Source: Candidatus Altimarinota bacterium (lineage in GTDB: Bacteria; Patescibacteriota; Gracilibacteria; BD1-5; UBA6164). Taken from it: a stretch of DNA of 64,000 nt. Positions 1 through 64,000 of the stretch are shown piece by piece. Below the pieces are notes generated by a model. That model ran no database searches and was not told where the DNA came from. It saw nothing but the letters and a program-made list of their open reading frames with translations. Made by a program: the position numbers and the translations under genes. The stretch covers positions 1-64,000 of the forward strand of contig JAQVFO010000001.1 of assembly GCA_028697205.1 (NCBI GenBank), written 5' to 3'. How positions within the stretch are numbered: position 1 is the first letter of the stretch; every line of letters begins with the position of its first letter.

Positions 1-242
1 GTACAGGATGACTAGACTATATACTAGCAGTACCAAGTATAATCAATTGAGATATCCAAGATGTAGACTTGATGAGTATAATAACAAAGAAACAACTAGT
101 ATACAATAACTATACAAACCTACCAGATTCATACAAGAACCTATGATATAGTATGACATGATGATTTGATTTCATACCAAATAAACTAGTAGTATATAGT
201 TGAAGTACACAAGACCTACTACAAGATTCAAATAAACTAATA
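1..242 (+). repeat. Copy 1 of the shared pilin block
   Basis: This stretch aligns without gaps to 35475-35716 with two differences that I can see. One is GGA against TGA at bases 6-8 (both Gly in this code) and the other is GAT against GAC (both Asp). Weaker similarity continues to about 370. The block prefers CTA, ATA and AAC codons, unlike the TTA/AAT-rich sequence that follows. Confidence 0.9.
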
Positions 243-2045
243 TTTATAGGAAATCTTAAACAAGCATATAGTTGAACGATAATACAAAATAATCCAACAT
301 ACAAAGAAATCATAAATACAGATACAATATCAAATCAAGTATGATCTATAACACTAGTAAATGATTATATAACAAACTGAATATGATGATTACCAAAAGT
401 AAATTTACAACAAAATTCATTAAATAATCAAACATCACTTTCTCCTCCAACATATGATTCAAGTATGTTTCAATTTCTATGATATGACTGAGCATTAGAT
501 AAACTATATAATAATTGAAGTATTTATTCATCTTGATGGAATTCAAATAATTGTGATTCAAATAGTATTCCTGTGTTTTTAGTTTTAAATCCACAAACAT
601 TTTTTGCTACATGAGTAACAATACCAGATAATACAATATATAAGATATGAAACTGAACATATAGTTTAACATGAAATACTCTACCAGATTGATTTATAAA
701 GTTATGAAATTGTAGTTGATTGATATGAGAATCAAAGGCATGAGTAGTGTTTAATGCAAATTTTGCATGATGAAATACATCAGAGACATGATCAATATTT
801 CTAATGAGTTGAAGTCAAAATGGAATAATAGCAAATATGACAATTAATTGAAATAAGGCAGGAACGTATAAATATACAAATTGAATAATATTAAGATACT
901 CAAATAATAATACTTTAGATAACTTAATTGTATTAGGGAATCAAAGTAATTGAATTATTCTTATAAATTCTTCATATAATAATATTAAAAATTGTAATGC
1001 AAATAGTAATGCAAATGATTGAATAGTTCTTCATTCTTTATCAAATTATAATAATTTATCAAATTTAGTAACATATAATAACAATTATTGTTGATTTTTA
1101 TTACAAACATCATCAAATTATAATATTGTTAATAATTTAGTTACTTATTGAAATACAAATTCAACCAGTACTGATGGATATGGTATGATTTTGCATGATA
1201 ATTCAAGTTACAATAAGATTTCAAATATTAATATTTATAATAATAATAGGGTTTGACTTTCTGTTCAATTTGGGGCAAGTTACAACACTTTTTCAGATAT
1301 GACTATAAATAAATATAGTTGGGCTTGATTACAAGTATATAGTTGATCTAATAATAATGAATTTAAAGATTTTGAAATATATAATTGACATGTTTGAATG
1401 TATATTGATAAGTCATATAAAGATTCTTTTAATAATTTCCATACATATAATAATTATGCTAGATGAATTTATACCTATTATGCATCAAATAACTCTTTTA
1501 ATAATTTTTTAGCATATAATAATTGATGAGTAAGTGTAGATATTGAGTATTGAAATAACAATTATGCAAATAATACATATGTTTTTAATAACATTAATGA
1601 TAAATATGAAATTGCAACGTCCTTAAGATTTTATACTACTGATTATTGATATATAAATAACTATTATTCATATAATAATAGATATTATTGATGTCGGAAT
1701 AGGGTGTCTACAAATTTATTCAGATCTTGAGTGTACAAAATTTTCTGAATTGTAAATTATGATACATCTTGATGTTGAGCATCTCCTACTTGAAATGATG
1801 GGACAACAATGAATTGTAATTGGCATGTTAAACCAGATTGGATGTCAGCATATTTATGAGGGACATGTACTGCTTGATATTATACAAATACTTATACTTG
1901 AACATGAAGAGTTACATATACGTTCTGATCAAATATCTGAAATCAAATTCAACCCAAAAAATGGGATACTAATACAAGTTCATTTATAAATTATTGAGTT
2001 GACTGAGTAGATTATGATAGTACAAAAAAGGTATGACAATGGTAG
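1..2045 (+). CDS. Pilin-like surface protein with beta-helix C-terminus (5' partial)
   Basis: The reading frame is already open at base 3 and ends at TAG 2043-2045, giving at least 680 residues with TGA read as Gly. The first 120 or so residues are nearly identical to the middle of the prepilin at 34973, which has a class III signal, so the missing N-terminus was probably a pilin signal too. From about base 600 the protein consists of short Asn/Tyr/Gly-rich turns (for example NGIILINSSYNNIKN) that repeat every 20-25 residues. This is typical of right-handed parallel beta-helices of the NosD/pectate-lyase type, often found in adhesins or glycan-binding proteins. The last 120 residues are Cys- and Trp-richer and may be a separate cap. 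I infer a pilus-associated or surface adhesin. The 5' end lies outside the window. Confidence 0.8.
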
Positions 2046-2157
2046 AATATTTTATATTTTTAATAATTTTAACACTATATTATTTAGATTTAAAAAAATT
2101 GAAAATTATTGATTTTTAGATAATATATGTAACATATTACCAATAATTTGATAATAA

Positions 2158-2574
2158 ATGCAATATAAAATTCCTGTACAGATTGAAAATGAGGATCCAA
2201 TTATGCTTTGACTTAGTTTAAGACAACTAAGTATTATTATGGTATGAGGATGAATTGCATATTGAATATTTAAAAAATTAGTTGTAAATATACCGGCTGA
2301 AATAGCATTAATACCGACAATAATTATTGTAATAATAACTTTATTTATTGCGTTGTTTAAAAATTCTGGAATGACATTTATTCCTTTTGTTATGTCATTT
2401 ATAAGATATAAAGTAAATATTCCTGAAAGAACTTGGAGAGTTTGAGTTGATAGTTATTCTCCTATGGATATATGATTTCTATCACAAAATGAAATTATAG
2501 AAAAAGAAAATATAGATTTCCAAACAAAAATGGATAAAATTAAAGAACTTGATGAAAAATTAAAGAAAATCTAA
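2158..2574 (+). CDS. PrgI family membrane protein
   Basis: The 138-residue protein starts MQYKIPVQIENEDPIMLGLS, has an RQLSIIMVGGGIAYGIF segment and a second hydrophobic stretch, then an amphipathic, charged C-terminus. This matches the PrgI family (small VirB3-like inner-membrane components of Gram-positive-type conjugation and type IV secretion systems), also common in Candidate Phyla Radiation genomes. It is followed by a TraC-like and a VirB2-like gene, which supports the assignment. The secretion ATPase (VirB4) is not in this window. Its role as part of a membrane export channel is inferred from the family. Confidence 0.75.
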
Positions 2575-2638
2575 ATTTAGATAAGACTTAGTAAACATAA
2601 AAAAGTTCATAAATTTTTAATTTATAATCATAAACTTA

Positions 2639-3346
2639 ATGCCAGTAAAAACAAAAAATACTCAAACAAGTGATTCTGCTACACAAAGATATCTACCTTT
2701 TTCACAAATTAGAGAAAATGTTATGGTAATGAAAGATGATTCTGGTAGAATTGTTTTGGAATGTTCAACTATAAATTTCTTGCTAAAAAGTATGGATGAG
2801 CAAAATGCAATTATCATGAGTTTTCAAAGATTTTTAAATTCTTTAGATTTTCCTATTCAAATACTTGTTAGGTCAAAAAAACTTGATATTGATTGATATT
2901 TAAAGAAATTAAATGATATAGCCATAAAACAACAAAATTCTCTTTTACAGAATCAAACATATGAGTATATAGAATATTTAAAAAAACTTGTTGAAGTAGC
3001 TCAAATAATGAAGAAGGAATTTTATATAATTGTTCCTTATGATAATGATGAATGAAGAAGTGTTAGAGATAACTGATTTATTTGAATTTTTAAAAATTTT
3101 TGGGCAGCAATAAATAGTGCAACAGATATAATTAGAGTTAGGTCTCAAATCAAAAATTTTACTAATATAAAAAAATGATTAGTTACTAGAGTAAATGTAA
3201 TAAAAACTTCTTTAGAAAATATAGGAATAAAAGCTAAAGAATTAGAAAAAGATGAGTTGATTAAATTTTTAACTGATTATTATAATCCAAGTTTAGAAAA
3301 TCATACAACTGTGAAATCATCTACAAAATCTTATAATGTAATTTAA
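2639..3346 (+). CDS. TraC-like domain protein
   Basis: A 235-residue soluble protein. The N-terminal half (PFSQIRENVMVMKDDSGRIV, then LNSLDFPIQILVRSKKLDID) resembles the TraC/VirB4 N-terminal domain that many CPR genomes encode as a separate protein next to PrgI. The middle has a helical stretch followed by KKEFYIIVPYD, a beta-strand segment typical of that domain. No Walker motifs are present, so it is not the ATPase itself. It lies between the PrgI-like and VirB2-like genes and probably contacts the secretion ATPase; that is inference. Confidence 0.65.
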
Positions 3347-3351
3347 TATAT

Positions 3352-3702
3352 ATGAGAAAATTATTTTTTGTACTAATTGCTTTTTTATCTAATTTTTATA
3401 CAAAGACATTTGCTGATACTTGAATTTTTTGATCTTGTGTAGATCAAAATCAAATTAGAACCTGAGATATTCATATTGAAACAATCCCATGTGTTATAAG
3501 AACTTCAATAGACTTTTTTATGTGAATTGCATGAACTATATCTATTATCTTTATTATTATCTGAGCATATCAAATGCTTTTCTGAAGTTTACAAAAAGAT
3601 GTTACAAAGTGAAGAAATACTATTATCTATTCTCTTGCATGATTTGCATTAGCAGCCTGTAGTTGGCTTATAATTAAATTTATCTTGGATAATTTTGGAT
3701 AG
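3352..3702 (+). CDS. VirB2/TrbC-like pilin subunit
   Basis: A 116-residue protein with an N-terminal signal peptide ending near FA-D (about residue 21), a short Cys-containing loop, and two hydrophobic helices (ISIIFIIIGAYQMLFG and IIYSLAGFALAACSWLIIKF) separated by a basic turn, KDVTKGRNT. This topology matches VirB2/TrbC-type conjugative pilins as annotated in CPR genomes. Its place right after the PrgI and TraC-like genes supports a type IV secretion-like filament or channel subunit. Sequence identity to characterised VirB2 is likely low, so the call rests on topology and context. Confidence 0.65.
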
Positions 3703-3725
3703 TTTATTAATATAAATCATTAACA

Positions 3726-4184
3726 ATGAATACAATTTATTCTTGGAAATTTGAGGACAAAAAAAATAGATGAGCTTCTTGGTATACTATTGCTTTATCA
3801 ATAGTAGTTTGACTAGCTATTTGGGGATTTTTAACAAAACAATATTGAATGAGTTTTATTGTTCTTTTAGTTGCTTGAGTTTTTTATTTTTTAGAAAATA
3901 ATTCAGAAGATGAAGTTTCTGTTTTTTTAACTGATTTATGAATTCAAATAGGGCAGTCATTTTATGATTATTCAAAAATTGAAAATTATACATATATTTA
4001 TGATAATTCAACTCCTATATATCTTAGGTTATCAATAAATAGAACAGGAATAAAAAACATAGATTTAAAAATCAGTGAGAAAATAGTTTTAGATTTGAAA
4101 AACATATTACCAAATTATATAGAAGAAAATCCTAAATGAGAATTATCTTTTGTTGAGAAAATGATAGAAAGATTAAAACTGTAG
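3726..4184 (+). CDS. Small membrane protein, unknown function
   Basis: A 152-residue protein with two hydrophobic segments near residues 20-45, then a soluble domain with strands (YIYDNSTPIYLRLSINRTGI) and a helical tail ending in SFVEKMIERLKL. It looks like a hypothetical family seen beside PrgI/VirB2 genes in CPR genomes (possibly DUF5673), but I cannot confirm this. It sits 23 bases after the VirB2-like gene and is probably in the same transcription unit. Confidence 0.7.
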
Positions 4185-4206
4185 TTAAATATTATATTCG
4201 TTTATA

Positions 4207-4641
4207 ATGAAACTTATGAAAATACTTTTTTCAATTATATTAAATGCATTAATTTTATATATAATTGTTATATTGCTTTGAGAAAATACAAAAGAGTGAA
4301 TAAGTGCATGAGTAACTCTTTGATGTTGAGAATCTTGTTCTCCAAATTCAATTGAAGCATGGAAAACATTTTTAATTTGATGAATTATACTTTGACTTAT
4401 AAATATTTTAGTTAAACCAATTCTAAAAATATTAAGTTTTCCATTATATATTTTATCATTAGGTCTTATTTGAATAGTTATAAATGCTATTATTTTATGA
4501 CTATTAACATATGTCTTAAATGATATTTTACAGATTCCATGAGTTTGATATACAATTAATTCATGGGTGAATTTTATAATTGCAGTTGCAATTTTTACTA
4601 TTTTGAATATGTTTTATTCACTTTTATTTTTTAAGAAATAA
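4207..4641 (+). CDS. Phage holin family IV-like membrane protein
   Basis: A 144-residue protein with four predicted membrane helices. The central VKPILKILSFPLYILSLGL segment is characteristic of the 4-TMS holin superfamily IV (PF04020), a widespread chromosomal family with no proven lytic role. It has a Cys-containing periplasmic loop (CGESCSPNS) between helices 1 and 2. It lies 22 bases after the preceding gene and just before secG, so it is likely a membrane housekeeping or envelope protein rather than a phage remnant; no phage genes are nearby. Confidence 0.75.
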
Positions 4642-4648
4642 TTTTAAG

Positions 4649-4864
4649 ATGGTAGAATATTTAAAAATTTTTGAAGTTATAGTTTCAGTATTATTGATAT
4701 TAACTGTATTAATTCAAAACAAAAGTGTTTCTTTAAACCTTACAAACATGTCAGGAGGGATGGCTCAAATTAAAAAAAGATGACCAGAAAAGGTTCTTCA
4801 TATAGCTACTATTGTTTTATGAATTATTTTTATTTTAACTGCAATAGCACTATTTGTAATTTAA
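4649..4864 (+). CDS. secG: SecG preprotein translocase subunit
   Basis: A 71-residue protein with two membrane helices separated by a glycine-rich loop (TNMSGGMAQIKKRGPEKVLH). This is the standard SecG layout: helix, GG-containing cytoplasmic loop, helix. SecG joins SecYE in the plasma membrane and helps SecA-driven export. It starts 7 bases after the holin-like gene. Length and topology fit the family well. Confidence 0.8.
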
Positions 4865-4926
4865 TAGTTTTTAGTTTAAAATTCAGGTATTTCTGAAATT
4901 CTAAACTCTAATTTCTAAATTTTATC

Positions 4927-7155
4927 ATGATTAAAGAAAATCTAGAAAAATTAAAAAAATACTTATTTTTTATAAGTTCATTTTTTCTATTAGCAAGTTT
5001 TTTACATATTTTTTATAACTATGTATACTTTGATGCAAAAAGTATACCTGTTAAATGATGAACAATTTCCGAATGAATAGTTGGAGATATTTCTCATTTT
5101 AATCCACTTATATCAACAACTGATGATAATAAGTATGTTATTTCTATCTTATATAGATCTCTTCTGAAATATGATGTAAAAGAAAAAAAACTTGTATGAG
5201 ATTTAGCAAATTGTGATATAAGTAATTTAGCTTATGTAGAATGTTTCTTAGAAAATAATATTTATTGGTCTGATTGAGAGCCAATTACAACTGCTGATAT
5301 TGTTTCAACTTACAATATTCTAAAAACAACAGATACAAATCCTATAATAAAATCTCTTATTTCAGAAACTACTATTGAGGAAAAAAATAATTCAGTTGTT
5401 TTCAAAAATACAAAAAAAGATATAAACTTTTTAAATGTATTTTTTCAACCAATACTTCCAAAAAATGTAATAGATAATTTATGAATTTCTGATTTAACTA
5501 AGCCTTTTTACCCAAGTAAAGAATCTATTTATTCAGGTAAATATAAAGTTGCATCTGTAAAGGAAGACAAGAATTTATGAATAATGGAAGTATCTTTAGA
5601 AAAAAATGATAAATACTTTAACAATCCTGTATATATAGATAAAATCATTTTAAAATTTTTTAAGAATTCAACATATCTTTTAAGAAACAAAGATTCAATA
5701 AACATATTTAATGATGATACAAATTTGATATGAAAATCTGTTCCTAGATTAGAACCACATTATTATACTTTACCAAAATACACTGCAATTTTTATTAACA
5801 GCGAAAAGGTAGTATCAAAGAGTTTAAGAAATTTTTTATTAAACAAAATAGATAAAGATAAACTTATAAAAGTGCTTTGAACTGATAAATATAAACAAGT
5901 TACAAATCCTTATTTAACAGAATACGTAATTGATAAAAATATAGAAAATAAGAATATAGAGTCAATTATGAAAGATAATTGATATCTTAAAAAACCTGAA
6001 TTAGCAAAACTAATATTATGAGAAGATCAAACTACTACTGAATCAGGATCTGTAACTTCTAATGAAACAAGCACAACAAAGGAGCCAACTATTGATGAAA
6101 TAGAGGCAAAAGAAAATACTTCTATAAATTATATTATTAGTTGATTATCTAAAAAATATACTTTTGTAACAGAGGATGATATACTTCTGAAATGAGACCC
6201 AAAAAATGAAAATCCTGATGCAATTTATATAAATGAATACAAGTTAAAATGATTTTCAAAATGAGATAATTATTTTTATTTTAGATTAAAAGAACAAACT
6301 TATGAAACAATAAAGGAATGAAGAAATGATTATAAAATTTTTTTTGAAAAAAACTGAAAGAAGACTTTAAAAGAAGAAATGATAGTTTTTTATTATAAAG
6401 ATAAAAATAAATTAGAAAGTGCAAGAGAAGAATTTTATAAATCTTTTACAAAAACAGAAAATGTTATAACAGAAGTAAAAGAAGAAAACAAACCAGCAAT
6501 AGATCCTGTAATAAAGGCAAAACTTGATGCAATTGATGATAAATATTTTTATAATAAAAATTTAGAGAAATTTTCTTTAAAATTAATGTACATTTGATGA
6601 GAAAAAGATTTAGCTGATACTTCTGAATTTATAAAAACAACATTATGAGAATATTGAATTGATGTTCAAGTACAAGCTATAAATTTATTAGATTTATCAA
6701 AATTAATTTCTTCATGAGCAAGTACAGAAAGTTATGATATGATGCTTGCTTGAATTAATCTATGATATTTTGATTTCAATATATATCCATATTTTCATAG
6801 TAGTCAGGCTAAACTATGATATAACTTTTCAAATATTAAAAAATTATCACTTGATATTATGCTTGAGGATATAAACTCTAATAAGCTGTCTTTAGATAAA
6901 GTTAAGGAATTACAAGACAAATCTTTAGCTATTATAAAAGAAGAACAAGTTGTAAAAACATTGTATACTCCTCTTGTAAATTTTCTGGTAGATAAAAATA
7001 TTAAAAACTTTAAAATGGATTCTAGTATTCCTAATCAAGTTAGTAGATTCGATTATTTGTTAAATATTTATATTAACGAAAAAAGAAATATTAATTATGA
7101 ACAAAAATGATTTATTGATTTTTTTAGGTTTTTATTAAAAATCATAACTTGATAA
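4927..7155 (+). CDS. Family 5 extracellular solute-binding protein
   Basis: A 742-residue protein with an N-terminal membrane anchor (about residues 13-32), then KGGTISEGIVGDISHFNPLI and a domain typical of SBP_bac_5 (peptide/oligopeptide binding proteins). It includes LYRSLLKYD, IYWSDGEPITTADIVSTYNIL and a C-terminal lobe with DMMLAGINLGYFDFNIYP. A low-complexity Ser/Thr/Glu linker lies near residue 380. No lipobox Cys is obvious, so it is probably a membrane-anchored protein rather than a lipoprotein. No ABC permease or ATPase is adjacent; the next gene is a polytopic membrane protein 3 bases downstream. The substrate is unknown. Confidence 0.8.
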
Positions 7156-7158
7156 AAG

Positions 7159-8109
7159 ATGTCAACTCATAATGATTTCAAAGAACATATAGTTTATCCT
7201 GCTTGGGAAGTAATAAGAAGTGATTCAAAAGTAAAAAAATTTTATTTTTTACCTGGCTTATTATCTATTATACTTTTAACTACACTACTAGTTTATCAAT
7301 CAATTTATACTTACGTAGTAATATTTTGAAAAAAGGAAAAAGCTTTAGAAATAATTTTAGAGTTTTTTCATTCTTGATATTTTCTTGAAATAATTGTTTC
7401 AGCAATTATTTTTATGATAATTTATACTTTTTTAATTCCTATTTTTGAGTGATGACTTATAAAATATCTTGATGAAAAACATAATTGAAGATATATAAGT
7501 ACGATTGATGCGTTATGATTAGGACTTGTTAGATTTTTACCACTTTTTGAATATAATAATGCATTTTCAGAATTTAAATATATAAGTTTATTGAATGCAT
7601 ATTTGTTCTTGATTAGATTTGTATGATTAGAATACATTGTATTTTTAAATTATGTAGTTTTGTGAGCTTTTTTAATATCAACTCTTATAAATGTTTTGTT
7701 TGCTTATGCAAAATATGAGATGGTTTTAAAAAATAAATGAGTATTTCAATCTATATGAGTTTCGGCAAAGATATCAATACTAAATCTGAAAAACACATTA
7801 AAATTATATGTTTTGATGTTTATTATAAACATTAGAGTTTTATTAAATTTCTTAATATTTCTTTTCTTCCCAATTTTATTTGCTGTAGCAATATCATATT
7901 TTACAACTAAACTTTTTCTTACGATTGCAATAATTCTGATATCGATATTATTTATTTTCTTTATATTTTTTCTTGGTTACCTCACAGCTGTTTTAGATGT
8001 ATTTAAAACTTCAATTTGGTATTTTGCATATATTAATTGAAGAAAAAGATTTGAAGAAGATGATCATGATCATGGTCATGATGATAAAGCTGATAGTCAT
8101 CATCATTAA
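7159..8109 (+). CDS. Polytopic membrane protein with His-rich tail
   Basis: A 316-residue integral membrane protein with about six hydrophobic segments and a C-terminal tail rich in Asp and His (DDHDHGHDDKADSHHH), which could bind metal. It starts 3 bases after the solute-binding protein gene and is surely cotranscribed with it. I do not recognise the family. The pairing suggests that the two act together at the membrane, but it lacks an obvious ABC permease signature. A bidirectional terminator follows directly. Confidence 0.75.
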
Positions 8110-8140
8110 AAAAACCGAAATTTATCATTTCGGTTTTTTT
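8109..8140. terminator. Bidirectional hairpin terminator
   Basis: Stem AACCGAAA/TTTCGGTT with A and T tracts on both sides. It serves the convergent genes at 7159 (+) and 8139 (-); the minus-strand stop codon lies in its T tract. Confidence 0.85.
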
Positions 8141-8909
8141 ATTTAAAATCTATATAATATTTTGTGTAATATTTTTTAATCTTTTCTAAATTTTTCAAAA
8201 CTTCTTCTTCATCTCAAACTCATAATTCCATAGGATCTACTTTTAAAGTAATAAATCAATTATAAGCATTAGCTTTTAAATTCATCAAAAAACTTTCTAA
8301 TGGTAAATTAGATATTCATGAAATTTCTTTTCAAGGCAATAATCAATATTCATCTCATCTTTTGTCGCTAAAAAATACATTTTTCATGCTAGTTCAAAGA
8401 ATTTTTGTTGCTTTTATTATATCTATTGCTGATGAATTATCTATATTCGCTATATCAAGACTTGAAAATCATGTTATATTTTTTAGTTCATTTAAAGGTA
8501 TGTTTCTGTATTCAGGAATAATAAAAAGAATGTATTTTGTCTCTATGTTTTGAATTGCAATGTTGAAATTGAAGTTATTCTTTATTTCTTGAAGATATTT
8601 TGTAAACCAAGTTTTACTTTTATCACCAATATGTGGAGGGGAAAAAGTAACAAGTTGAACTTTTAACGCATCAGCAATTTCAAAAATCTTTTCAATTTTT
8701 ACTTTTGTAAGTCATTTTGAAGGTACTGTTATAGAGTATACATTAATTCATGATTTTTCTTTTATATCTTTAATATAATCTACATCCCATAAATCATATT
8801 CTTTTAAATCCATGTATAAATCTAATCAGTCATAATTAGATTTCTTTCCAATTTGGAAGATTCTATGGATTCAATATCATTTTAGGCTATAAGTTGATAA
8901 AAGAAGCAT
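8139..8909 (-). CDS. Xylose isomerase-like TIM-barrel protein
   Basis: A 256-residue protein with the rhythm of a sugar phosphate isomerase/AP endonuclease IV-type TIM barrel: YDGLDLYMD, KSGINVYSITVPS, FEIADALKVQLVTFSPP, NFNIAIQNIETKYI and NAYNGFITLKVDP. Several usual metal ligands cannot be identified with confidence, so activity is uncertain; a degenerate or specialised member is possible. It is a single-gene unit convergent with the upstream membrane-protein operon and shares its terminator. Confidence 0.6.
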
Positions 8910-9095
8910 TTATGAAATATTAAATATTAAATATAAGTGTTAAATAAAATGAAATAATTAATTTACAATTTCAAATTTAACATTTCTTTAATTTTATCAT
9001 TTTTATTTAAAATATGCAATTTTTTAGCATATTTAAACTTGTTTTTTTGCTTATATGTTTTATATTTATGAAGTTAAATTTTAATAAATCAGTAA
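8910..9095. other. Divergent intergenic region
   Basis: AT-rich spacer between the divergent genes at 8139 (-) and 9096 (+). It must hold both promoters, but I see no clear consensus boxes or operator. Confidence 0.4.
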
Positions 9096-10823
9096 ATGGG
9101 CTTCTTTGAAACATTTAAGAAATTATTTTCTCCAATAAAAGTAATACCAAGAGCATATTTTCAAAATATGCTAGAAGCTGTATATCTTTCAACTTACTTG
9201 ATATTTACAATGGAGATATTTAAGCTTATTTTATGATCTATAGAGTACTGACAAAAACAAGATTTTAAAATATTACTATCAATATATTTCGTTATATCAT
9301 TTTTTGTTGGGATTATACGTTTTACTATGTATAAAATGTGATGGGTTGATATAATGTATGAATGAAGAAAAGTTTGGTACAAGATATACTTAGAAAAGTT
9401 TATTCAAGCAGAATGAAATCAAGTTGAAAAAATATGAACCTGAAGATTTATATCTTTATTAGATAAATGAATACATGAATGGTTAGATATGACATTTTAT
9501 TTAACTTTTTATTGACTTCAAAGTTTAATATTTATTTTATATGCAATTTTTTCAATTTTACGTGTTTCATTTTTTTGATGATTAATTAGTTTATTACTAA
9601 TTTTGATCTGATGATATGTTGCTACAAAAGCAAATATATTTATGAGAGATAAAAGAATGCTTAGAAGAAAAGCAGAAAATGAAGCTAATCATCAAGCAGT
9701 TATAGCACTTATGTCAAAAAATGAATTAATGCAAAATAATTGATTAAAAACAATTTTATGAAAGATTTTTACTCATTTTGATGAGGCAAAAGAATATCAT
9801 CATCCTGTAAATGTTTGATTTTTAATAATTGATGAATTTCCAAAGTTTATGTTTCTGTTAATTCGTATCTGAGTTTATATATATTTGTATAGCCAAATTT
9901 TGCTTCATAAATCATCATTTTCAGAATTGGCAATTTTTATAACAATTCTATCACTTATGGAGTTGTCTATGAATAACTTTTTACATTCACTTAGAGATGT
10001 TTTAAGACAAATATCATGAGTCCAACTTTTATGGGAAACTTTTGAAAATTTAACTCCAATAAAGTGATTTAATACTTGAAATATTTTTAAATCAAGAACA
10101 GACAAAATTATTTTAAAAAATATTTCTTATTGATATACAGATAAAAAAGTATTTGATAATTTTTCTTTGATTATAGAGTGAAATAAAAAAACAGCATTTG
10201 TTTGATTATCTGGTTCTGGAAAAACTACTTTAATGAAATTAATTGCTTGATATTTAAGACCACAGGAATGAATTTTAGATATATTTTGAAATGATTTATC
10301 AAAAACATCTTTAAAATCATATTTTACTGAGATTGGTTATTTAACACAAGAACCATCAGTTTTTGATTGAACAATTAGAGAGAATTTAGAAGCAAGTGTA
10401 AAATGAAAAGTTAGTGAAAAGGCAATGAAAGAAGCATTGAAAGATGCAATGTGTGATTTTGTATTTGAATTTGAAAAATGACTTGATACTGAAATATGAG
10501 AAAAATGAATTAGATTAAGCTGATGACAAAGGCAAAGACTTGCAATAGCAAAAATATTTATTAAAGATCCTGAGATAATTCTACTTGATGAGCCAACTTC
10601 AGCTCTTGATAGTTTTTCAGAAGAAAAAATAACTGAAGCTATGCATAGACTTTTTGAATGAAGAACAGTAATAATAATAGCTCACAGATTACAAACAGTA
10701 AAAGAAGCTGATGATATAATTGTGTTAGAAAACTGAGACGTAGTAGAAAGATGAACTCATAAAGAACTCATTAAAAAGAAATGAATTTATAATAAGATGC
10801 TTGAGTTGCAGAGTGGATTTTAA
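9096..10823 (+). CDS. ABC exporter, fused membrane and ATPase domains
   Basis: A 575-residue half-transporter with membrane helices over the first 320 residues and a C-terminal nucleotide-binding domain. Walker A GLSGSGKT is at 370-377, followed by Q-loop LTQEPSVFDGTIRENL, signature LSGGQRQRLAIAKI, Walker B IILLDEPTSALD and H-loop IIAHRL. Two of the Gly residues in these motifs are encoded by TGA. This is the MsbA/multidrug/lipid exporter type and should act as a homodimer. The substrate is unknown. It is preceded by a divergent gene and followed by leuS with a weak terminator between. Confidence 0.9.
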
Positions 10824-10897
10824 AATAAGATTAAAAAAACTAGAAAAAATATAAAATTAGATATAATACAATAAGTTGAAAGACTAGGAATCAAAGC

Positions 10898-10922
10898 TAA
10901 AAGGACTTTTTTAATCCTTTTT
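10898..10922 (+). terminator. Weak hairpin terminator before leuS
   Basis: AAAAGGA and TCCTTTT arms separated by eight bases, followed by T-rich sequence. It lies between the ABC exporter and leuS. It could also be a leader attenuator for leuS, but I see no T-box motif. Confidence 0.45.
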
Positions 10923-10944
10923 CTTTATTTTTTAATTTAAATTT

Positions 10945-14298
<3,354 letters not shown>

Positions 14299-14370
14299 AA
14301 AATAAATTTGACTTTGCGAGTAAAATAATTATATATTATACTAATTAATTATAGTTTAATTAAAATAAAA

Positions 14371-15426
14371 ATGGTACAAACAATAAATGATCAAAGACTT
14401 GTAGAAGTTTTTAAAAAAGTACTAAATTCTCTTTGAGATAAAGAACAAAATGTAATTTCAAGAAGAATAGGATTAACTTGAGAAAGAGAAACTCTTCAAG
14501 GAATTTGAAATTCATTTTCTCCAAATATAACTAGAGAAAGAGTTAGACAAATCGAGGATAGCTGAATTAAAAAAATGGGTAGAATTATCAAAGCTACTGA
14601 TTTAACTGTTATTCAAGATAAAGCTAGAGAGATTATTGAACTACATTCAGGACTAGTAACAAGAGATAAATTAATAAACACTATAATTAAAGAATTAGAA
14701 TTAAAAAACAACATAAACTCATCAATTATTGAAATAGTTATACAAGCTGACTATGATATAGTAAAATCAAAACCTAAATTATGAGCTAGAACTTACTTTA
14801 GCGTTCCAAGTATTGGTAAAAAAGAAGTAGATTCTATACATATTGAAACTGTAAAAATATTGAAAAGAAAAAAAGATGTAATGGATAGAGAAACTTTATA
14901 TAGTATGGTAAATGAAACTTTATCAAAAAATGTTAAATGAATAAACATTGTACTTATAGATAATGTTTTAGATGTATTTGAAGATATAGTTAAATGAGAA
15001 GAAACTCTTATTGGACTTGCTTCTTGGAAGATATTAAATCCAAAAACACTTAAAGATAAAGCTGTTTATGTACTTAAAAAAGAAAAAGTTCCTATGCATT
15101 TCGTAGATATTTCAAATAAAATTACTGAATATTTAGGAGATAAAGTAAAAGTTAATACAATTCATAATGAACTTATAAGAAATACTGATTTTGTTCTTAT
15201 TGGTAGATGAATTTATGCTTTAAAAGAATGGGGATTTGTTCCGGGAACTGTTATAGATGTTATTGGAGAAGTTCTTCAAAAAAATGGGGAACCTATGACT
15301 ACTGAAGATATTATAAAAGAAGTATTAAAAGTAAGAAATGTAAAGAAAACTACAATTTATATGAATTTGCAAAATAAAAAAGTTATTGAAAGAGTTTGAA
15401 GAAATTACTATCAACTTAAAAAATAA
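14371..15426 (+). CDS. Sigma-70 region 4 / HARE-HTH transcription regulator
   Basis: A 351-residue protein. The N-terminus has a sigma-region-4-like helix-turn-helix (EQNVISRRIGL...FSPNITRERVRQIEDSGIKKM), which binds -35 elements in sigma factors. The C-terminal part carries HARE-HTH features (VPMHFVDISNKITEYL, then VLIGRGIYALKEWG) and a further winged-helix-like segment. Region 2 is missing, so it is not a full sigma factor. The same two-domain layout is common in CPR bacteria and resembles RpoE/delta-type RNA polymerase accessory proteins. It is monocistronic, with a strong terminator after it. Confidence 0.75.
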
Positions 15427-15429
15427 TAG

Positions 15430-15461
15430 AAAAAATCGAAGGAAAATCCTTCGATTTTTTT
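15430..15461 (+). terminator. Hairpin terminator
   Basis: Perfect stem AAAATCGAAGGA/TCCTTCGATTTT with a 3-base loop and T tract, just after the regulator gene. Confidence 0.9.
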
Positions 15462-15543
15462 ATGCAAAAATTTTTTGTAATTTGATACTTTTTAAGTATT
15501 CTTATTTTTGTAAAAGCAATTTTAATTTTTTAATATTTTTATT

Positions 15544-16152
15544 TTGAAAATTTTTGTTTTTGATACAGAAACTACATGATTTATAGATAAAAAAGAATCA
15601 GATTTAGATAAACAACCTCATATTATACAATTTGCATGAATTTTATGAACTCTTGAAAATTGAAAATTTAAAGAAGAAAAAAGAGTAGATATATATATAA
15701 ATCCATGAATTTCAATTCCTTATGGTTCAAGTTTAGTCCATCATATTTATGATATAGATGTTCAATGAAAACCTCTAATTTCTGATTCAATTGAAGAAAT
15801 TTTATATTATATTAATACTCCTGATATCATAGTTTGACACAATATAGAATTTGATGAGGATATGGTAAAATTAGAGTTAAAAAGGCTTTGAAGAGAGTAT
15901 GACTATAGACCTAAGCAAGTATTATGTACGATGAAAAACACAGTTGATTTTTGTTCTATTAAGTGAAATTGAGAGAGATTTAAATACCCAAAACTGTGAG
16001 AATTACATAAAACTATATTTTGAGAATATTTTTCATGAGCACATAATGCCTTAGTTGATGTTGAAAATACTTTAAAATGTTTCTTAGAGCTAGTAAAAAA
16101 AGAAGTAATTAAAGTTGAAGAGAGAAAAGAAATTGTGATGAGTTTATTTTAG
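15544..16152 (+). CDS. DnaQ-like 3'-5' exonuclease (DEDDh)
   Basis: A 202-residue exonuclease domain. ExoI motif FDTETTG has D7 and E9, ExoII is IVGHNIEFDEDMV, and ExoIII is HNALVDVENTL with the catalytic His and Asp, so all active-site residues are present. It is shorter than a full epsilon subunit and probably acts as a proofreading or RNase T-like nuclease. The start is taken as TTG at 15544 because the conserved first strand (KIFVFDTE) follows at once and no ATG lies upstream in frame. Confidence 0.85.
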
Positions 16153-16176
16153 TACTATAATCTAACCATTAAATTT

Positions 16177-16401
16177 ATGAGTTATAATGATCTAATAAAT
16201 ATTGATGAATTTTGACAAAAAAAAGAGGAATTTAAAGAAGAAAGATGAGATGTAGCATTTTATTGTAAAGATTGTAGGAAAATAGTTCAAACTAATAGGC
16301 CTAATCCAAATTGATATAAATTTGTATGTAATGAATGTTGATGAAGTAATATTGCTATATGAACTTTTGAGTGATTAAAATCAAACTATAAAATAAAATA
16401 A
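16177..16401 (+). CDS. Small zinc-ribbon protein
   Basis: A 74-residue protein with two knuckles, C30-x2-C33 and C51-x2-C54, around a basic loop, as in zinc-ribbon proteins. The N-terminal 25 residues are acidic and helical. It lies 24 bases after the exonuclease gene, probably in one unit. Function is unknown; a nucleic-acid-binding accessory role is a guess from the fold. Confidence 0.75.
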
Positions 16402-16404
16402 TTT

Positions 16405-16484
16405 AAAATAAAGAATAATAGGAAAATTTAAGTAAAAAATTTAAAAATATATACTTAAATTTATCGCACTATATTCTTTATTTT
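16405..16484 (+). terminator. Large nested hairpin after the zinc-ribbon gene
   Basis: Outer arms AAAATAAAGAATA/TATTCTTTATTTT (13 bp) at 16405-16417 and 16472-16484 enclose inner arms AAATTTAAGT/ACTTAAATTT (10 bp). A T-rich run follows. It is much larger than the other terminators here, so a structured RNA is possible. Confidence 0.55.
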
Positions 16485-16666
16485 TTAGTTTTTTTAAAAA
16501 AAGATTTGCATTTTTATATACATCGTATATATTGTATATATAGATTTAAAAGAATAAGAGAATAAATAGATAAAAGTTTATACAATTTTTTCATCTTAAG
16601 TTATTTTTTTCTCATTAACTTTTATTCTATTTAAAATCTAAAATTTATAATTTAAAATTTCTAAAT
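16485..16666 (+). promoter_or_regulatory. recA upstream region with leader hairpin
   Basis: A non-coding region. A TATA-rich stretch near 16515-16541 probably holds the recA promoter. Arms AATAGATAAAAGTT and AACTTTTATTCTATT (about 16565 and 16617) can pair with one bulge and would form a leader hairpin close to the start codon. I see no known LexA-type operator. Confidence 0.4.
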
Positions 16667-17653
16667 ATGGATAAGAAAGAAGCTTTAGCTAATGCTCTAT
16701 CAATGATAGAAAAACAATTTGGTAAAGGATCTATTATGCTTTTATGAGATCATAGTGCATGACAAAAAATTGAAACTAATTCTTCAGGTTCTTTAGGTCT
16801 TGATATTGCACTTTGAGGTTGATATGGTAAATGAAGAATAGTAGAGATTTATGGTCCTGAATCATCAGGTAAAACTACATTGACTCTTCATGCAATTGCA
16901 GAAGTTCAAAAAGCAGGTTGAAATGCAGCTTTCATAGATGCAGAACATGCTTTAGATCCAGATTATGCCAGAAAAATATGAGTTGATACAAATAATTTAA
17001 TTATATCACAACCAGACTATGGAGAACAAGCTTTAGAAATAGTTGATTCATTAGTTCGTTCTTGAGCTGTTGATTTAATAGTTGTTGATTCTGTTGCAGC
17101 TCTTACTCCAAAAGCAGAAATAGAATGAGAAATGTGAGATAGTCATATGTGATTACAAGCAAGACTTATGAGTCAAGCACTTAGAAAAATTACATGAGTT
17201 GTAAGTAAAAGTTGATGTACTGTTATATTTATCAATCAAATTAGAATGAAAATTTGAGTTATGTTTGGTAATCCAGAAACTACGACTTGAGGTAATGCAC
17301 TTAAATTTTATGCTTCTCAAAGACTTGAGATAAGAAAAAAAGATAAAATTGAAGAATGAGCTTGAGATTGAAAAACAATTACATGAAATAGAGTTAGAGT
17401 AAAAGTAATCAAAAATAAAATTGCTCCTCCATTTAGAGAGGCTGAGTTTGATGTACTTTATAATGAATGAATAAGTAAAGTATGAGAAACTCTTGATATA
17501 TGAACTGAACTATGAATTATCAAAAAATCATGAGCTTTCTATAGCTACTGAGAAACTAAGTTAGGGCAATGAAGAGAAAATGCTAAACAATTTTTAAGAG
17601 AAAATGATGCTCTTGAAAAAGAGATTGAAGAAGTTATAAAAAATAGTTTATAA
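16667..17653 (+). CDS. recA: RecA recombinase
   Basis: A 328-residue RecA, slightly shorter than the E. coli protein. Walker A GPESSGKT is at 63-70, Walker B follows as VDLIVVDSVAAL, L2-region [20 protein letters not shown] is present, and so is the KNKIAPPFREAEFD segment. The acidic C-terminal tail is short. It binds single-stranded DNA and drives strand exchange and repair. Numerous conserved Gly positions are TGA codons, which makes this gene a good test of the code. It is monocistronic and ends in a strong terminator. Confidence 0.97.
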
Positions 17654-17656
17654 AAA

Positions 17657-17693
17657 AAAAGACTTTGTTAAATTTTTAGCAAAGTCTTTTTTA
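17657..17693 (+). terminator. Hairpin terminator of recA
   Basis: Stem AAAAGACTTTG/CAAAGTCTTTT with a 12-base loop and T tract. Confidence 0.9.
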
Positions 17694-17770
17694 TCAGTTT
17701 TCTTGCCTTTTTTTGCTTTTTGCTTATATTTTATGCATTACAAATTTAGTAAAATAAACAAAAAGTTTTT

Positions 17771-20140
17771 ATGAAATATTCTTATAAAGTTTTAAAAAGT
17801 TATCTACCATTTTTAGAATCAGGGAAACAAGTTGCAGATGATATAATAATGCATACTGCTGAAGTTGAAGAAATACATTCTAAAAAGAAAGATTTTGAAA
17901 ATATAGTTTATGGTAAAATTACAAAAATTGAAGCTCATCCTGATGCAAATGCTTTGAGAGTTTGTATGGTTGATGTATGAGAAAGTGAAGATGTACAGAT
18001 TGTTTGTTGATGATCTAATCTAGAAGTTAACCAATGAGTTGCAGTTGCAAAGATATGAGCTAGTGTATTGTGGCATGGTCAGTGAGAACCAGTTATAATG
18101 AAAAAAACATCTATAAGATGAGTAGATTCTTATGGTATGATTTGTGCGTCTGAAGAAATATGATTAAAAACTAAATTTCCAGCAAAAGATGAAAAAGAAA
18201 TACTTGATTTATCATCTATTAAAGCTAAGGTTTGAACTAACTTAGCAGAAGTATTAAATGAAGATGATGAAATAATAGAAATAGACAATAAATGAATAAA
18301 TCATAGGCCAGATATGTTTTCGTATGTTTGAATAGCCAGAGAGTTGGCAGTTATTAACTGACAGAAAATATGATTGGAGTATGAAAAAAATGATTTTTCA
18401 AAAGAAAAAGATTTATGAATAAAAAACGAAATTCCAGAAGTAGTAAAAAGATATATATGATTAAAAGTTTATTGAGTTTCAAATATAGATTCTCCAGATG
18501 AGGTAAAACAAGTAGTTGAAGCTTCAGGAAATAATTCTAAATGATTGCTTGTTGATATAAGTAATTATTCACTTTATCTTTATGGTCAACCAACTCATTG
18601 TTTTGATGCTGATAAAATAATCTGAAATATAGTTATAAGATTTGCAAAAAATGATGAAGAATTTATAGCACTTGATGGGAAAACTTATAAATTATCAATT
18701 GAAGACATAGTCATTGCTGATAGTGAAAAGGTTTTGGCTCTTGGTTGAGTTATTGGTTGAGCTTTATCTGCTGTTTCTGATACTACAAAATCTGTAGTTA
18801 TAGAGTGAGCAAATTTTAATCCAAAAACAGTTAGAAAAACTGGAAGAAGGCATGGTATAAGAACTGATAGTTTAAATGTATTTGAAAAAGATATTCCTAC
18901 AGATTTATCTATTTATTGAGTAAGTTTAATTTATAGAAATTTAAAAAATTTATTTCCTGATTTAAAGATTGAATGATTTTCAGATATTTATCCAAAAAAT
19001 CAAGAAGTTGTAAAAGTACCTTTTGATTTGAATTTTATAAATAATTTAATATGAGCAAAATATAATGAAAAGGAAGCTTTAGAAATTCTTGAAAAATTGT
19101 GATTAAAACTAGATTGAAAAAATTTAGTAGTTCCATTTTATAGAACAGATTTACATTATAAAGCCGATATTGCAGAGGAAGTAGCAAGAATTAACTGACT
19201 TAACAACATTGAAACTACAATTCCAAGAATCAACCTTTGAGCGATTATTCAAGATAATATTTATAAACTTAAAAATGATATAAGAGACTATTTTGTTGAT
19301 AGAGGATTTTTTGATATGTATAATTATAGCTTTGTAAATGAAGAGTTAATGAAAAAAGTTTGATGAAACACTGAAAATTTAGTTCCATTAAAAAATAGCT
19401 TAAGTGAAGATATGACACATATGAGATGAAGTCTAATCCCAAACCTTATGTTATCTTTGGAAAAAAATATAAGGCAAAAACAGGATTTGAAATTATTTGA
19501 GTTTGAAAAAGTTTTTAAATTTGATCAAAATAAAGTTTTAGAAAATTATAATATTTCTTGAGTTATAACAAGTGAAAGAGATATGGTTTATTATGATTTA
19601 CAAAAAGTTATTTCAGATCTATTTAAAAAAATTTGAGTGGATAACTATATGTTTCAAACTCCAAAGAATTATCCTACTTTTGTTCATAAGTGAAGAACTG
19701 CTAGTATTGTAGTTAGGGGGCAAGAAATAGGATTTATATGAGAAATTCACCCATTTATTGCAAAAAGTTTTGATATAAGTAGTAGAGTTTGATTTTTTGA
19801 GATTGATGCTGATAAACTAAAAAATATAATATACAATAAGGTAAAAGCTCGTGAAGTTTCTCAATTCCAAGAAAATAACTTTGATTTAAGTTTTGTTGTA
19901 CCAAAAGATCTAGTTTGAAAAGATATTTTTGTAACTATAGCAAAAACAGATACTAAGGTTATTCAAAAAGTTGAACTATTTGATATATATGAAAATGAAG
20001 ATAAATTACCTTGAAAGAGAAGTTTAAGTTTCAAGATATTTATACAATCACTTGATGAAACACTATCTGATGAAACAAAAAATAACTTAATAAAAAGTAT
20101 AATTGAAAGAGTAGCTAGAGTATGATGAGTTTTGAGATAA
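17771..20140 (+). CDS. pheT: Phenylalanyl-tRNA synthetase beta chain
   Basis: A 789-residue protein, the normal bacterial length. It begins MKYSYKVLKSYLPFLESGKQ, has the tRNA-binding OB domain (KIEAHPDANALRVCMVDVGE), the B3/B4 editing module, DNA-binding-like B5 (motif with ADIAEEVARINGLNNI), the inactive catalytic core and the C-terminal anticodon-binding domain (VSQFQENNFDLSFVVPKDL). PheRS works as an alpha2beta2 tetramer, but pheS is not adjacent, so the two subunits are encoded apart in this genome. Confidence 0.95.
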
Positions 20141-20442
20141 ACTTGATAAAAAACAAAAAATCATTATATTTAGCTTATCTGTTTTATAGGCTGCACGAAG
20201 CTTAGATTTTTTTCCTTACAAAAACAATCTATGAAAGAGGTTCCAATTTGTAATAGAGGGTAGGACTTATCCAAGGATACTTCTTCGAATCGATTACGGG
20301 CTTCTTTAATTCCTACTATAAGAAGGAATACAAAAATTTGCTTTCTGACCTTAAAATGGATGAAAATACAAAATAGAAAATGTAAGTGTTCTAATGAATC
20401 TTTATGTTTTTTATTTTGCATTTATATTATTAATAAAAATTT
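20141..20442. ncRNA. Candidate structured RNA or unassigned intergenic sequence
   Basis: This 300-base gap between pheT and a ferredoxin gene has visibly higher G+C than other gaps and contains tRNA-like words such as TTCGAATCGATTACGGGC around 20284. An 83-codon frame is open on the minus strand, but it uses no TGA-Gly and has no family features, so I prefer an RNA. I could not match RNase P, tmRNA, SRP or 6S consensus motifs. Strand is unknown. Confidence 0.3.
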
Positions 20443-20673
20443 ATGTTGCTTAGTGAAGAACAAATCCAAAAACTAAAGGAAGCTTGAGTTAGATACCCTG
20501 ATGTAAATGAAACTTGTATATGATGTAGTGCTTGTGTTGCTATATCTTGAGACGTTTTTGATTTAAATGATGAATGAAAATCTGTTGTAATTGATTTACC
20601 ATCATATGAAAATTTGTGAGTTGATGATTCTATAATGGCATGTCCTGTTAATGCAATTAGTTGGAAAAATTAA
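20443..20673 (+). CDS. Single-cluster 4Fe-4S ferredoxin
   Basis: A 76-residue protein with C25-x2-C28-x2-C31 and the distal C67-P, the pattern of a monocluster [4Fe-4S] ferredoxin. The acidic surface (DLNDEG, YENLGVDDS) is typical. It would carry low-potential electrons in the cytoplasm; the partner cannot be named because the neighbours (pheT and an ABC-F gene) are unrelated. It stands alone and ends in the most stable hairpin of the window. Confidence 0.88.
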
Positions 20674-20674
20674 A

Positions 20675-20726
20675 AAAACAACAAAATAAAAGACTAGATT
20701 TATCTAGTCTTTTATTTTGTTGTTTT
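20675..20726 (+). terminator. Very long perfect hairpin terminator
   Basis: 24-bp perfect stem (AAAACAACAAAATAAAAGAC... and its complement) with a 4-base loop TTTA. Its symmetric A/T flanks allow it to act in both directions. Confidence 0.9.
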
Positions 20727-20876
20727 AGTATAAATTGCTAATATTATTGATAGGATACTAATTGAATATATGATAAAAATAATTTACATTATTAATTACC
20801 AAGAGGTTAATAAACTTGCAAATTTTCATTTTTTTATATAATAAAACAGATTTTAATATTTTCCTAAATTACAAAA

Positions 20877-22331
20877 ATGGCAGTATCAAATGAAACAGTA
20901 ATAAGCTTCAAATGAGTAGAGTTTTTTTATGATTTCAGAAAACCTATTTTACAAGATGTATCATTCAATGTTAGAAAATGAAGCAAGATAACTATAATGT
21001 GACAAAATTGAGCTTGAAAATCAACTATATTTAAACTTATTAACTGAAGCTTAGAAAAAAAAGCTTGAGTTATAAATGTTGATAAAAAATTAACAATTGC
21101 TACTTGATATCAAGTAGTTTTGCCTGAAGATAAAGAACTTACAGTCGGGGAGTTTTTTAGAAAATATTTTCCAGATAAAACAGTTTTTAATATAGATAAA
21201 CAAATAGCTGAAATTCTTGATGTAGTTAATTTAAAAGCTCCACTTACAAAACACATTAAAGCATTTTCAGGATGACAACAAGCAAGACTTTTGCTTGCTG
21301 CAGCACTTATTCAAAATCCAGATATTTTATTACTTGATGAGCCAACAAATAATCTAGATAAAGATGGGATTTGGCATCTGACTACATTTCTACAAAATTA
21401 TAAAAAAACAGTTTTAGTTATATCTCATGATGCTGAATTCTTAAATAGTTTTACTGATTGAGTATTGTATTTAGATGTTCATACAAAACATGTTGAACAA
21501 TTTGTTTGAGATTACAATGATGTAGTAGAACAAATCAAAAGAAATATAGAAAAAGAAAATATGGCAAATGCTCGTCTTGCTAAAGAAGCACAAGCAAAAA
21601 AAGAGCAAGCAGAAAAATTTGCACATAAATGAGGTAAACTTAGACTTGTGGCAAAAAAGATGAGAGAAGCAGCTGATGAGATGGAAGACGATATAGTTGA
21701 TACAAGAAAAGAAGATAAAACTATAAGAGAATTTACAATTCCACTTCAAGAAGAAATTGGTTGAGTGTTACTTAAAATTCACTCAGTTCATATAATGAGC
21801 CATGATGAGCCTATTGTTAGAGATGTAGAAGTAGAATTAAGAAAAGATGACCACTTACTTTTATCTTGACCAAATTGAATAGGGAAATCAACTTTACTTG
21901 AGAAAATAGTTTCAGGGAAAGAAGATGGATGTACTTTAACTCCTTGAGTAAAAATAGGTTATTATAGACAAGATTTTTCAAATCTTGATTTTAACCAAAC
22001 AGTTTATGATTGTTTAAGAGAAGCAGCATGAGAAAATATGCCAGAACAAGAATTCAGAGCAACAGCAGCTTGATTTCTTATAAATTGAGATGTTATGAAA
22101 GCAAATATCTGAGATCTTTCAGAATGACAAAAATGATTAGTTGCATTTTGTAGACTAGTATTCTTAAAACCAGGTATTCTTATACTTGATGAACCAACAA
22201 ATCATATAAACTTTAGACATATTCCGGTTATAGCAAAAGCACTAGATGAATTTAAATGATGAATGATATTAGTTTCACATATTGATGAATTTGTGTGGCA
22301 AATAAGAATTGATCAGTATTTAGATTTATAA
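20877..22331 (+). CDS. ABC-F family ATPase
   Basis: A 484-residue soluble protein with two ABC domains and no membrane segments. NBD1 has GQNGAGKST, FSGGQQARLLLAAAL and ILLLDEPTNNLD; the charged helical linker is rich in Lys/Glu/Ala. NBD2 has SGPNGIGKST and ILILDEPTNHINF, but its signature is LSEGQKG instead of LSGGQ, so the second site looks degenerate. ABC-F proteins bind the ribosomal E site and act in translation or antibiotic protection. A second, longer ABC-F is encoded at 36667-38379. Confidence 0.9.
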
Positions 22332-22353
22332 AAATTTTAAAATTACCTTTAAT

Positions 22354-22410
22354 AATAAATATTACATAGTTTGATTTCAATAAAAAAATTAAATTGATGT
22401 AATATTTATT
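22354..22410 (+). other. Long inverted repeat before the ECF sigma gene
   Basis: 14-bp perfect arms AATAAATATTACAT/ATGTAATATTTATT separated by 29 bases that are themselves partly self-complementary. It ends 16 bases before the sigma factor start. It could be the terminator of the ABC-F gene or an operator/leader of the sigma gene. Confidence 0.5.
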
Positions 22411-22426
22411 ATATTTAAACGTCATT

Positions 22427-22936
22427 ATGAATGAAGAAATAAAAATATTATTGAAAAAATTATATGATGATAATGTAGATTCTTTGTATAGATATGCTTA
22501 TTTTAAGCTTAATTCTAAAGATGATGCTTTAGATATTATACAAGAGGCATTTTATAAATTATGAGTTGAATTAAATAAATGAAATGATATAAAAGATTTA
22601 AAATCTTATATTTATCGTATAGTATCAAATAAGATTATTGATTATTATAAAAAAAATAAGCCGATATCATTGGAGGAGCATTTAGAAGAATTTTGAGATA
22701 ATTTTTCTGATAATACTGATATGGAAAACTTAATTCATGCAAAACTAGAAGCAGAAAAAATTTATAATATACTTGCAACTCTTGATGATTTTGAAAAAGA
22801 TATATTTCTATTAAGATTTATGGAAGATGTATCACCAAAGGAAATAGCTGAAATATATTGAAAAGATGTAAATACAATAACAGTTAGGTTACATAGAATA
22901 AAAGATAAAGTAAAATCCAAGTTTGAAAGCTCTTAA
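22427..22936 (+). CDS. ECF-type RNA polymerase sigma factor
   Basis: A 169-residue sigma-70 family protein with region 2 (YRYAYFKLNSKDDALDIIQEAFYKL and SYIYRIVSNKIIDYYKK) and region 4 (FLLRFMEDVSPKEIAEIYGK, VNTITVRLHRIKDKVKS). Regions 1.1 and 3 are absent, as in group IV (ECF) sigma factors. The next gene, 12 bases downstream, encodes a membrane protein of the DUF5667 type, which often pairs with such sigma factors, presumably as its regulator. The signal sensed is unknown. Confidence 0.9.
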
Positions 22937-22948
22937 TTTTAAAAAATT

Positions 22949-23947
22949 ATGAATAATAAATTTAAAAATATAAAAAAATTACTTCATTTAAGTACTAAAG
23001 AAAAGGCTAATTTATGGGAAAAAATAGAAAGTAATATATTTTCTTATGAAAAAAATGTAAGAATATTAGATAATAGTAGTCTTAATAATTGAGAAATAAT
23101 AAAAGATTCTCAAATTTTACATTTTAATAAAAAAAGTATGTTAGCTACTATTATTACAAGTTTACTTATTATGTTATCTGGATGAGTGTCTTTTGCCGCA
23201 GAAACATCTGTTCCTTGAGATTTACTTTATCCTATAAAAGTTAATGTTAATGAAGCAGTTCAAAGTGCATTTACTTTATGAGCTGAAAATGAAGCAAATC
23301 TTCAATTACATCTTATAGAAGAAAGAGTTAAAGAAAAGGCTGCATTAGAAGCAGAATGAAAATTAACTGCAGATGTAGATAGTGAGATAAAAGCTAGAAT
23401 TGAGAAACATTCAGAAAATTTTGAAAAAGAAAAAGAATCAATTCAAAATAAATGAGATGATGAAGTTGCTAGTAAATTGGAATTAAGATTTTCATCACTT
23501 ATAGATAACTTTTGAATACAAACTGCAATTCAAGCTTGAGGTGATGTAAATTTAGGTTCTTGATCTACTAGACAAGAAAGGGAAAGAAATGAAGAGAGAA
23601 ATGAAAATGAATACAAAAATGAGGTTTCTAGTTGAAAAACTGATAATGAAAATGATGATTCAGATAGTATTTCTATATGAGTTGATGGAGCAGTAAATGT
23701 AGGTCTTTGAAATCGTAATGAGACTAGAAATGATGATATAAGAAATTCAGAAGATAATTATAAATGAGATGATAATAGTGTGAGAACAAATACATCTTTA
23801 AAGACTGAATTAGAAAATAACAATTCTGAAATAAAAGCTGATGTAAATACTGATTTATGAACTTCTTTAAATGATGATAAATGAGACTGAGAAGATGAAT
23901 CAATTACTTCAGGGTTAAAAATAAAATGATGAGTAGATATTAAATAA
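22949..23947 (+). CDS. DUF5667-type membrane protein, likely anti-sigma partner
   Basis: A 332-residue protein with a cytoplasmic N-terminus of about 65 residues, one membrane helix (MLATIITSLLIMLSGGVSFA) and an exported domain starting ETSVPGDLLYPIKVNVNEAV, the hallmark of DUF5667. A long helix (NLQLHLIEERVKEKAALEAE) follows. The C-terminal 130 residues are low-complexity, rich in Asn, Asp, Glu and Gly. Its position right after an ECF sigma factor suggests that it holds or releases the sigma factor in response to an envelope signal; that is inference from context. Confidence 0.75.
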
Positions 23948-23959
23948 TAATCTGAAACT

Positions 23960-24000
23960 AAAAAAGACTATTAAAAATTTAATTTTTAATAGTCTTTTTT
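23960..24000 (+). terminator. Hairpin terminator
   Basis: Stem AAAAAAGACTATTAAAAA/TTTTTAATAGTCTTTTTT with a 5-base loop. It ends the sigma/DUF5667 unit. Confidence 0.9.
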
Positions 24001-24076
24001 AAATATATGTTTTTCTTTTGACTTTTAAGTTGGATTTTATATATTTCAAATGATTATTAATTTAATATTTTTAAAT

Positions 24077-24637
24077 ATGACTACACAAAATACTTATCCA
24101 AAATCTATGATGCATTTTCATCTTTTATGATTATTACTTGTTCTTACAGCATATATAGTAATTTCTATGACAGATTTATTTCCTAAATGAAGTATTTTTC
24201 ACAATGTTGTCTTACAAACACACTTTTTTGTAGGTCTTTTAGTACTTGTGCTTGTGTTTCCTCGTTTAATTTTACGTATGAGAAAATATAAAGAAATTCC
24301 TCCTATTACTCCAGAACTTACTAAAGTTAATAAAATTTTTGTAAATATTGGACATAAAGCTTTATATGTATGGATGTTACTTATGCCTTTATTTGGTTGG
24401 GCTTTGGCTAGTGCAACATATGGTAGTTTTGATATTTATGGTATTCAAATTCCTGGAATAGTACCTCAGAGTAGAGATAATATGATATTATTTCGTGACC
24501 TGCATGAAATGTTTTGAGGAATTGGTATGGTATTAATTTCATGACATGTAGCTATGGCCTTATGGCACCATTTTAAAATGCAAGATGATACAATTACACG
24601 TATGTTTCCATGGTTTAAATGGAGAATAAAGAAATAA
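24077..24637 (+). CDS. Cytochrome b561 family protein
   Basis: A 186-residue protein with four membrane helices and the His pattern of the bacterial b561 (YodB/CybB) family: H14/H16 region in MMHFHLLGLLL, H in VLQTHFFVGLL, GHKALYVWMLLMPLFGW, LHEMFGGIG and SGHVAMALWHHF. These would ligate one or two b hemes and move electrons across the membrane. It is monocistronic with its own terminator. No other respiratory gene is visible in the window, so its electron donor and acceptor are unknown. Confidence 0.85.
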
Positions 24638-24673
24638 AAAAAAGATTATCTTAATTTTAAGATAATCTTTTTT
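24636..24673 (+). terminator. Hairpin terminator of the b561 gene
   Basis: Stem AAAAAGATTATCTTAA/TTAAGATAATCTTTTT followed by Ts. Confidence 0.88.
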
Positions 24674-24738
24674 AATAATTTTTTGTTGGTTATTGTTTAA
24701 AGGATTAAAAGAGCAATTAAAGAAATATAAAATATATA

Positions 24739-24766
24739 TTGACAATATGTAATATAATTTTATAAT
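24739..24766 (+). promoter_or_regulatory. Consensus sigma-70-type promoter
   Basis: TTGACA (24739-24744), 16-base spacer and TATAAT (24761-24766), 36 bases before the start codon at 24803. Both boxes are perfect. Confidence 0.8.
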
Positions 24767-24802
24767 AAGTTTAAAATTTTAAAAAATTAGCCAATCAAAC
24801 AA

Positions 24803-27800
24803 ATGAATAGTTTATTTATAGATAATGATAATGTATTACAATTTCCTACTAAAAAAAACATAGTACCTCACGTAAATCAATGAGAAAATAATCTTTATAA
24901 TGAATGAACTATTGAATTTCAATTAACTAGATGATTGAATCTTTTTAAACCTAATCAGAATCTTGCTGACACAAAATTACTTGTAGATAATAGATGAGAA
25001 CTTATTAGAATAAATACAGATTTATTTGCTTTAGATTGACATGCTAATATATGGGAATTGGTAGAGTCTCCTGCAAATTCAGAAATTATAATAAGAGCTA
25101 GAGAAAAAGTTATAGATACTATTAATGATTTACCAGATACTTTATCAGAAAGAGTATATTCAGCTAGAGAAAAGATATTAATGTTAAATTGATTTAGAGA
25201 TAAATTTGATAGTTTAGATGATTTAAAGTGAATAATAGAAGATTTAGAAAAGGAAGATAAAATAAAATGGGATGATAATAGTATGCTTGCTAGATTGCTT
25301 TTTGCTTTTGAATGACCATCCTCGTTAGATTTTGAAGAAGTAAGAAAATTAATTCCGTGATATATTCAAATAATTAGAAATATTTCGTGAGAATTTTTTT
25401 CAAAAGTATCAGATGAATTGTTTGAACAATTTGAAAGAGCTAATAATTTTTCACTTGAAGATTTAAAGAGAATTTATAAAGAAAGTGATTATAAAGCTTT
25501 TAGAAAGCTAAAATCTGATGTTGAAAGTTTTTGTAATGTCTATAATTATTGGGATTGAATATTAATTGTTTCAAAATGGGCTAAGAATGGCTATATAAAT
25601 AATGTTTTAACAACTACTGGAAAAGAAATTGCATCATCTGTAAAGGATCCAAGATATTTGTTAAATGCAGATATAAATTGATTTTTTAATCATATATCAA
25701 ATAATTTGCCAAATAAATCTAAAGTTGAAGTTTATTGTTGATGAAATGGAAGTTGAAAAAGCACATGGTTAAAATCAAGATTAATGATGCAATTATTTTA
25801 CCAAACTTATTGAAAAGCTGCAATAAAAGATTCTGAATTAAATTTGAGAGATCAAATAGTATTTATTAATAGATGATGAAGTTGATATTGAGAAGATTTA
25901 AGTGCATTTTGAAATGATATAAAAAGAAAACTAATGGTTCTTATTCAAAATATAAAGAACTGATCTTTAGTTTTTTTAGATGAATTTTGATCTACTATTC
26001 CTGAAGAAGAAGCATATTACTTAATAAGAGCAATACTTGATTATTTGAACGATTATGATACAAAAATTTATCTGTCTAGTCATAATGAAAGATTTATAAA
26101 TTGGTCATCAAAAGATAGAGATTCTTGAGTTTGTGTATATAATTTTAAATCAACTCCAGTAAAAGACTGAACAGTCAATTTTTCATATAAATTAGTTGAG
26201 TGAGTTGATAATTCTCATACTTTAGAAGTATTTAGAGCAGCATGATTACCTATGGAAATATTGAAAAGAGCTAATGCATTTATGTTATGATCTTATCAAG
26301 TCCCAAATTGATATAATATTTTACCATTTAAAGATATAGTTTCATATACTAGAGAAGAAAGAGAAAAACTAAAACAAGAAAATAAATGATTTGAATGATT
26401 TACTAGATATAATGATATGATTAAATTTCGTTATAAAGGTGATGAATCAAATTATAGAATTATAAGAAAATATGAACCTTTATGACATTGAAATAGACCA
26501 AACAAATATTACTCAAATGAAGATTTGTTTTTTTCAGCATATCATCCTGATTGTTTAGATCAAAGTGCGCCAGAATTAACTTTTGATTTTGTGAGATATT
26601 GAACAGTTAATTCATGGAGAATTGAAAATGATAATATTTTTAAAGCTTCCCATCTTGAATCAACTTGAATTAATGATAAAAATATTTTTTCATCTATAAA
26701 TTGAACTCTTTCTTCACTTACTACATGGTGATTAACTAGTGATGTAAAAGAACTTCAAGAAAGGCAAAGATTTTTTGAGGAAATTTGAAACTGGTCTTAT
26801 GATGATGCAAATAGAATATATAAAGATATAAATACTTTTAAATGGATATTTGCTAATTTTCAGGATTGATGAATTTGGTGACCTAGGCTTGATTTTAATT
26901 ATGATGAATTAAAAAGATTTAATAAATCGTATTGGGAGTGATTTTTTAATGGAATAGAACAATATCTTGTTTGGGAATGATTTTGAAGAGTATGTGAATG
27001 GTTTCTTATACTTGTTGAGATGGAAGATAAATTAGAAAATTTACCAAAATGATTTAAAGAATCTAATAAAGAATTTTTATGAAAGTTACAGCAAACAATT
27101 AAATTAACAAAGAGATATAATAAAGCAGAAAAAAGAAAGGATAGTTGGAATGAATGATATAAAACAAGTAAAGAACTTGCAGAAAAGGTATGTGAGAAAG
27201 TAAAGAATTTACTTGTTGATTTATGGTGAACTGAGACAAAAACCGTAATTGAGCAAATGAAGCAAGTATACTCAGAGATTGATGCATATAGTTTACCAGT
27301 AGATATTCTAAATATGGATTCTGAGAAACGTAATTTGGTTGTTTCATACATAGATGATAGCAGAATTTTTCAACACGCTAATCCTAATTCTTCAGAGAGT
27401 ATTTCAAATTGATTTTATTGAATGACTCAGCTTATACGTGCATTAAAATGAAGTTGAAATTTACTTAAACCATTACTTGATAAACTTAGAACCTTTGATA
27501 GTGTTCATGCTAATCAGTTAGCAAATTATTTAGAGGATTTTGTAACAGTACCAGATGTTGAAAACCTTGTTAATTTAGTAAAATTAAAAAGAGATAACCT
27601 TGAAGAGTTTAAAAATAGAAGAGAACATTATAATATAGATAGAGAACATTGATGAACTGCTATAATGGAATTGTTATGATTGATTGATATAGCAAATCAG
27701 ATAAAAAAATTGTGATTGGTTAAAGTAATGTATAATAATACAGGGGAAGTAGATGTAAGAGAAATTAGTCATCCTTGAGTTGAAAAAACTAGGAAAGAAC

Positions 27801-28462
27801 AGACTTGTAATGATGTTTATTTATGACAAACTCAATTTTTTGATATTCTTGAGTGAGCTACTATGTGATGAAAAACATTTAATATTCAGTCAATGCAATG
27901 GGTTATTAGACTATCTCAAAGTATTTGATTTGTTCCTGCTAAATATGCTAGTTTGCCAGTATTTGATTGATTAGTTTATATAGATAGAATACTGGAAGAT
28001 GAAAAGAAAAAATTAAGTGCATGACAAAATGATGCAAAATCTTGGGTAGAAATAATTAATAGAATAAAAGGTTTAGTATTGGAAAAGTCTAAAAAATGAA
28101 GATACTGGTTTTCTATAGATGAGATGATATCAAGTGTACCAGCTAGATTTCAAAAATGATTAGTTGCTGCATTGTTAGAAGAGTTAACTGTATTATGACA
28201 AAAATGACAGATTTCTATACATAATCCAGAGTTAGTTTCAAATCTTTTAAAAAATAATCCTGAATCATATGTTGTTCGTCATCCTGAGGTAGAATTTGGA
28301 GAAAAATGAGATATTAAATACACTTATAAGATTGTTGATTGAAGAAGTATAGATAAAGATTGACATTTTACTGCTTATTCTTTAGAGACAGCTGAAAAGA
28401 TATGATTACCAAAAGTTATTATTGATAGAGCAAGAGAATATAAGTTATGATTAAGAAAATAA
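24803..28462 (+). CDS. Single-chain protein with two MutS-like ATPase domains
   Basis: A 1219-residue protein. The first ATPase has Walker A GNGSGKST (314-321), Walker B LVFLDEFGSTIPEEE (D393, E394), SSHN, and the MutS-like ending LEVFRAAGLPMEILKRANAF. The second has GATMGGKT (1018-1025), the WFSIDEM Walker B (D1106, E1107), SIHN, and HFTAYSLETAEKIGLPKVII. MutS has GPNMGGKST, LLDEIGRGTS and a comparable AGLP tail. Each ATPase is preceded by a helical region in the place of the lever/clamp; the second also has the EISHPGVE strand seen before Walker A in MutS. I see no mismatch-reading Phe-x-Glu domain and no Smr nuclease domain. MutS proteins normally dimerise to build composite ATP sites, so this may be a covalent pseudo-dimer. 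Its DNA role is unknown. Confidence 0.8.
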
Positions 28463-28491
28463 ATAACAAATAATAGTAAGTATTATGATAA

Positions 28492-28521
28492 AAAATAACC
28501 TCTAGAAATAGAGGTTATTTT
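28492..28521 (+). terminator. Hairpin terminator of the MutS-like gene
   Basis: Stem AAAATAACCTCTA/TAGAGGTTATTTT with loop GAAA. Confidence 0.9.
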
Positions 28522-28669
28522 GGTGTTTGTGGAAATGGTCGGTTATAGTAGACAGGATTAGAAATCAAGTTGAGGAATTTGAGTGCAAAATAAAATTGTA
28601 ATATTATAGACTTTTTTTAATAGATATGGTAAAATTATCATAATATTATTTATTACAGTGTATAATATT
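28522..28669 (+). other. Intergenic region between first two accessory units
   Basis: It holds repeat copy 1 (28536-28570) and, from about 28607, AT-rich sequence that probably contains the promoter of the next gene. No further ORF is visible. Confidence 0.5.
28536..28570. repeat. tRNA-3'-end-like repeat, copy 1
   Basis: Begins TGGTCGGTTATAGTAGACAG and continues GATTAGAAATCAAGT. Near-identical copies are at 29386-29420 and 31163-31197. The start TGGTCGG is the same as the antisense 3' end of tRNA-Pro at 32188, and GACAGGATTAGAA resembles an antisense T-arm. There is no room for a complete cloverleaf. Confidence 0.85.
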
Positions 28670-29281
28670 ATGAATTGATTAAAAACAGTATGGGATAATA
28701 AAAAGTCTTGATTATGAGATTCTACTGTTGTAATTGACTGAAAGAAATGTTTTAAATTATATCCTAGACAACATTTTTCACCTAGTGATATAGAATTTTA
28801 TCAAGATGTACAAAATAATTTAGGCAGCTTTATTTTGATATCAAAAAAATGATTTAGATTTTGATTTTTTAAAAAGAAATTACATACAGTAAAAGTTGAA
28901 TTTTTAAATTTATGACAAGAGCTATATGAAGCGAGTGATATTTCTGATAGATTAAGATTATTAGTTTCAGAGGTTCCTTATGTTGAATGAGAAACATTGG
29001 GGGATTTAAATGAAAAGTTTTTTAGTCCCGTAGATATAGATTTTTTAAGAAACTTAGTTAAATGAATAGAGGAATCAAGTTTAAGTTATTATGATACTTG
29101 AACAAATATGCCTTTTGGATATGACCCAATTCTTAATTATCAAATTAATCCTTATAATATAAAAGTGAAAAAGATTGATAGAGAAAATTGAGAGCTACAT
29201 CTTATAATAACTGATATTTCAACAAAGGCATTTAGATTTATACAAAAAAATAAACATAGAGTGTTAGGATTGATAACTTAA
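28670..29281 (+). CDS. Small protein with pseudokinase-like features
   Basis: A 203-residue protein without membrane segments that I do not recognise by family. Its order of motifs resembles a protein kinase core. A beta-strand with lysines (VVIDGKKCFKLYP) is followed by a hinge-like VPYVEGETLGDL, then LNYQINPYNIKV (156-166) in the place of HRDxxPxNIxV, then LIITDIS in the place of DFG. The catalytic Asp of HRD would be Gln158, so if the fold is right the protein is catalytically dead. It is a single-gene unit with its own terminator and 3' repeat. Confidence 0.6.
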
Positions 29282-29321
29282 TAAGTTTCTAAAGAAAAGT
29301 TTATTTATGAATTTATTAAAA

Positions 29322-29420
29322 ATTACTATAAACGTTAGAACTAAATAAAGCTCTCATTTGAGAGCTTTATTTGTGTAAAATGTACTGGTAGGTTATAGTA
29401 GACAGGATTAGAAATCAGGT
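29322..29420. repeat. 99-bp unit-end repeat, copy 2 (hairpin plus tRNA-like end)
   Basis: The stretch from ATTACTATAAACGTTAGAAC to GAAATCAGGT is almost the same as 31099-31197 and has the same length, differing mainly in the hairpin loop region. The last 35 bases are shared with 28536-28570. Confidence 0.88.
29343..29372 (+). terminator. Hairpin terminator within repeat copy 2
   Basis: Stem AAATAAAGCTCTC/GAGAGCTTTATTT, loop ATTT. Confidence 0.88.
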
Positions 29421-29478
29421 AGAAGATTATAGTAAATTTAGTTGTAACTTAACATCGAACTTGAGAAAACAGTAAAAA

Positions 29479-29507
29479 TTGATTAATAATCTAAATTATG
29501 TTAAAAT
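29479..29507 (+). promoter_or_regulatory. Probable promoter of the NlpC/P60-like gene
   Basis: TTGATT, 17-base spacer and TAAAAT, 28 bases before the start at 29536. Confidence 0.6.
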
Positions 29508-29535
29508 AGAATAAATAATATTTTAGATAGATTAT

Positions 29536-31098
29536 ATGAGTTTAGAATCATTGAATAGTATTAAATCTATTAAAGAACAAAGAGAAGAATTATTAAAATT
29601 AAATCCAGATTTGTTAGCTTGAGTATATTCTATAGTTGAAGAAAAAGATTGAGGATTAAAATTAGAGTTAGCCGAAAATATTTTAACTTGTTATCCAAAT
29701 CAGTTTCAAGGGTTAAGATGATTAAAAGATAATAGTGATATAACAATTATAAATTTATGAGCTTTAAGGAAGTGAAAAGTAGAAGTTTTTTTTTGAAATA
29801 ATGTTGAATGAAAAAATTTAGTTTTATTATCAAATTGAGTAATAGAATTAGTAGAGGCTCAAAATAAAAATTGAGATATAAGAAAACATTTAATTTCTAC
29901 TCTTAGAGATTGATGAGCTGTAGATGAGTTACAAAGAACAACTACAGCAGGTAGAAATACTTGAGATGATTTATATGAAGATTTAGAAAAAGAACATATA
30001 GAAGAGTCTCCATTTTTATGATATGATAGAGATGGAAAATTAGCTTTAGCAATTATTGATAATTCTGCAGAATCAATAGAAATATTAAGAGAATCTATAA
30101 AATTCTTTTTAGATAGAAAGTATTTAAAATCTTGAGACATAAATTATGAATATGCAAAAAAGAATTTTGAAAGAAACTTTCCTTGAATCAGTTATGATGA
30201 TTTAAGAGCTATATTAATAGATATTATAGATAATAATAGAATATTTACTTATTCAGTAGAAGAAGAAAATTGATTTAAATGATTGTGAGATAATATGAAA
30301 GAAATATCATTATGAAATTCAAAGTGAAAATATTTTGTTTATTTTGATAAAGATAACAATACTATTGAATATAGATTGATAAGAACAATAACTTGATTTA
30401 ATGGTTGATTTAAACTTTTATCTAAAAGACCCTCTAGATTATATTTAGAAAGTGAAAATCAATATCCTAGAATCCCAAGAGTAGAAAATGCTAGTAAATG
30501 ATATGTTCCAACTGTTAAATATTTTAGGGATAAAGTTAAATTAACTATTTCAGATATAATAGAACTAAACTCTGAAGTAAATGAGTATGATGATCTTCCA
30601 GAAGAAGCTTACGAAAGGTATTTAGCAATTCCAGATGAAAAAAAAGAAGAGTTTTTAAAAAAATATAAGAAAAAATATAAATCTAGGAAACCATGAATTA
30701 GAAATAAAAAAACTAGAAAGTGGTTATTAGATTTTTTTGGAAGAAGTAATTTAAATCATTTCCCTGGTAATATTTTAATAAGATTGTTAGAATATATTGA
30801 AAATAAGAAAAAGTATGATGATTTAGATTGTAGATGATTTGTGTTGTTTTTGTATTCATCAAGCAATTTAAAGTATTTAGGATGAAATATTGATATATGA
30901 GATATTGTTTGATTTTGAGAGAGAAGTGTTTTTTATAATTGAAGACAAGAATTTAAGTCTAATCATTTTGGTATATATATATGAAATTGAAAATATTTAT
31001 CAAAACTTTGAAGGTGACATGATAATGTAGTTGTAATGAGTGAAAAAAATTTACTTAAAATGTATAAGAGTCTTGATGTATGAAAATACATTACCTAA
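29536..31098 (+). CDS. Protein with C-terminal NlpC/P60-like domain
   Basis: A 520-residue soluble protein. The N-terminal 370 residues match nothing I recognise. A very basic stretch (KKKYKSRKPGIRNKKTRK) precedes the last domain. That domain has DCRGFVLFLY with Cys432 in the place of the NlpC/P60 nucleophile (usually DCSG), IGDIVGFGE, then NHFGIYIGNGKYLSK with His477 in the usual place of the catalytic His, and a possible third polar residue at His495. NlpC/P60 enzymes cleave peptidoglycan peptides. No signal peptide is present, so export or an intracellular target is unclear. It is a single-gene unit. Confidence 0.6.
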
Positions 31099-31197
31099 AT
31101 TACTGTAAACGTTAGAACTAAATAAAGCCCTATTTTAAGGGCTTTATATGTGTAAAATGTACTGGTCGGTTATAGTAGACAGGATTAGAACTCAAGT
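31099..31197. repeat. 99-bp unit-end repeat, copy 3 (hairpin plus tRNA-like end)
   Basis: Same organisation and length as 29322-29420: ATTACTGTAAACGTTAGAAC, a hairpin, TGTGTAAAATGTACTGGTCG, then the tRNA-3'-end-like part ending GAACTCAAGT. Confidence 0.88.
31120..31149 (+). terminator. Hairpin terminator within repeat copy 3
   Basis: Stem AATAAAGCCCT/AGGGCTTTAT with a short AT loop. Confidence 0.85.
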
Positions 31198-31241
31198 GGA
31201 GGAGTATAAATATTAAATAAAAGAATAAGTAAGTAAAAGAT

Positions 31242-31268
31242 TTGACAATTAGATATATTACTTATAAT
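31242..31268 (+). promoter_or_regulatory. Probable promoter of the glycosyltransferase gene
   Basis: TTGACA and TATAAT with a 15-base spacer, which is shorter than ideal, 36 bases before the start codon. Confidence 0.55.
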
Positions 31269-31304
31269 TTTTTTTAAATAATTACTCAAAGTAATTTTAA
31301 TTTT

Positions 31305-32084
31305 ATGAATTTAAATACAAGATTTTCTTCAAATTATGATGCTTCTAGCATTAAAGATAGAATATTAGGTTTACAATCGGCTAAACCAGAGTGAAGTGTA
31401 GTAATTTGTGCATATAATGAGGAAAAATATTTATTAAGTTGTCTTGATTCAATAAGTAGATTAGAGACTGAATTACCTTTAGAAATAATTGCTATTAATA
31501 ATGCTAGTCAAGATAGAACTGTTGAGATACTTGAATCAATTTGAGTACATGTATTTGATGAACCTAGAAAGTGAATTTCATTTGCTAGAAGAAAGTCTGT
31601 AGAGGTTGCAAGATGAAAGATTATTTTTCAGACAGATGCTGATACTCAAGTCCCTAAAGATTGGATAGATTTACATTTATCACATTATCATAGATCTAAT
31701 GATGTAGTTTGAGTCCATTGAGAAGCACATTTTGATAGAGTTCATAAACTATTCTATTTACAAAAGATATGAGTGATTACAATAATACAGTTATTAAAGT
31801 TTTTGTGAAGATATCCTTCAGAAAGAGTGGTATGAGCCAATATGTCATTTATAAAGGAGGTAGCTTTAAGTGTATGAAATTATACTTTGTGACAAAATTA
31901 TCTTGAGGATGTTTGATTGTTTGATAAGATGTCTTCAAAAGGTATTATTGTAAACGATAGATGAATAAGTGTAATTACATCTGGCAGGAGATACTCATCA
32001 ATTGATAGAATATTAAAGACAATACTAGATCGCAAAAAATCATCATGAAGTAATTGATTTCAAAGTATTGTAGATTATAGGTAA
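31305..32084 (+). CDS. Family 2 glycosyltransferase
   Basis: A 259-residue GT-A fold enzyme. It has GSVVICAYNEEKYLLSCLDS at the nucleotide-binding start, EIIAINNASQDRTVEIL, the DAD-type metal motif in FQTDADTQVPKDW, and a C-terminal acceptor region with YLEDVGLFDKM (ED general base). It transfers a sugar from a nucleotide sugar to an unknown acceptor such as a lipid or surface glycan. A hydrophobic stretch (VITIIQLLKFLG) could associate with the membrane. It is the last gene of the accessory block. Confidence 0.88.
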
Positions 32085-32099
32085 TGAATGAACTTTTTC

Positions 32100-32110
32100 A
32101 GTTCGAGTCT
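32100..32110 (+). repeat. Short tRNA T-arm remnant
   Basis: AGTTCGAGTCT equals the sense T-loop region of tRNA-Pro at 32188-32264 but lies on the opposite strand, 80 bases away. No cloverleaf can be drawn around it. Confidence 0.4.
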
Positions 32111-32144
32111 ACAATGGGTATCTCAAAAATGTAAAAAACTACAC

Positions 32145-32176
32145 AAATAAAACCGCTTTAATAAGCGGTTTTATTT
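32145..32176. terminator. Hairpin between glycosyltransferase and tRNA-Pro
   Basis: Stem AAATAAAACCGCTT/AAGCGGTTTTATTT with a 4-base loop; A/T flanks on both sides fit termination in both directions. Its distance to tRNA-Pro matches the distance of the hairpins to the tRNA-like part in repeat copies 2 and 3. Confidence 0.88.
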
Positions 32177-32187
32177 TAATGTTTATC

Positions 32188-32264
32188 TGGTCGGAGACGT
32201 GAGACTCGAACTCACAACCCCACGCTCCCAAAGCGTGTGCGCTAGCCAATTGCGCCAGTCTCCG
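32188..32264 (-). tRNA. tRNA-Pro (anticodon TGG)
   Basis: The minus strand reads CGGAGAC...GTCTCCG-A-CCA with D arm, anticodon loop TTTGGGA and T loop TTCGAGT, so the cloverleaf is complete. The 3' CCA is encoded. It is the downstream-most tRNA of a three-gene cluster. Confidence 0.95.
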
Positions 32265-32278
32265 AAATATATTGTAAA

Positions 32279-32355
32279 TGGTGGGTATAGATGGAGTTGA
32301 ACCATCGACCTCACGATTATCAGTCGTGCGCTCTAACCAACTGAGCTATACACCC
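32279..32355 (-). tRNA. tRNA-Ile (anticodon GAT)
   Basis: The minus strand has acceptor arms GGGTGTA and TATACCC (one G-U pair), anticodon loop CTGATAA and encoded CCA. It lies between the Gly and Pro tRNAs. Confidence 0.95.
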
Positions 32356-32449
32356 AAAATTAATCAAAAATTACGAATTAAAAATTACAAATAAAGATTA
32401 TTTAGAATTCGTAATTCGTAATTCGTAATTTAGAAATTATTTTATTTAA
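32356..32449. repeat. CGTAATT repeats between tRNA genes
   Basis: Short tandem and inverted copies of AATTACGAATT / ATTCGTAATTCGTAATT. They form possible hairpins in the tRNA precursor and may guide processing. No gene is present. Confidence 0.5.
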
Positions 32450-32526
32450 TGGAGCGGGTAAAGGGACTCGAACCCTTAACCCTCTGCTTGGAAGGCAGAT
32501 GCTCTAGCCAATTGAGCTACACCCGC
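32450..32526 (-). tRNA. tRNA-Gly (anticodon TCC)
   Basis: The minus strand reads GCGGGTG...TACCCGC with anticodon loop CTTCCAA and encoded CCA. This is the ordinary GGA/GGG-reading glycine tRNA. The UCA-anticodon tRNA-Gly expected for UGA decoding is not in the window. Confidence 0.95.
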
Positions 32527-32553
32527 TTGTTTTTACATTATCTTGCGAAGGAT

Positions 32554-32581
32554 ATCTTATAAAAAAACTTTTAAAAGTCAA
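32554..32581 (-). promoter_or_regulatory. Probable promoter of the tRNA cluster
   Basis: On the minus strand TTGACT, 16-base spacer and TAAGAT lie 28 bases before tRNA-Gly. Confidence 0.6.
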
Positions 32582-32651
32582 AATTTTTTTTAAAATTTAT
32601 TTAAGTTCTACACTTCAGCTCAAACTTTCTTGTCAGTTAACCAAAATTATT

Positions 32652-32840
32652 ATGTCATCACTGTTTTTTGTTATATCAATTTTTGTCTTTTTTATATCTA
32701 AATTTACATATTTTTTAGGGACTTCTATTTTCTTATTATACTTTTCTTTTGCAAATTGGTATCAAATAAAAAAAGAACAAATTATTAATATAGTTGATAT
32801 AAGTATTTTTAAGTCTTTCATAAATATAATTATTTTATAA
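32652..32840 (+). CDS. Possible small membrane protein
   Basis: A 62-codon ORF with a strongly hydrophobic N-terminal half (FFVISIFVFFISKFTYFLGT, then IFLLYFSF) and a polar end. It has no TGA codon and no recognisable family. AT-rich DNA easily gives such frames, so it may be spurious. The rest of 32527-32959 shows no other gene. Confidence 0.3.
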   Translation: MSSLFFVISIFVFFISKFTYFLGTSIFLLYFSFANWYQIKKEQIINIVDISIFKSFINIIIL

Positions 32841-32959
32841 TCAGCTAATAATTATGTTACTTATTCTATAATCTAAAATTTATTTGTAAACAAAAAATTT
32901 CAAAAATAATAAAAATAACTATAATTCTATAAATCATAATCTATAAATTTAAAATTAAG

Positions 32960-33796
32960 ATGATAATAGACTGAAAAAAAATTGCTAAGGAAATGTATGA
33001 AAAAATAAAAGATGAGATTCTAATAACTTGAAAGAAATTAAGACTTCAAGCTATTTTGGTTTGAAATAATTCATCAAGTTTGAGATATATTTCACAGAAA
33101 AGAAAGTGGGCGGAATATGTATGAATAGATTTTAAACTAGAACACTTAGATGAAAGTATAACAGAAGAAGCTCTACTTGGTAAGATAGAAGAATATAACA
33201 AAGATTCAAATACTACTTGAATTTTAGTACAACTTCCACTTCCATCTCATATAGATACTAAAAAAGTTATAAATTTGATAAATCCAAAAAAAGATGTAGA
33301 TTGATTTCATAGTGAAAATCAGTGAAAAATTTTACTTTGAGATGATACTTGATTATTTCCTTGTACTCCAGCATGAGTTATGGAAATATTTAATTATCTA
33401 TGATTGGATTTAACTTGAAAACTTGTAACTGTTATAGGGAGAAGTAATATAGTATGAAAACCTCTTGTTGCAATGCTTATAAATTCATGAGCTACTACAA
33501 TTTGTTGTAATAGTAAAACAAAGAAAATAGAAGAATTTACAAAAATATCAGATATAGTTATATGTGCTGCTTGAAGTCCTGGGCTTTTGACTTTGGATAT
33601 GATAAATAGTAAAACAGTTGTAATTGATGTTTGATTTACTGTGGTAAATGATAAAATTTATTGAGATGTTAAATTTGATGAAATAAATAATAATTGAAAT
33701 ATGATAACTCCAGTTCCTGGTTGAGTATGAGCTTTAACTGTTGCAAATTTGATGAGTAATATACTAAAAGCAGATAGGATACAAAATGAAAAATAG
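32960..33796 (+). CDS. folD: FolD bifunctional methylene-THF dehydrogenase/cyclohydrolase
   Basis: A 278-residue protein of the usual FolD length. The family segments are present: SLRYISQKRKWAEYVGI with the catalytic region Tyr and Lys, GILVQLPLP, PKKDVDGFH, PCTPAGVMEIF, VIGRSNIVGKPL (NAD(P)-binding) and ITPVPGGVGALTVANLM near the end. It interconverts methylene- and formyl-tetrahydrofolate and supplies one-carbon units. It is followed 19 bases later by an exported protein of unknown function. Confidence 0.95.
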
Positions 33797-33815
33797 TTAT
33801 TAATTAATCTTTTTT

Positions 33816-34847
33816 ATGTCTAATAGAATTTTGTGATTTTTACTTTTACTTTGAGTTTTAGGATTTGGATATTTATTTTATCTTATATTTTTTGTAAGTT
33901 ACACTTGAACTTTTGAAATTACTTCAAATGTTGATAATTATAGTGTAAAAATGTATGCAAAAAAAATTGCTCAAACATATAACTATGAGTGTAAAATGAA
34001 TCCTTGCAAATTAGATAATATTTCACCATTTGATTACAATGTAACTATTTCAAGTCCTACATATAAAGACTATGTTTCAGAAATTGTCATAAAAGGAAAA
34101 ACTATAAATACATTAAAAGCAGATTTAGTAAAGGATACTAAACTAAGTTATATTGAATCAAATAATGAAAATACTTCAACTTGAGAAATTATGAAAGATC
34201 AAATTGATGCAAAGGTTGATGATTTAAAATTGAAAAAATGAACAAATTATTTTATAAATTTAGTGAAGCTTGGATATTTTTATATAAAGACTAATTGAAA
34301 TAGTTTAGATGTATATAGAAACATAAATTGAAAGGAAAATAAGTTAGGGAACTTCCCAAAAGTTTGAGATAATGATATGCAAATTTTACCTATTTATGGT
34401 AATACTAGTAATATTTTAATCAGTTTATGAATTGATAAATATATTTATAATTTAGATACTTCAAAGATAATTAATTTCAAACTGTCACCAAAACTGAATT
34501 ATATAAAAATATGATCCTCATTTGATAATTATTTACTTGTTACAGATTTATGAACTTTTACATATAATTATGGGGATACTATTCCTAAATTCTTTTATTT
34601 ATTTAAAGATTTTGTGTATTCTAGTTGAAGTTATATATGAGTTATCTATAAGGATGAAAAGGATAAATTTAGTAATTTTTCTTTAAAAAATAATAATAAA
34701 AATGTTATAATAAAATATAATTCTATAGATTTACAAAGAAAAATTATACTTGAAACTGATTTAAATGTAGCAAAAATAGTTTATGAATGAGAGGAAATTT
34801 ATTTTTATGATTCAGAAGGGAAAAGATATAAATTAGAGAATTATTAA
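33816..34847 (+). CDS. Membrane-anchored PEGA-like protein
   Basis: A 343-residue protein with an N-terminal membrane anchor (LGFLLLLGVLGFGYLFYLIFF) and an exported remainder. Residues 31-110 resemble a PEGA-type beta domain (GTFEITSNVDNYSVKMYAKK, then SPTYKDYVSEIVIKG) with two Cys that could form a disulfide. The second half is a beta-rich sequence with short repeating blades (for example IDKYIYNLDTSKI), possibly a small beta-propeller. Function is unknown. It ends before a strong terminator. Confidence 0.7.
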
Positions 34848-34916
34848 AAAAATAAAATATTTACTTTAAAAATAAATAAAAAATATTTATAAAATTAGTC
34901 AATTTAAAATCTTTGC

Positions 34917-34955
34917 AAAACACCATTAATTCTATAGAATTAATGGTGTTTTATA
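34917..34955 (+). terminator. Hairpin terminator
   Basis: Perfect stem AAAACACCATTAATTC/GAATTAATGGTGTTTT with loop TATA. It lies only 18 bases before the next gene's start codon, so it separates the pilin gene from its upstream neighbour. Confidence 0.88.
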
Positions 34956-34972
34956 AAATTAAAAAATAACAT

Positions 34973-36664
34973 ATGCAACAAAACTCAAAAAAAGCCTTCA
35001 CCCTAGTAGAACTAATAGTAGTAATAACAATACTAGCAATACTGTGAAGTATAGCATTCATATCACTGCAATCATACACAAAAAATGCAAGAGACGGACA
35101 AAGACTGTCAGATATAAATAATATAAGAAAAAACCTAGAACTATTCCTAACAGAGAAATGATTCTACCCAACACCAGATAATTGAGTAAATATAACATAT
35201 AGTTGATCTACAGCATGGATCCAATGAACAGTGTGAGACAATGTAATAAAGAACCTACAGAAACTAAATAAGAAACCAACAGACCCACTAACACAAAATG
35301 AATATACATACAGTATAACAAACCTAAAGACAGAATACCAAATCTGAGCAATACTAGAATGATGAAGTATACTATGATATAACAAACTAATAAACCAAGC
35401 CAATGCAGCCACACCACTAAAGAAAGCAACAGCCATGGTAGTATGAACATATAATGAAAAGATACTAAAAACAAGTACATGATGACTAGACTATATACTA
35501 GCAGTACCAAGTATAATCAATTGAGATATCCAAGATGTAGACTTGATGAGTATAATAACAAAGAAACAACTAGTATACAATAACTATACAAACCTACCAG
35601 ACTCATACAAGAACCTATGATATAGTATGACATGATGATTTGATTTCATACCAAATAAACTAGTAGTATATAGTTGAAGTACACAAGACCTACTACAAGA
35701 TTCAAATAAACTAATACTGATAAATAACATTAAACAAGCATATATAAATACAATCGTACAATGAGAACCAACATACAAAGAAATCATAAACACTGATACA
35801 ACATCAAATCAAGCTTGAGCTATAACACTAGTAAACAATTATCTATTAAATGGTATGTGATGACTACCAAAGATAAGTCCTAATAATCTTACACAATCAA
35901 CATCACCACAATTAACATTTTTACAAAATTGTACTGCGACATGACAAATAATCTATGAAGATTCAAATTGATTAGAATTATGAAGAGTAAATAATACATG
36001 AACAACTATATCATGAAACCCATGATTAATAACTTGTGTATGACATATAGTAGTATGTAGTTGAAATGGAGTATGATATGTATTACAAGCATGTAATTTA
36101 TGATCATCAGTAGTATGAACTTGAAGTTCTAGTTATTGAAATTATTATCAATGGGGGAATAATTGATGAACTTCATACTGAAATAAAACACCAAATACAA
36201 CAGTTGTTAATGCATCAAGTTATGGGCCATGAAATTATTATAATTCAACTACATTTATATGATGAGCAAGTTTACCAAATCCACAAGATTGGACAAATCC
36301 ACAAAATAATAATTTATGGTGAGACACAATAAATACTTTTATTGCAAGACAATGACCTTGTTCAATAGGTTATCATTTGCCAACTTGAGGGCCTGGTTGA
36401 GAATGGCAATTGATATATAATTCTTGATTATGGTGAAGTAGTGCACATACAGCTTTTAGTAATTCACTAAAACTTCCATTTTCAGGTTATCGTCGCCGGT
36501 CTGATGGGACTATGCAGGCTCAAAACATTGCTGCATATTATTGGTCAAGTAGTCCTGATGGAGTATATTCATATGTTTTAGCAGTATATACAGCTAGTTG
36601 AATATATCCGAATCTTTACAATATTCGTGCAGACTGATTTAATTTAAGATGTATAAAAAATTAA
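34973..36664 (+). CDS. Modular type IV pilin-like protein with FISUMP-like C-terminus
   Basis: A 563-residue protein with a class III signal MQQNSKKAFTLVELIVVITI: Phe after Ala at the cleavage site, Glu at +5, and a long hydrophobic helix, as in type IV prepilins and pseudopilins. The next 250 residues are the shared block that is also present at the start of the window. The C-terminal 220 residues are Gly/Asn/Cys-rich and end in a domain like the Fibrobacter succinogenes major paralogous (FISUMP/DUF1566) family: GYHLPTGGPGGEW, LKLPFSGYRRRSDGT, AYYWSSSPDG and DGFNLRCIKN. The first half prefers CTA and ATA codons, unlike the second half. It probably forms or decorates a surface filament. Confidence 0.85.
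35475..35716 (+). repeat. Copy 2 of the shared pilin block
   Basis: Nearly identical to 1-242 (see there). The two visible differences are silent in this code. Confidence 0.9.
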
Positions 36665-36666
36665 TG

Positions 36667-38379
36667 CTACTTTCTTCAAAACTTTTTAAATTTATTTTTC
36701 AATCTTTTTACCTCTTTTTCTCAAAGCTTTTCCTCAAGGACTAAGTTTAGTTGTCATTCTTCATCAAATAAACTCATATCCATATCAATTCAGTGTTCTT
36801 CTTTGTATTTATAATCTTCATAATTTCAGTAGCTTACAATTAATTCAGAATTTTTTATAATCCATATATTTGTAGCAAGTTTATTTACAAAGTATCTGTC
36901 ATGACTTATAAATAATATAGTTCAGTTGTATTTTTGTAATGCAGACTCTAAGGCTTCACGGGTATCATAATCTAAGTGATTTGTTGGTTCGTCAAGTATA
37001 AGTAAATCAAATTGTTTTTGTCATAAAATTGCAAAGTTTAACTTACTTAATTGTCATCCTGATAAATTTCAAGCTTTTTTATCTATGTCATTATAATCAA
37101 ATAAATAATGTCTAAGAATTCAAATAAGTTCTTGATCGCTATAAGTTAATCAATTTGCAATAAAATTTTCTCTAATCGTTTTTTGTTTATCAATTTCTTC
37201 ATGCATTTGGCTATAATAACCAATTTTTAGTCATTTAGCTTTTGAAAAATATCAATCTAGAAAATCAATCTCTCATAATATACTTTTTATAAAAGTTGAT
37301 TTTCATACTCAATTCTCTCATACAATTCAGATTTTTTGTCATTCGTATAAAACTAAGTCGTTAATAAAAAATAATGGTTCTTTTCTTCAAATAAATATTT
37401 GTTTAAATGTAAGTATTTTATTACTACTTTCAATTGCTTTATCAAAAATAAACTTAGCTTTTTGAGGAATAAATGGGGGTTCAATTTTCTCAACTTTCTC
37501 TATCATTTTTTCTCTAGATTTTGCCCATCAGGCACGACTTCAAGCCCTAAATCTATTTACAAGTCAAACTTGTTCTTTTATCCATAATTCTTGTCTTTCA
37601 AATTCTTCTTGTAATTTTGCTTCTCTTTTTTCTCTTTCAATTACATAATCACTATATTTACAATGATAAAAGTTTATTGGTCTAGGTCATTGTATCTCAA
37701 AAGTTTTATCACAAGTTTTATCTAAAAATTCTCTATCATGAGATACTATTAAATATCATCATTTCCATTTATTTTGTAAATAATTTTCCAACCATTCCAA
37801 ACTAGCCATATCTATGAAATTTGTTGGCTCATCTAAAAATAATATATCAGGAGATAACATAAGAACTTTTGCTAATGCAACTTTTGTTCTTTGTCATCAA
37901 CTAATCTCACATAATTTTGATTTAAGTAAGTGAATTATTCAAAGTCATGAAGCAACCAAGTTTATAATTCAGTTATAATTATATCCTCAAAAGTTATTAA
38001 ATTCTTCAAGAGTATTGGTATAAGTATTTAAAACTTCATCAGAATTACAAACTTTCATTTTTTCTTCAATTATAGATAATTCTTTTTCTAATCTATTTAT
38101 ATCTATAAATGCATCTTTCAATTCTTCATACACAGTTTTATTTTTATCATCATTATAAATTTGAGCGAGGTATCATAAGCTCATTCATCAGATATTTTCT
38201 ATTATTCAATCGAAATCTTTGATTTCTCAAGTTATTATTTTTAATAAAGTAGTTTTTCATACTCAATTTCCTCAAACAATTGCTATTCTATCATTTTTAT
38301 TTAAGGTAAATTCAATATCTTTTAGTATAATTTCTGAATCAACTTCATATTTGTTGATTTTTATTTTTAAATGTTTCAT
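36667..38379 (-). CDS. ABC-F family ATPase (second copy)
   Basis: A 570-residue soluble tandem ABC protein. NBD1 has VGGNGVGKTT, ISGGQRTKVALAKVL and ILFLDEPTNFID; NBD2 has VGENGVGKST, LSGGQLSKLNFAI and LLILDEPTNHLD. A Lys/Glu-rich linker follows NBD1. Both ATP sites look intact, unlike the second site of the ABC-F at 20877. It is expected to act on ribosomes. Its stop lies 2 bases from the stop of the convergent pilin gene. It is the second gene of a two-gene unit. Confidence 0.92.
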
Positions 38380-38380
38380 T

Positions 38381-38584
38381 TTAAAATTTAATAAAAAATG
38401 GCAATATAATTAGTACAATTCATATAACTAATAATAAAGCTATATTTTGTACAAAATATGGATATATACAAAGTGCAATTCATGATAATAAGAAAGAAAA
38501 AGCAGATTGATTTTTTCAATAAACAAAGTATCAAGCTCAAAAAGCTCAAGTTATTACATATATCATTAAAGTTGTTGTATCCAT
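38381..38584 (-). CDS. Small two-helix membrane protein
   Basis: A 67-residue protein with two membrane helices (MIYVITGAFGAGYFVYGK, SFLLSGIALCIYPYFV and a third hydrophobic end LLLVIGIVLIILPFF). The pattern GxGYFVYGK...YPYFV...LPFF matches a widespread small membrane protein family of unknown function, sometimes annotated as an amino acid transport protein without evidence. It ends 1 base before the ABC-F gene, so the two are cotranscribed. Confidence 0.75.
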
Positions 38585-38719
38585 AATATATATTTAATTT
38601 ATATTTTTAAAAAGATTAGTTATTTTTCTATGTTTTACAAATTATTATTAAAATAGTTTGATATTTTTAAAAAAAGATTAAAATGAGAATAATTCTATTT
38701 ATTTTTTAACTTTAAAAAT

Positions 38720-39355
38720 ATGAGTAATATAATTGAGGCTTTAAATTGGAGATATGCAACAAAAGTTTTTGATAAAACAAAAAAAGTTAGTAAAGAAGAT
38801 TTAGATGAAATAATAGAATCTTTTATTCTTACTGCATCATCATACTGAGTTCAACCATGGAAATTATTAGTTATAGAAAATCAAGATGTAAAAAATTCTT
38901 TACTTGAGGCAAGTTATTGACAAGCTCAAGTTACAGATTGTTCTCATTTGTTAGTTCTTTGTAGATTAACAAATATTTGAAATAGTCATATAGATAAATA
39001 TATGGACTCAACATCAAAAATAAGATGAATACCAAGAGAAAGTTTAAGTTGATTTGAAAATTTAGTTAAATGATTTATATGAAGTTTAGATGAAACTACA
39101 AAATCAAAATGGGCTTGAAATCAAGTGTATATAGCTTTATGAAATCTATTAACAGTTTTAGCTATGAAAAAAATTGATTCATGTCCTATGGAGTGATTTG
39201 TTCCATCAAAGTACGATGAAATTTTAAATTTAAAAGAAAAATGATTAGCGTCAGTACTTGTTCTACCTATAGGATATAGGAGTGAAGAAGATAAATATGC
39301 TAATTTAAAAAAAGTTAGATTTGATATGTGAGAAGTGGTTGAAATTATTGATTAG
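38720..39355 (+). CDS. Nitroreductase family NAD(P)H:FMN oxidoreductase
   Basis: A 211-residue protein with NWRYATKVFD (FMN phosphate contact Arg), SSYGVQPWKLLVIEN, WAGNQVYIALGNLLTVLAM and MEGFVPSKYDEILNL. This is the NfsB-like pattern. It should use FMN and NAD(P)H to reduce nitro compounds or quinones; the physiological substrate is unknown. Its last 11 bases overlap the 3' end of the convergent TPR gene. Confidence 0.92.
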
Positions 39356-42011
39356 ATTTCTTCTCTTTCTTTTCTAAATCTAATAAGTAAAGTCTAAGTC
39401 ATTCAAAATTATCATCGCTTATAAAATCTTTTATTTTTTGTTTTTCTTCTTTGTATTGAGAAGTAAGGTTTTTTCTGCTGTCTACGAATTTATACAACTC
39501 CCCTAGTTTGCTTTTTCATACTTTATTTAGAGTATCTCACTTACTATCATATATATTTGTATTACTTGGATCAATTTTAATTCACATATCGTATGTTTTA
39601 AAAGCCTCCTCGAACTTTTGTAAATTGTCTAAAGATATTCATTTGTTATTATAAGCATCGATATATTCAGAATCAATTTTAATAGCTTTATCATACATTT
39701 TGATAGCCTCATCATATTTTTTTAATTCATCTAACGAAAGTCATTTGTTATTATAAGCATCGATATATTCAGAATCAATTTTAATAGCTTTATCATACAT
39801 TTTGATAGCTTCATCATATTTTCTAAAGATATTGCTTAAAATATTTCATTTATTATTATATGCATCAGCATTATCAGGATCAATTTTAATAGCTTTATCA
39901 TACATTTTGATAGCCTCATCATATTTTTCTATTTTTTCCAACACAAGTCATTTATTGTTGTATGTATCAATATACTCAGAGTCTATTTTAATAGCCTTGT
40001 CATACATTTTGATAGCTTCATCATATTCTTCTAATTCGTCAAATGAATTTCATTTATTATAATATGGTTCAACATAGTTTGGATCTATCTCAATTGCTTT
40101 ATCATACATTTTGATAGCCTGACTATATTTTCATAAAGAGTTTAATGAGCTTCATTTATTATTATAAAAGTATGCTTCTTTAGGATTTAATTTAATAGCA
40201 ATATCATACATTTTGATAGCTTTATCATACTCTTCAAACGAGTCTAATATGTATCATTTGTTATTATATGCATCAGGATCATTTGGATTTAATTTAATAG
40301 CAATATCATACATTTTGATAGCTTCGTCATATTCTTCTAATAAATCTAAAGCATATCATTTATTGTAATATAACTCTCAGTCATTAGGATTTAGTTTGAT
40401 AGCGATATCATACATTTTGATAGCTTTGTCATATTCTTCTAATTCATTTAAAATAAATCATTTATTATTATAAGCATCAAAATATTTAGAATCAAGTTTA
40501 ATGGCGGTATCATACATTTTAATAGCTTCATCATATTCTTCTAATTCTTCTAGTACATTTCACTTATTAAAATATAAGTCAGGGTTATTAGGTTCTAGCT
40601 TAATGGCAATATCATACATTTTAATAGCATCTTCATATTTTTTTAATTTTTCAAGTATATTTCACTTATTATTATAAGGATCAGGATTATTAAGATCTAT
40701 TTCAATTGCAATATCATACATTTTGATAGCATCTTCATATTTTTTAAGTTCATTTAATGAATCTCATTTGCTTATATAAATATAAGAATCATTTTGGCTA
40801 AATTTTAGGGCAATATCATACATTTTGATAGCATCTTCATATTTTTTAAGTTCATTTAATGATATTCATACATTATAATAAAAATCTGAATCATTGGGAT
40901 TTAACTTAATAGCAATATCATACATTTTGATAGCATCTTCATATCTTTTAAGTTCATTTAATGATATTCATATATTATAATAAAAATCTGAATCATTAGG
41001 ATTTAACTTAATAGCAATATCGTACATTTTGATAGCATCTTCATATCTTTTAAGATCATATAATGAATTTCACTTATTATTATATAAATATGGATCATTA
41101 GGATTTAACTTAATGGCAATATCATACATTTTAATAGCCTCATCTAATTTTTGTTGTTCATGTAGAACTAATCATTTATTGTAATAAAAAGCGGGTTCAT
41201 TAGGATTTAGCTTTATCGCAATATCACACATTTTGATAGCTTCATCATACTTTTTTAATTCTAATAATGCGCTTCCTTTATTAGAATAAAAATCATAATC
41301 ATTAGGATTAAGCTTGATAGCATTATCAAACATTTTAATAGCTTCATCATACTTCTCAAATTCATGTAGGGCTAATCATTTATTGAAGTAAAAATCTGCT
41401 TCACTAGGATTAAGCTTGATTGCCATATCATACATTTCAAAAGCCTCATCAAATTTTTTCAATTTTCTTAAAATAAATCCCTTTGTGTTATAGGCATAAT
41501 GGTATGTAGGATCTAGTTTTATTACAATATCATACATTTTAAGAGCATCATTATATCTTTGTAATTCATATAATGAATTTCATTTATTAGAATAAAGGTC
41601 TGACTTATTAGGATTTAGTTTTATGGCAATATCAAACATTTTAATAGCTTCATCATATTTTGTTAATTCATGTAATGCTAATCATTTATTAGAATAAAAA
41701 TCTGAATCATTAGGATTTAGTTTTATAGCAATATTAAACATTTCAATAGCATCATTATACTTTTTTAACCTTAAAAAAATAGTTCATTTGTTATAATATG
41801 AATCAGCATGATTAGGTTTCAACTTAATTGACTCATCATACATTTTTAAAGCTTCTTCATATTTACTTTGTTCTGTGAGAGATACTCATTCAATAAAAAA
41901 ATTATATGCATTAGGATATTTACTATCTTGAATATATTTTTTTTGTATGTTTATTCTATTGTTAGTTCTTCTTGTTTTATTATAATTTTGGATTGATTTT
42001 TTAATTTTCAT
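39345..42011 (-). CDS. Long tetratricopeptide-repeat protein
   Basis: An 888-residue protein made of about 23 TPRs of 34 residues with consensus KYDEAIKMYDIAIKLNPND and YNNKG at the repeat end. The closing Gly is almost always TGA. There is no signal peptide or membrane segment, so it is probably cytoplasmic. The N-terminus (MKIKKSIQNYNKTRRTNNRI) is basic and the C-terminal 70 residues are charged and helical. TPR solenoids bind protein partners; these are unknown. The two repeats nearest the C-terminus but one are almost identical in DNA, which points to recent unit duplication. Confidence 0.9.
39640..41840 (-). repeat. 102-bp tandem DNA repeats inside the TPR gene
   Basis: The plus-strand words ATCATACATTTTGATAGC and TTATTATAAGCATC recur every 102 bases. 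The most similar neighbours are around 39649-39710 and 39750-39812. Repeat number may vary between strains. Confidence 0.85.
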
Positions 42012-42170
42012 AGAAAAATTATTTTATATAAATAAAAATTTAATGTAATTATATAAATATATAGTATAATTTCAAACGTAATTTTATATTATAATCATAT
42101 AAACTTTCTTTTGCATTTGATAGTTTTTTTTGTAAAATACTCAAGCTTTAAAACTAATAAATATATAAAA
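42012..42170. other. Divergent promoter region of ftsH and the TPR gene
   Basis: AT-rich gap with no ORF beyond a possible TTG extension of ftsH from 42111. Weak -35/-10-like boxes (TTGCAT...TAAAAT near 42112-42139) point toward ftsH. Confidence 0.4.
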
Positions 42171-44045
<1,875 letters not shown>

Positions 44046-44056
44046 TAAAAAACTAC

Positions 44057-44084
44057 TTGACAAATAAATATATTACTATATGAT
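44057..44084 (+). promoter_or_regulatory. Probable promoter of the small coiled-coil gene
   Basis: TTGACA, 16-base spacer and TATGAT, about 85 bases before the start codon at 44170. Confidence 0.6.
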
Positions 44085-44169
44085 TTAAAAATCAATTTAA
44101 ATTATAATTTGTTTAATATAGTAGAAAAATTATTTATATGATATTGAGAAGTTAATTATTTTTAAAAAT

Positions 44170-44433
44170 ATGTCACATTCAAAATTATGTATTTTTCCTA
44201 AGTTATCTTTGGCAAATACAACTATGGTTGAATCTTCTAAAGTTATGGAAAATTTTGATAAAGAAAAAGCTAAATTTAGGAGAAAGTTATTAAAAATTAT
44301 AAGTTCAATTAGTGCTCAATTAGAATGTTTATGATCTAGTTTACATACACTTACAGATGCTAAACGTATTGAAGTTGAAACAGTTATGAAGGAACTAACA
44401 AGGAGACAGAATGAACTTTTGTCATTATTATAA
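44170..44433 (+). CDS. Small helical protein, unknown
   Basis: An 87-residue protein with a polar N-terminus and two long helices (FDKEKAKFRRKLLKIISSIS and AKRIEVETVMKELTRRQNEL) that could form a hairpin or coiled coil. No family is recognised. It has its own promoter-like boxes and a perfect terminator, and contains one TGA-Gly, all of which support a real gene. Confidence 0.7.
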
Positions 44434-44434
44434 T

Positions 44435-44469
44435 AAAAAGAGAGAAAAATTAATTTTTCTCTCTTTTTA
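44435..44469. terminator. Bidirectional hairpin terminator
   Basis: Perfect palindrome AAAAAGAGAGAAAAATTAAT and complement, between convergent genes at 44170 (+) and 44470 (-). Confidence 0.9.
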
Positions 44470-45834
44470 TTATCCTTCAACTATTACTTTTTCATTACAA
44501 AAAGTTTTTATTCATCTTTCTCAAAGTTCTTTTCAATATCAAGTATTTTTTATTCATCCATAAGGTAAAAATGGATAACTTGTAACTATTTTATTAATTC
44601 ATATGTTTGAAACTTCAACTTTTGAAGCTATATAATTCATATCTTCTATATTATCTCAGAAAATAGAACATCAAAGACCATATTTTGAATTATTTGCTAG
44701 TGAAATTACATCATTTATATCTTTTGCTTTGATTACTGCTGCAACTGGTCAAAATACTTCTTCATCAAAAACAGGCATTCAAGGTTTTACATCATAAACT
44801 ACAGTTGGTTCGTAAAAGTATCATTTTCTATCAATTCTTTTTCAACCACATGCAAGTTTTGCTCATAGCTCTAAACTTCATTTTATCATACTATCTATAT
44901 CGGCAATTGCTTCTTCTTTAGCTAAAGGTCAAATTTTTGTAGTTGTTTCCATAGGATCTCAAACTACAGTATTTTTCATACCTTCTGCAAATCATTTTAC
45001 AAACTCATCATAAATTGATTCTATAACTATAAATCTTTTTGAAGAATTACATTTTTGTCAACAATTAGAAAGTCTTCATGTTAATGCAAATTTTACAGTT
45101 TTTTCTACATCATTTGTATCAAGAGCGATAAATGGATCATTTCATCAAAGTTCTAAAACTGAAGGTTTTAAATTTTTTCAAGCTAATTCTCAAATAGTTC
45201 TTCATGCTTTATCTCATCCTGTAATAGTTGTTCAAACAATAACTTTATGACTTATTATATATTCTGAAAAACTAGCTGGAATTAGTAGATTTGTGTAAAC
45301 TCATTTAGGGAATCACGCGTCTAAAAATAATTTTTCTAAAGCAATTGCAACTTGTGGAACATTTGAAGCATGTTTTACCATAACTACATTTCAAGCCATT
45401 AAATTTGGAATTGTACTTCTAAGTACTTGATTAACAGGGTAATTCCAAGGAGCAACACAGTAAAGTACTCACATTGGTTGGTATTCAATTCTTCATTTTA
45501 TTCATCATTCTTCAAATCTTTTACTTTCTAGCATTTTTGGTGCATTTTCAGCAAAATATAATACATTTGACATAGATTTTGAAACATCTCACTGAGCATC
45601 AGTATAAAGCATTCACATTTCCATTGTATCTAGTTTTGCTAATTCTTCTTTCCTTTCACTCATTAGATTTACCAAGTTTTTCATCAGATTTCATCTTTCT
45701 TCAAAACTTGTGTTTTTCCAAGAATTAAAAGCATTGCTTGCTTTTTGTATTTTTTGTTCTAGTTCTTCTTTTGTAATATATGGAACCTCAAAAAGTAGTT
45801 CTCAAGTTGTTGGGTTTATTGTTTTTGCTGACAT
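44470..45834 (-). CDS. Aldehyde dehydrogenase, succinate-semialdehyde type
   Basis: A 454-residue NAD(P)-dependent aldehyde dehydrogenase. It has YQPMGVLYCVAPWNYPVNQV, the catalytic Glu in LELGGNDPFIA, the catalytic Cys in LSNCGQKCNSSKRF, FYEPTVVYDVKPGMPVFDEE with EVFGPVAAV, and LPYGGIKNTGYGKELG near the end. These are closest to the succinate-semialdehyde dehydrogenase (GabD/Sad) branch; the real substrate is not certain. It is cotranscribed with, and downstream of, an unknown gene and tpiA on the minus strand. Confidence 0.93.
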
Positions 45835-45846
45835 AAGTAATTTAAA

Positions 45847-46215
45847 TTAAATAATATTATTTTTTATAGATTGAAATCATTCAAAATGAATTTCTGGATT
45901 TTTTATGTCAAAAATCTCTAAAACTTTGTATTTTCATCTCGTCCAAATTTGTCAATTCATATTAAAATGAGTTGCTTCTAAAATTTGTATTGCTGCATAA
46001 GGTCTACTTAAAATCTGATTTCCTTCTGTTTTAATTAATGGTATTGGTTCATCATCTAACAAATAATAGTTTCTTTGTCATTTTTTTAGAAATTCATAAG
46101 TTTTTCATATTTCTAAAGTTTTTGGAATACATTCTTCAGTTTTTCTTTCTCAATTTTCAAAAAAAGAAATATCTCTTAAAGCTAAATCAGGATTAAATTC
46201 TACTTGAATTCACAT
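45847..46215 (-). CDS. Unknown 122-residue protein
   Basis: A small soluble protein that I do not recognise. It contains two similar beta-rich halves with NYYLLDDEPIPLIKTEG and GQIWTRGKYKVLEIFDIKNP, and ends FEGFQSIKNNII. Five TGA-Gly codons keep the frame open. It lies between tpiA and the aldehyde dehydrogenase with short gaps on both sides, so the three genes probably form one unit. Confidence 0.75.
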
Positions 46216-46239
46216 AATTAAGAGTTAATTTATAAAAAA

Positions 46240-46965
46240 TTACTTTATAGTTTCTTCAATAATCTTCAAAAATTTATTTGGATCAAGACTTGCTGAACCT
46301 ATTAAAAATCAATTTACATTGTTTTTCTTTATAAGTTCATTTGCATTTGTATCATTTACACTTCAACCATAAATTATTCTAGATTCATCATTTCAAAGTA
46401 ATTTTCTTAAAAAGTTATGTATTTCTTCTACATCATCTGGGGTAGCTGATTTACCTGTTCATATAGCCCAAACAGGTTCATAAGCAATATCAACATTACT
46501 TGAGTCAACTCATTCTAATCACTCAATTAATTGTATTTTTAAAACCTCTTTTGTAAGGCCAAGTTCTTTTTGTCTTAAATTTTCTCATATACAAAGAATT
46601 GGTCTTATGTTGTGTTCAATAGCTTTTTTTACTTTTTTATTTACTCCTTCATTAGTTTCACCGAAAAATTGTCTTCTTTCAGAATGACCAAGTATAACGT
46701 AACTACATCATAAATCTTCTAGCATCATAGGTGATGTTTCTCAAGTATAAGCTCATGATACCTCATAATACATATTTTGTGCTCATAAATGTACACAAGA
46801 ATCTTTTAGTATTTCAGAAGCAATACCAAGTCATGCAGTTACTGGTGCTACCATCAAATCTATATTTACAAAACAAGCATAAGTATCTTTAAATACATTT
46901 AAATATTCCTTTAATTCAATAGTATTTTTATTCATCTTAAAATTTCCACCTATCAAAAGTTTCAT
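46240..46965 (-). CDS. tpiA: Triosephosphate isomerase
   Basis: A 241-residue TIM barrel with N-K active-site start GGNFKMNK, catalytic His in [14 protein letters not shown], catalytic Glu in [17 protein letters not shown], and phosphate-binding IIYGGSVN and [10 protein letters not shown]. It interconverts dihydroxyacetone phosphate and glyceraldehyde 3-phosphate in glycolysis. It is the first gene of a minus-strand unit that continues into an aldehyde dehydrogenase. Confidence 0.97.
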
Positions 46966-47087
46966 ATTTTTAAATTAAATGATAATAGTTCTCATTATAA
47001 TAATTTTTTATTCTTTGTAAAAAATTATTAGATTTTTTTTATTTTTCTGTTAAATTATATAAATATAAATTATAATTAAAAGTTTTT

Positions 47088-47720
47088 ATGAATGAATTGG
47101 TAAATTTTATAGTAAATTTGGTATGAAATATGGGTTATATTGGGATTTTTATAATGATGACAATTGAATCAAGTTTTATTCCTTTTCCTTCAGAAGTTGC
47201 TATGATTCCAGCTTGATACTTAGTTAGTCTATGAAAAATGAATTTTTTAGTTGCTTTTTTAGCTTGAACTTTTTGAGCGATAACAGGTTCAACTATAAAC
47301 TATGTTTTATGATCTAAACTTTGATGACCAATTATAAAAATTTTAATTCATAAGTATGGTAAATATATATTTTTAAAAGAAGAACATTTTATTCAGGCAG
47401 AAATATATTTTAAAAATCATTGATCAATAACAACTCTTTTAGGTAGATTTATTCCAGCAGTTAGACAATTAATAAGTTTACCAGCATGAATTTTTAAAAT
47501 GAATTATTTTAAATTTATATTTTATACTTGATTATGAGCATGAATTTGGAATTTTGTTTTGATGATAATCGGATATATTGCATGAGAAAATAAAATTTTA
47601 ATTGAGAAGTATTCAAAAGAATTATTGATAATTGTAATTATTTTAGTTATAATTATTTGAATTATTTATTATAATATAAATAAAAAAAGATGAATAAGCA
47701 AGAGTATAGTTGAGAAATAA
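47088..47720 (+). CDS. DedA family membrane protein
   Basis: A 210-residue DedA/SNARE-associated (VTT) protein. It has ESSFIPFPSEVAMIPAGYLV, GAITGSTINYVLGSKLGG, the conserved GRFIPAVRQLISLPAGIFKMNYFKF motif in two parts and a C-terminal helix. DedA proteins flip or recycle lipid carriers such as undecaprenyl phosphate. Because TGA is sense, the frame runs 31 bases past the start of the next gene. Confidence 0.92.
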
Positions 47721-48133
47721 AATATTCAAGTAAGGGTGTAATTGTAGACAAAGATTGAAATATTTATCTAGAAAAATGTCCTGCATTATCATCAAAGCTT
47801 TGACTTTTTTGATGAAAAAAAGAGTGAAATGAAACCCCGAAAGAAACTTTAATTAGAGAACTTAGGGAAAAAAATGAATTATGAATAATTATATCTAAAA
47901 GTGATTTAAAAGTTGTAGAAGTAAACTGACCTATTGAATTTAAAACTTGAAGGTTTGTTGCTACTGTTTTTATATTATATATCTCTGATGAAGTTGCTAG
48001 GATTATATGAACTAGAGAAAATGTAGTTAAGTGAAAAATTAAAGATTTTATGAGTTATGAAGAAGATAGTTTTATTTTTTCTAAAAAAGATTTTCTAAAT
48101 ATGGTTGAAAGAGCCTTGGATTATAGGTATTAG
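47690..48133 (+). CDS. Nudix hydrolase
   Basis: A 147-residue protein with the Nudix box G-x5-E-x7-RE-L-x-E in GGKKEGNETPKETLIRELRE, followed by KNELG. The second Glu of the usual EE pair is replaced by Lys (REKNELG), so metal binding may be weaker. It should hydrolyse a nucleoside diphosphate linked to another group; the substrate is unknown. The ATG at 47690 overlaps the DedA frame; a later ATG would remove the first beta strand. Confidence 0.85.
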
Positions 48134-48158
48134 TAATTTATAGATTTTATCAAATTTT

Positions 48159-49469
48159 ATGAATCTATCTGATTTAAAAAATAGTAAAATTGCAATTTTA
48201 TGATTTGGTAAAGAGTGAAAATCAACTCTTTCTTTTTTACTGTCTATTTGATGTACTGATATATGCGTTCTTGATAAAAATAAATATGAAGATTGACTTA
48301 ATTATAAATCACAAATTAAATTTATTTTTTGAGATAATTATTTAGATAATTTAGATAGCTTTGATTATATTTTTAAATCTCCATGAATTAGTCCATATAC
48401 AAATAATTTATTAAAGTTTAAAAATAGAATTCTTACTCAAACAAAATTATTTTTTGAGTTTTATAAATGAAAAATAATTTCTATTACTCAAACTAAATGA
48501 AAATCAACAACTGCAACATTAGTTTATGAGCTTTTAAAAAATGCTTGATACAATATAAAACTTGTATGAAATATATGAAATCCTGTTCTTGAAGAAATTA
48601 ATTTAGATGAAAAATATGATTTTATAATTTATGAACTTTCAAGTTATATGCTTGAAGAACTTGATAATCATCATAGTTTTATAAGTATTCTATGAAATAT
48701 ATATCCAGATCATCTTGATTGGCATCAGGATTTTGAAAATTATAAAAATGCAAAATTAAATATATTGAAAAATTCTGAAAACATATTGGTTTGATACGAT
48801 TTATATAGTATCTTGGATAAAAGTTTATTTACAAATCATAAGACTTTTTGATTAAAATGAGCATATTATTATCACATTGATAATAAATATTACATATCTT
48901 GAAAAAATGATGAAATAGTCGTTTTTCCAAAAATTCCATGAGAACATAACTTAAATAATTTTTCAGCAATTTTTTGAGTTTGTAATATTTTAAATATTGA
49001 TTATAAAATATTTCAATTAACTATAGATAATTTTGCATGACTACCTCATCGTTTACAAAATATATGAACTTATAATGGAATTACTTTTATAGATGACTCA
49101 ATTTCTACAACTCCTGAAAGTACTATTGAAGCTATAAAAACTTTTTGAAATAAGATTTGAATTATATTTCTAGGGGGAACAGATAGAGGATATAATTTTG
49201 AAGACCTTGTAAAATATTTAGTAAAATTTAGTATAAAGAATATAGTCTTATTTCCTGATACTTGAATAAAAATAAAAAAACTTCTTGATAATTCATTTAA
49301 CTATATTGAAACTAATTCTATGAATGAAGCAGTAGATTTTGCATACAATAACACAATTAATTGAAAAATATGTCTTTTATCAACTGCTTCACCAAGTTAT
49401 AGTATCTGGAAAAATTTTGAAGAAAAATGAAGTGAATTTCAAAAATACGTAAAAAAAAGAGCTTTTTAA
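48159..49469 (+). CDS. murD: UDP-N-acetylmuramoylalanine--D-glutamate ligase
   Basis: A 436-residue Mur ligase with N-terminal IAILGFGKEGKSTLSFLLS, the ATP-binding loop ITQTKGKSTTATLVYELLK (usual TGTKGKST), YELSSYMLEEL, GNIYPDHLDWHQ (conserved His), PHRLQNIGTYNGITFIDDSI and LLSTASPSYSIWKNFEEKG. This order and the C-terminal domain mark MurD. It adds D-Glu to UDP-MurNAc-Ala in peptidoglycan synthesis, so the organism makes or remodels a wall. Its 3' end overlaps the convergent MFS gene by 4 bases. Confidence 0.93.
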
Positions 49470-49480
49470 TTGCTCTTTGG
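49453..49480. terminator. Hairpin terminator overlapping the murD stop
   Basis: Stem AAAGAGC/GCTCTTT with a 9-base loop; the murD stop codon and the convergent MFS stop are in the loop. Confidence 0.6.
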
Positions 49481-50983
49481 TTTTGTTATATCTTTCTTTC
49501 TTTTTATAGACCAATACAAGATTCATATCATAAATAATCAGAAAGTAATGAAAAATCATAAATAATTCAGAAGTCATAGAATTATTCATCAGAAGAATAA
49601 ACCAAATACATTTGCAAGATTTTGAAGTATTTTTATTGGTGCAGCTGAAGCATTTGCATCTATTTCTTTTAAGTTGTTAAAATTTGCATAACTTTCATTA
49701 TATGATTCTAAAAATGCAGCTTGAGATAAACTCATACAAGATGCAAATCATATACTATTTATAAGTGCAAGAGAAATAAGTATAAACTTTGATTCTGTAA
49801 AAAATCACATTAAAAATAATGAAACTCAAGAAAGAAATAATCAAATATTTGCAATTGTATATTTTCAATATCTTTTTGCTAATTTTCAGAAAAATCATTG
49901 TAATCAGAAAGCTGGAACAGCTATAATTCAAAGTAGGATATAACTTCATCATTTCCATAAACTATCTAAAAATTGTATTAAAAATGTTGCAGCAAATGTG
50001 TCCCGGAATCAAAATGTCAAAAGTATAGTTATACTCCAATAGATTATTAATGAACTTTGAGTACTAGATAATACTTTATATGTAGTTATAAAAGTATTTT
50101 TTGTTTCTTCTACCATGATTCATAATGATAATCATTTTTTTAATACATTTGGTTTTAAAAATAAATAGTTTTCTGATTTTATTATTTCCTTTAGTTCTAT
50201 AGAATTTACTGTTTTTAATACATTTTCTTTTAAATTATCTTTCAAATCTTCTAATTTATTTTTTTCAAATAAAACTTTAAATTTATATATGTCTTTTAAA
50301 TTTAAAGTTTTTTCTCAATTATCAAAGAATTTCGCGGTAAAAAATACTATCATTATAAGAATTAGTATAATAATGATTATTATTAATTTAGGATTTAATG
50401 TTAATATGACTCATGAAGTAATTAATCATAATAAAGATCATAATCACATAGCAATATTATTTTTTGCAAGTATAGATGCATATTGATCAGGATTTGAATT
50501 ATTTAATACATATGAAATTGTTGTTACATCTTGAAGTTCTCTAGTTAATCAATAACATAATGAGGCAATAATTAATAATACAATATTCAATCAATTTCAT
50601 AAAAATAGTCAAATTACATCTCAGATAACTCATAATCAGTTTAATGCTATATTTTCTTTGATTAATCAACTAACTTGAAAAATAAAGTTTCAAAATATAA
50701 GCATTGCTATTAATTGTGAAATTGAAGCAAATCTATATAAAGTTTTTGGTTTAAAGTAATTTTGAATAATTCATGCTGGAATATCAAATAAAAAAGCAAA
50801 AAAGTTTCAAATTCAAAGAAATATTCAAACTAATGCTATTGATTGTAATTGTAATGTAAAAAAGAAAACTACAGTAAAGTGGAATAACATCCACATAAAA
50901 TTTATTGCTAAAACAGATAGAAAAAGGTTTTTTCACTTTATTGGATCTAATTCTTTTTCAACAGTTATAATTGCTTTTTCCAT
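49466..50983 (-). CDS. MFS-type transporter
   Basis: A 505-residue polytopic protein with about twelve hydrophobic segments in two halves. These are joined by a soluble stretch of about 100 residues (NLKDIYKFKVLFEKNKLEDL and following), and a second loop contains FNNLKEIDANASAAPIKI. The pattern fits the major facilitator superfamily. The FGFRDTF segment at the start of the second half contains one of the rare CGG codons. The substrate is unknown. It is monocistronic and convergent with murD. Confidence 0.8.
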
Positions 50984-51103
50984 TATTAATATTTATTAAA
51001 TCATTTATCATATTAATTTTATCATTTAATCTAAAATAAATCAAAATTTGAAATTATTTTTTTATTTATATAATGGCACAAATTACTTTTTTATTTATAA
51101 TTA

Positions 51104-52468
51104 ATGAAATTTTATTTTAGTGCTATAAATTTGTGATGTACAAAAAATTTAGTTGATTTGGAATATGTTGTCTGACAGATTCTTTCTTGAGTTAACTGAA
51201 AAGATGTTAAATTCTTTGAAAAACCAGAATCAAAACAAGTAGAATATTTGATAATTAATACTTGTTGATTCTTATCAAGTTCTAGGGATGAGGCAGAAGG
51301 CACAATTAGATATTATGATGATTTATGAAAAAAGATTATTTTGATGGGATGTTATATTCCTGTTCGTGATGATGAATTTTTAAAAAGTCTTAAAAATCTT
51401 TACAAAATAATTCCTCAAAAAGAAAGTGAACATATAAATAGTGAAATTTTTGGTTGAGATAATAAGTCAGATTTAAAGTCTAAGTTACAAAATTTCAAAG
51501 AATGAAAACTAAAAGATTATTTAAAAAATCTAGATAGGCTTGAATCAGATAAAAAAGCATTTATATGGTGAAGTAACTCAATTAGAATGCCATTTAATTC
51601 TCCTTACTGACATGAATTTGTAAAAATATCAGAATGATGTGATAATAGATGTAGTTTTTGTATTATCCCAAAAATCAGATGAGATCAAAAATCAAGATCA
51701 ATTGAAGATATACTTAATGAAATAAAAACTTTGGTAAATATGTGAATCAAAGAAATAGAAATAATTTCACAAGATACAACTAGATACTGAAGTGATTTAT
51801 ATTGAGAAGTTAAGTTTTTTGAATTACTTGAAGAGATTGAAAATCTTAATTTAGATTTCAGATATAGAATTTTTTATCTTTACCCTGATATACTTACTTT
51901 TAGTCATTTAGAAAAACTTAAAAAATTTAAGAAATTTATTCCTTATTTTGATTTACCATTTCAACATATAAGTCCAAAAATACTAAAAAGAATGTGAAGG
52001 TTTTATGATAACAATCATATAATTAAATTACTTGATTTTATAAAAACTAATTTTAAAGATGCATTTTTACATACAAATTTTATAGTATGATTTCCTTGAG
52101 AATCTGAAAGTGACTTTAAGGAACTTGTTGATTTTGCGAAGAAATATGAGTTTGATAGTGTCTCTATGTTTGGTTATCATGATGAACAGCTTGCTGCTTC
52201 TTCAAAACTAGATCAGAAAGTTGATGATAAAGAAATAATTAGAAGAGTTGATATTTTATCAAAGATTTTAAATGAAATTTATGATAAAAAAGAAAAGTTT
52301 AGAGTTTGAAAAGAGTTTACTTGATATGTTTATGATTTTGATGATAAAAATGTACATATAAGATGGGAATACAAAGCTCCAGAATTAGATGAACTTGATG
52401 TTATTCCTTTGGAAAATATACTATCTTGAGAAGTTGAGATAGGGGAGAAAGTTAGATATAAAAAATAA
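51104..52468 (+). CDS. rimO: RimO/MiaB-family radical SAM methylthiotransferase
   Basis: A 454-residue protein. The N-terminal UPF0004 domain has INLGCTKNLVDLEYVV, NTCGFLSSSRDEAEGTI and MGCY (three Cys for one cluster). The radical SAM motif is C-x3-C-x2-C in EGCDNRCSFCIIPKIRG, and a TRAM domain closes the protein. CTKNLVD and NTCGF favour RimO, which methylthiolates ribosomal protein S12, over MiaB. The two 4Fe-4S clusters are needed for activity. A 15-codon upstream ORF (51073-51120) overlaps its start. Confidence 0.88.
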
Positions 52469-52541
52469 ATCATAATATATGTTTGACAAAAATAAATGTA
52501 TAATTATTATATAATATATACTTTATTTTTAAATAAAAATT

Positions 52542-53183
52542 ATGTGAAACTTTTGATATTCAACAATTGAAACTCAAGAAGCATTTTTGAGTCTACCGAA
52601 GAAAGATGTGGAATTTCTTATTAATAAACATTTTGAGGAAGCTATTTTAATAAATAATAAAGTATCAGAGTTATTGAATATAGATCACCCTATGTCAAGG
52701 AACTTATATAATTGGGTTATGAGTAGTGCAGAAAATATTGATTGGTATATGCTAAATTCTGATAATCTTAAGTTAGTGACATGATGAATTAATATACTAT
52801 GAGATGTATTTGAACTTGAGGATGAAAAAGTGTCTGATGAAGAAATTAAAGAATGAATTATAAACTATAATTGACTAACATATTTTAAACATTTTATAGT
52901 TGAAGATTATCTGTTATCAAAATGAAAAAAACTTCCTAATTGGAATAAATATATAAAATTTCTTCCATGAAACTTTAATAATAAAGTGAATTTTTTGATT
53001 CATGTATTATGATTAGGGGCTAACTGACTAGTAACAGATAGTAGTGTTAAAGTAGCTTTTTATTGAACTAATTGTATTTATAACTGACAAGAATGATTAA
53101 CTAATATTGGTTTAAATTCTAATATAATTAGTACTAGTGAATCCAATTATCATTATCGTTCATTACGTTGTCTAAAAAAATAA
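52542..53183 (+). CDS. Unknown protein A, possible FISUMP-like end
   Basis: A 213-residue protein without signal peptide. It is a paralog of the next gene: both have ETQEA near the N-terminus, a HP...LYNWVMSSAEN/LYFWIMASDAN segment, IRLVTDGI/LKLVTGGI, and KKLPNWNK/KELPNWDK in the middle. The end RSLRCLKK resembles the closing SVRCVK of FISUMP/DUF1566 domains, as in the pilin at 34973. Function is unknown. TTGACA at 52483 may belong to its promoter. Confidence 0.75.
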
Positions 53184-53218
53184 ACAAATATTTTTAATTT
53201 AATAAATTTTATAAGATT

Positions 53219-53794
53219 ATGTCAAATAGTTTAAGTTATAATTCATCAATCGAAAGTGATGTTTATGAAACACAAGAAGCTCAAAGATGATTTGTATGAT
53301 TACCTAGTTGAGCGCAATCATCACTTAGATTAGAATATCAATGATTAGCTAATAAAATGAATGTTGAAAGAATTTTAGGAAATAATCACCCTAAAGCAGA
53401 ACCATTATATTTTTGGATAATGGCTTCTGATGCAAATAAAAATTGGTATGTAGAAAATAATGGTAGAATAAGATTAGTTACTGATTGAATTGAAATTAAT
53501 TGATGTGTGCTTGATTTGCAAGATTATAATTTTGGGAGAAAATATCATAATAAAAAAGAAGTTGAGGAAATAGTAAATGAAAGTTGAAAAGAATTACCTA
53601 ATTGGGATAAAGTATTTGAATGATTTATTTATCCAGTTGATATAGAATGATTTGCCAGCATTGTTTTATGATTAGATACATGATCTGCAGTTTGACTAAG
53701 TGATTATTATTGAAATGGTTCTAGGCGTTTATGAGGATTTTGACACGTATGATGAGCATATGATTGAAGAATTCGTTTATGTAAAAAATTTTAA
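53219..53794 (+). CDS. Unknown protein B, paralog of A
   Basis: A 191-residue paralog of the preceding protein, ending GGAYDGRIRLCKKF. It is very rich in TGA-Gly in the last third (SDYYGNGSRRLGGFGHVGGA). The pair lies in tandem, 35 bases apart, and ends in a strong terminator, so they are probably cotranscribed. No enzymatic motif is seen; a ligand-binding or structural role is possible. Confidence 0.75.
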
Positions 53795-53796
53795 AT

Positions 53797-53835
53797 AAAA
53801 AAATAAGAAATTTTAAGAAATTTCTTATTTTTTTA
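53797..53835. terminator. Bidirectional hairpin terminator
   Basis: Stem AAAAAAATAAGAAATTT/AAATTTCTTATTTTTTT with a 4-base loop, between convergent genes. Confidence 0.88.
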
Positions 53836-54285
53836 TTTCCACTCTTTATACTCTTTCTCTATTTTTCAAGTTGTATCAGAGAAAACTCATAAATTCCAGT
53901 CTAAATAATCACTTGAAGAATTTATAATTTTTCAGTAAAGAAAGTAATCTATATTATTTAGCTTAACTCAAGTAAAAGTAAAATTTGTGTTAAAAGTTCA
54001 AGTTGAACATTTTCATGTTAAAGTATTTTCAAAATAAAAACTTCAAGTTTGAGTTGTAAAATTTGATATTTTCAATGTATTGAATCATATGTTTTCTAAA
54101 CAATTAACAGTATTTTCCAAAAGAACGTTAGCATCAAGAAAATTGTTTGAATTATTAATTATTTTGTTATTCTCTGCTATTAGTTTATAAACTCAAAAAA
54201 CTGTTATACTTAGTATTATAGCAGAAACCACAACTTCTATTAGTGAAAATCAAGATTTATTTAATCATGAAATATGTAATTTCAT
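53833..54285 (-). CDS. Type IV pseudopilin (PilV/GspI-like)
   Basis: A 150-residue protein with a class III signal: a short basic leader MKLHISGLNKSG, then FSLIEVVVSAIILSITVFGVY with Glu at +5. The rest is a small beta-rich domain with two Cys (NTVNCLEN and GKCSTG) that could be disulfide-bonded. Length and signal fit a minor pilin. It stands alone on the minus strand. Several pilin-type genes in this window suggest an active type IV pilus or competence apparatus. Confidence 0.82.
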
Positions 54286-54405
54286 AAACTATTTATATTA
54301 CTAAATATTTTTTCTATTCTACATTCTATATTTTATATTTCAAATTTATTTTGAGTTTTTAATTTTTTAAGATAAAATCTTTTAAATAATTTTTAATTGA
54401 TAAAT

Positions 54406-55992
54406 ATGCTTGAATTTGTAATAATTACTATATTTGTTGCAACATTTTTCAATATATTTTTTAAAAGATTTGGCTTCCCAACTATTATTTGATACTTGCT
54501 TACTTGAATATGTATAAGTCTTGCTTTTAACTTTAGTAATATCTCTTCTAGTGAGGATTTAAAACAAGTAGCAGAGTTTTGAATAGTCTTTCTAATGTTT
54601 ACTATTTGACTTGAATTTTCTGTAAAAACATTGTTTAAAATGAGAAATTATGTTTTTATTTATTGATGATTGCAATTTCTTGTTACATCTTTTGTATTTT
54701 TTCTATTTTCAAATTTTCTTTTTTGAATTGATATAAAAACTTCAATTATAATTGCTACTTGATTGAGTTTATCTTCTACTGCAATAGTTTTAAAAGTATT
54801 AAATGACTCAAGAGATATAAATCAAAAATATTGACAAAAAGCGTTGTGAATACTATTATTTCAAGATTTAGCAGTAATTCCGATTTTACTTCTTATATCA
54901 ATTTTTTCCCAAAAAGAGGTAAATATTACATATATATTATTTGAAACACTGATTAGTTCAGTTGTATTAATTGTTATACTTTGGTTTTTCTGAAAATATG
55001 TTTTGGATTTATTTCTAGAAAAAGTTTATAAAACAAATTCAAATGAAGTATTTATATGATCTGTATTATTATTGGTTATATGATCTTCTTACTTTGCACA
55101 CTATTTATGATTATCATACTCTATATGAGCATTTTTAGCCTGAATGATGATTGCTGAAACGCATTTTAAACATCAGATTGAAGCATCATTGATTCCTTTT
55201 AGAGACTTGCTTTTATGAATATTTTTTGTAACTGTTTGAATGCAATTAAATTTTCATATTATTATAGAAAATTATATACTAATAATTTGATTACTATTAA
55301 TTATTGTTTTACTAAAAACTCTTATATTATTTTTAATTCTAATTTTTAAAACTCCAAAATCAACTTCACTTAAAACTGCATTATCACTTTTTCAAATTTG
55401 AGAGTTTGCAATAGTTATATTTGAGTTGGCTAAAAGAGATGGATTACTTAATTCATTATATACACAAATATTAATTGCAGTAACTATATTATCAATGATA
55501 TTAACACCTTTAGTACTTAGATATATTGATGAGATAGTTTCATTTTTTGTTAGAGCAAGATTCTCAGAATTTACAAATATAAAAGAATTATCAAATCATA
55601 TTGTTTTAATTTGATATGGTAGAGTTTGAAGAATGGTTTCTACATTTCTAGATGAAGATAAACAAGAACATATAATTATAGAAAATGAATTAAAATCTTT
55701 TCTAAAAGCTAAGAAAGAACTAAAAAGAGTTATATTATGAGATGCAATTGATGATAATATACTTTGATTAGTTTCAATTTATAGAGCATCTCACGTAATT
55801 ATTTCAATGTGATTCTGACATGATGTAATTCCTATTGTAGAAAAGATTTTAAAGATAATAGATAAAGATAAGATTATTGTAAAAGTGAGTACTTTTTGAG
55901 AAAGGGATGTATTAGCTTGACTTTGAATGAAAAACATAATAGTTGAAACTGAAAAAACTGCTTTGACTGTACTTGATTATATGAATGAATAA
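54406..55992 (+). CDS. Kef-type monovalent cation/H+ antiporter (CPA2)
   Basis: A 528-residue protein with about twelve membrane helices typical of CPA2 antiporters: FGFPTIIGYLLTGICISL, EFGIVFLMFTIGLEFS, TGLSLSSTAIVLKVL and FQDLAVIPILLL, with GAFLAGMMIAETHFKHQIE. A cytoplasmic RCK/TrkA-N domain follows (HIVLIGYGRVGRMVSTFLDE), which has the GxGxxG nucleotide loop. The TrkA-C part is missing. It likely exports K+ or Na+ in exchange for protons and is gated by nucleotide binding. It ends with a terminator. Confidence 0.92.
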
Positions 55993-56020
55993 AAAAAGTG
56001 GATTTTAATCCACTTTTTTT
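55991..56020. terminator. Bidirectional hairpin terminator
   Basis: Stem AAAAAAAGTGGATT/AATCCACTTTTTTT with a 2-base loop; it serves the antiporter gene and groEL. Confidence 0.9.
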
Positions 56021-56021
56021 A

Positions 56022-57677
56022 TTAGTACATTCAAGGCATTCACATTCCTCACATTCCTCATGCATCGTGTCCACAAGATCAATTACATCATCCATCTTTT
56101 TTTGGAATTTCAGTTACAGCAGCTTCAGTAGTTAAAAACATTCAAGCTAGACTTATAGCTTCCTCTAAAGCAACTCTTTCTACTTTTTTAGGATCTATGA
56201 TTCAATTTGAAATCATATCTACATAAGTATCATTTGCTGCATTATATCAGAAATTAACTGATTTTTCTTCAACTATTTTGTTTATTACTACAGATCATTC
56301 TTTTCAAGCATTTTCAACTATTTGTCTTATAGGGTAAGAAAGTGCTTGTTTAACTATTGAAACTCATATATTTTGATCTTCATTTCATAAATCTAATTTC
56401 TCAAGAATTGTAGAAGCTTTTAATAAGGCAACTCAACCTCAAGCAACAACTCATTCTTCAACTGCTGCTCTTGTAGCGTTTAGAGCATCTTCTATTCTTA
56501 ATTTTTTTTCTTTCATTTCTACTCAACTTGCTGCTCATACTTTGATAACAGCAACCCCTCATGATAGTTTCGCTAACCTTTCCATTAATTTTTCTCTATC
56601 ATAATCACTTGTAGTATTTTCTATTTCTTGTCTTATTTGAACTATTCTATCCATTATATCTCTTCATTCTCATTCTCAACCTACTATTATTGTTTTATCT
56701 TTTGAAGCTATAACATTTTTTGCATGTCAAAGATCTTCAAGAGTTACATTTTCAAGTTTTAAACCAAGTTCAGAAGTTATTACATTTGCTCAGGTTAATA
56801 CTGCTATATCTTTTAGTATTTCTTTTTTTCTATCTCCAAATCCTGGTGCTTTTATAGCAAGCACATTAAGTACTCATTTTAGTTTATTTAAGATTATTGT
56901 GGTTAATGCTTCTCAATCTAAATCATCTGAAATTATAACTAAATCTTTTCTTCCAGATTGAACTAATTGTTCCAAAATTGGTAATAAATCTTTCATAGAA
57001 GAAATTTTTGAGTCAGTTATAAGGATTGGTGCATCTTTTATAATAGCTTCCATTTTCTCAGGATTTGTAACCATATAAGGACTTACATATCATTGATCAA
57101 ATTGCATTCATTCAGTGACTTCAACTTCCATACCAAAGGTTTGTCATTCTTCAACTGTTATTACTCAATTGTTTCAAACTTTTTCCATTGCATCAGCGAT
57201 TATATTTCAAACTTCTTCATCTTGCGCTGAAATTGTAGCTACTTGAGCAATTTCTTCCTTTATATTTATCTTTTTTGCATTTTTAACTAATTCTTCATTT
57301 ACTTTGGCTCAAGCCTTTTTCATACCATTTTTTAGTTCTACTGAATTAACTCAGTTTTTTATATATCTAAGTCATTCTTTTGCTAAAGCATAAGTAAGTA
57401 GTGTAGCAGTCGTAGTACCATCTCATGCTAATTTATTTGTAGTTTCAGCAGCTTCCTTTATAAGTTCAGCTCATAAACTTTCAAATTTATCTTCTAGATC
57501 AATTTCTTTTGCAATAGTGACTCAATCATTAGTTACTTGTGGTGCTCAAAATCATTTATCAAGTATTACATTTCTTCATTTTGGTCACATTGTTACAGTT
57601 ACAACTTTTGCAACCTTTTCTATTCAGCTAAATATTTTTTGTCTAGCATCATCGCTAAATTTTATTTGTTTTGACAT
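56022..57677 (-). CDS. groEL: Chaperonin GroEL
   Basis: A 551-residue chaperonin with TMGPKGRNVILDKGFGAPQV, the ATPase loop [31 protein letters not shown] and RAAVEEGVVAGGGVALL. The C-terminus is GGMGGMGMPGMY, where most Gly are TGA; a preceding insertion CNGSCGH adds two Cys. It folds proteins in a double ring with GroES. It is cotranscribed downstream of groES with a 24-base gap. Confidence 0.97.
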
Positions 57678-57701
57678 AATTTTTTAGGTTAAAAAGTAAA
57701 A

Positions 57702-57977
57702 TTATTCAACTATTGCTAACACATACTCAATCCCAATTATCTTAAACTCTTCTCAGTCAAGTTTTACATCATCTCAGGCATATTGGCTACAAAGAACTTT
57801 GTCTCATATTTTTATACTTTTCATATCACTATCTTTTTTTCCTGGTCCAATTGCAACGACTTCGTACATATAAGGTTTTTCTTTGTTTGCACTTTCTGGT
57901 ATGTATATACCACTTTTTGTAATATTTTCTTTTTCTATAGGTTTTAAAACAACTCTGTCACTTAATGGTTTCAGCAT
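57702..57977 (-). CDS. groES: Co-chaperonin GroES
   Basis: A 91-residue protein with [14 protein letters not shown], the mobile loop ([17 protein letters not shown]), EVVAIGPG and [11 protein letters not shown] at the end. It caps GroEL. It is the first gene of the groES-groEL operon, and an inverted repeat lies 48 bases before its start. Confidence 0.96.
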
Positions 57978-58024
57978 ATTTTTGAATCATTAAAAAATAA
58001 AATATTTTAAATTATATGTTTATT

Positions 58025-58058
58025 TGCTAATAAATAAAACTAAAATTATTTATTAGCA
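58025..58058. promoter_or_regulatory. Candidate heat-shock operator between groES and a divergent gene
   Basis: Perfect inverted repeat TGCTAATAAATAA-N8-TTATTTATTAGCA. The outer TGCTAA/TTAGCA recall the half-sites of the CIRCE operator (TTAGCACTC-N9-GAGTGCTAA) but in the opposite order, so I do not call it CIRCE. Confidence 0.55.
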
Positions 58059-58111
58059 CTAATATTATATATGTGATAACTTTAAAATCAAAAATTTGCT
58101 TTAAAAACAAT

Positions 58112-58139
58112 TTGACAAATAATTAAAAACACATATAAG
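58112..58139 (+). promoter_or_regulatory. Probable promoter of the giant MBL protein gene
   Basis: TTGACA, 16-base spacer and TATAAG, 34 bases before the start codon at 58174. Confidence 0.65.
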
Positions 58140-58173
58140 ATAAATAATAATTTATTTACAATTTGAAATAATT

Positions 58174-61100
58174 ATGTCTAATTCAAATGTTGGAATTTCT
58201 TATATTGGTTGAATTGATGATAAAGAAAAATGAGTTACTCTTACATGATCTTGTACACTTTTTGAGCTAAATGTTTGATGAAAAAAGAAAGCAAAAGTAG
58301 TTATTGATGCATGAATGTTTCAATGAGCAAAAGGTGATAACGATGCAAATGAAGAAGTGGATGAAAGAATACTTGATGCAGACTATTTAATTGTTACACA
58401 TGCTCATATGGATCATACTTGAAGAGTTCCATATTTGGTAAAAAAATGATTTAAGTGAAAAATAATAATGAGTAATTTAACACAACTTCAAGAGTTAGCT
58501 ATGTGGGAAGACTATGTTAGACTAACGAAAAATGAAATTGAAAGAATAAGTAACAAAAATGATAAAACAAGAGATAAACTTAAAAAAGCTTTTTTTGTTA
58601 TATCAACTATTGATTCTTTAAATTCTGAAAAAATTACACATAAATTAAAAAAATTAAAAAAAAGATTAGAAGAATTATTGTGAACAAAAGATTTTGATTC
58701 AGCATATAGTGAATCAAAATCTTTAATTGCAGAATATAAAGAAAAATTTTGATTAGAATCAGAAAAAGATATTGAATCAGTATTAGATGAAGTTCCAACT
58801 CTTTTATATGATGAAAAAGATATATGAAAAACAGTTGATTATATTAATGTTTTAGAAACTAACGAAGAATATGACTTAGAAAATTTCCATCCTATAAGCT
58901 CTTGAAAAGATGATCTTATAATGGAGCTTCCAAAAATGGTAAGTAATTGATTTTCTGAAAGAGTTCCAGTTTTGACATATATGAAATGAACTGTTATATC
59001 AAAACTCAGACATGAATGGGATAAACTAAAACATAATTTAGATGAAAATGAAAGAATTAATGAAGAAAATGCAGAGTTATCTGAAAAATTAACAAGTGCA
59101 TTTAACTTTGTTAAATGGTGTAAAGAACATAAAGCAAATCTTGAGGAATTTGAGGCTGAAAATAAAGAATTGTTAGCAAATACTGAAAAATGAATTAATG
59201 ATGAAATAAGAGATTTGTTATATGTGAATTTTAAATGAAGTAACCGGAAAGTAGCTAGTATAGTTGATTTTTATAGAAAAAATTATCTTAAATTACCAGC
59301 AAATATTGCTCAATATTGAATAACAAAAAAAGAATTAGATAATCTATGAATAGAAGATGAATCGGATATAAATTCAGTTTTACCAGATTTACCTTGATAT
59401 AACTATGATTTATCAGATATTCGTAAAGTTTTATCTTCAACAACATATGTTAAAGATGATTTTGATATATCAACATTTAATTACAAAGATGAAATATTGT
59501 TTATAAATTCTACTCTTAAATTTAATCCTAGTGAATTATTAGATATTTGTTTAAATAAAAGAAAAAAAAGAATATTTATAAAAGAATCAATAAAAGAATA
59601 TGTTATTCAGAAACTCAGTGATTTTATTGAAAATAATAGAAAAAATATTGCATTATCAAATTCCTTAAAGCAAAAATTAAATAATAGTTTAGATTTAATT
59701 GAAATTTATAATTGAAATCATTTAGCATATTTGAGGAAAAATAGAAAGGCATATTTAAAAGCTGTAAATTTTATTTCATATTATGAATATAACCCAAATA
59801 ATTTAAAATTACCTACGCTTTCAGAATCAGATTTAGATGAAATAATTAATAATTATGAAAAATGAAATAATACTATTCATATAAAAAGAGTTGATGATAA
59901 GAGGATTTATGACATACTCTTTTCTACATCAAGTAATTATTATTTTGAGCCTAAAATAAGAGAAAGAGTAAAAGAAAAATTGATTGATAAAATTGCTGAA
60001 ATTACTTTAAATATAAAGAAAGAAAAAGAAAAATTAGATACTTATAGTAAAGCAGTTAGTTTAGAAAAAATATATGATGCAAAATTAGTTTTAGCTTCAC
60101 TTGATGAGTGAAATCTAACACTTGAAGATGCTAGAAAGATATTAGAAGAAAATAATATAAAATCACAAAATGATATTGCTTGATTTGTAGTTCAAACTAC
60201 AGATTTGTATAGTAACTCTGATATAACAAAGTTTCTTAAAAAAATAAATTATATAAATTCAGAAGATGAATTACCTAATTGAGATGATTTTATTTATATT
60301 GAATCACTTGATGATCCAAGGTTTTTTGAATTTAGAACTTTTGTTGATAATAAAAAAATCTTTTTAAAACATTGAATTTTAAAAAAAGATATTGAAGAAT
60401 TATTAAAAAATCATAGAAATTTAGCAAATTCAACTTATAAACAAGAAAAAGATGTAAATGATTCATTTAAAAATTTACTTTATAAAGCATTCTCAATTGT
60501 TGAAGCTGATGAATATTTAAAAGATATATGAATTACAAAAGAAAAATATGAAGAAGCTCTTAATTTATTAAATGAATATTCTATCTCATCTAGAAAAGAT
60601 GTAGATAAATTGAATAAATATGAAACATTTTATCCATATTCTTTGAAAGATTTAGAAAACTTTTTAAAAAATATTTCTATTGTTTGAGATGATTTTGAAT
60701 TAAAATCTTCAATTGATTTTATCGTAATTGATAGTTTAGATGATGAAAGAATTTATGATTTACCATATAACTATAAAGATTTAACAAAAGTTGTTTATAT
60801 AAAAGACAGTTTAAAGGATGATATAAAGAAGAAACTTTTGTCTTGAATGTGAGAAAGATATAAAATGATGTCAGTAAGAAGAAAAAAGAGGTTAGAATTA
60901 AGAAAAAAATATGATTGGATAAAATTTATGTATGAAAACTGAGCATTATTATTTAATTTACCTGATAACAAAAGTCCAATAGAATTTTATGATGAATTAA
61001 AAGAAAGAGTTTTAAAGATAGAATCATTAAAAGTTAAATTAAAAAGATTTAAAAGAGTAAGTGAGTTATATGAGAACTTAAAGGTGTCATGAGATTCAAA

Positions 61101-62493
61101 ACTTCAAGCATTTATAGAAGCAGAAGATTTCTTGAAAAAATATAAAATAAATACTTTAGAAGACATAGATAATGTATATAAAGAACTTCATTTTATACCA
61201 TATACGCTTGAAGATGTAGAAAAAGCAATAAGTCTTTTAAAATGAGTTCATATTGATAAAAATGAAACTATATTAGAATCTTTGAAGTTAAGATTTTTTA
61301 AGGCAGGGCATATTGAATGAAGTGTGCAAGCTGTAATTACAGTTGTAGTAAGTGAAGTAGATAATGTATTAGGTTGAAAGATAAAAAAAATAGATGTAAA
61401 AACATCTAAAAGAAGAAGATTAAGTCATAAAAACTTTTGAGTTTCTTGAGATTGATGAAGATTAAAAGATCCAAATATTGCTTGATCTCCAGAAGTTCCA
61501 AACATAGATTGAAAACCATTGAAGTTAGACTATTGGCAAATGGAATCAACTTATGCAGGTAGATTACATCCAGATAAACAAAAAAGTATTGATGAACTTG
61601 TAAGTGCAATTTCAAATGCTCCATGAAAAGTTCTTATTCCTGCTTTTTCTATGCAAAGAACACAGGAAATACTTATGATTTTGTTGGAAAGGATGCTTGA
61701 TTCAAGAATTAATATAGATGAAATAAGGAAAATAAACTCTGAAATATATGAATTGAGATCAAAGATAAAATGAATTTCAAAATCTGTTTCAGATTTAGAT
61801 GCATTAGAAATGAAAAGTGTTTACCAAGAAGAAATAAATGAGTTAGAAGAAAAATTAAGATATTATAAATATAAAATATTTGATTATGATATAATTTTAG
61901 ATAGTCCATTAAGTCAAAAAATTACAGAGATATATTTATCTAAATTATGAGCAAAGTATAATTTTCTTAATTCTGATACGCAAATTAAATTATTTTGAAG
62001 AGAAAGAATTAAGATACTTGAAAAATCAGATTGATACAAAGAACTTTATACTGAAGAAAGAAAGAATAAAAAAGAAATTGTATTATCAGCTTCTTGAATG
62101 TGTGATTGATGAGCTATTACTTCACATCTAAAAGAAATTCTTCCAAATTCAAATGCTACAATTGCGTTTGTATGATATTGTCCCTCAAACACTAGATGAT
62201 GAAAAATAAAAGCAAAAGAAGAATATATACCAATAGATCAGAAACCTTATGAATTAAATTGTGAGATTGTTGATATTTGATGATTTTCATGACACCCAGA
62301 CGAGGAAGAAATAATTACTTATTTAAGTGAATTACTAGAATATAATAAATGAGCACAGATTGCATTAACTCATTGATGAGAGGCAAGAGAAGAACTAGCT
62401 CCAAAAGTTAAAAAAGCAATTAAATCTAAAAAATGACAAGTTATAAATATAATTAAACCAAAATTGGGAGATACTGTAACTATAAGTTTATAA
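58174..62493 (+). CDS. Giant metallo-beta-lactamase/beta-CASP protein with repeated insertion
   Basis: A 1439-residue protein. The N-terminus is an MBL fold with metal motif THAHMDHTG (H76, H78, D80, H81). From about residue 1030 the fold resumes: FFKAGHIEGS (H1046), STYAGR, then the beta-CASP part KVLIPAFSMQRTQEIL, LDSPLSQKIT, SASGMCDGGAITSHL, FVGYCPSNTRGGK, FSGHPDEEEI and THGGEAREEL. CPSF73/RNase J-type proteins without insertion have roughly 450-550 residues. The 900-residue insert is helical, highly charged and has internal similarity: FIYIESLDDPRFFEF, FIVIDSLDDERIYDL and IHIKRVDDKRIYDI, and GITKKELDNL / GITKEKYEEAL. All catalytic residues are kept, so an active RNA (or DNA) nuclease is likely. 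Confidence 0.85.
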
Positions 62494-62496
62494 AAA

Positions 62497-62527
62497 TAAA
62501 AAAACATATCAATTGATATGTTTTTTT
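62497..62527. terminator. Bidirectional hairpin terminator
   Basis: Palindrome AAAAAACATATCAATTGATA and complement with A/T tails, between convergent genes. Confidence 0.88.
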
Positions 62528-62546
62528 ATTTTTATTTATCATATTT

Positions 62547-63410
62547 TTATTGATATAATTCTTCTGCTTTTTCAAAAATTTCATTTTGTATGTTAAAAGA
62601 TCTTGTATCTCATTCTATTTCCAATTTTGGGAGATATTCCATAATTGCTTCTGCTAATTTATAGTTATAATTGCTAGTATTTAAATAATTTAATAAATAT
62701 TTATAAAACTCTATAAATCAAAGAATATCTAAAAAATCTACTGGATTAATAAAAACAGTTTTATTTCATCTATTTTCTAGTTTTATACTTTTTATAAAAT
62801 CTCTTATCTTTTCAGGGGCTCTATATCATTTATAAGTTACTATATTATGCAGTCATTTAATTATATTATTTATTATATTGTCCCAAGTATGAAAATCAGC
62901 GTTTCATTTAGGAAGTAAAATAATTTTTCATAAATCTTGAAAATTTTCAGAATCTGATTCTTCTTGCTTATTTATAAGTCATGCTACATTATCTCAAGTT
63001 GTTTTTATAGCATTGCTAATTCAACTATTTTTCGATGTTTCATTAATGTATTTAATAACTCATATTTTTTCTGCTACAGTTTTTGATAATCAGGCAATAA
63101 CTTTATCCATATTTCAATTTGCTCATTTTTTTTGTGGTTTGTAAGCTTTTAATAATAATTCCCAAACAATATTCAATTGATTTATTCATTTTCATTCAAT
63201 GTAATATTCTAAAAAATCTTTTAAATCATTTGGTTCTTTTAATTCAGTTGATAATTGTAAGCTATTTTCTGTAATATTTAATTTACTAGTTGGGTGATAA
63301 TCAGGAACATAGTAACAATATAATTTATATGTAACTAAATCAACAAATTCTTCACATGAAATATCTCTTAACATTTCAAATCACTCTAAAATTTTAAGTC
63401 ATTCATTCAT
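62547..63410 (-). CDS. Unknown 287-residue protein
   Basis: A soluble, mostly helical protein with no recognised family. Noticeable segments are CEEFVDLVTYKLYCYYVPDY near the N-terminus, a short central Gly/Ala-containing helix (GDNVAGLINKQEE) and HTWDNIINNIIKGLHNIVTY in the second half. TGA-Gly codons are spread through it, which supports a real gene. It is convergent with the giant MBL gene and divergent from the pilin at 63544. Three ATGs lie within ten bases at the start; I chose the first. Confidence 0.75.
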
Positions 63411-63428
63411 AAAATATAAATTAAATAT

Positions 63429-63455
63429 TAAAGTTGTATATATCATACAACTTTA
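63429..63455. promoter_or_regulatory. Inverted repeat between divergent genes
   Basis: Perfect arms TAAAGTTGTAT/ATACAACTTTA with a 5-base centre, 19 bases upstream of the minus-strand gene and 89 bases before the pilin start. It may be a regulator site for one or both genes. Confidence 0.5.
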
Positions 63456-63543
63456 TAGAAAAAAGCAAGATATTTTTATTATATAATTTTATTGAAGATA
63501 ATAATATAATAGATATAATATTTCATATCTATTAATTTTTTTT

Positions 63544-64000
63544 ATGAAAATAAACAATAAAGCGTTTACGTTTGTTGAACTTATAATTGTAGTTGTAATA
63601 TTATCTATATTATCAATAATATGATTTTTTTCTTATTCAAGTTTTTTTGTAGATTCAAGAGATGCTGGAAGAATGGAAGCATTATTAGATATAAAGAAAA
63701 CAATTGAGTTATATAGAATAAAATCATTTTTACCTATACCAGATAGAAAAGTTGATATAATGGTTGATTGATTAACAACTTCTTATCAATGATATCTTTC
63801 TGAAGATATTTTAAATAATATTGATTACTTAGCTACATGAAGTAATCGTTGAAAAGATCCTAAAGATAAAGTCTTTTATACTTATCTTTTAGCTAGTGAT
63901 TATAAAAGATTTGAATTAATGTGATATTTAGAGTCTCAAAACGAATCTCAAGTTCATTATATAACAAGTACATACGCTGAAGGAATAGATTATAAAGATA
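63544..64000 (+). CDS. Type IV pilin-like protein (3' partial)
   Basis: 152 codons are visible before the window ends. Class III signal: MKINNKAFTFVELIIVVVIL, with Glu at +5, followed by a long helix and SSFFVDSRDAGRMEALLDIK, the usual alpha-1 continuation. The DAR-like stretch and IELYRIKSFLPIPD resemble the pilin at 34973 in position (NARDGQRLSDINNI, EKGFYPTPD), so it is another member of the same family, without the CTA-rich codon style. Confidence 0.85.

What the first reader, a model, noticed from the sequence alone, without database searches (positions are those of the whole stretch)
24803..28462. One protein with two MutS-type ATPase domains
Both halves have a Walker A, a Walker B, an SHN/IHN switch and the AGLP/IGLP-containing C-terminal helix of MutS domain V. 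Normal MutS builds two composite ATP sites by dimerisation; here both partners are on one chain, with diverged sequences (GNGSGKST against GATMGGKT, DEFGST against DEMISS). There is no mismatch-recognition domain. This may be a new branch of the MutS superfamily, with a role other than mismatch repair, encoded in a cassette-like region.
Basis: partly seen in the sequence, partly recalled or inferred. Interest (0 to 1): 0.8.

Follow-up and report, generated by a model that had tools for sequence, protein, structure and literature searches.

The report
Two-in-one MutS-type ATPase
In several groups of uncultured, mostly tiny bacteria one protein carries both halves of a DNA-repair-type (MutS) ATP motor on a single chain but none of the parts that sense DNA mismatches, so it is an unrecognised branch of the MutS family with a job that is probably not mismatch repair.

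Summary
Window 24803-28462 encodes one 1219-aa protein once TGA is read as Gly (code 25). It carries two MutS domain V ATPases, each preceded by a helical lever region, with P-loop, Walker B (DE), signature Ser and switch His intact in both. Pfam sees the first clearly; the second alone scores 25.5 bits, below its cut-off. Cross-profiles, close relatives and a fold search settle the second as MutS. Domains I, II and IV are not recognisable.

It is not a one-off. 21 homologous double proteins occur in 18 genomes of three phyla: the window's class of CPR bacteria (10/353 genomes), Saganbacteria (3/74) and Omnitrophota (5/384). All N-halves form one clade and all C-halves another; together they form a branch apart from MutS1 and MutS2, so the fusion most simply happened once, before the gene spread. 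The window copy is closer to one from another phylum (44%) than to one in its own genus (28%), and lies in a variable slot beside a tRNA cluster.

Best reading: a single-chain pseudo-heterodimeric MutS ATPase that opens and closes on a large non-mismatch target. Packing in cis is inferred, not shown; the target is unknown. In Omnitrophota the module sits inside seemingly exported giant proteins.

The parts
24803..28462 (+). Gene for the double-MutS ATPase, 1219 aa, genetic code 25 (73 TGA=Gly)
   Evidence: full-length homologues
25040..25702 (+). N-half lever/core helices (residues 80-300), aligned to E. coli MutS domain III from residue 303
   Evidence: hhalign N-half vs canonical MutS 99.8% prob., columns 303-795; lever alone 56%
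25070..25117 (+). MutS domain III-start motif (residues 90-105; P...I..RQ in relatives)
   Evidence: alignments A2/A5 and hhalign
25703..26302 (+). First MutS domain V ATPase plus AGLP helix (residues 301-500)
   Evidence: Pfam MutS_V 46.9 bits on half alone
25739..25762 (+). Walker A of ATPase 1, GGNGSGKS(T)
25898..25912 (+). Signature loop LSAFG of ATPase 1 (MutS STFM equivalent, expected to act in trans)
   Evidence: motif table
25967..25996 (+). Walker B of ATPase 1, LVFLDEFGST (E. coli Arg697 replaced by Ser)
26078..26086 (+). Switch SHN of ATPase 1
26303..26602 (+). Linker between the halves (residues 501-600) with the conserved YTxEEREkLK motif (518-521 EERE; R520 invariant in 14 homologues)
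26603..27802 (+). C-half lever region (residues 601-1000), with ERQ motif (653-655) and family-specific DSVH motif (899-902)
   Evidence: only weakly alignable to MutS III
27803..28459 (+). Second MutS domain V ATPase plus IGLP helix (residues 1001-1219)
   Evidence: (E. coli 545-792, 99.8%)
27854..27877 (+). Walker A of ATPase 2, GATMGGKT
28013..28024 (+). Signature loop LSAG of ATPase 2
28118..28135 (+). Walker B of ATPase 2, DEMISS
28217..28225 (+). Switch IHN of ATPase 2
22427..32084 (+). Variable slot holding the gene, between ABC-F (20877-22331) and tRNA-Pro/Ile/Gly (32188-32526); includes b561, 207-aa, 520-aa (weak NlpC/P60) and glycosyltransferase genes

Best explanation
It is a member of a so far unrecognised MutS subfamily in which two core-plus-ATPase units, each equivalent to a MutS monomer without domains I, II and IV, are fused on one chain. 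Shown: two MutS ATPases with intact catalytic motifs; halves that form two separate clades, most simply one ancient duplication or fusion; absence of recognisable mismatch-recognition, connector and clamp domains; patchy spread over three phyla. Inferred: the two ATPases pack head to tail in cis as MutS subunits do in trans, giving two non-identical composite ATP sites, with the signature Ser of each half completing the site of the other; ATP binding and hydrolysis move the two lever arms so that the chain closes round or prises open a large target. The target is most likely a nucleic acid structure or nucleoprotein, as for MutS2 and MSH4/5, rather than a base mismatch; a protein complex is possible. 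Fusion fixes the pairing and so permits a permanent asymmetry that a homodimer cannot have.
For: Two MutS_V stretches in each of seven proteins scanned. Half-1 profile finds half 2 and the reverse, mostly with higher scores than for canonical MutS. P-loop, DE, signature Ser and switch His kept in both halves of nearly all of 20 proteins. N-halves one clade (93-99/95-97), C-halves one clade (96-98/91-93), both together 100/99, apart from MutS1, MutS2 and TM-MutS. Half 1 aligns to E. coli MutS 303-795. Both the full model and the C-half model match only MutS-family structures among the 50 best PDB hits. A separate canonical MutS is kept in the genome, and a MutL-like gene is seen in same-genus G004.
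Against: Packing in cis is not demonstrated: models have pLDDT 66/63 and no coordinates were available. The C-half lever is barely alignable to MutS domain III. Arg697 of the E. coli ATPase motif is replaced by Ser in both halves, and the C-half of one homologue (G888) has lost its P-loop and DE, so activity may differ from MutS. No partner gene is conserved, so the target is a guess.
Confidence: 0.6

Rival explanations
1. It works like MutS2: a stress factor that splits collided ribosomes or acts on recombination intermediates.
For: Same reduced core plus ATPase architecture without domains I and II; the C-half model's best PDB match is B. subtilis MutS2 on a collided disome; no MutS2 over cut-off in 10 genomes of the Saganbacteria and Omnitrophota phyla and in 237 Omnitrophota genomes, so the niche may be free.
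Against: No KOW or Smr domain, which recruit MutS2 to collisions (PMC10897456); MutS2 forms a separate clade; distribution far too patchy for a housekeeping rescue factor.
Confidence: 0.2
2. It is a protein-remodelling ATPase like KamC, the MutS-type reactivase of lysine 5,6-aminomutase.
For: KamC (NF052383) is the best NCBIfam hit for all six proteins scanned.
Against: All far below the KamC cut-off of 300 bits (82-171); canonical MutS proteins of these genomes score 167-215 bits with the same profile, so the hit is not specific; no aminomutase-type gene recognised beside any copy.
Confidence: 0.1
3. It is part of the host- or prey-interaction repertoire of these bacteria, exported in some lineages and acting in or on another cell.
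For: In Omnitrophota the double-MutS unit lies inside 1.8-2.8 kaa proteins with a signal-peptide-like N-terminus, a 350-400-aa module 43-45% identical to that of an unrelated epimerase giant, and a shared GGID...PVI tail; in G734 the double-MutS genes and their close neighbours share a short N-terminal KII(S/A)-like motif. Omnitrophota and CPR bacteria include epibionts and predators (PMC10066038).
Against: No signal peptide is evident by eye in the window protein or its other CPR relatives; an exported ATPase would have no ATP unless delivered into a cell; the role of the Omnitrophota module is unknown.
Confidence: 0.15
4. It is a phage-defence or mobile-element function.
For: Patchy, apparently transferred between phyla, in a variable slot beside tRNA genes.
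Against: Only weak, partial PADLOC hits (best 23 bits, E 9e-6) to generic ATPase models; no nuclease or other effector recognised next to it; none of this family in phage or plasmid collections.
Confidence: 0.08
5. It is an artefact: two genes fused by misassembly or by the wrong code.
For: Metagenomic assembly; no ORF under the standard code.
Against: 21 homologues in 18 genomes, many in the standard code and from independent projects; TGA codons face Gly.
Confidence: 0.01

Closest known systems
MutS2 (core + domain V part)
   Same: Core/lever helices followed by a MutS domain V ATPase; no domains I and II; best structural match of the C-half model
   Different: MutS2 is a homodimer with one ATPase per chain plus KOW and Smr domains; here two diverged ATPases on one chain, no KOW or Smr; separate clade
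MutS1 / MSH heterodimers (MutSalpha, MutSbeta)
   Same: Domain V motifs, AGLP-type C-terminal helix, two non-identical ATP sites as in MSH2-MSH6
   Different: No mismatch-recognition, connector or recognisable clamp domain; both partners on one chain; GRGT replaced by (G/F)STT
MSH4/MSH5
   Same: Asymmetric pair of MutS-type subunits without the mismatch domain (general knowledge; PMC12292046)
   Different: Two separate eukaryotic proteins with clamp domains; no sequence tie tested
KamC, lysine 5,6-aminomutase reactivase ATPase (NF052383)
   Same: Single short MutS-type core plus ATPase of about 508 aa; best NCBIfam hit
   Different: Below cut-off, non-specific, one ATPase, metabolic context absent
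Membrane-anchored MutS-like proteins of about 550-600 aa (L094, L095, L125, L193)
   Same: Single MutS V ATPase without domains I and II
   Different: Own clade (100/95), hydrophobic N-terminal segments, one ATPase

Membership tests
MutS superfamily (domain V, PF00488) | Profile match to MutS domain V above the curated cut-off | tested here: met
   Whole protein 69.2 bits vs 30.2; N-half alone 46.9
MutS superfamily (domain V, PF00488) | Second ATPase also matches MutS domain V | tested here: met
   C-half alone 25.5 bits, below cut-off, but E=5e-34 with the family half-1 profile, hhalign to E. coli 545-792 at 99.8%, Foldseek to MutS2/MutS E about 1e-9
MutS superfamily (domain V, PF00488) | Walker A, Walker B DE, signature Ser, switch His in each ATPase | tested here: met
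MutS superfamily (domain V, PF00488) | Two ATPases form a dimer with composite sites | not testable with these tools
   No coordinates or PAE returned; models of moderate confidence
MutS1 (mismatch repair) | Domains I (PF01624) and II (PF05188) | tested here: not met
   No match in any of the seven family members scanned; N-half aligns from E. coli residue 303 on
MutS1 (mismatch repair) | Above NCBIfam cut-offs for mutS1 | tested here: not met
   TIGR01070 65.5 vs 641.7; NF003810 66.4 vs 480
MutS2 | Above the TIGR01069 cut-off; C-terminal KOW and Smr | tested here: not met
   73 bits vs 400; no Smr match in Pfam; separate clade
KamC | Above the NF052383 cut-off (300 bits) | tested here: not met
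   82-171 bits; canonical MutS scores about as high or higher
KamC | Encoded with lysine 5,6-aminomutase genes | tested here: inconclusive
   No such gene recognised among the neighbours examined, but not every neighbour was annotated
Double-MutS subfamily (this work) | Two family-specific ATPase halves in fixed order on one chain, linker EERE motif, DS motif before half 2 | tested here: met

The most novel reading that the evidence does not exclude
The double-MutS unit is a recurrent cargo of cell-to-cell interaction proteins of episymbiotic and predatory bacteria: an intramolecular MutS motor that, in Omnitrophota at least, is exported as part of giant proteins and acts on nucleic acids or nucleoproteins of a host or prey cell.
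Probability: 0.13. Interest if true: 0.88.

Novelty: new variant of a known kind. Interest (0 to 1): 0.66.

Why it matters
In all MutS-family proteins known to me the two ATP sites are made by two chains, which makes it hard to alter one site at a time in a homodimer. A natural single-chain pair with two diverged, motif-intact sites would make the long-studied asymmetry of MutS ATPases directly testable by single-site mutation. It also shows that the MutS motor has been adopted, without its mismatch sensor, by bacteria with small genomes and apparently passed between phyla, so the family's range of functions is wider than repair, recombination and ribosome rescue.

Tried and rejected
Standard code and table 4: no frame, or Trp in place of Gly in the P-loops; rejected for code 25. 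KamC as a functional lead: top NCBIfam hit but non-specific. Defence: PADLOC hits weak and generic. Phage or plasmid origin: no double protein in the phage or plasmid collections or, for this family, in viral contigs (two single-ATPase relatives only). Conserved partner genes: all-against-all comparison of neighbours found only core genes and common repeats. A dimer-like packing test: not possible, as models come without coordinates. The search for related loci with ten divergent sequences failed; a four-sequence alignment worked. Monophyly with three other tandem-MutS proteins (G714, G769, G1082 3007 aa) is neither shown nor rejected (63/30).

Full report
Check of the observation. The window uses genetic code 25 (TGA=Gly). 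Under table 11 the region has no ORF on the + strand; under code 25, 24803-28462 is one frame of 1219 aa. Compared with a homologue that uses the standard code (G734b), 39 of 68 aligned TGA codons face Gly, while TGG faces Trp in 15 of 19 cases. The frame is therefore real and the code right.

Two ATPases. Pfam finds MutS_V twice in the protein. Scanned half by half, the first is clear (46.9 bits) and the second weak (25.5 bits, P-loop region only, below the 30.2-bit cut-off). The weak score probably reflects divergence of the window's own branch. In homologues the second half can match the whole MutS_V profile, a profile of the first halves recovers the window's second half at E=5e-34, profile-profile comparison of the C-halves aligns them to E. 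coli MutS 545-792 with 99.8% probability, and a model of the C-half alone matches only MutS-family structures among its 50 best PDB hits, B. subtilis MutS2 first at E=8e-10. Catalytic motifs are complete in both halves: GGNGSGKS / GATMGGKT, LSAFG / LSAG, DEFGST / DEMISS, SHN / IHN. The Arg of the E. coli DEIGRGTS motif is replaced by Ser in both.

What is missing. No match to MutS domains I, II, III or IV at E below 0.1 in the family members scanned. Profile comparison shows that the first half is equivalent to E. coli MutS from residue 303 on, i.e. domains III and V, with no good counterpart of the clamp region. The start of domain III (P...I..RQ) is visible in both halves. Between the halves lies a linker with a conserved EERE motif, and before the second ATPase a DS(V/I)H motif; I know of no counterpart in MutS.

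A family, not a freak. A search of 353 genomes of the window's class finds the full double protein in 10; none outside the class in a sample of 380 genomes of the phylum. GTDB contigs add named records: Candidatus Peribacteraceae, Candidatus Gracilibacteria, Candidatus Omnitrophota, Candidatus Saganbacteria. Follow-up gives 3 of 74 genomes for the Saganbacteria phylum (one with two copies, one with three) and 5 of 384 for Omnitrophota (at most two candidates per genome were scored, so this is a minimum). In all 21 proteins from 18 genomes (the G198 and G856 records are cut off by contig ends). None in phage or plasmid collections.

Evolution. In maximum-likelihood trees of the ATPase domains all first halves form one clade (99/97; 93/95 with MutS2 added), all second halves another (98/93; 96/91), and both together one clade (100/99), apart from MutS1, MutS2 and membrane-anchored MutS-like proteins. 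The simplest account is one duplication or fusion, after which the double gene spread. The window's protein, G012 (51% identity) and a Saganbacteria-phylum copy (G734b, 44%) form a subfamily in both halves (100/100), whereas the double protein of the window's own genus-mate G004 is only 28% identical and its first half groups with other G734 copies. This means transfer between phyla, or old paralogues with many losses. (One row, G856_N, was a mis-extracted duplicate in the first tree, and was removed.)

Genomic setting. There is no conserved partner: an all-against-all comparison of neighbours in 20 loci gave only core genes and repeat proteins. In the window the gene lies between an ABC-F gene (20877-22331) and a tRNA-Pro/Ile/Gly cluster followed by FolD. 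In the same-genus genome G001 the same flanks (ABC-F 94%, same three tRNAs, FolD 81%) enclose unrelated small genes, and the b561, 207-aa, 520-aa and glycosyltransferase neighbours have no hit in the four other same-genus genomes checked.

A pointer to function from elsewhere. In Omnitrophota the unit is embedded in proteins of 1669-2799 aa. Three of these, and a further tandem-MutS protein of G1082, begin with a signal-peptide-like stretch (judged by eye) and a 350-400-aa module that is 43-46% identical to the N-terminus of a neighbouring giant protein with a sugar-nucleotide epimerase domain; most end in a GGID...PVI-like tail. In G734 the three double-MutS genes and their tightly packed neighbours (a GH77 4-alpha-glucanotransferase, a fructose-bisphosphatase-like protein and others) share a short N-terminal K(I/V/L)(I/V/L)(S/A) motif, rare among the other ORFs of those loci. 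These look like sorting signals put on unrelated cargo. Omnitrophota are ultra-small, partly predatory or parasitic, with poorly understood giant ORFs (PMC10066038). The window protein has no evident signal peptide, so I treat export as a property of some lineages only.

Mechanism. From the known MutS machine (general knowledge; architecture summarised in PMC12292046) the two domain V faces meet head to tail and each signature Ser completes the other's ATP site. With both units on one chain and all motifs kept, a cis pair with two non-identical composite sites is the most likely arrangement; this step is inferred. Lack of domains I and II would leave a wide opening, as described for MutS2, which fits a bulky target such as a junction or nucleoprotein better than a mismatch. 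The target is not identified by anything in these data. MutS2-like action is the strongest rival; KamC-like protein remodelling rests on a hit that canonical MutS also gives.

Comparison with what is known. By profile cut-offs it is not MutS1, MutS2 or KamC. Full-text searches for tandem, double or fused MutS found no description of such a protein, but most subscription papers are not in that library. I rate it a new variant, a tandem single-chain subfamily, of a known kind.

Noticed in passing
G000:C3 ~120.95-122.2 kb (L175:1451-2656 +) and G000:C11 (L170, 486-aa frame on the - strand): The canonical MutS of this lineage is split into two genes at separate loci: domains I-III (profile 3-393) and the rest (394-853). 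Both parts with the same break (profile 393-397) were found in G000, G005 and G010, and the N-part with the same end in G012 and G021. I know of no description of MutS fission at a conserved point.
   Followed up: partly
L159:2-2863 (G714), L160:6193-9318 (G769), L158:2708-11731 (G1082): Further, more distant tandem-MutS proteins outside this family (953+, 1041 and 3007 aa), with GxNGxGKT and DEPG(R/K)GT in the first two; possibly independent fusions.
   Followed up: partly
L090, L122, L124, L158 (Omnitrophota): A signal-peptide-like start plus 350-400-aa N-module and a GGID...PVI C-terminal tail shared by double-MutS giants and an unrelated epimerase giant; no Pfam or NCBIfam name for the module.
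   Followed up: partly
L119, L120, L121 (G734): Genes in three clusters with a double-MutS gene start with M..K(I/V/L)(I/V/L)(S/A), though the proteins are unrelated; possible N-terminal targeting motif.
   Followed up: partly
window 22427-32084: Variable slot between ABC-F and tRNA cluster; contents differ wholly from same-genus G001.
   Followed up: yes
window 10945-14298: Leucyl-tRNA synthetase with about 200 extra residues (roughly 225-425) between the catalytic and the editing domain, reading like a small hydrolase fold ([10 protein letters not shown]...IIIGHGLG).
   Followed up: no
window 58174-62493: Beta-CASP/RNase J-type protein of 1439 aa with about 1100 residues between the lactamase start (25-107) and the Beta-CASP domain (1231-1345): a very large insertion.
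   Followed up: no
L092:2659-6963 and 7803-12104: Two double-MutS paralogues almost side by side in a Saganbacteria genome, separated by one short gene.
   Followed up: no
L124:3578-11779 (G888): C-half with P-loop and Walker B destroyed (YGEPEGSLTRE, VMAEAG), i.e. a one-sided pseudo-ATPase member.
   Followed up: no
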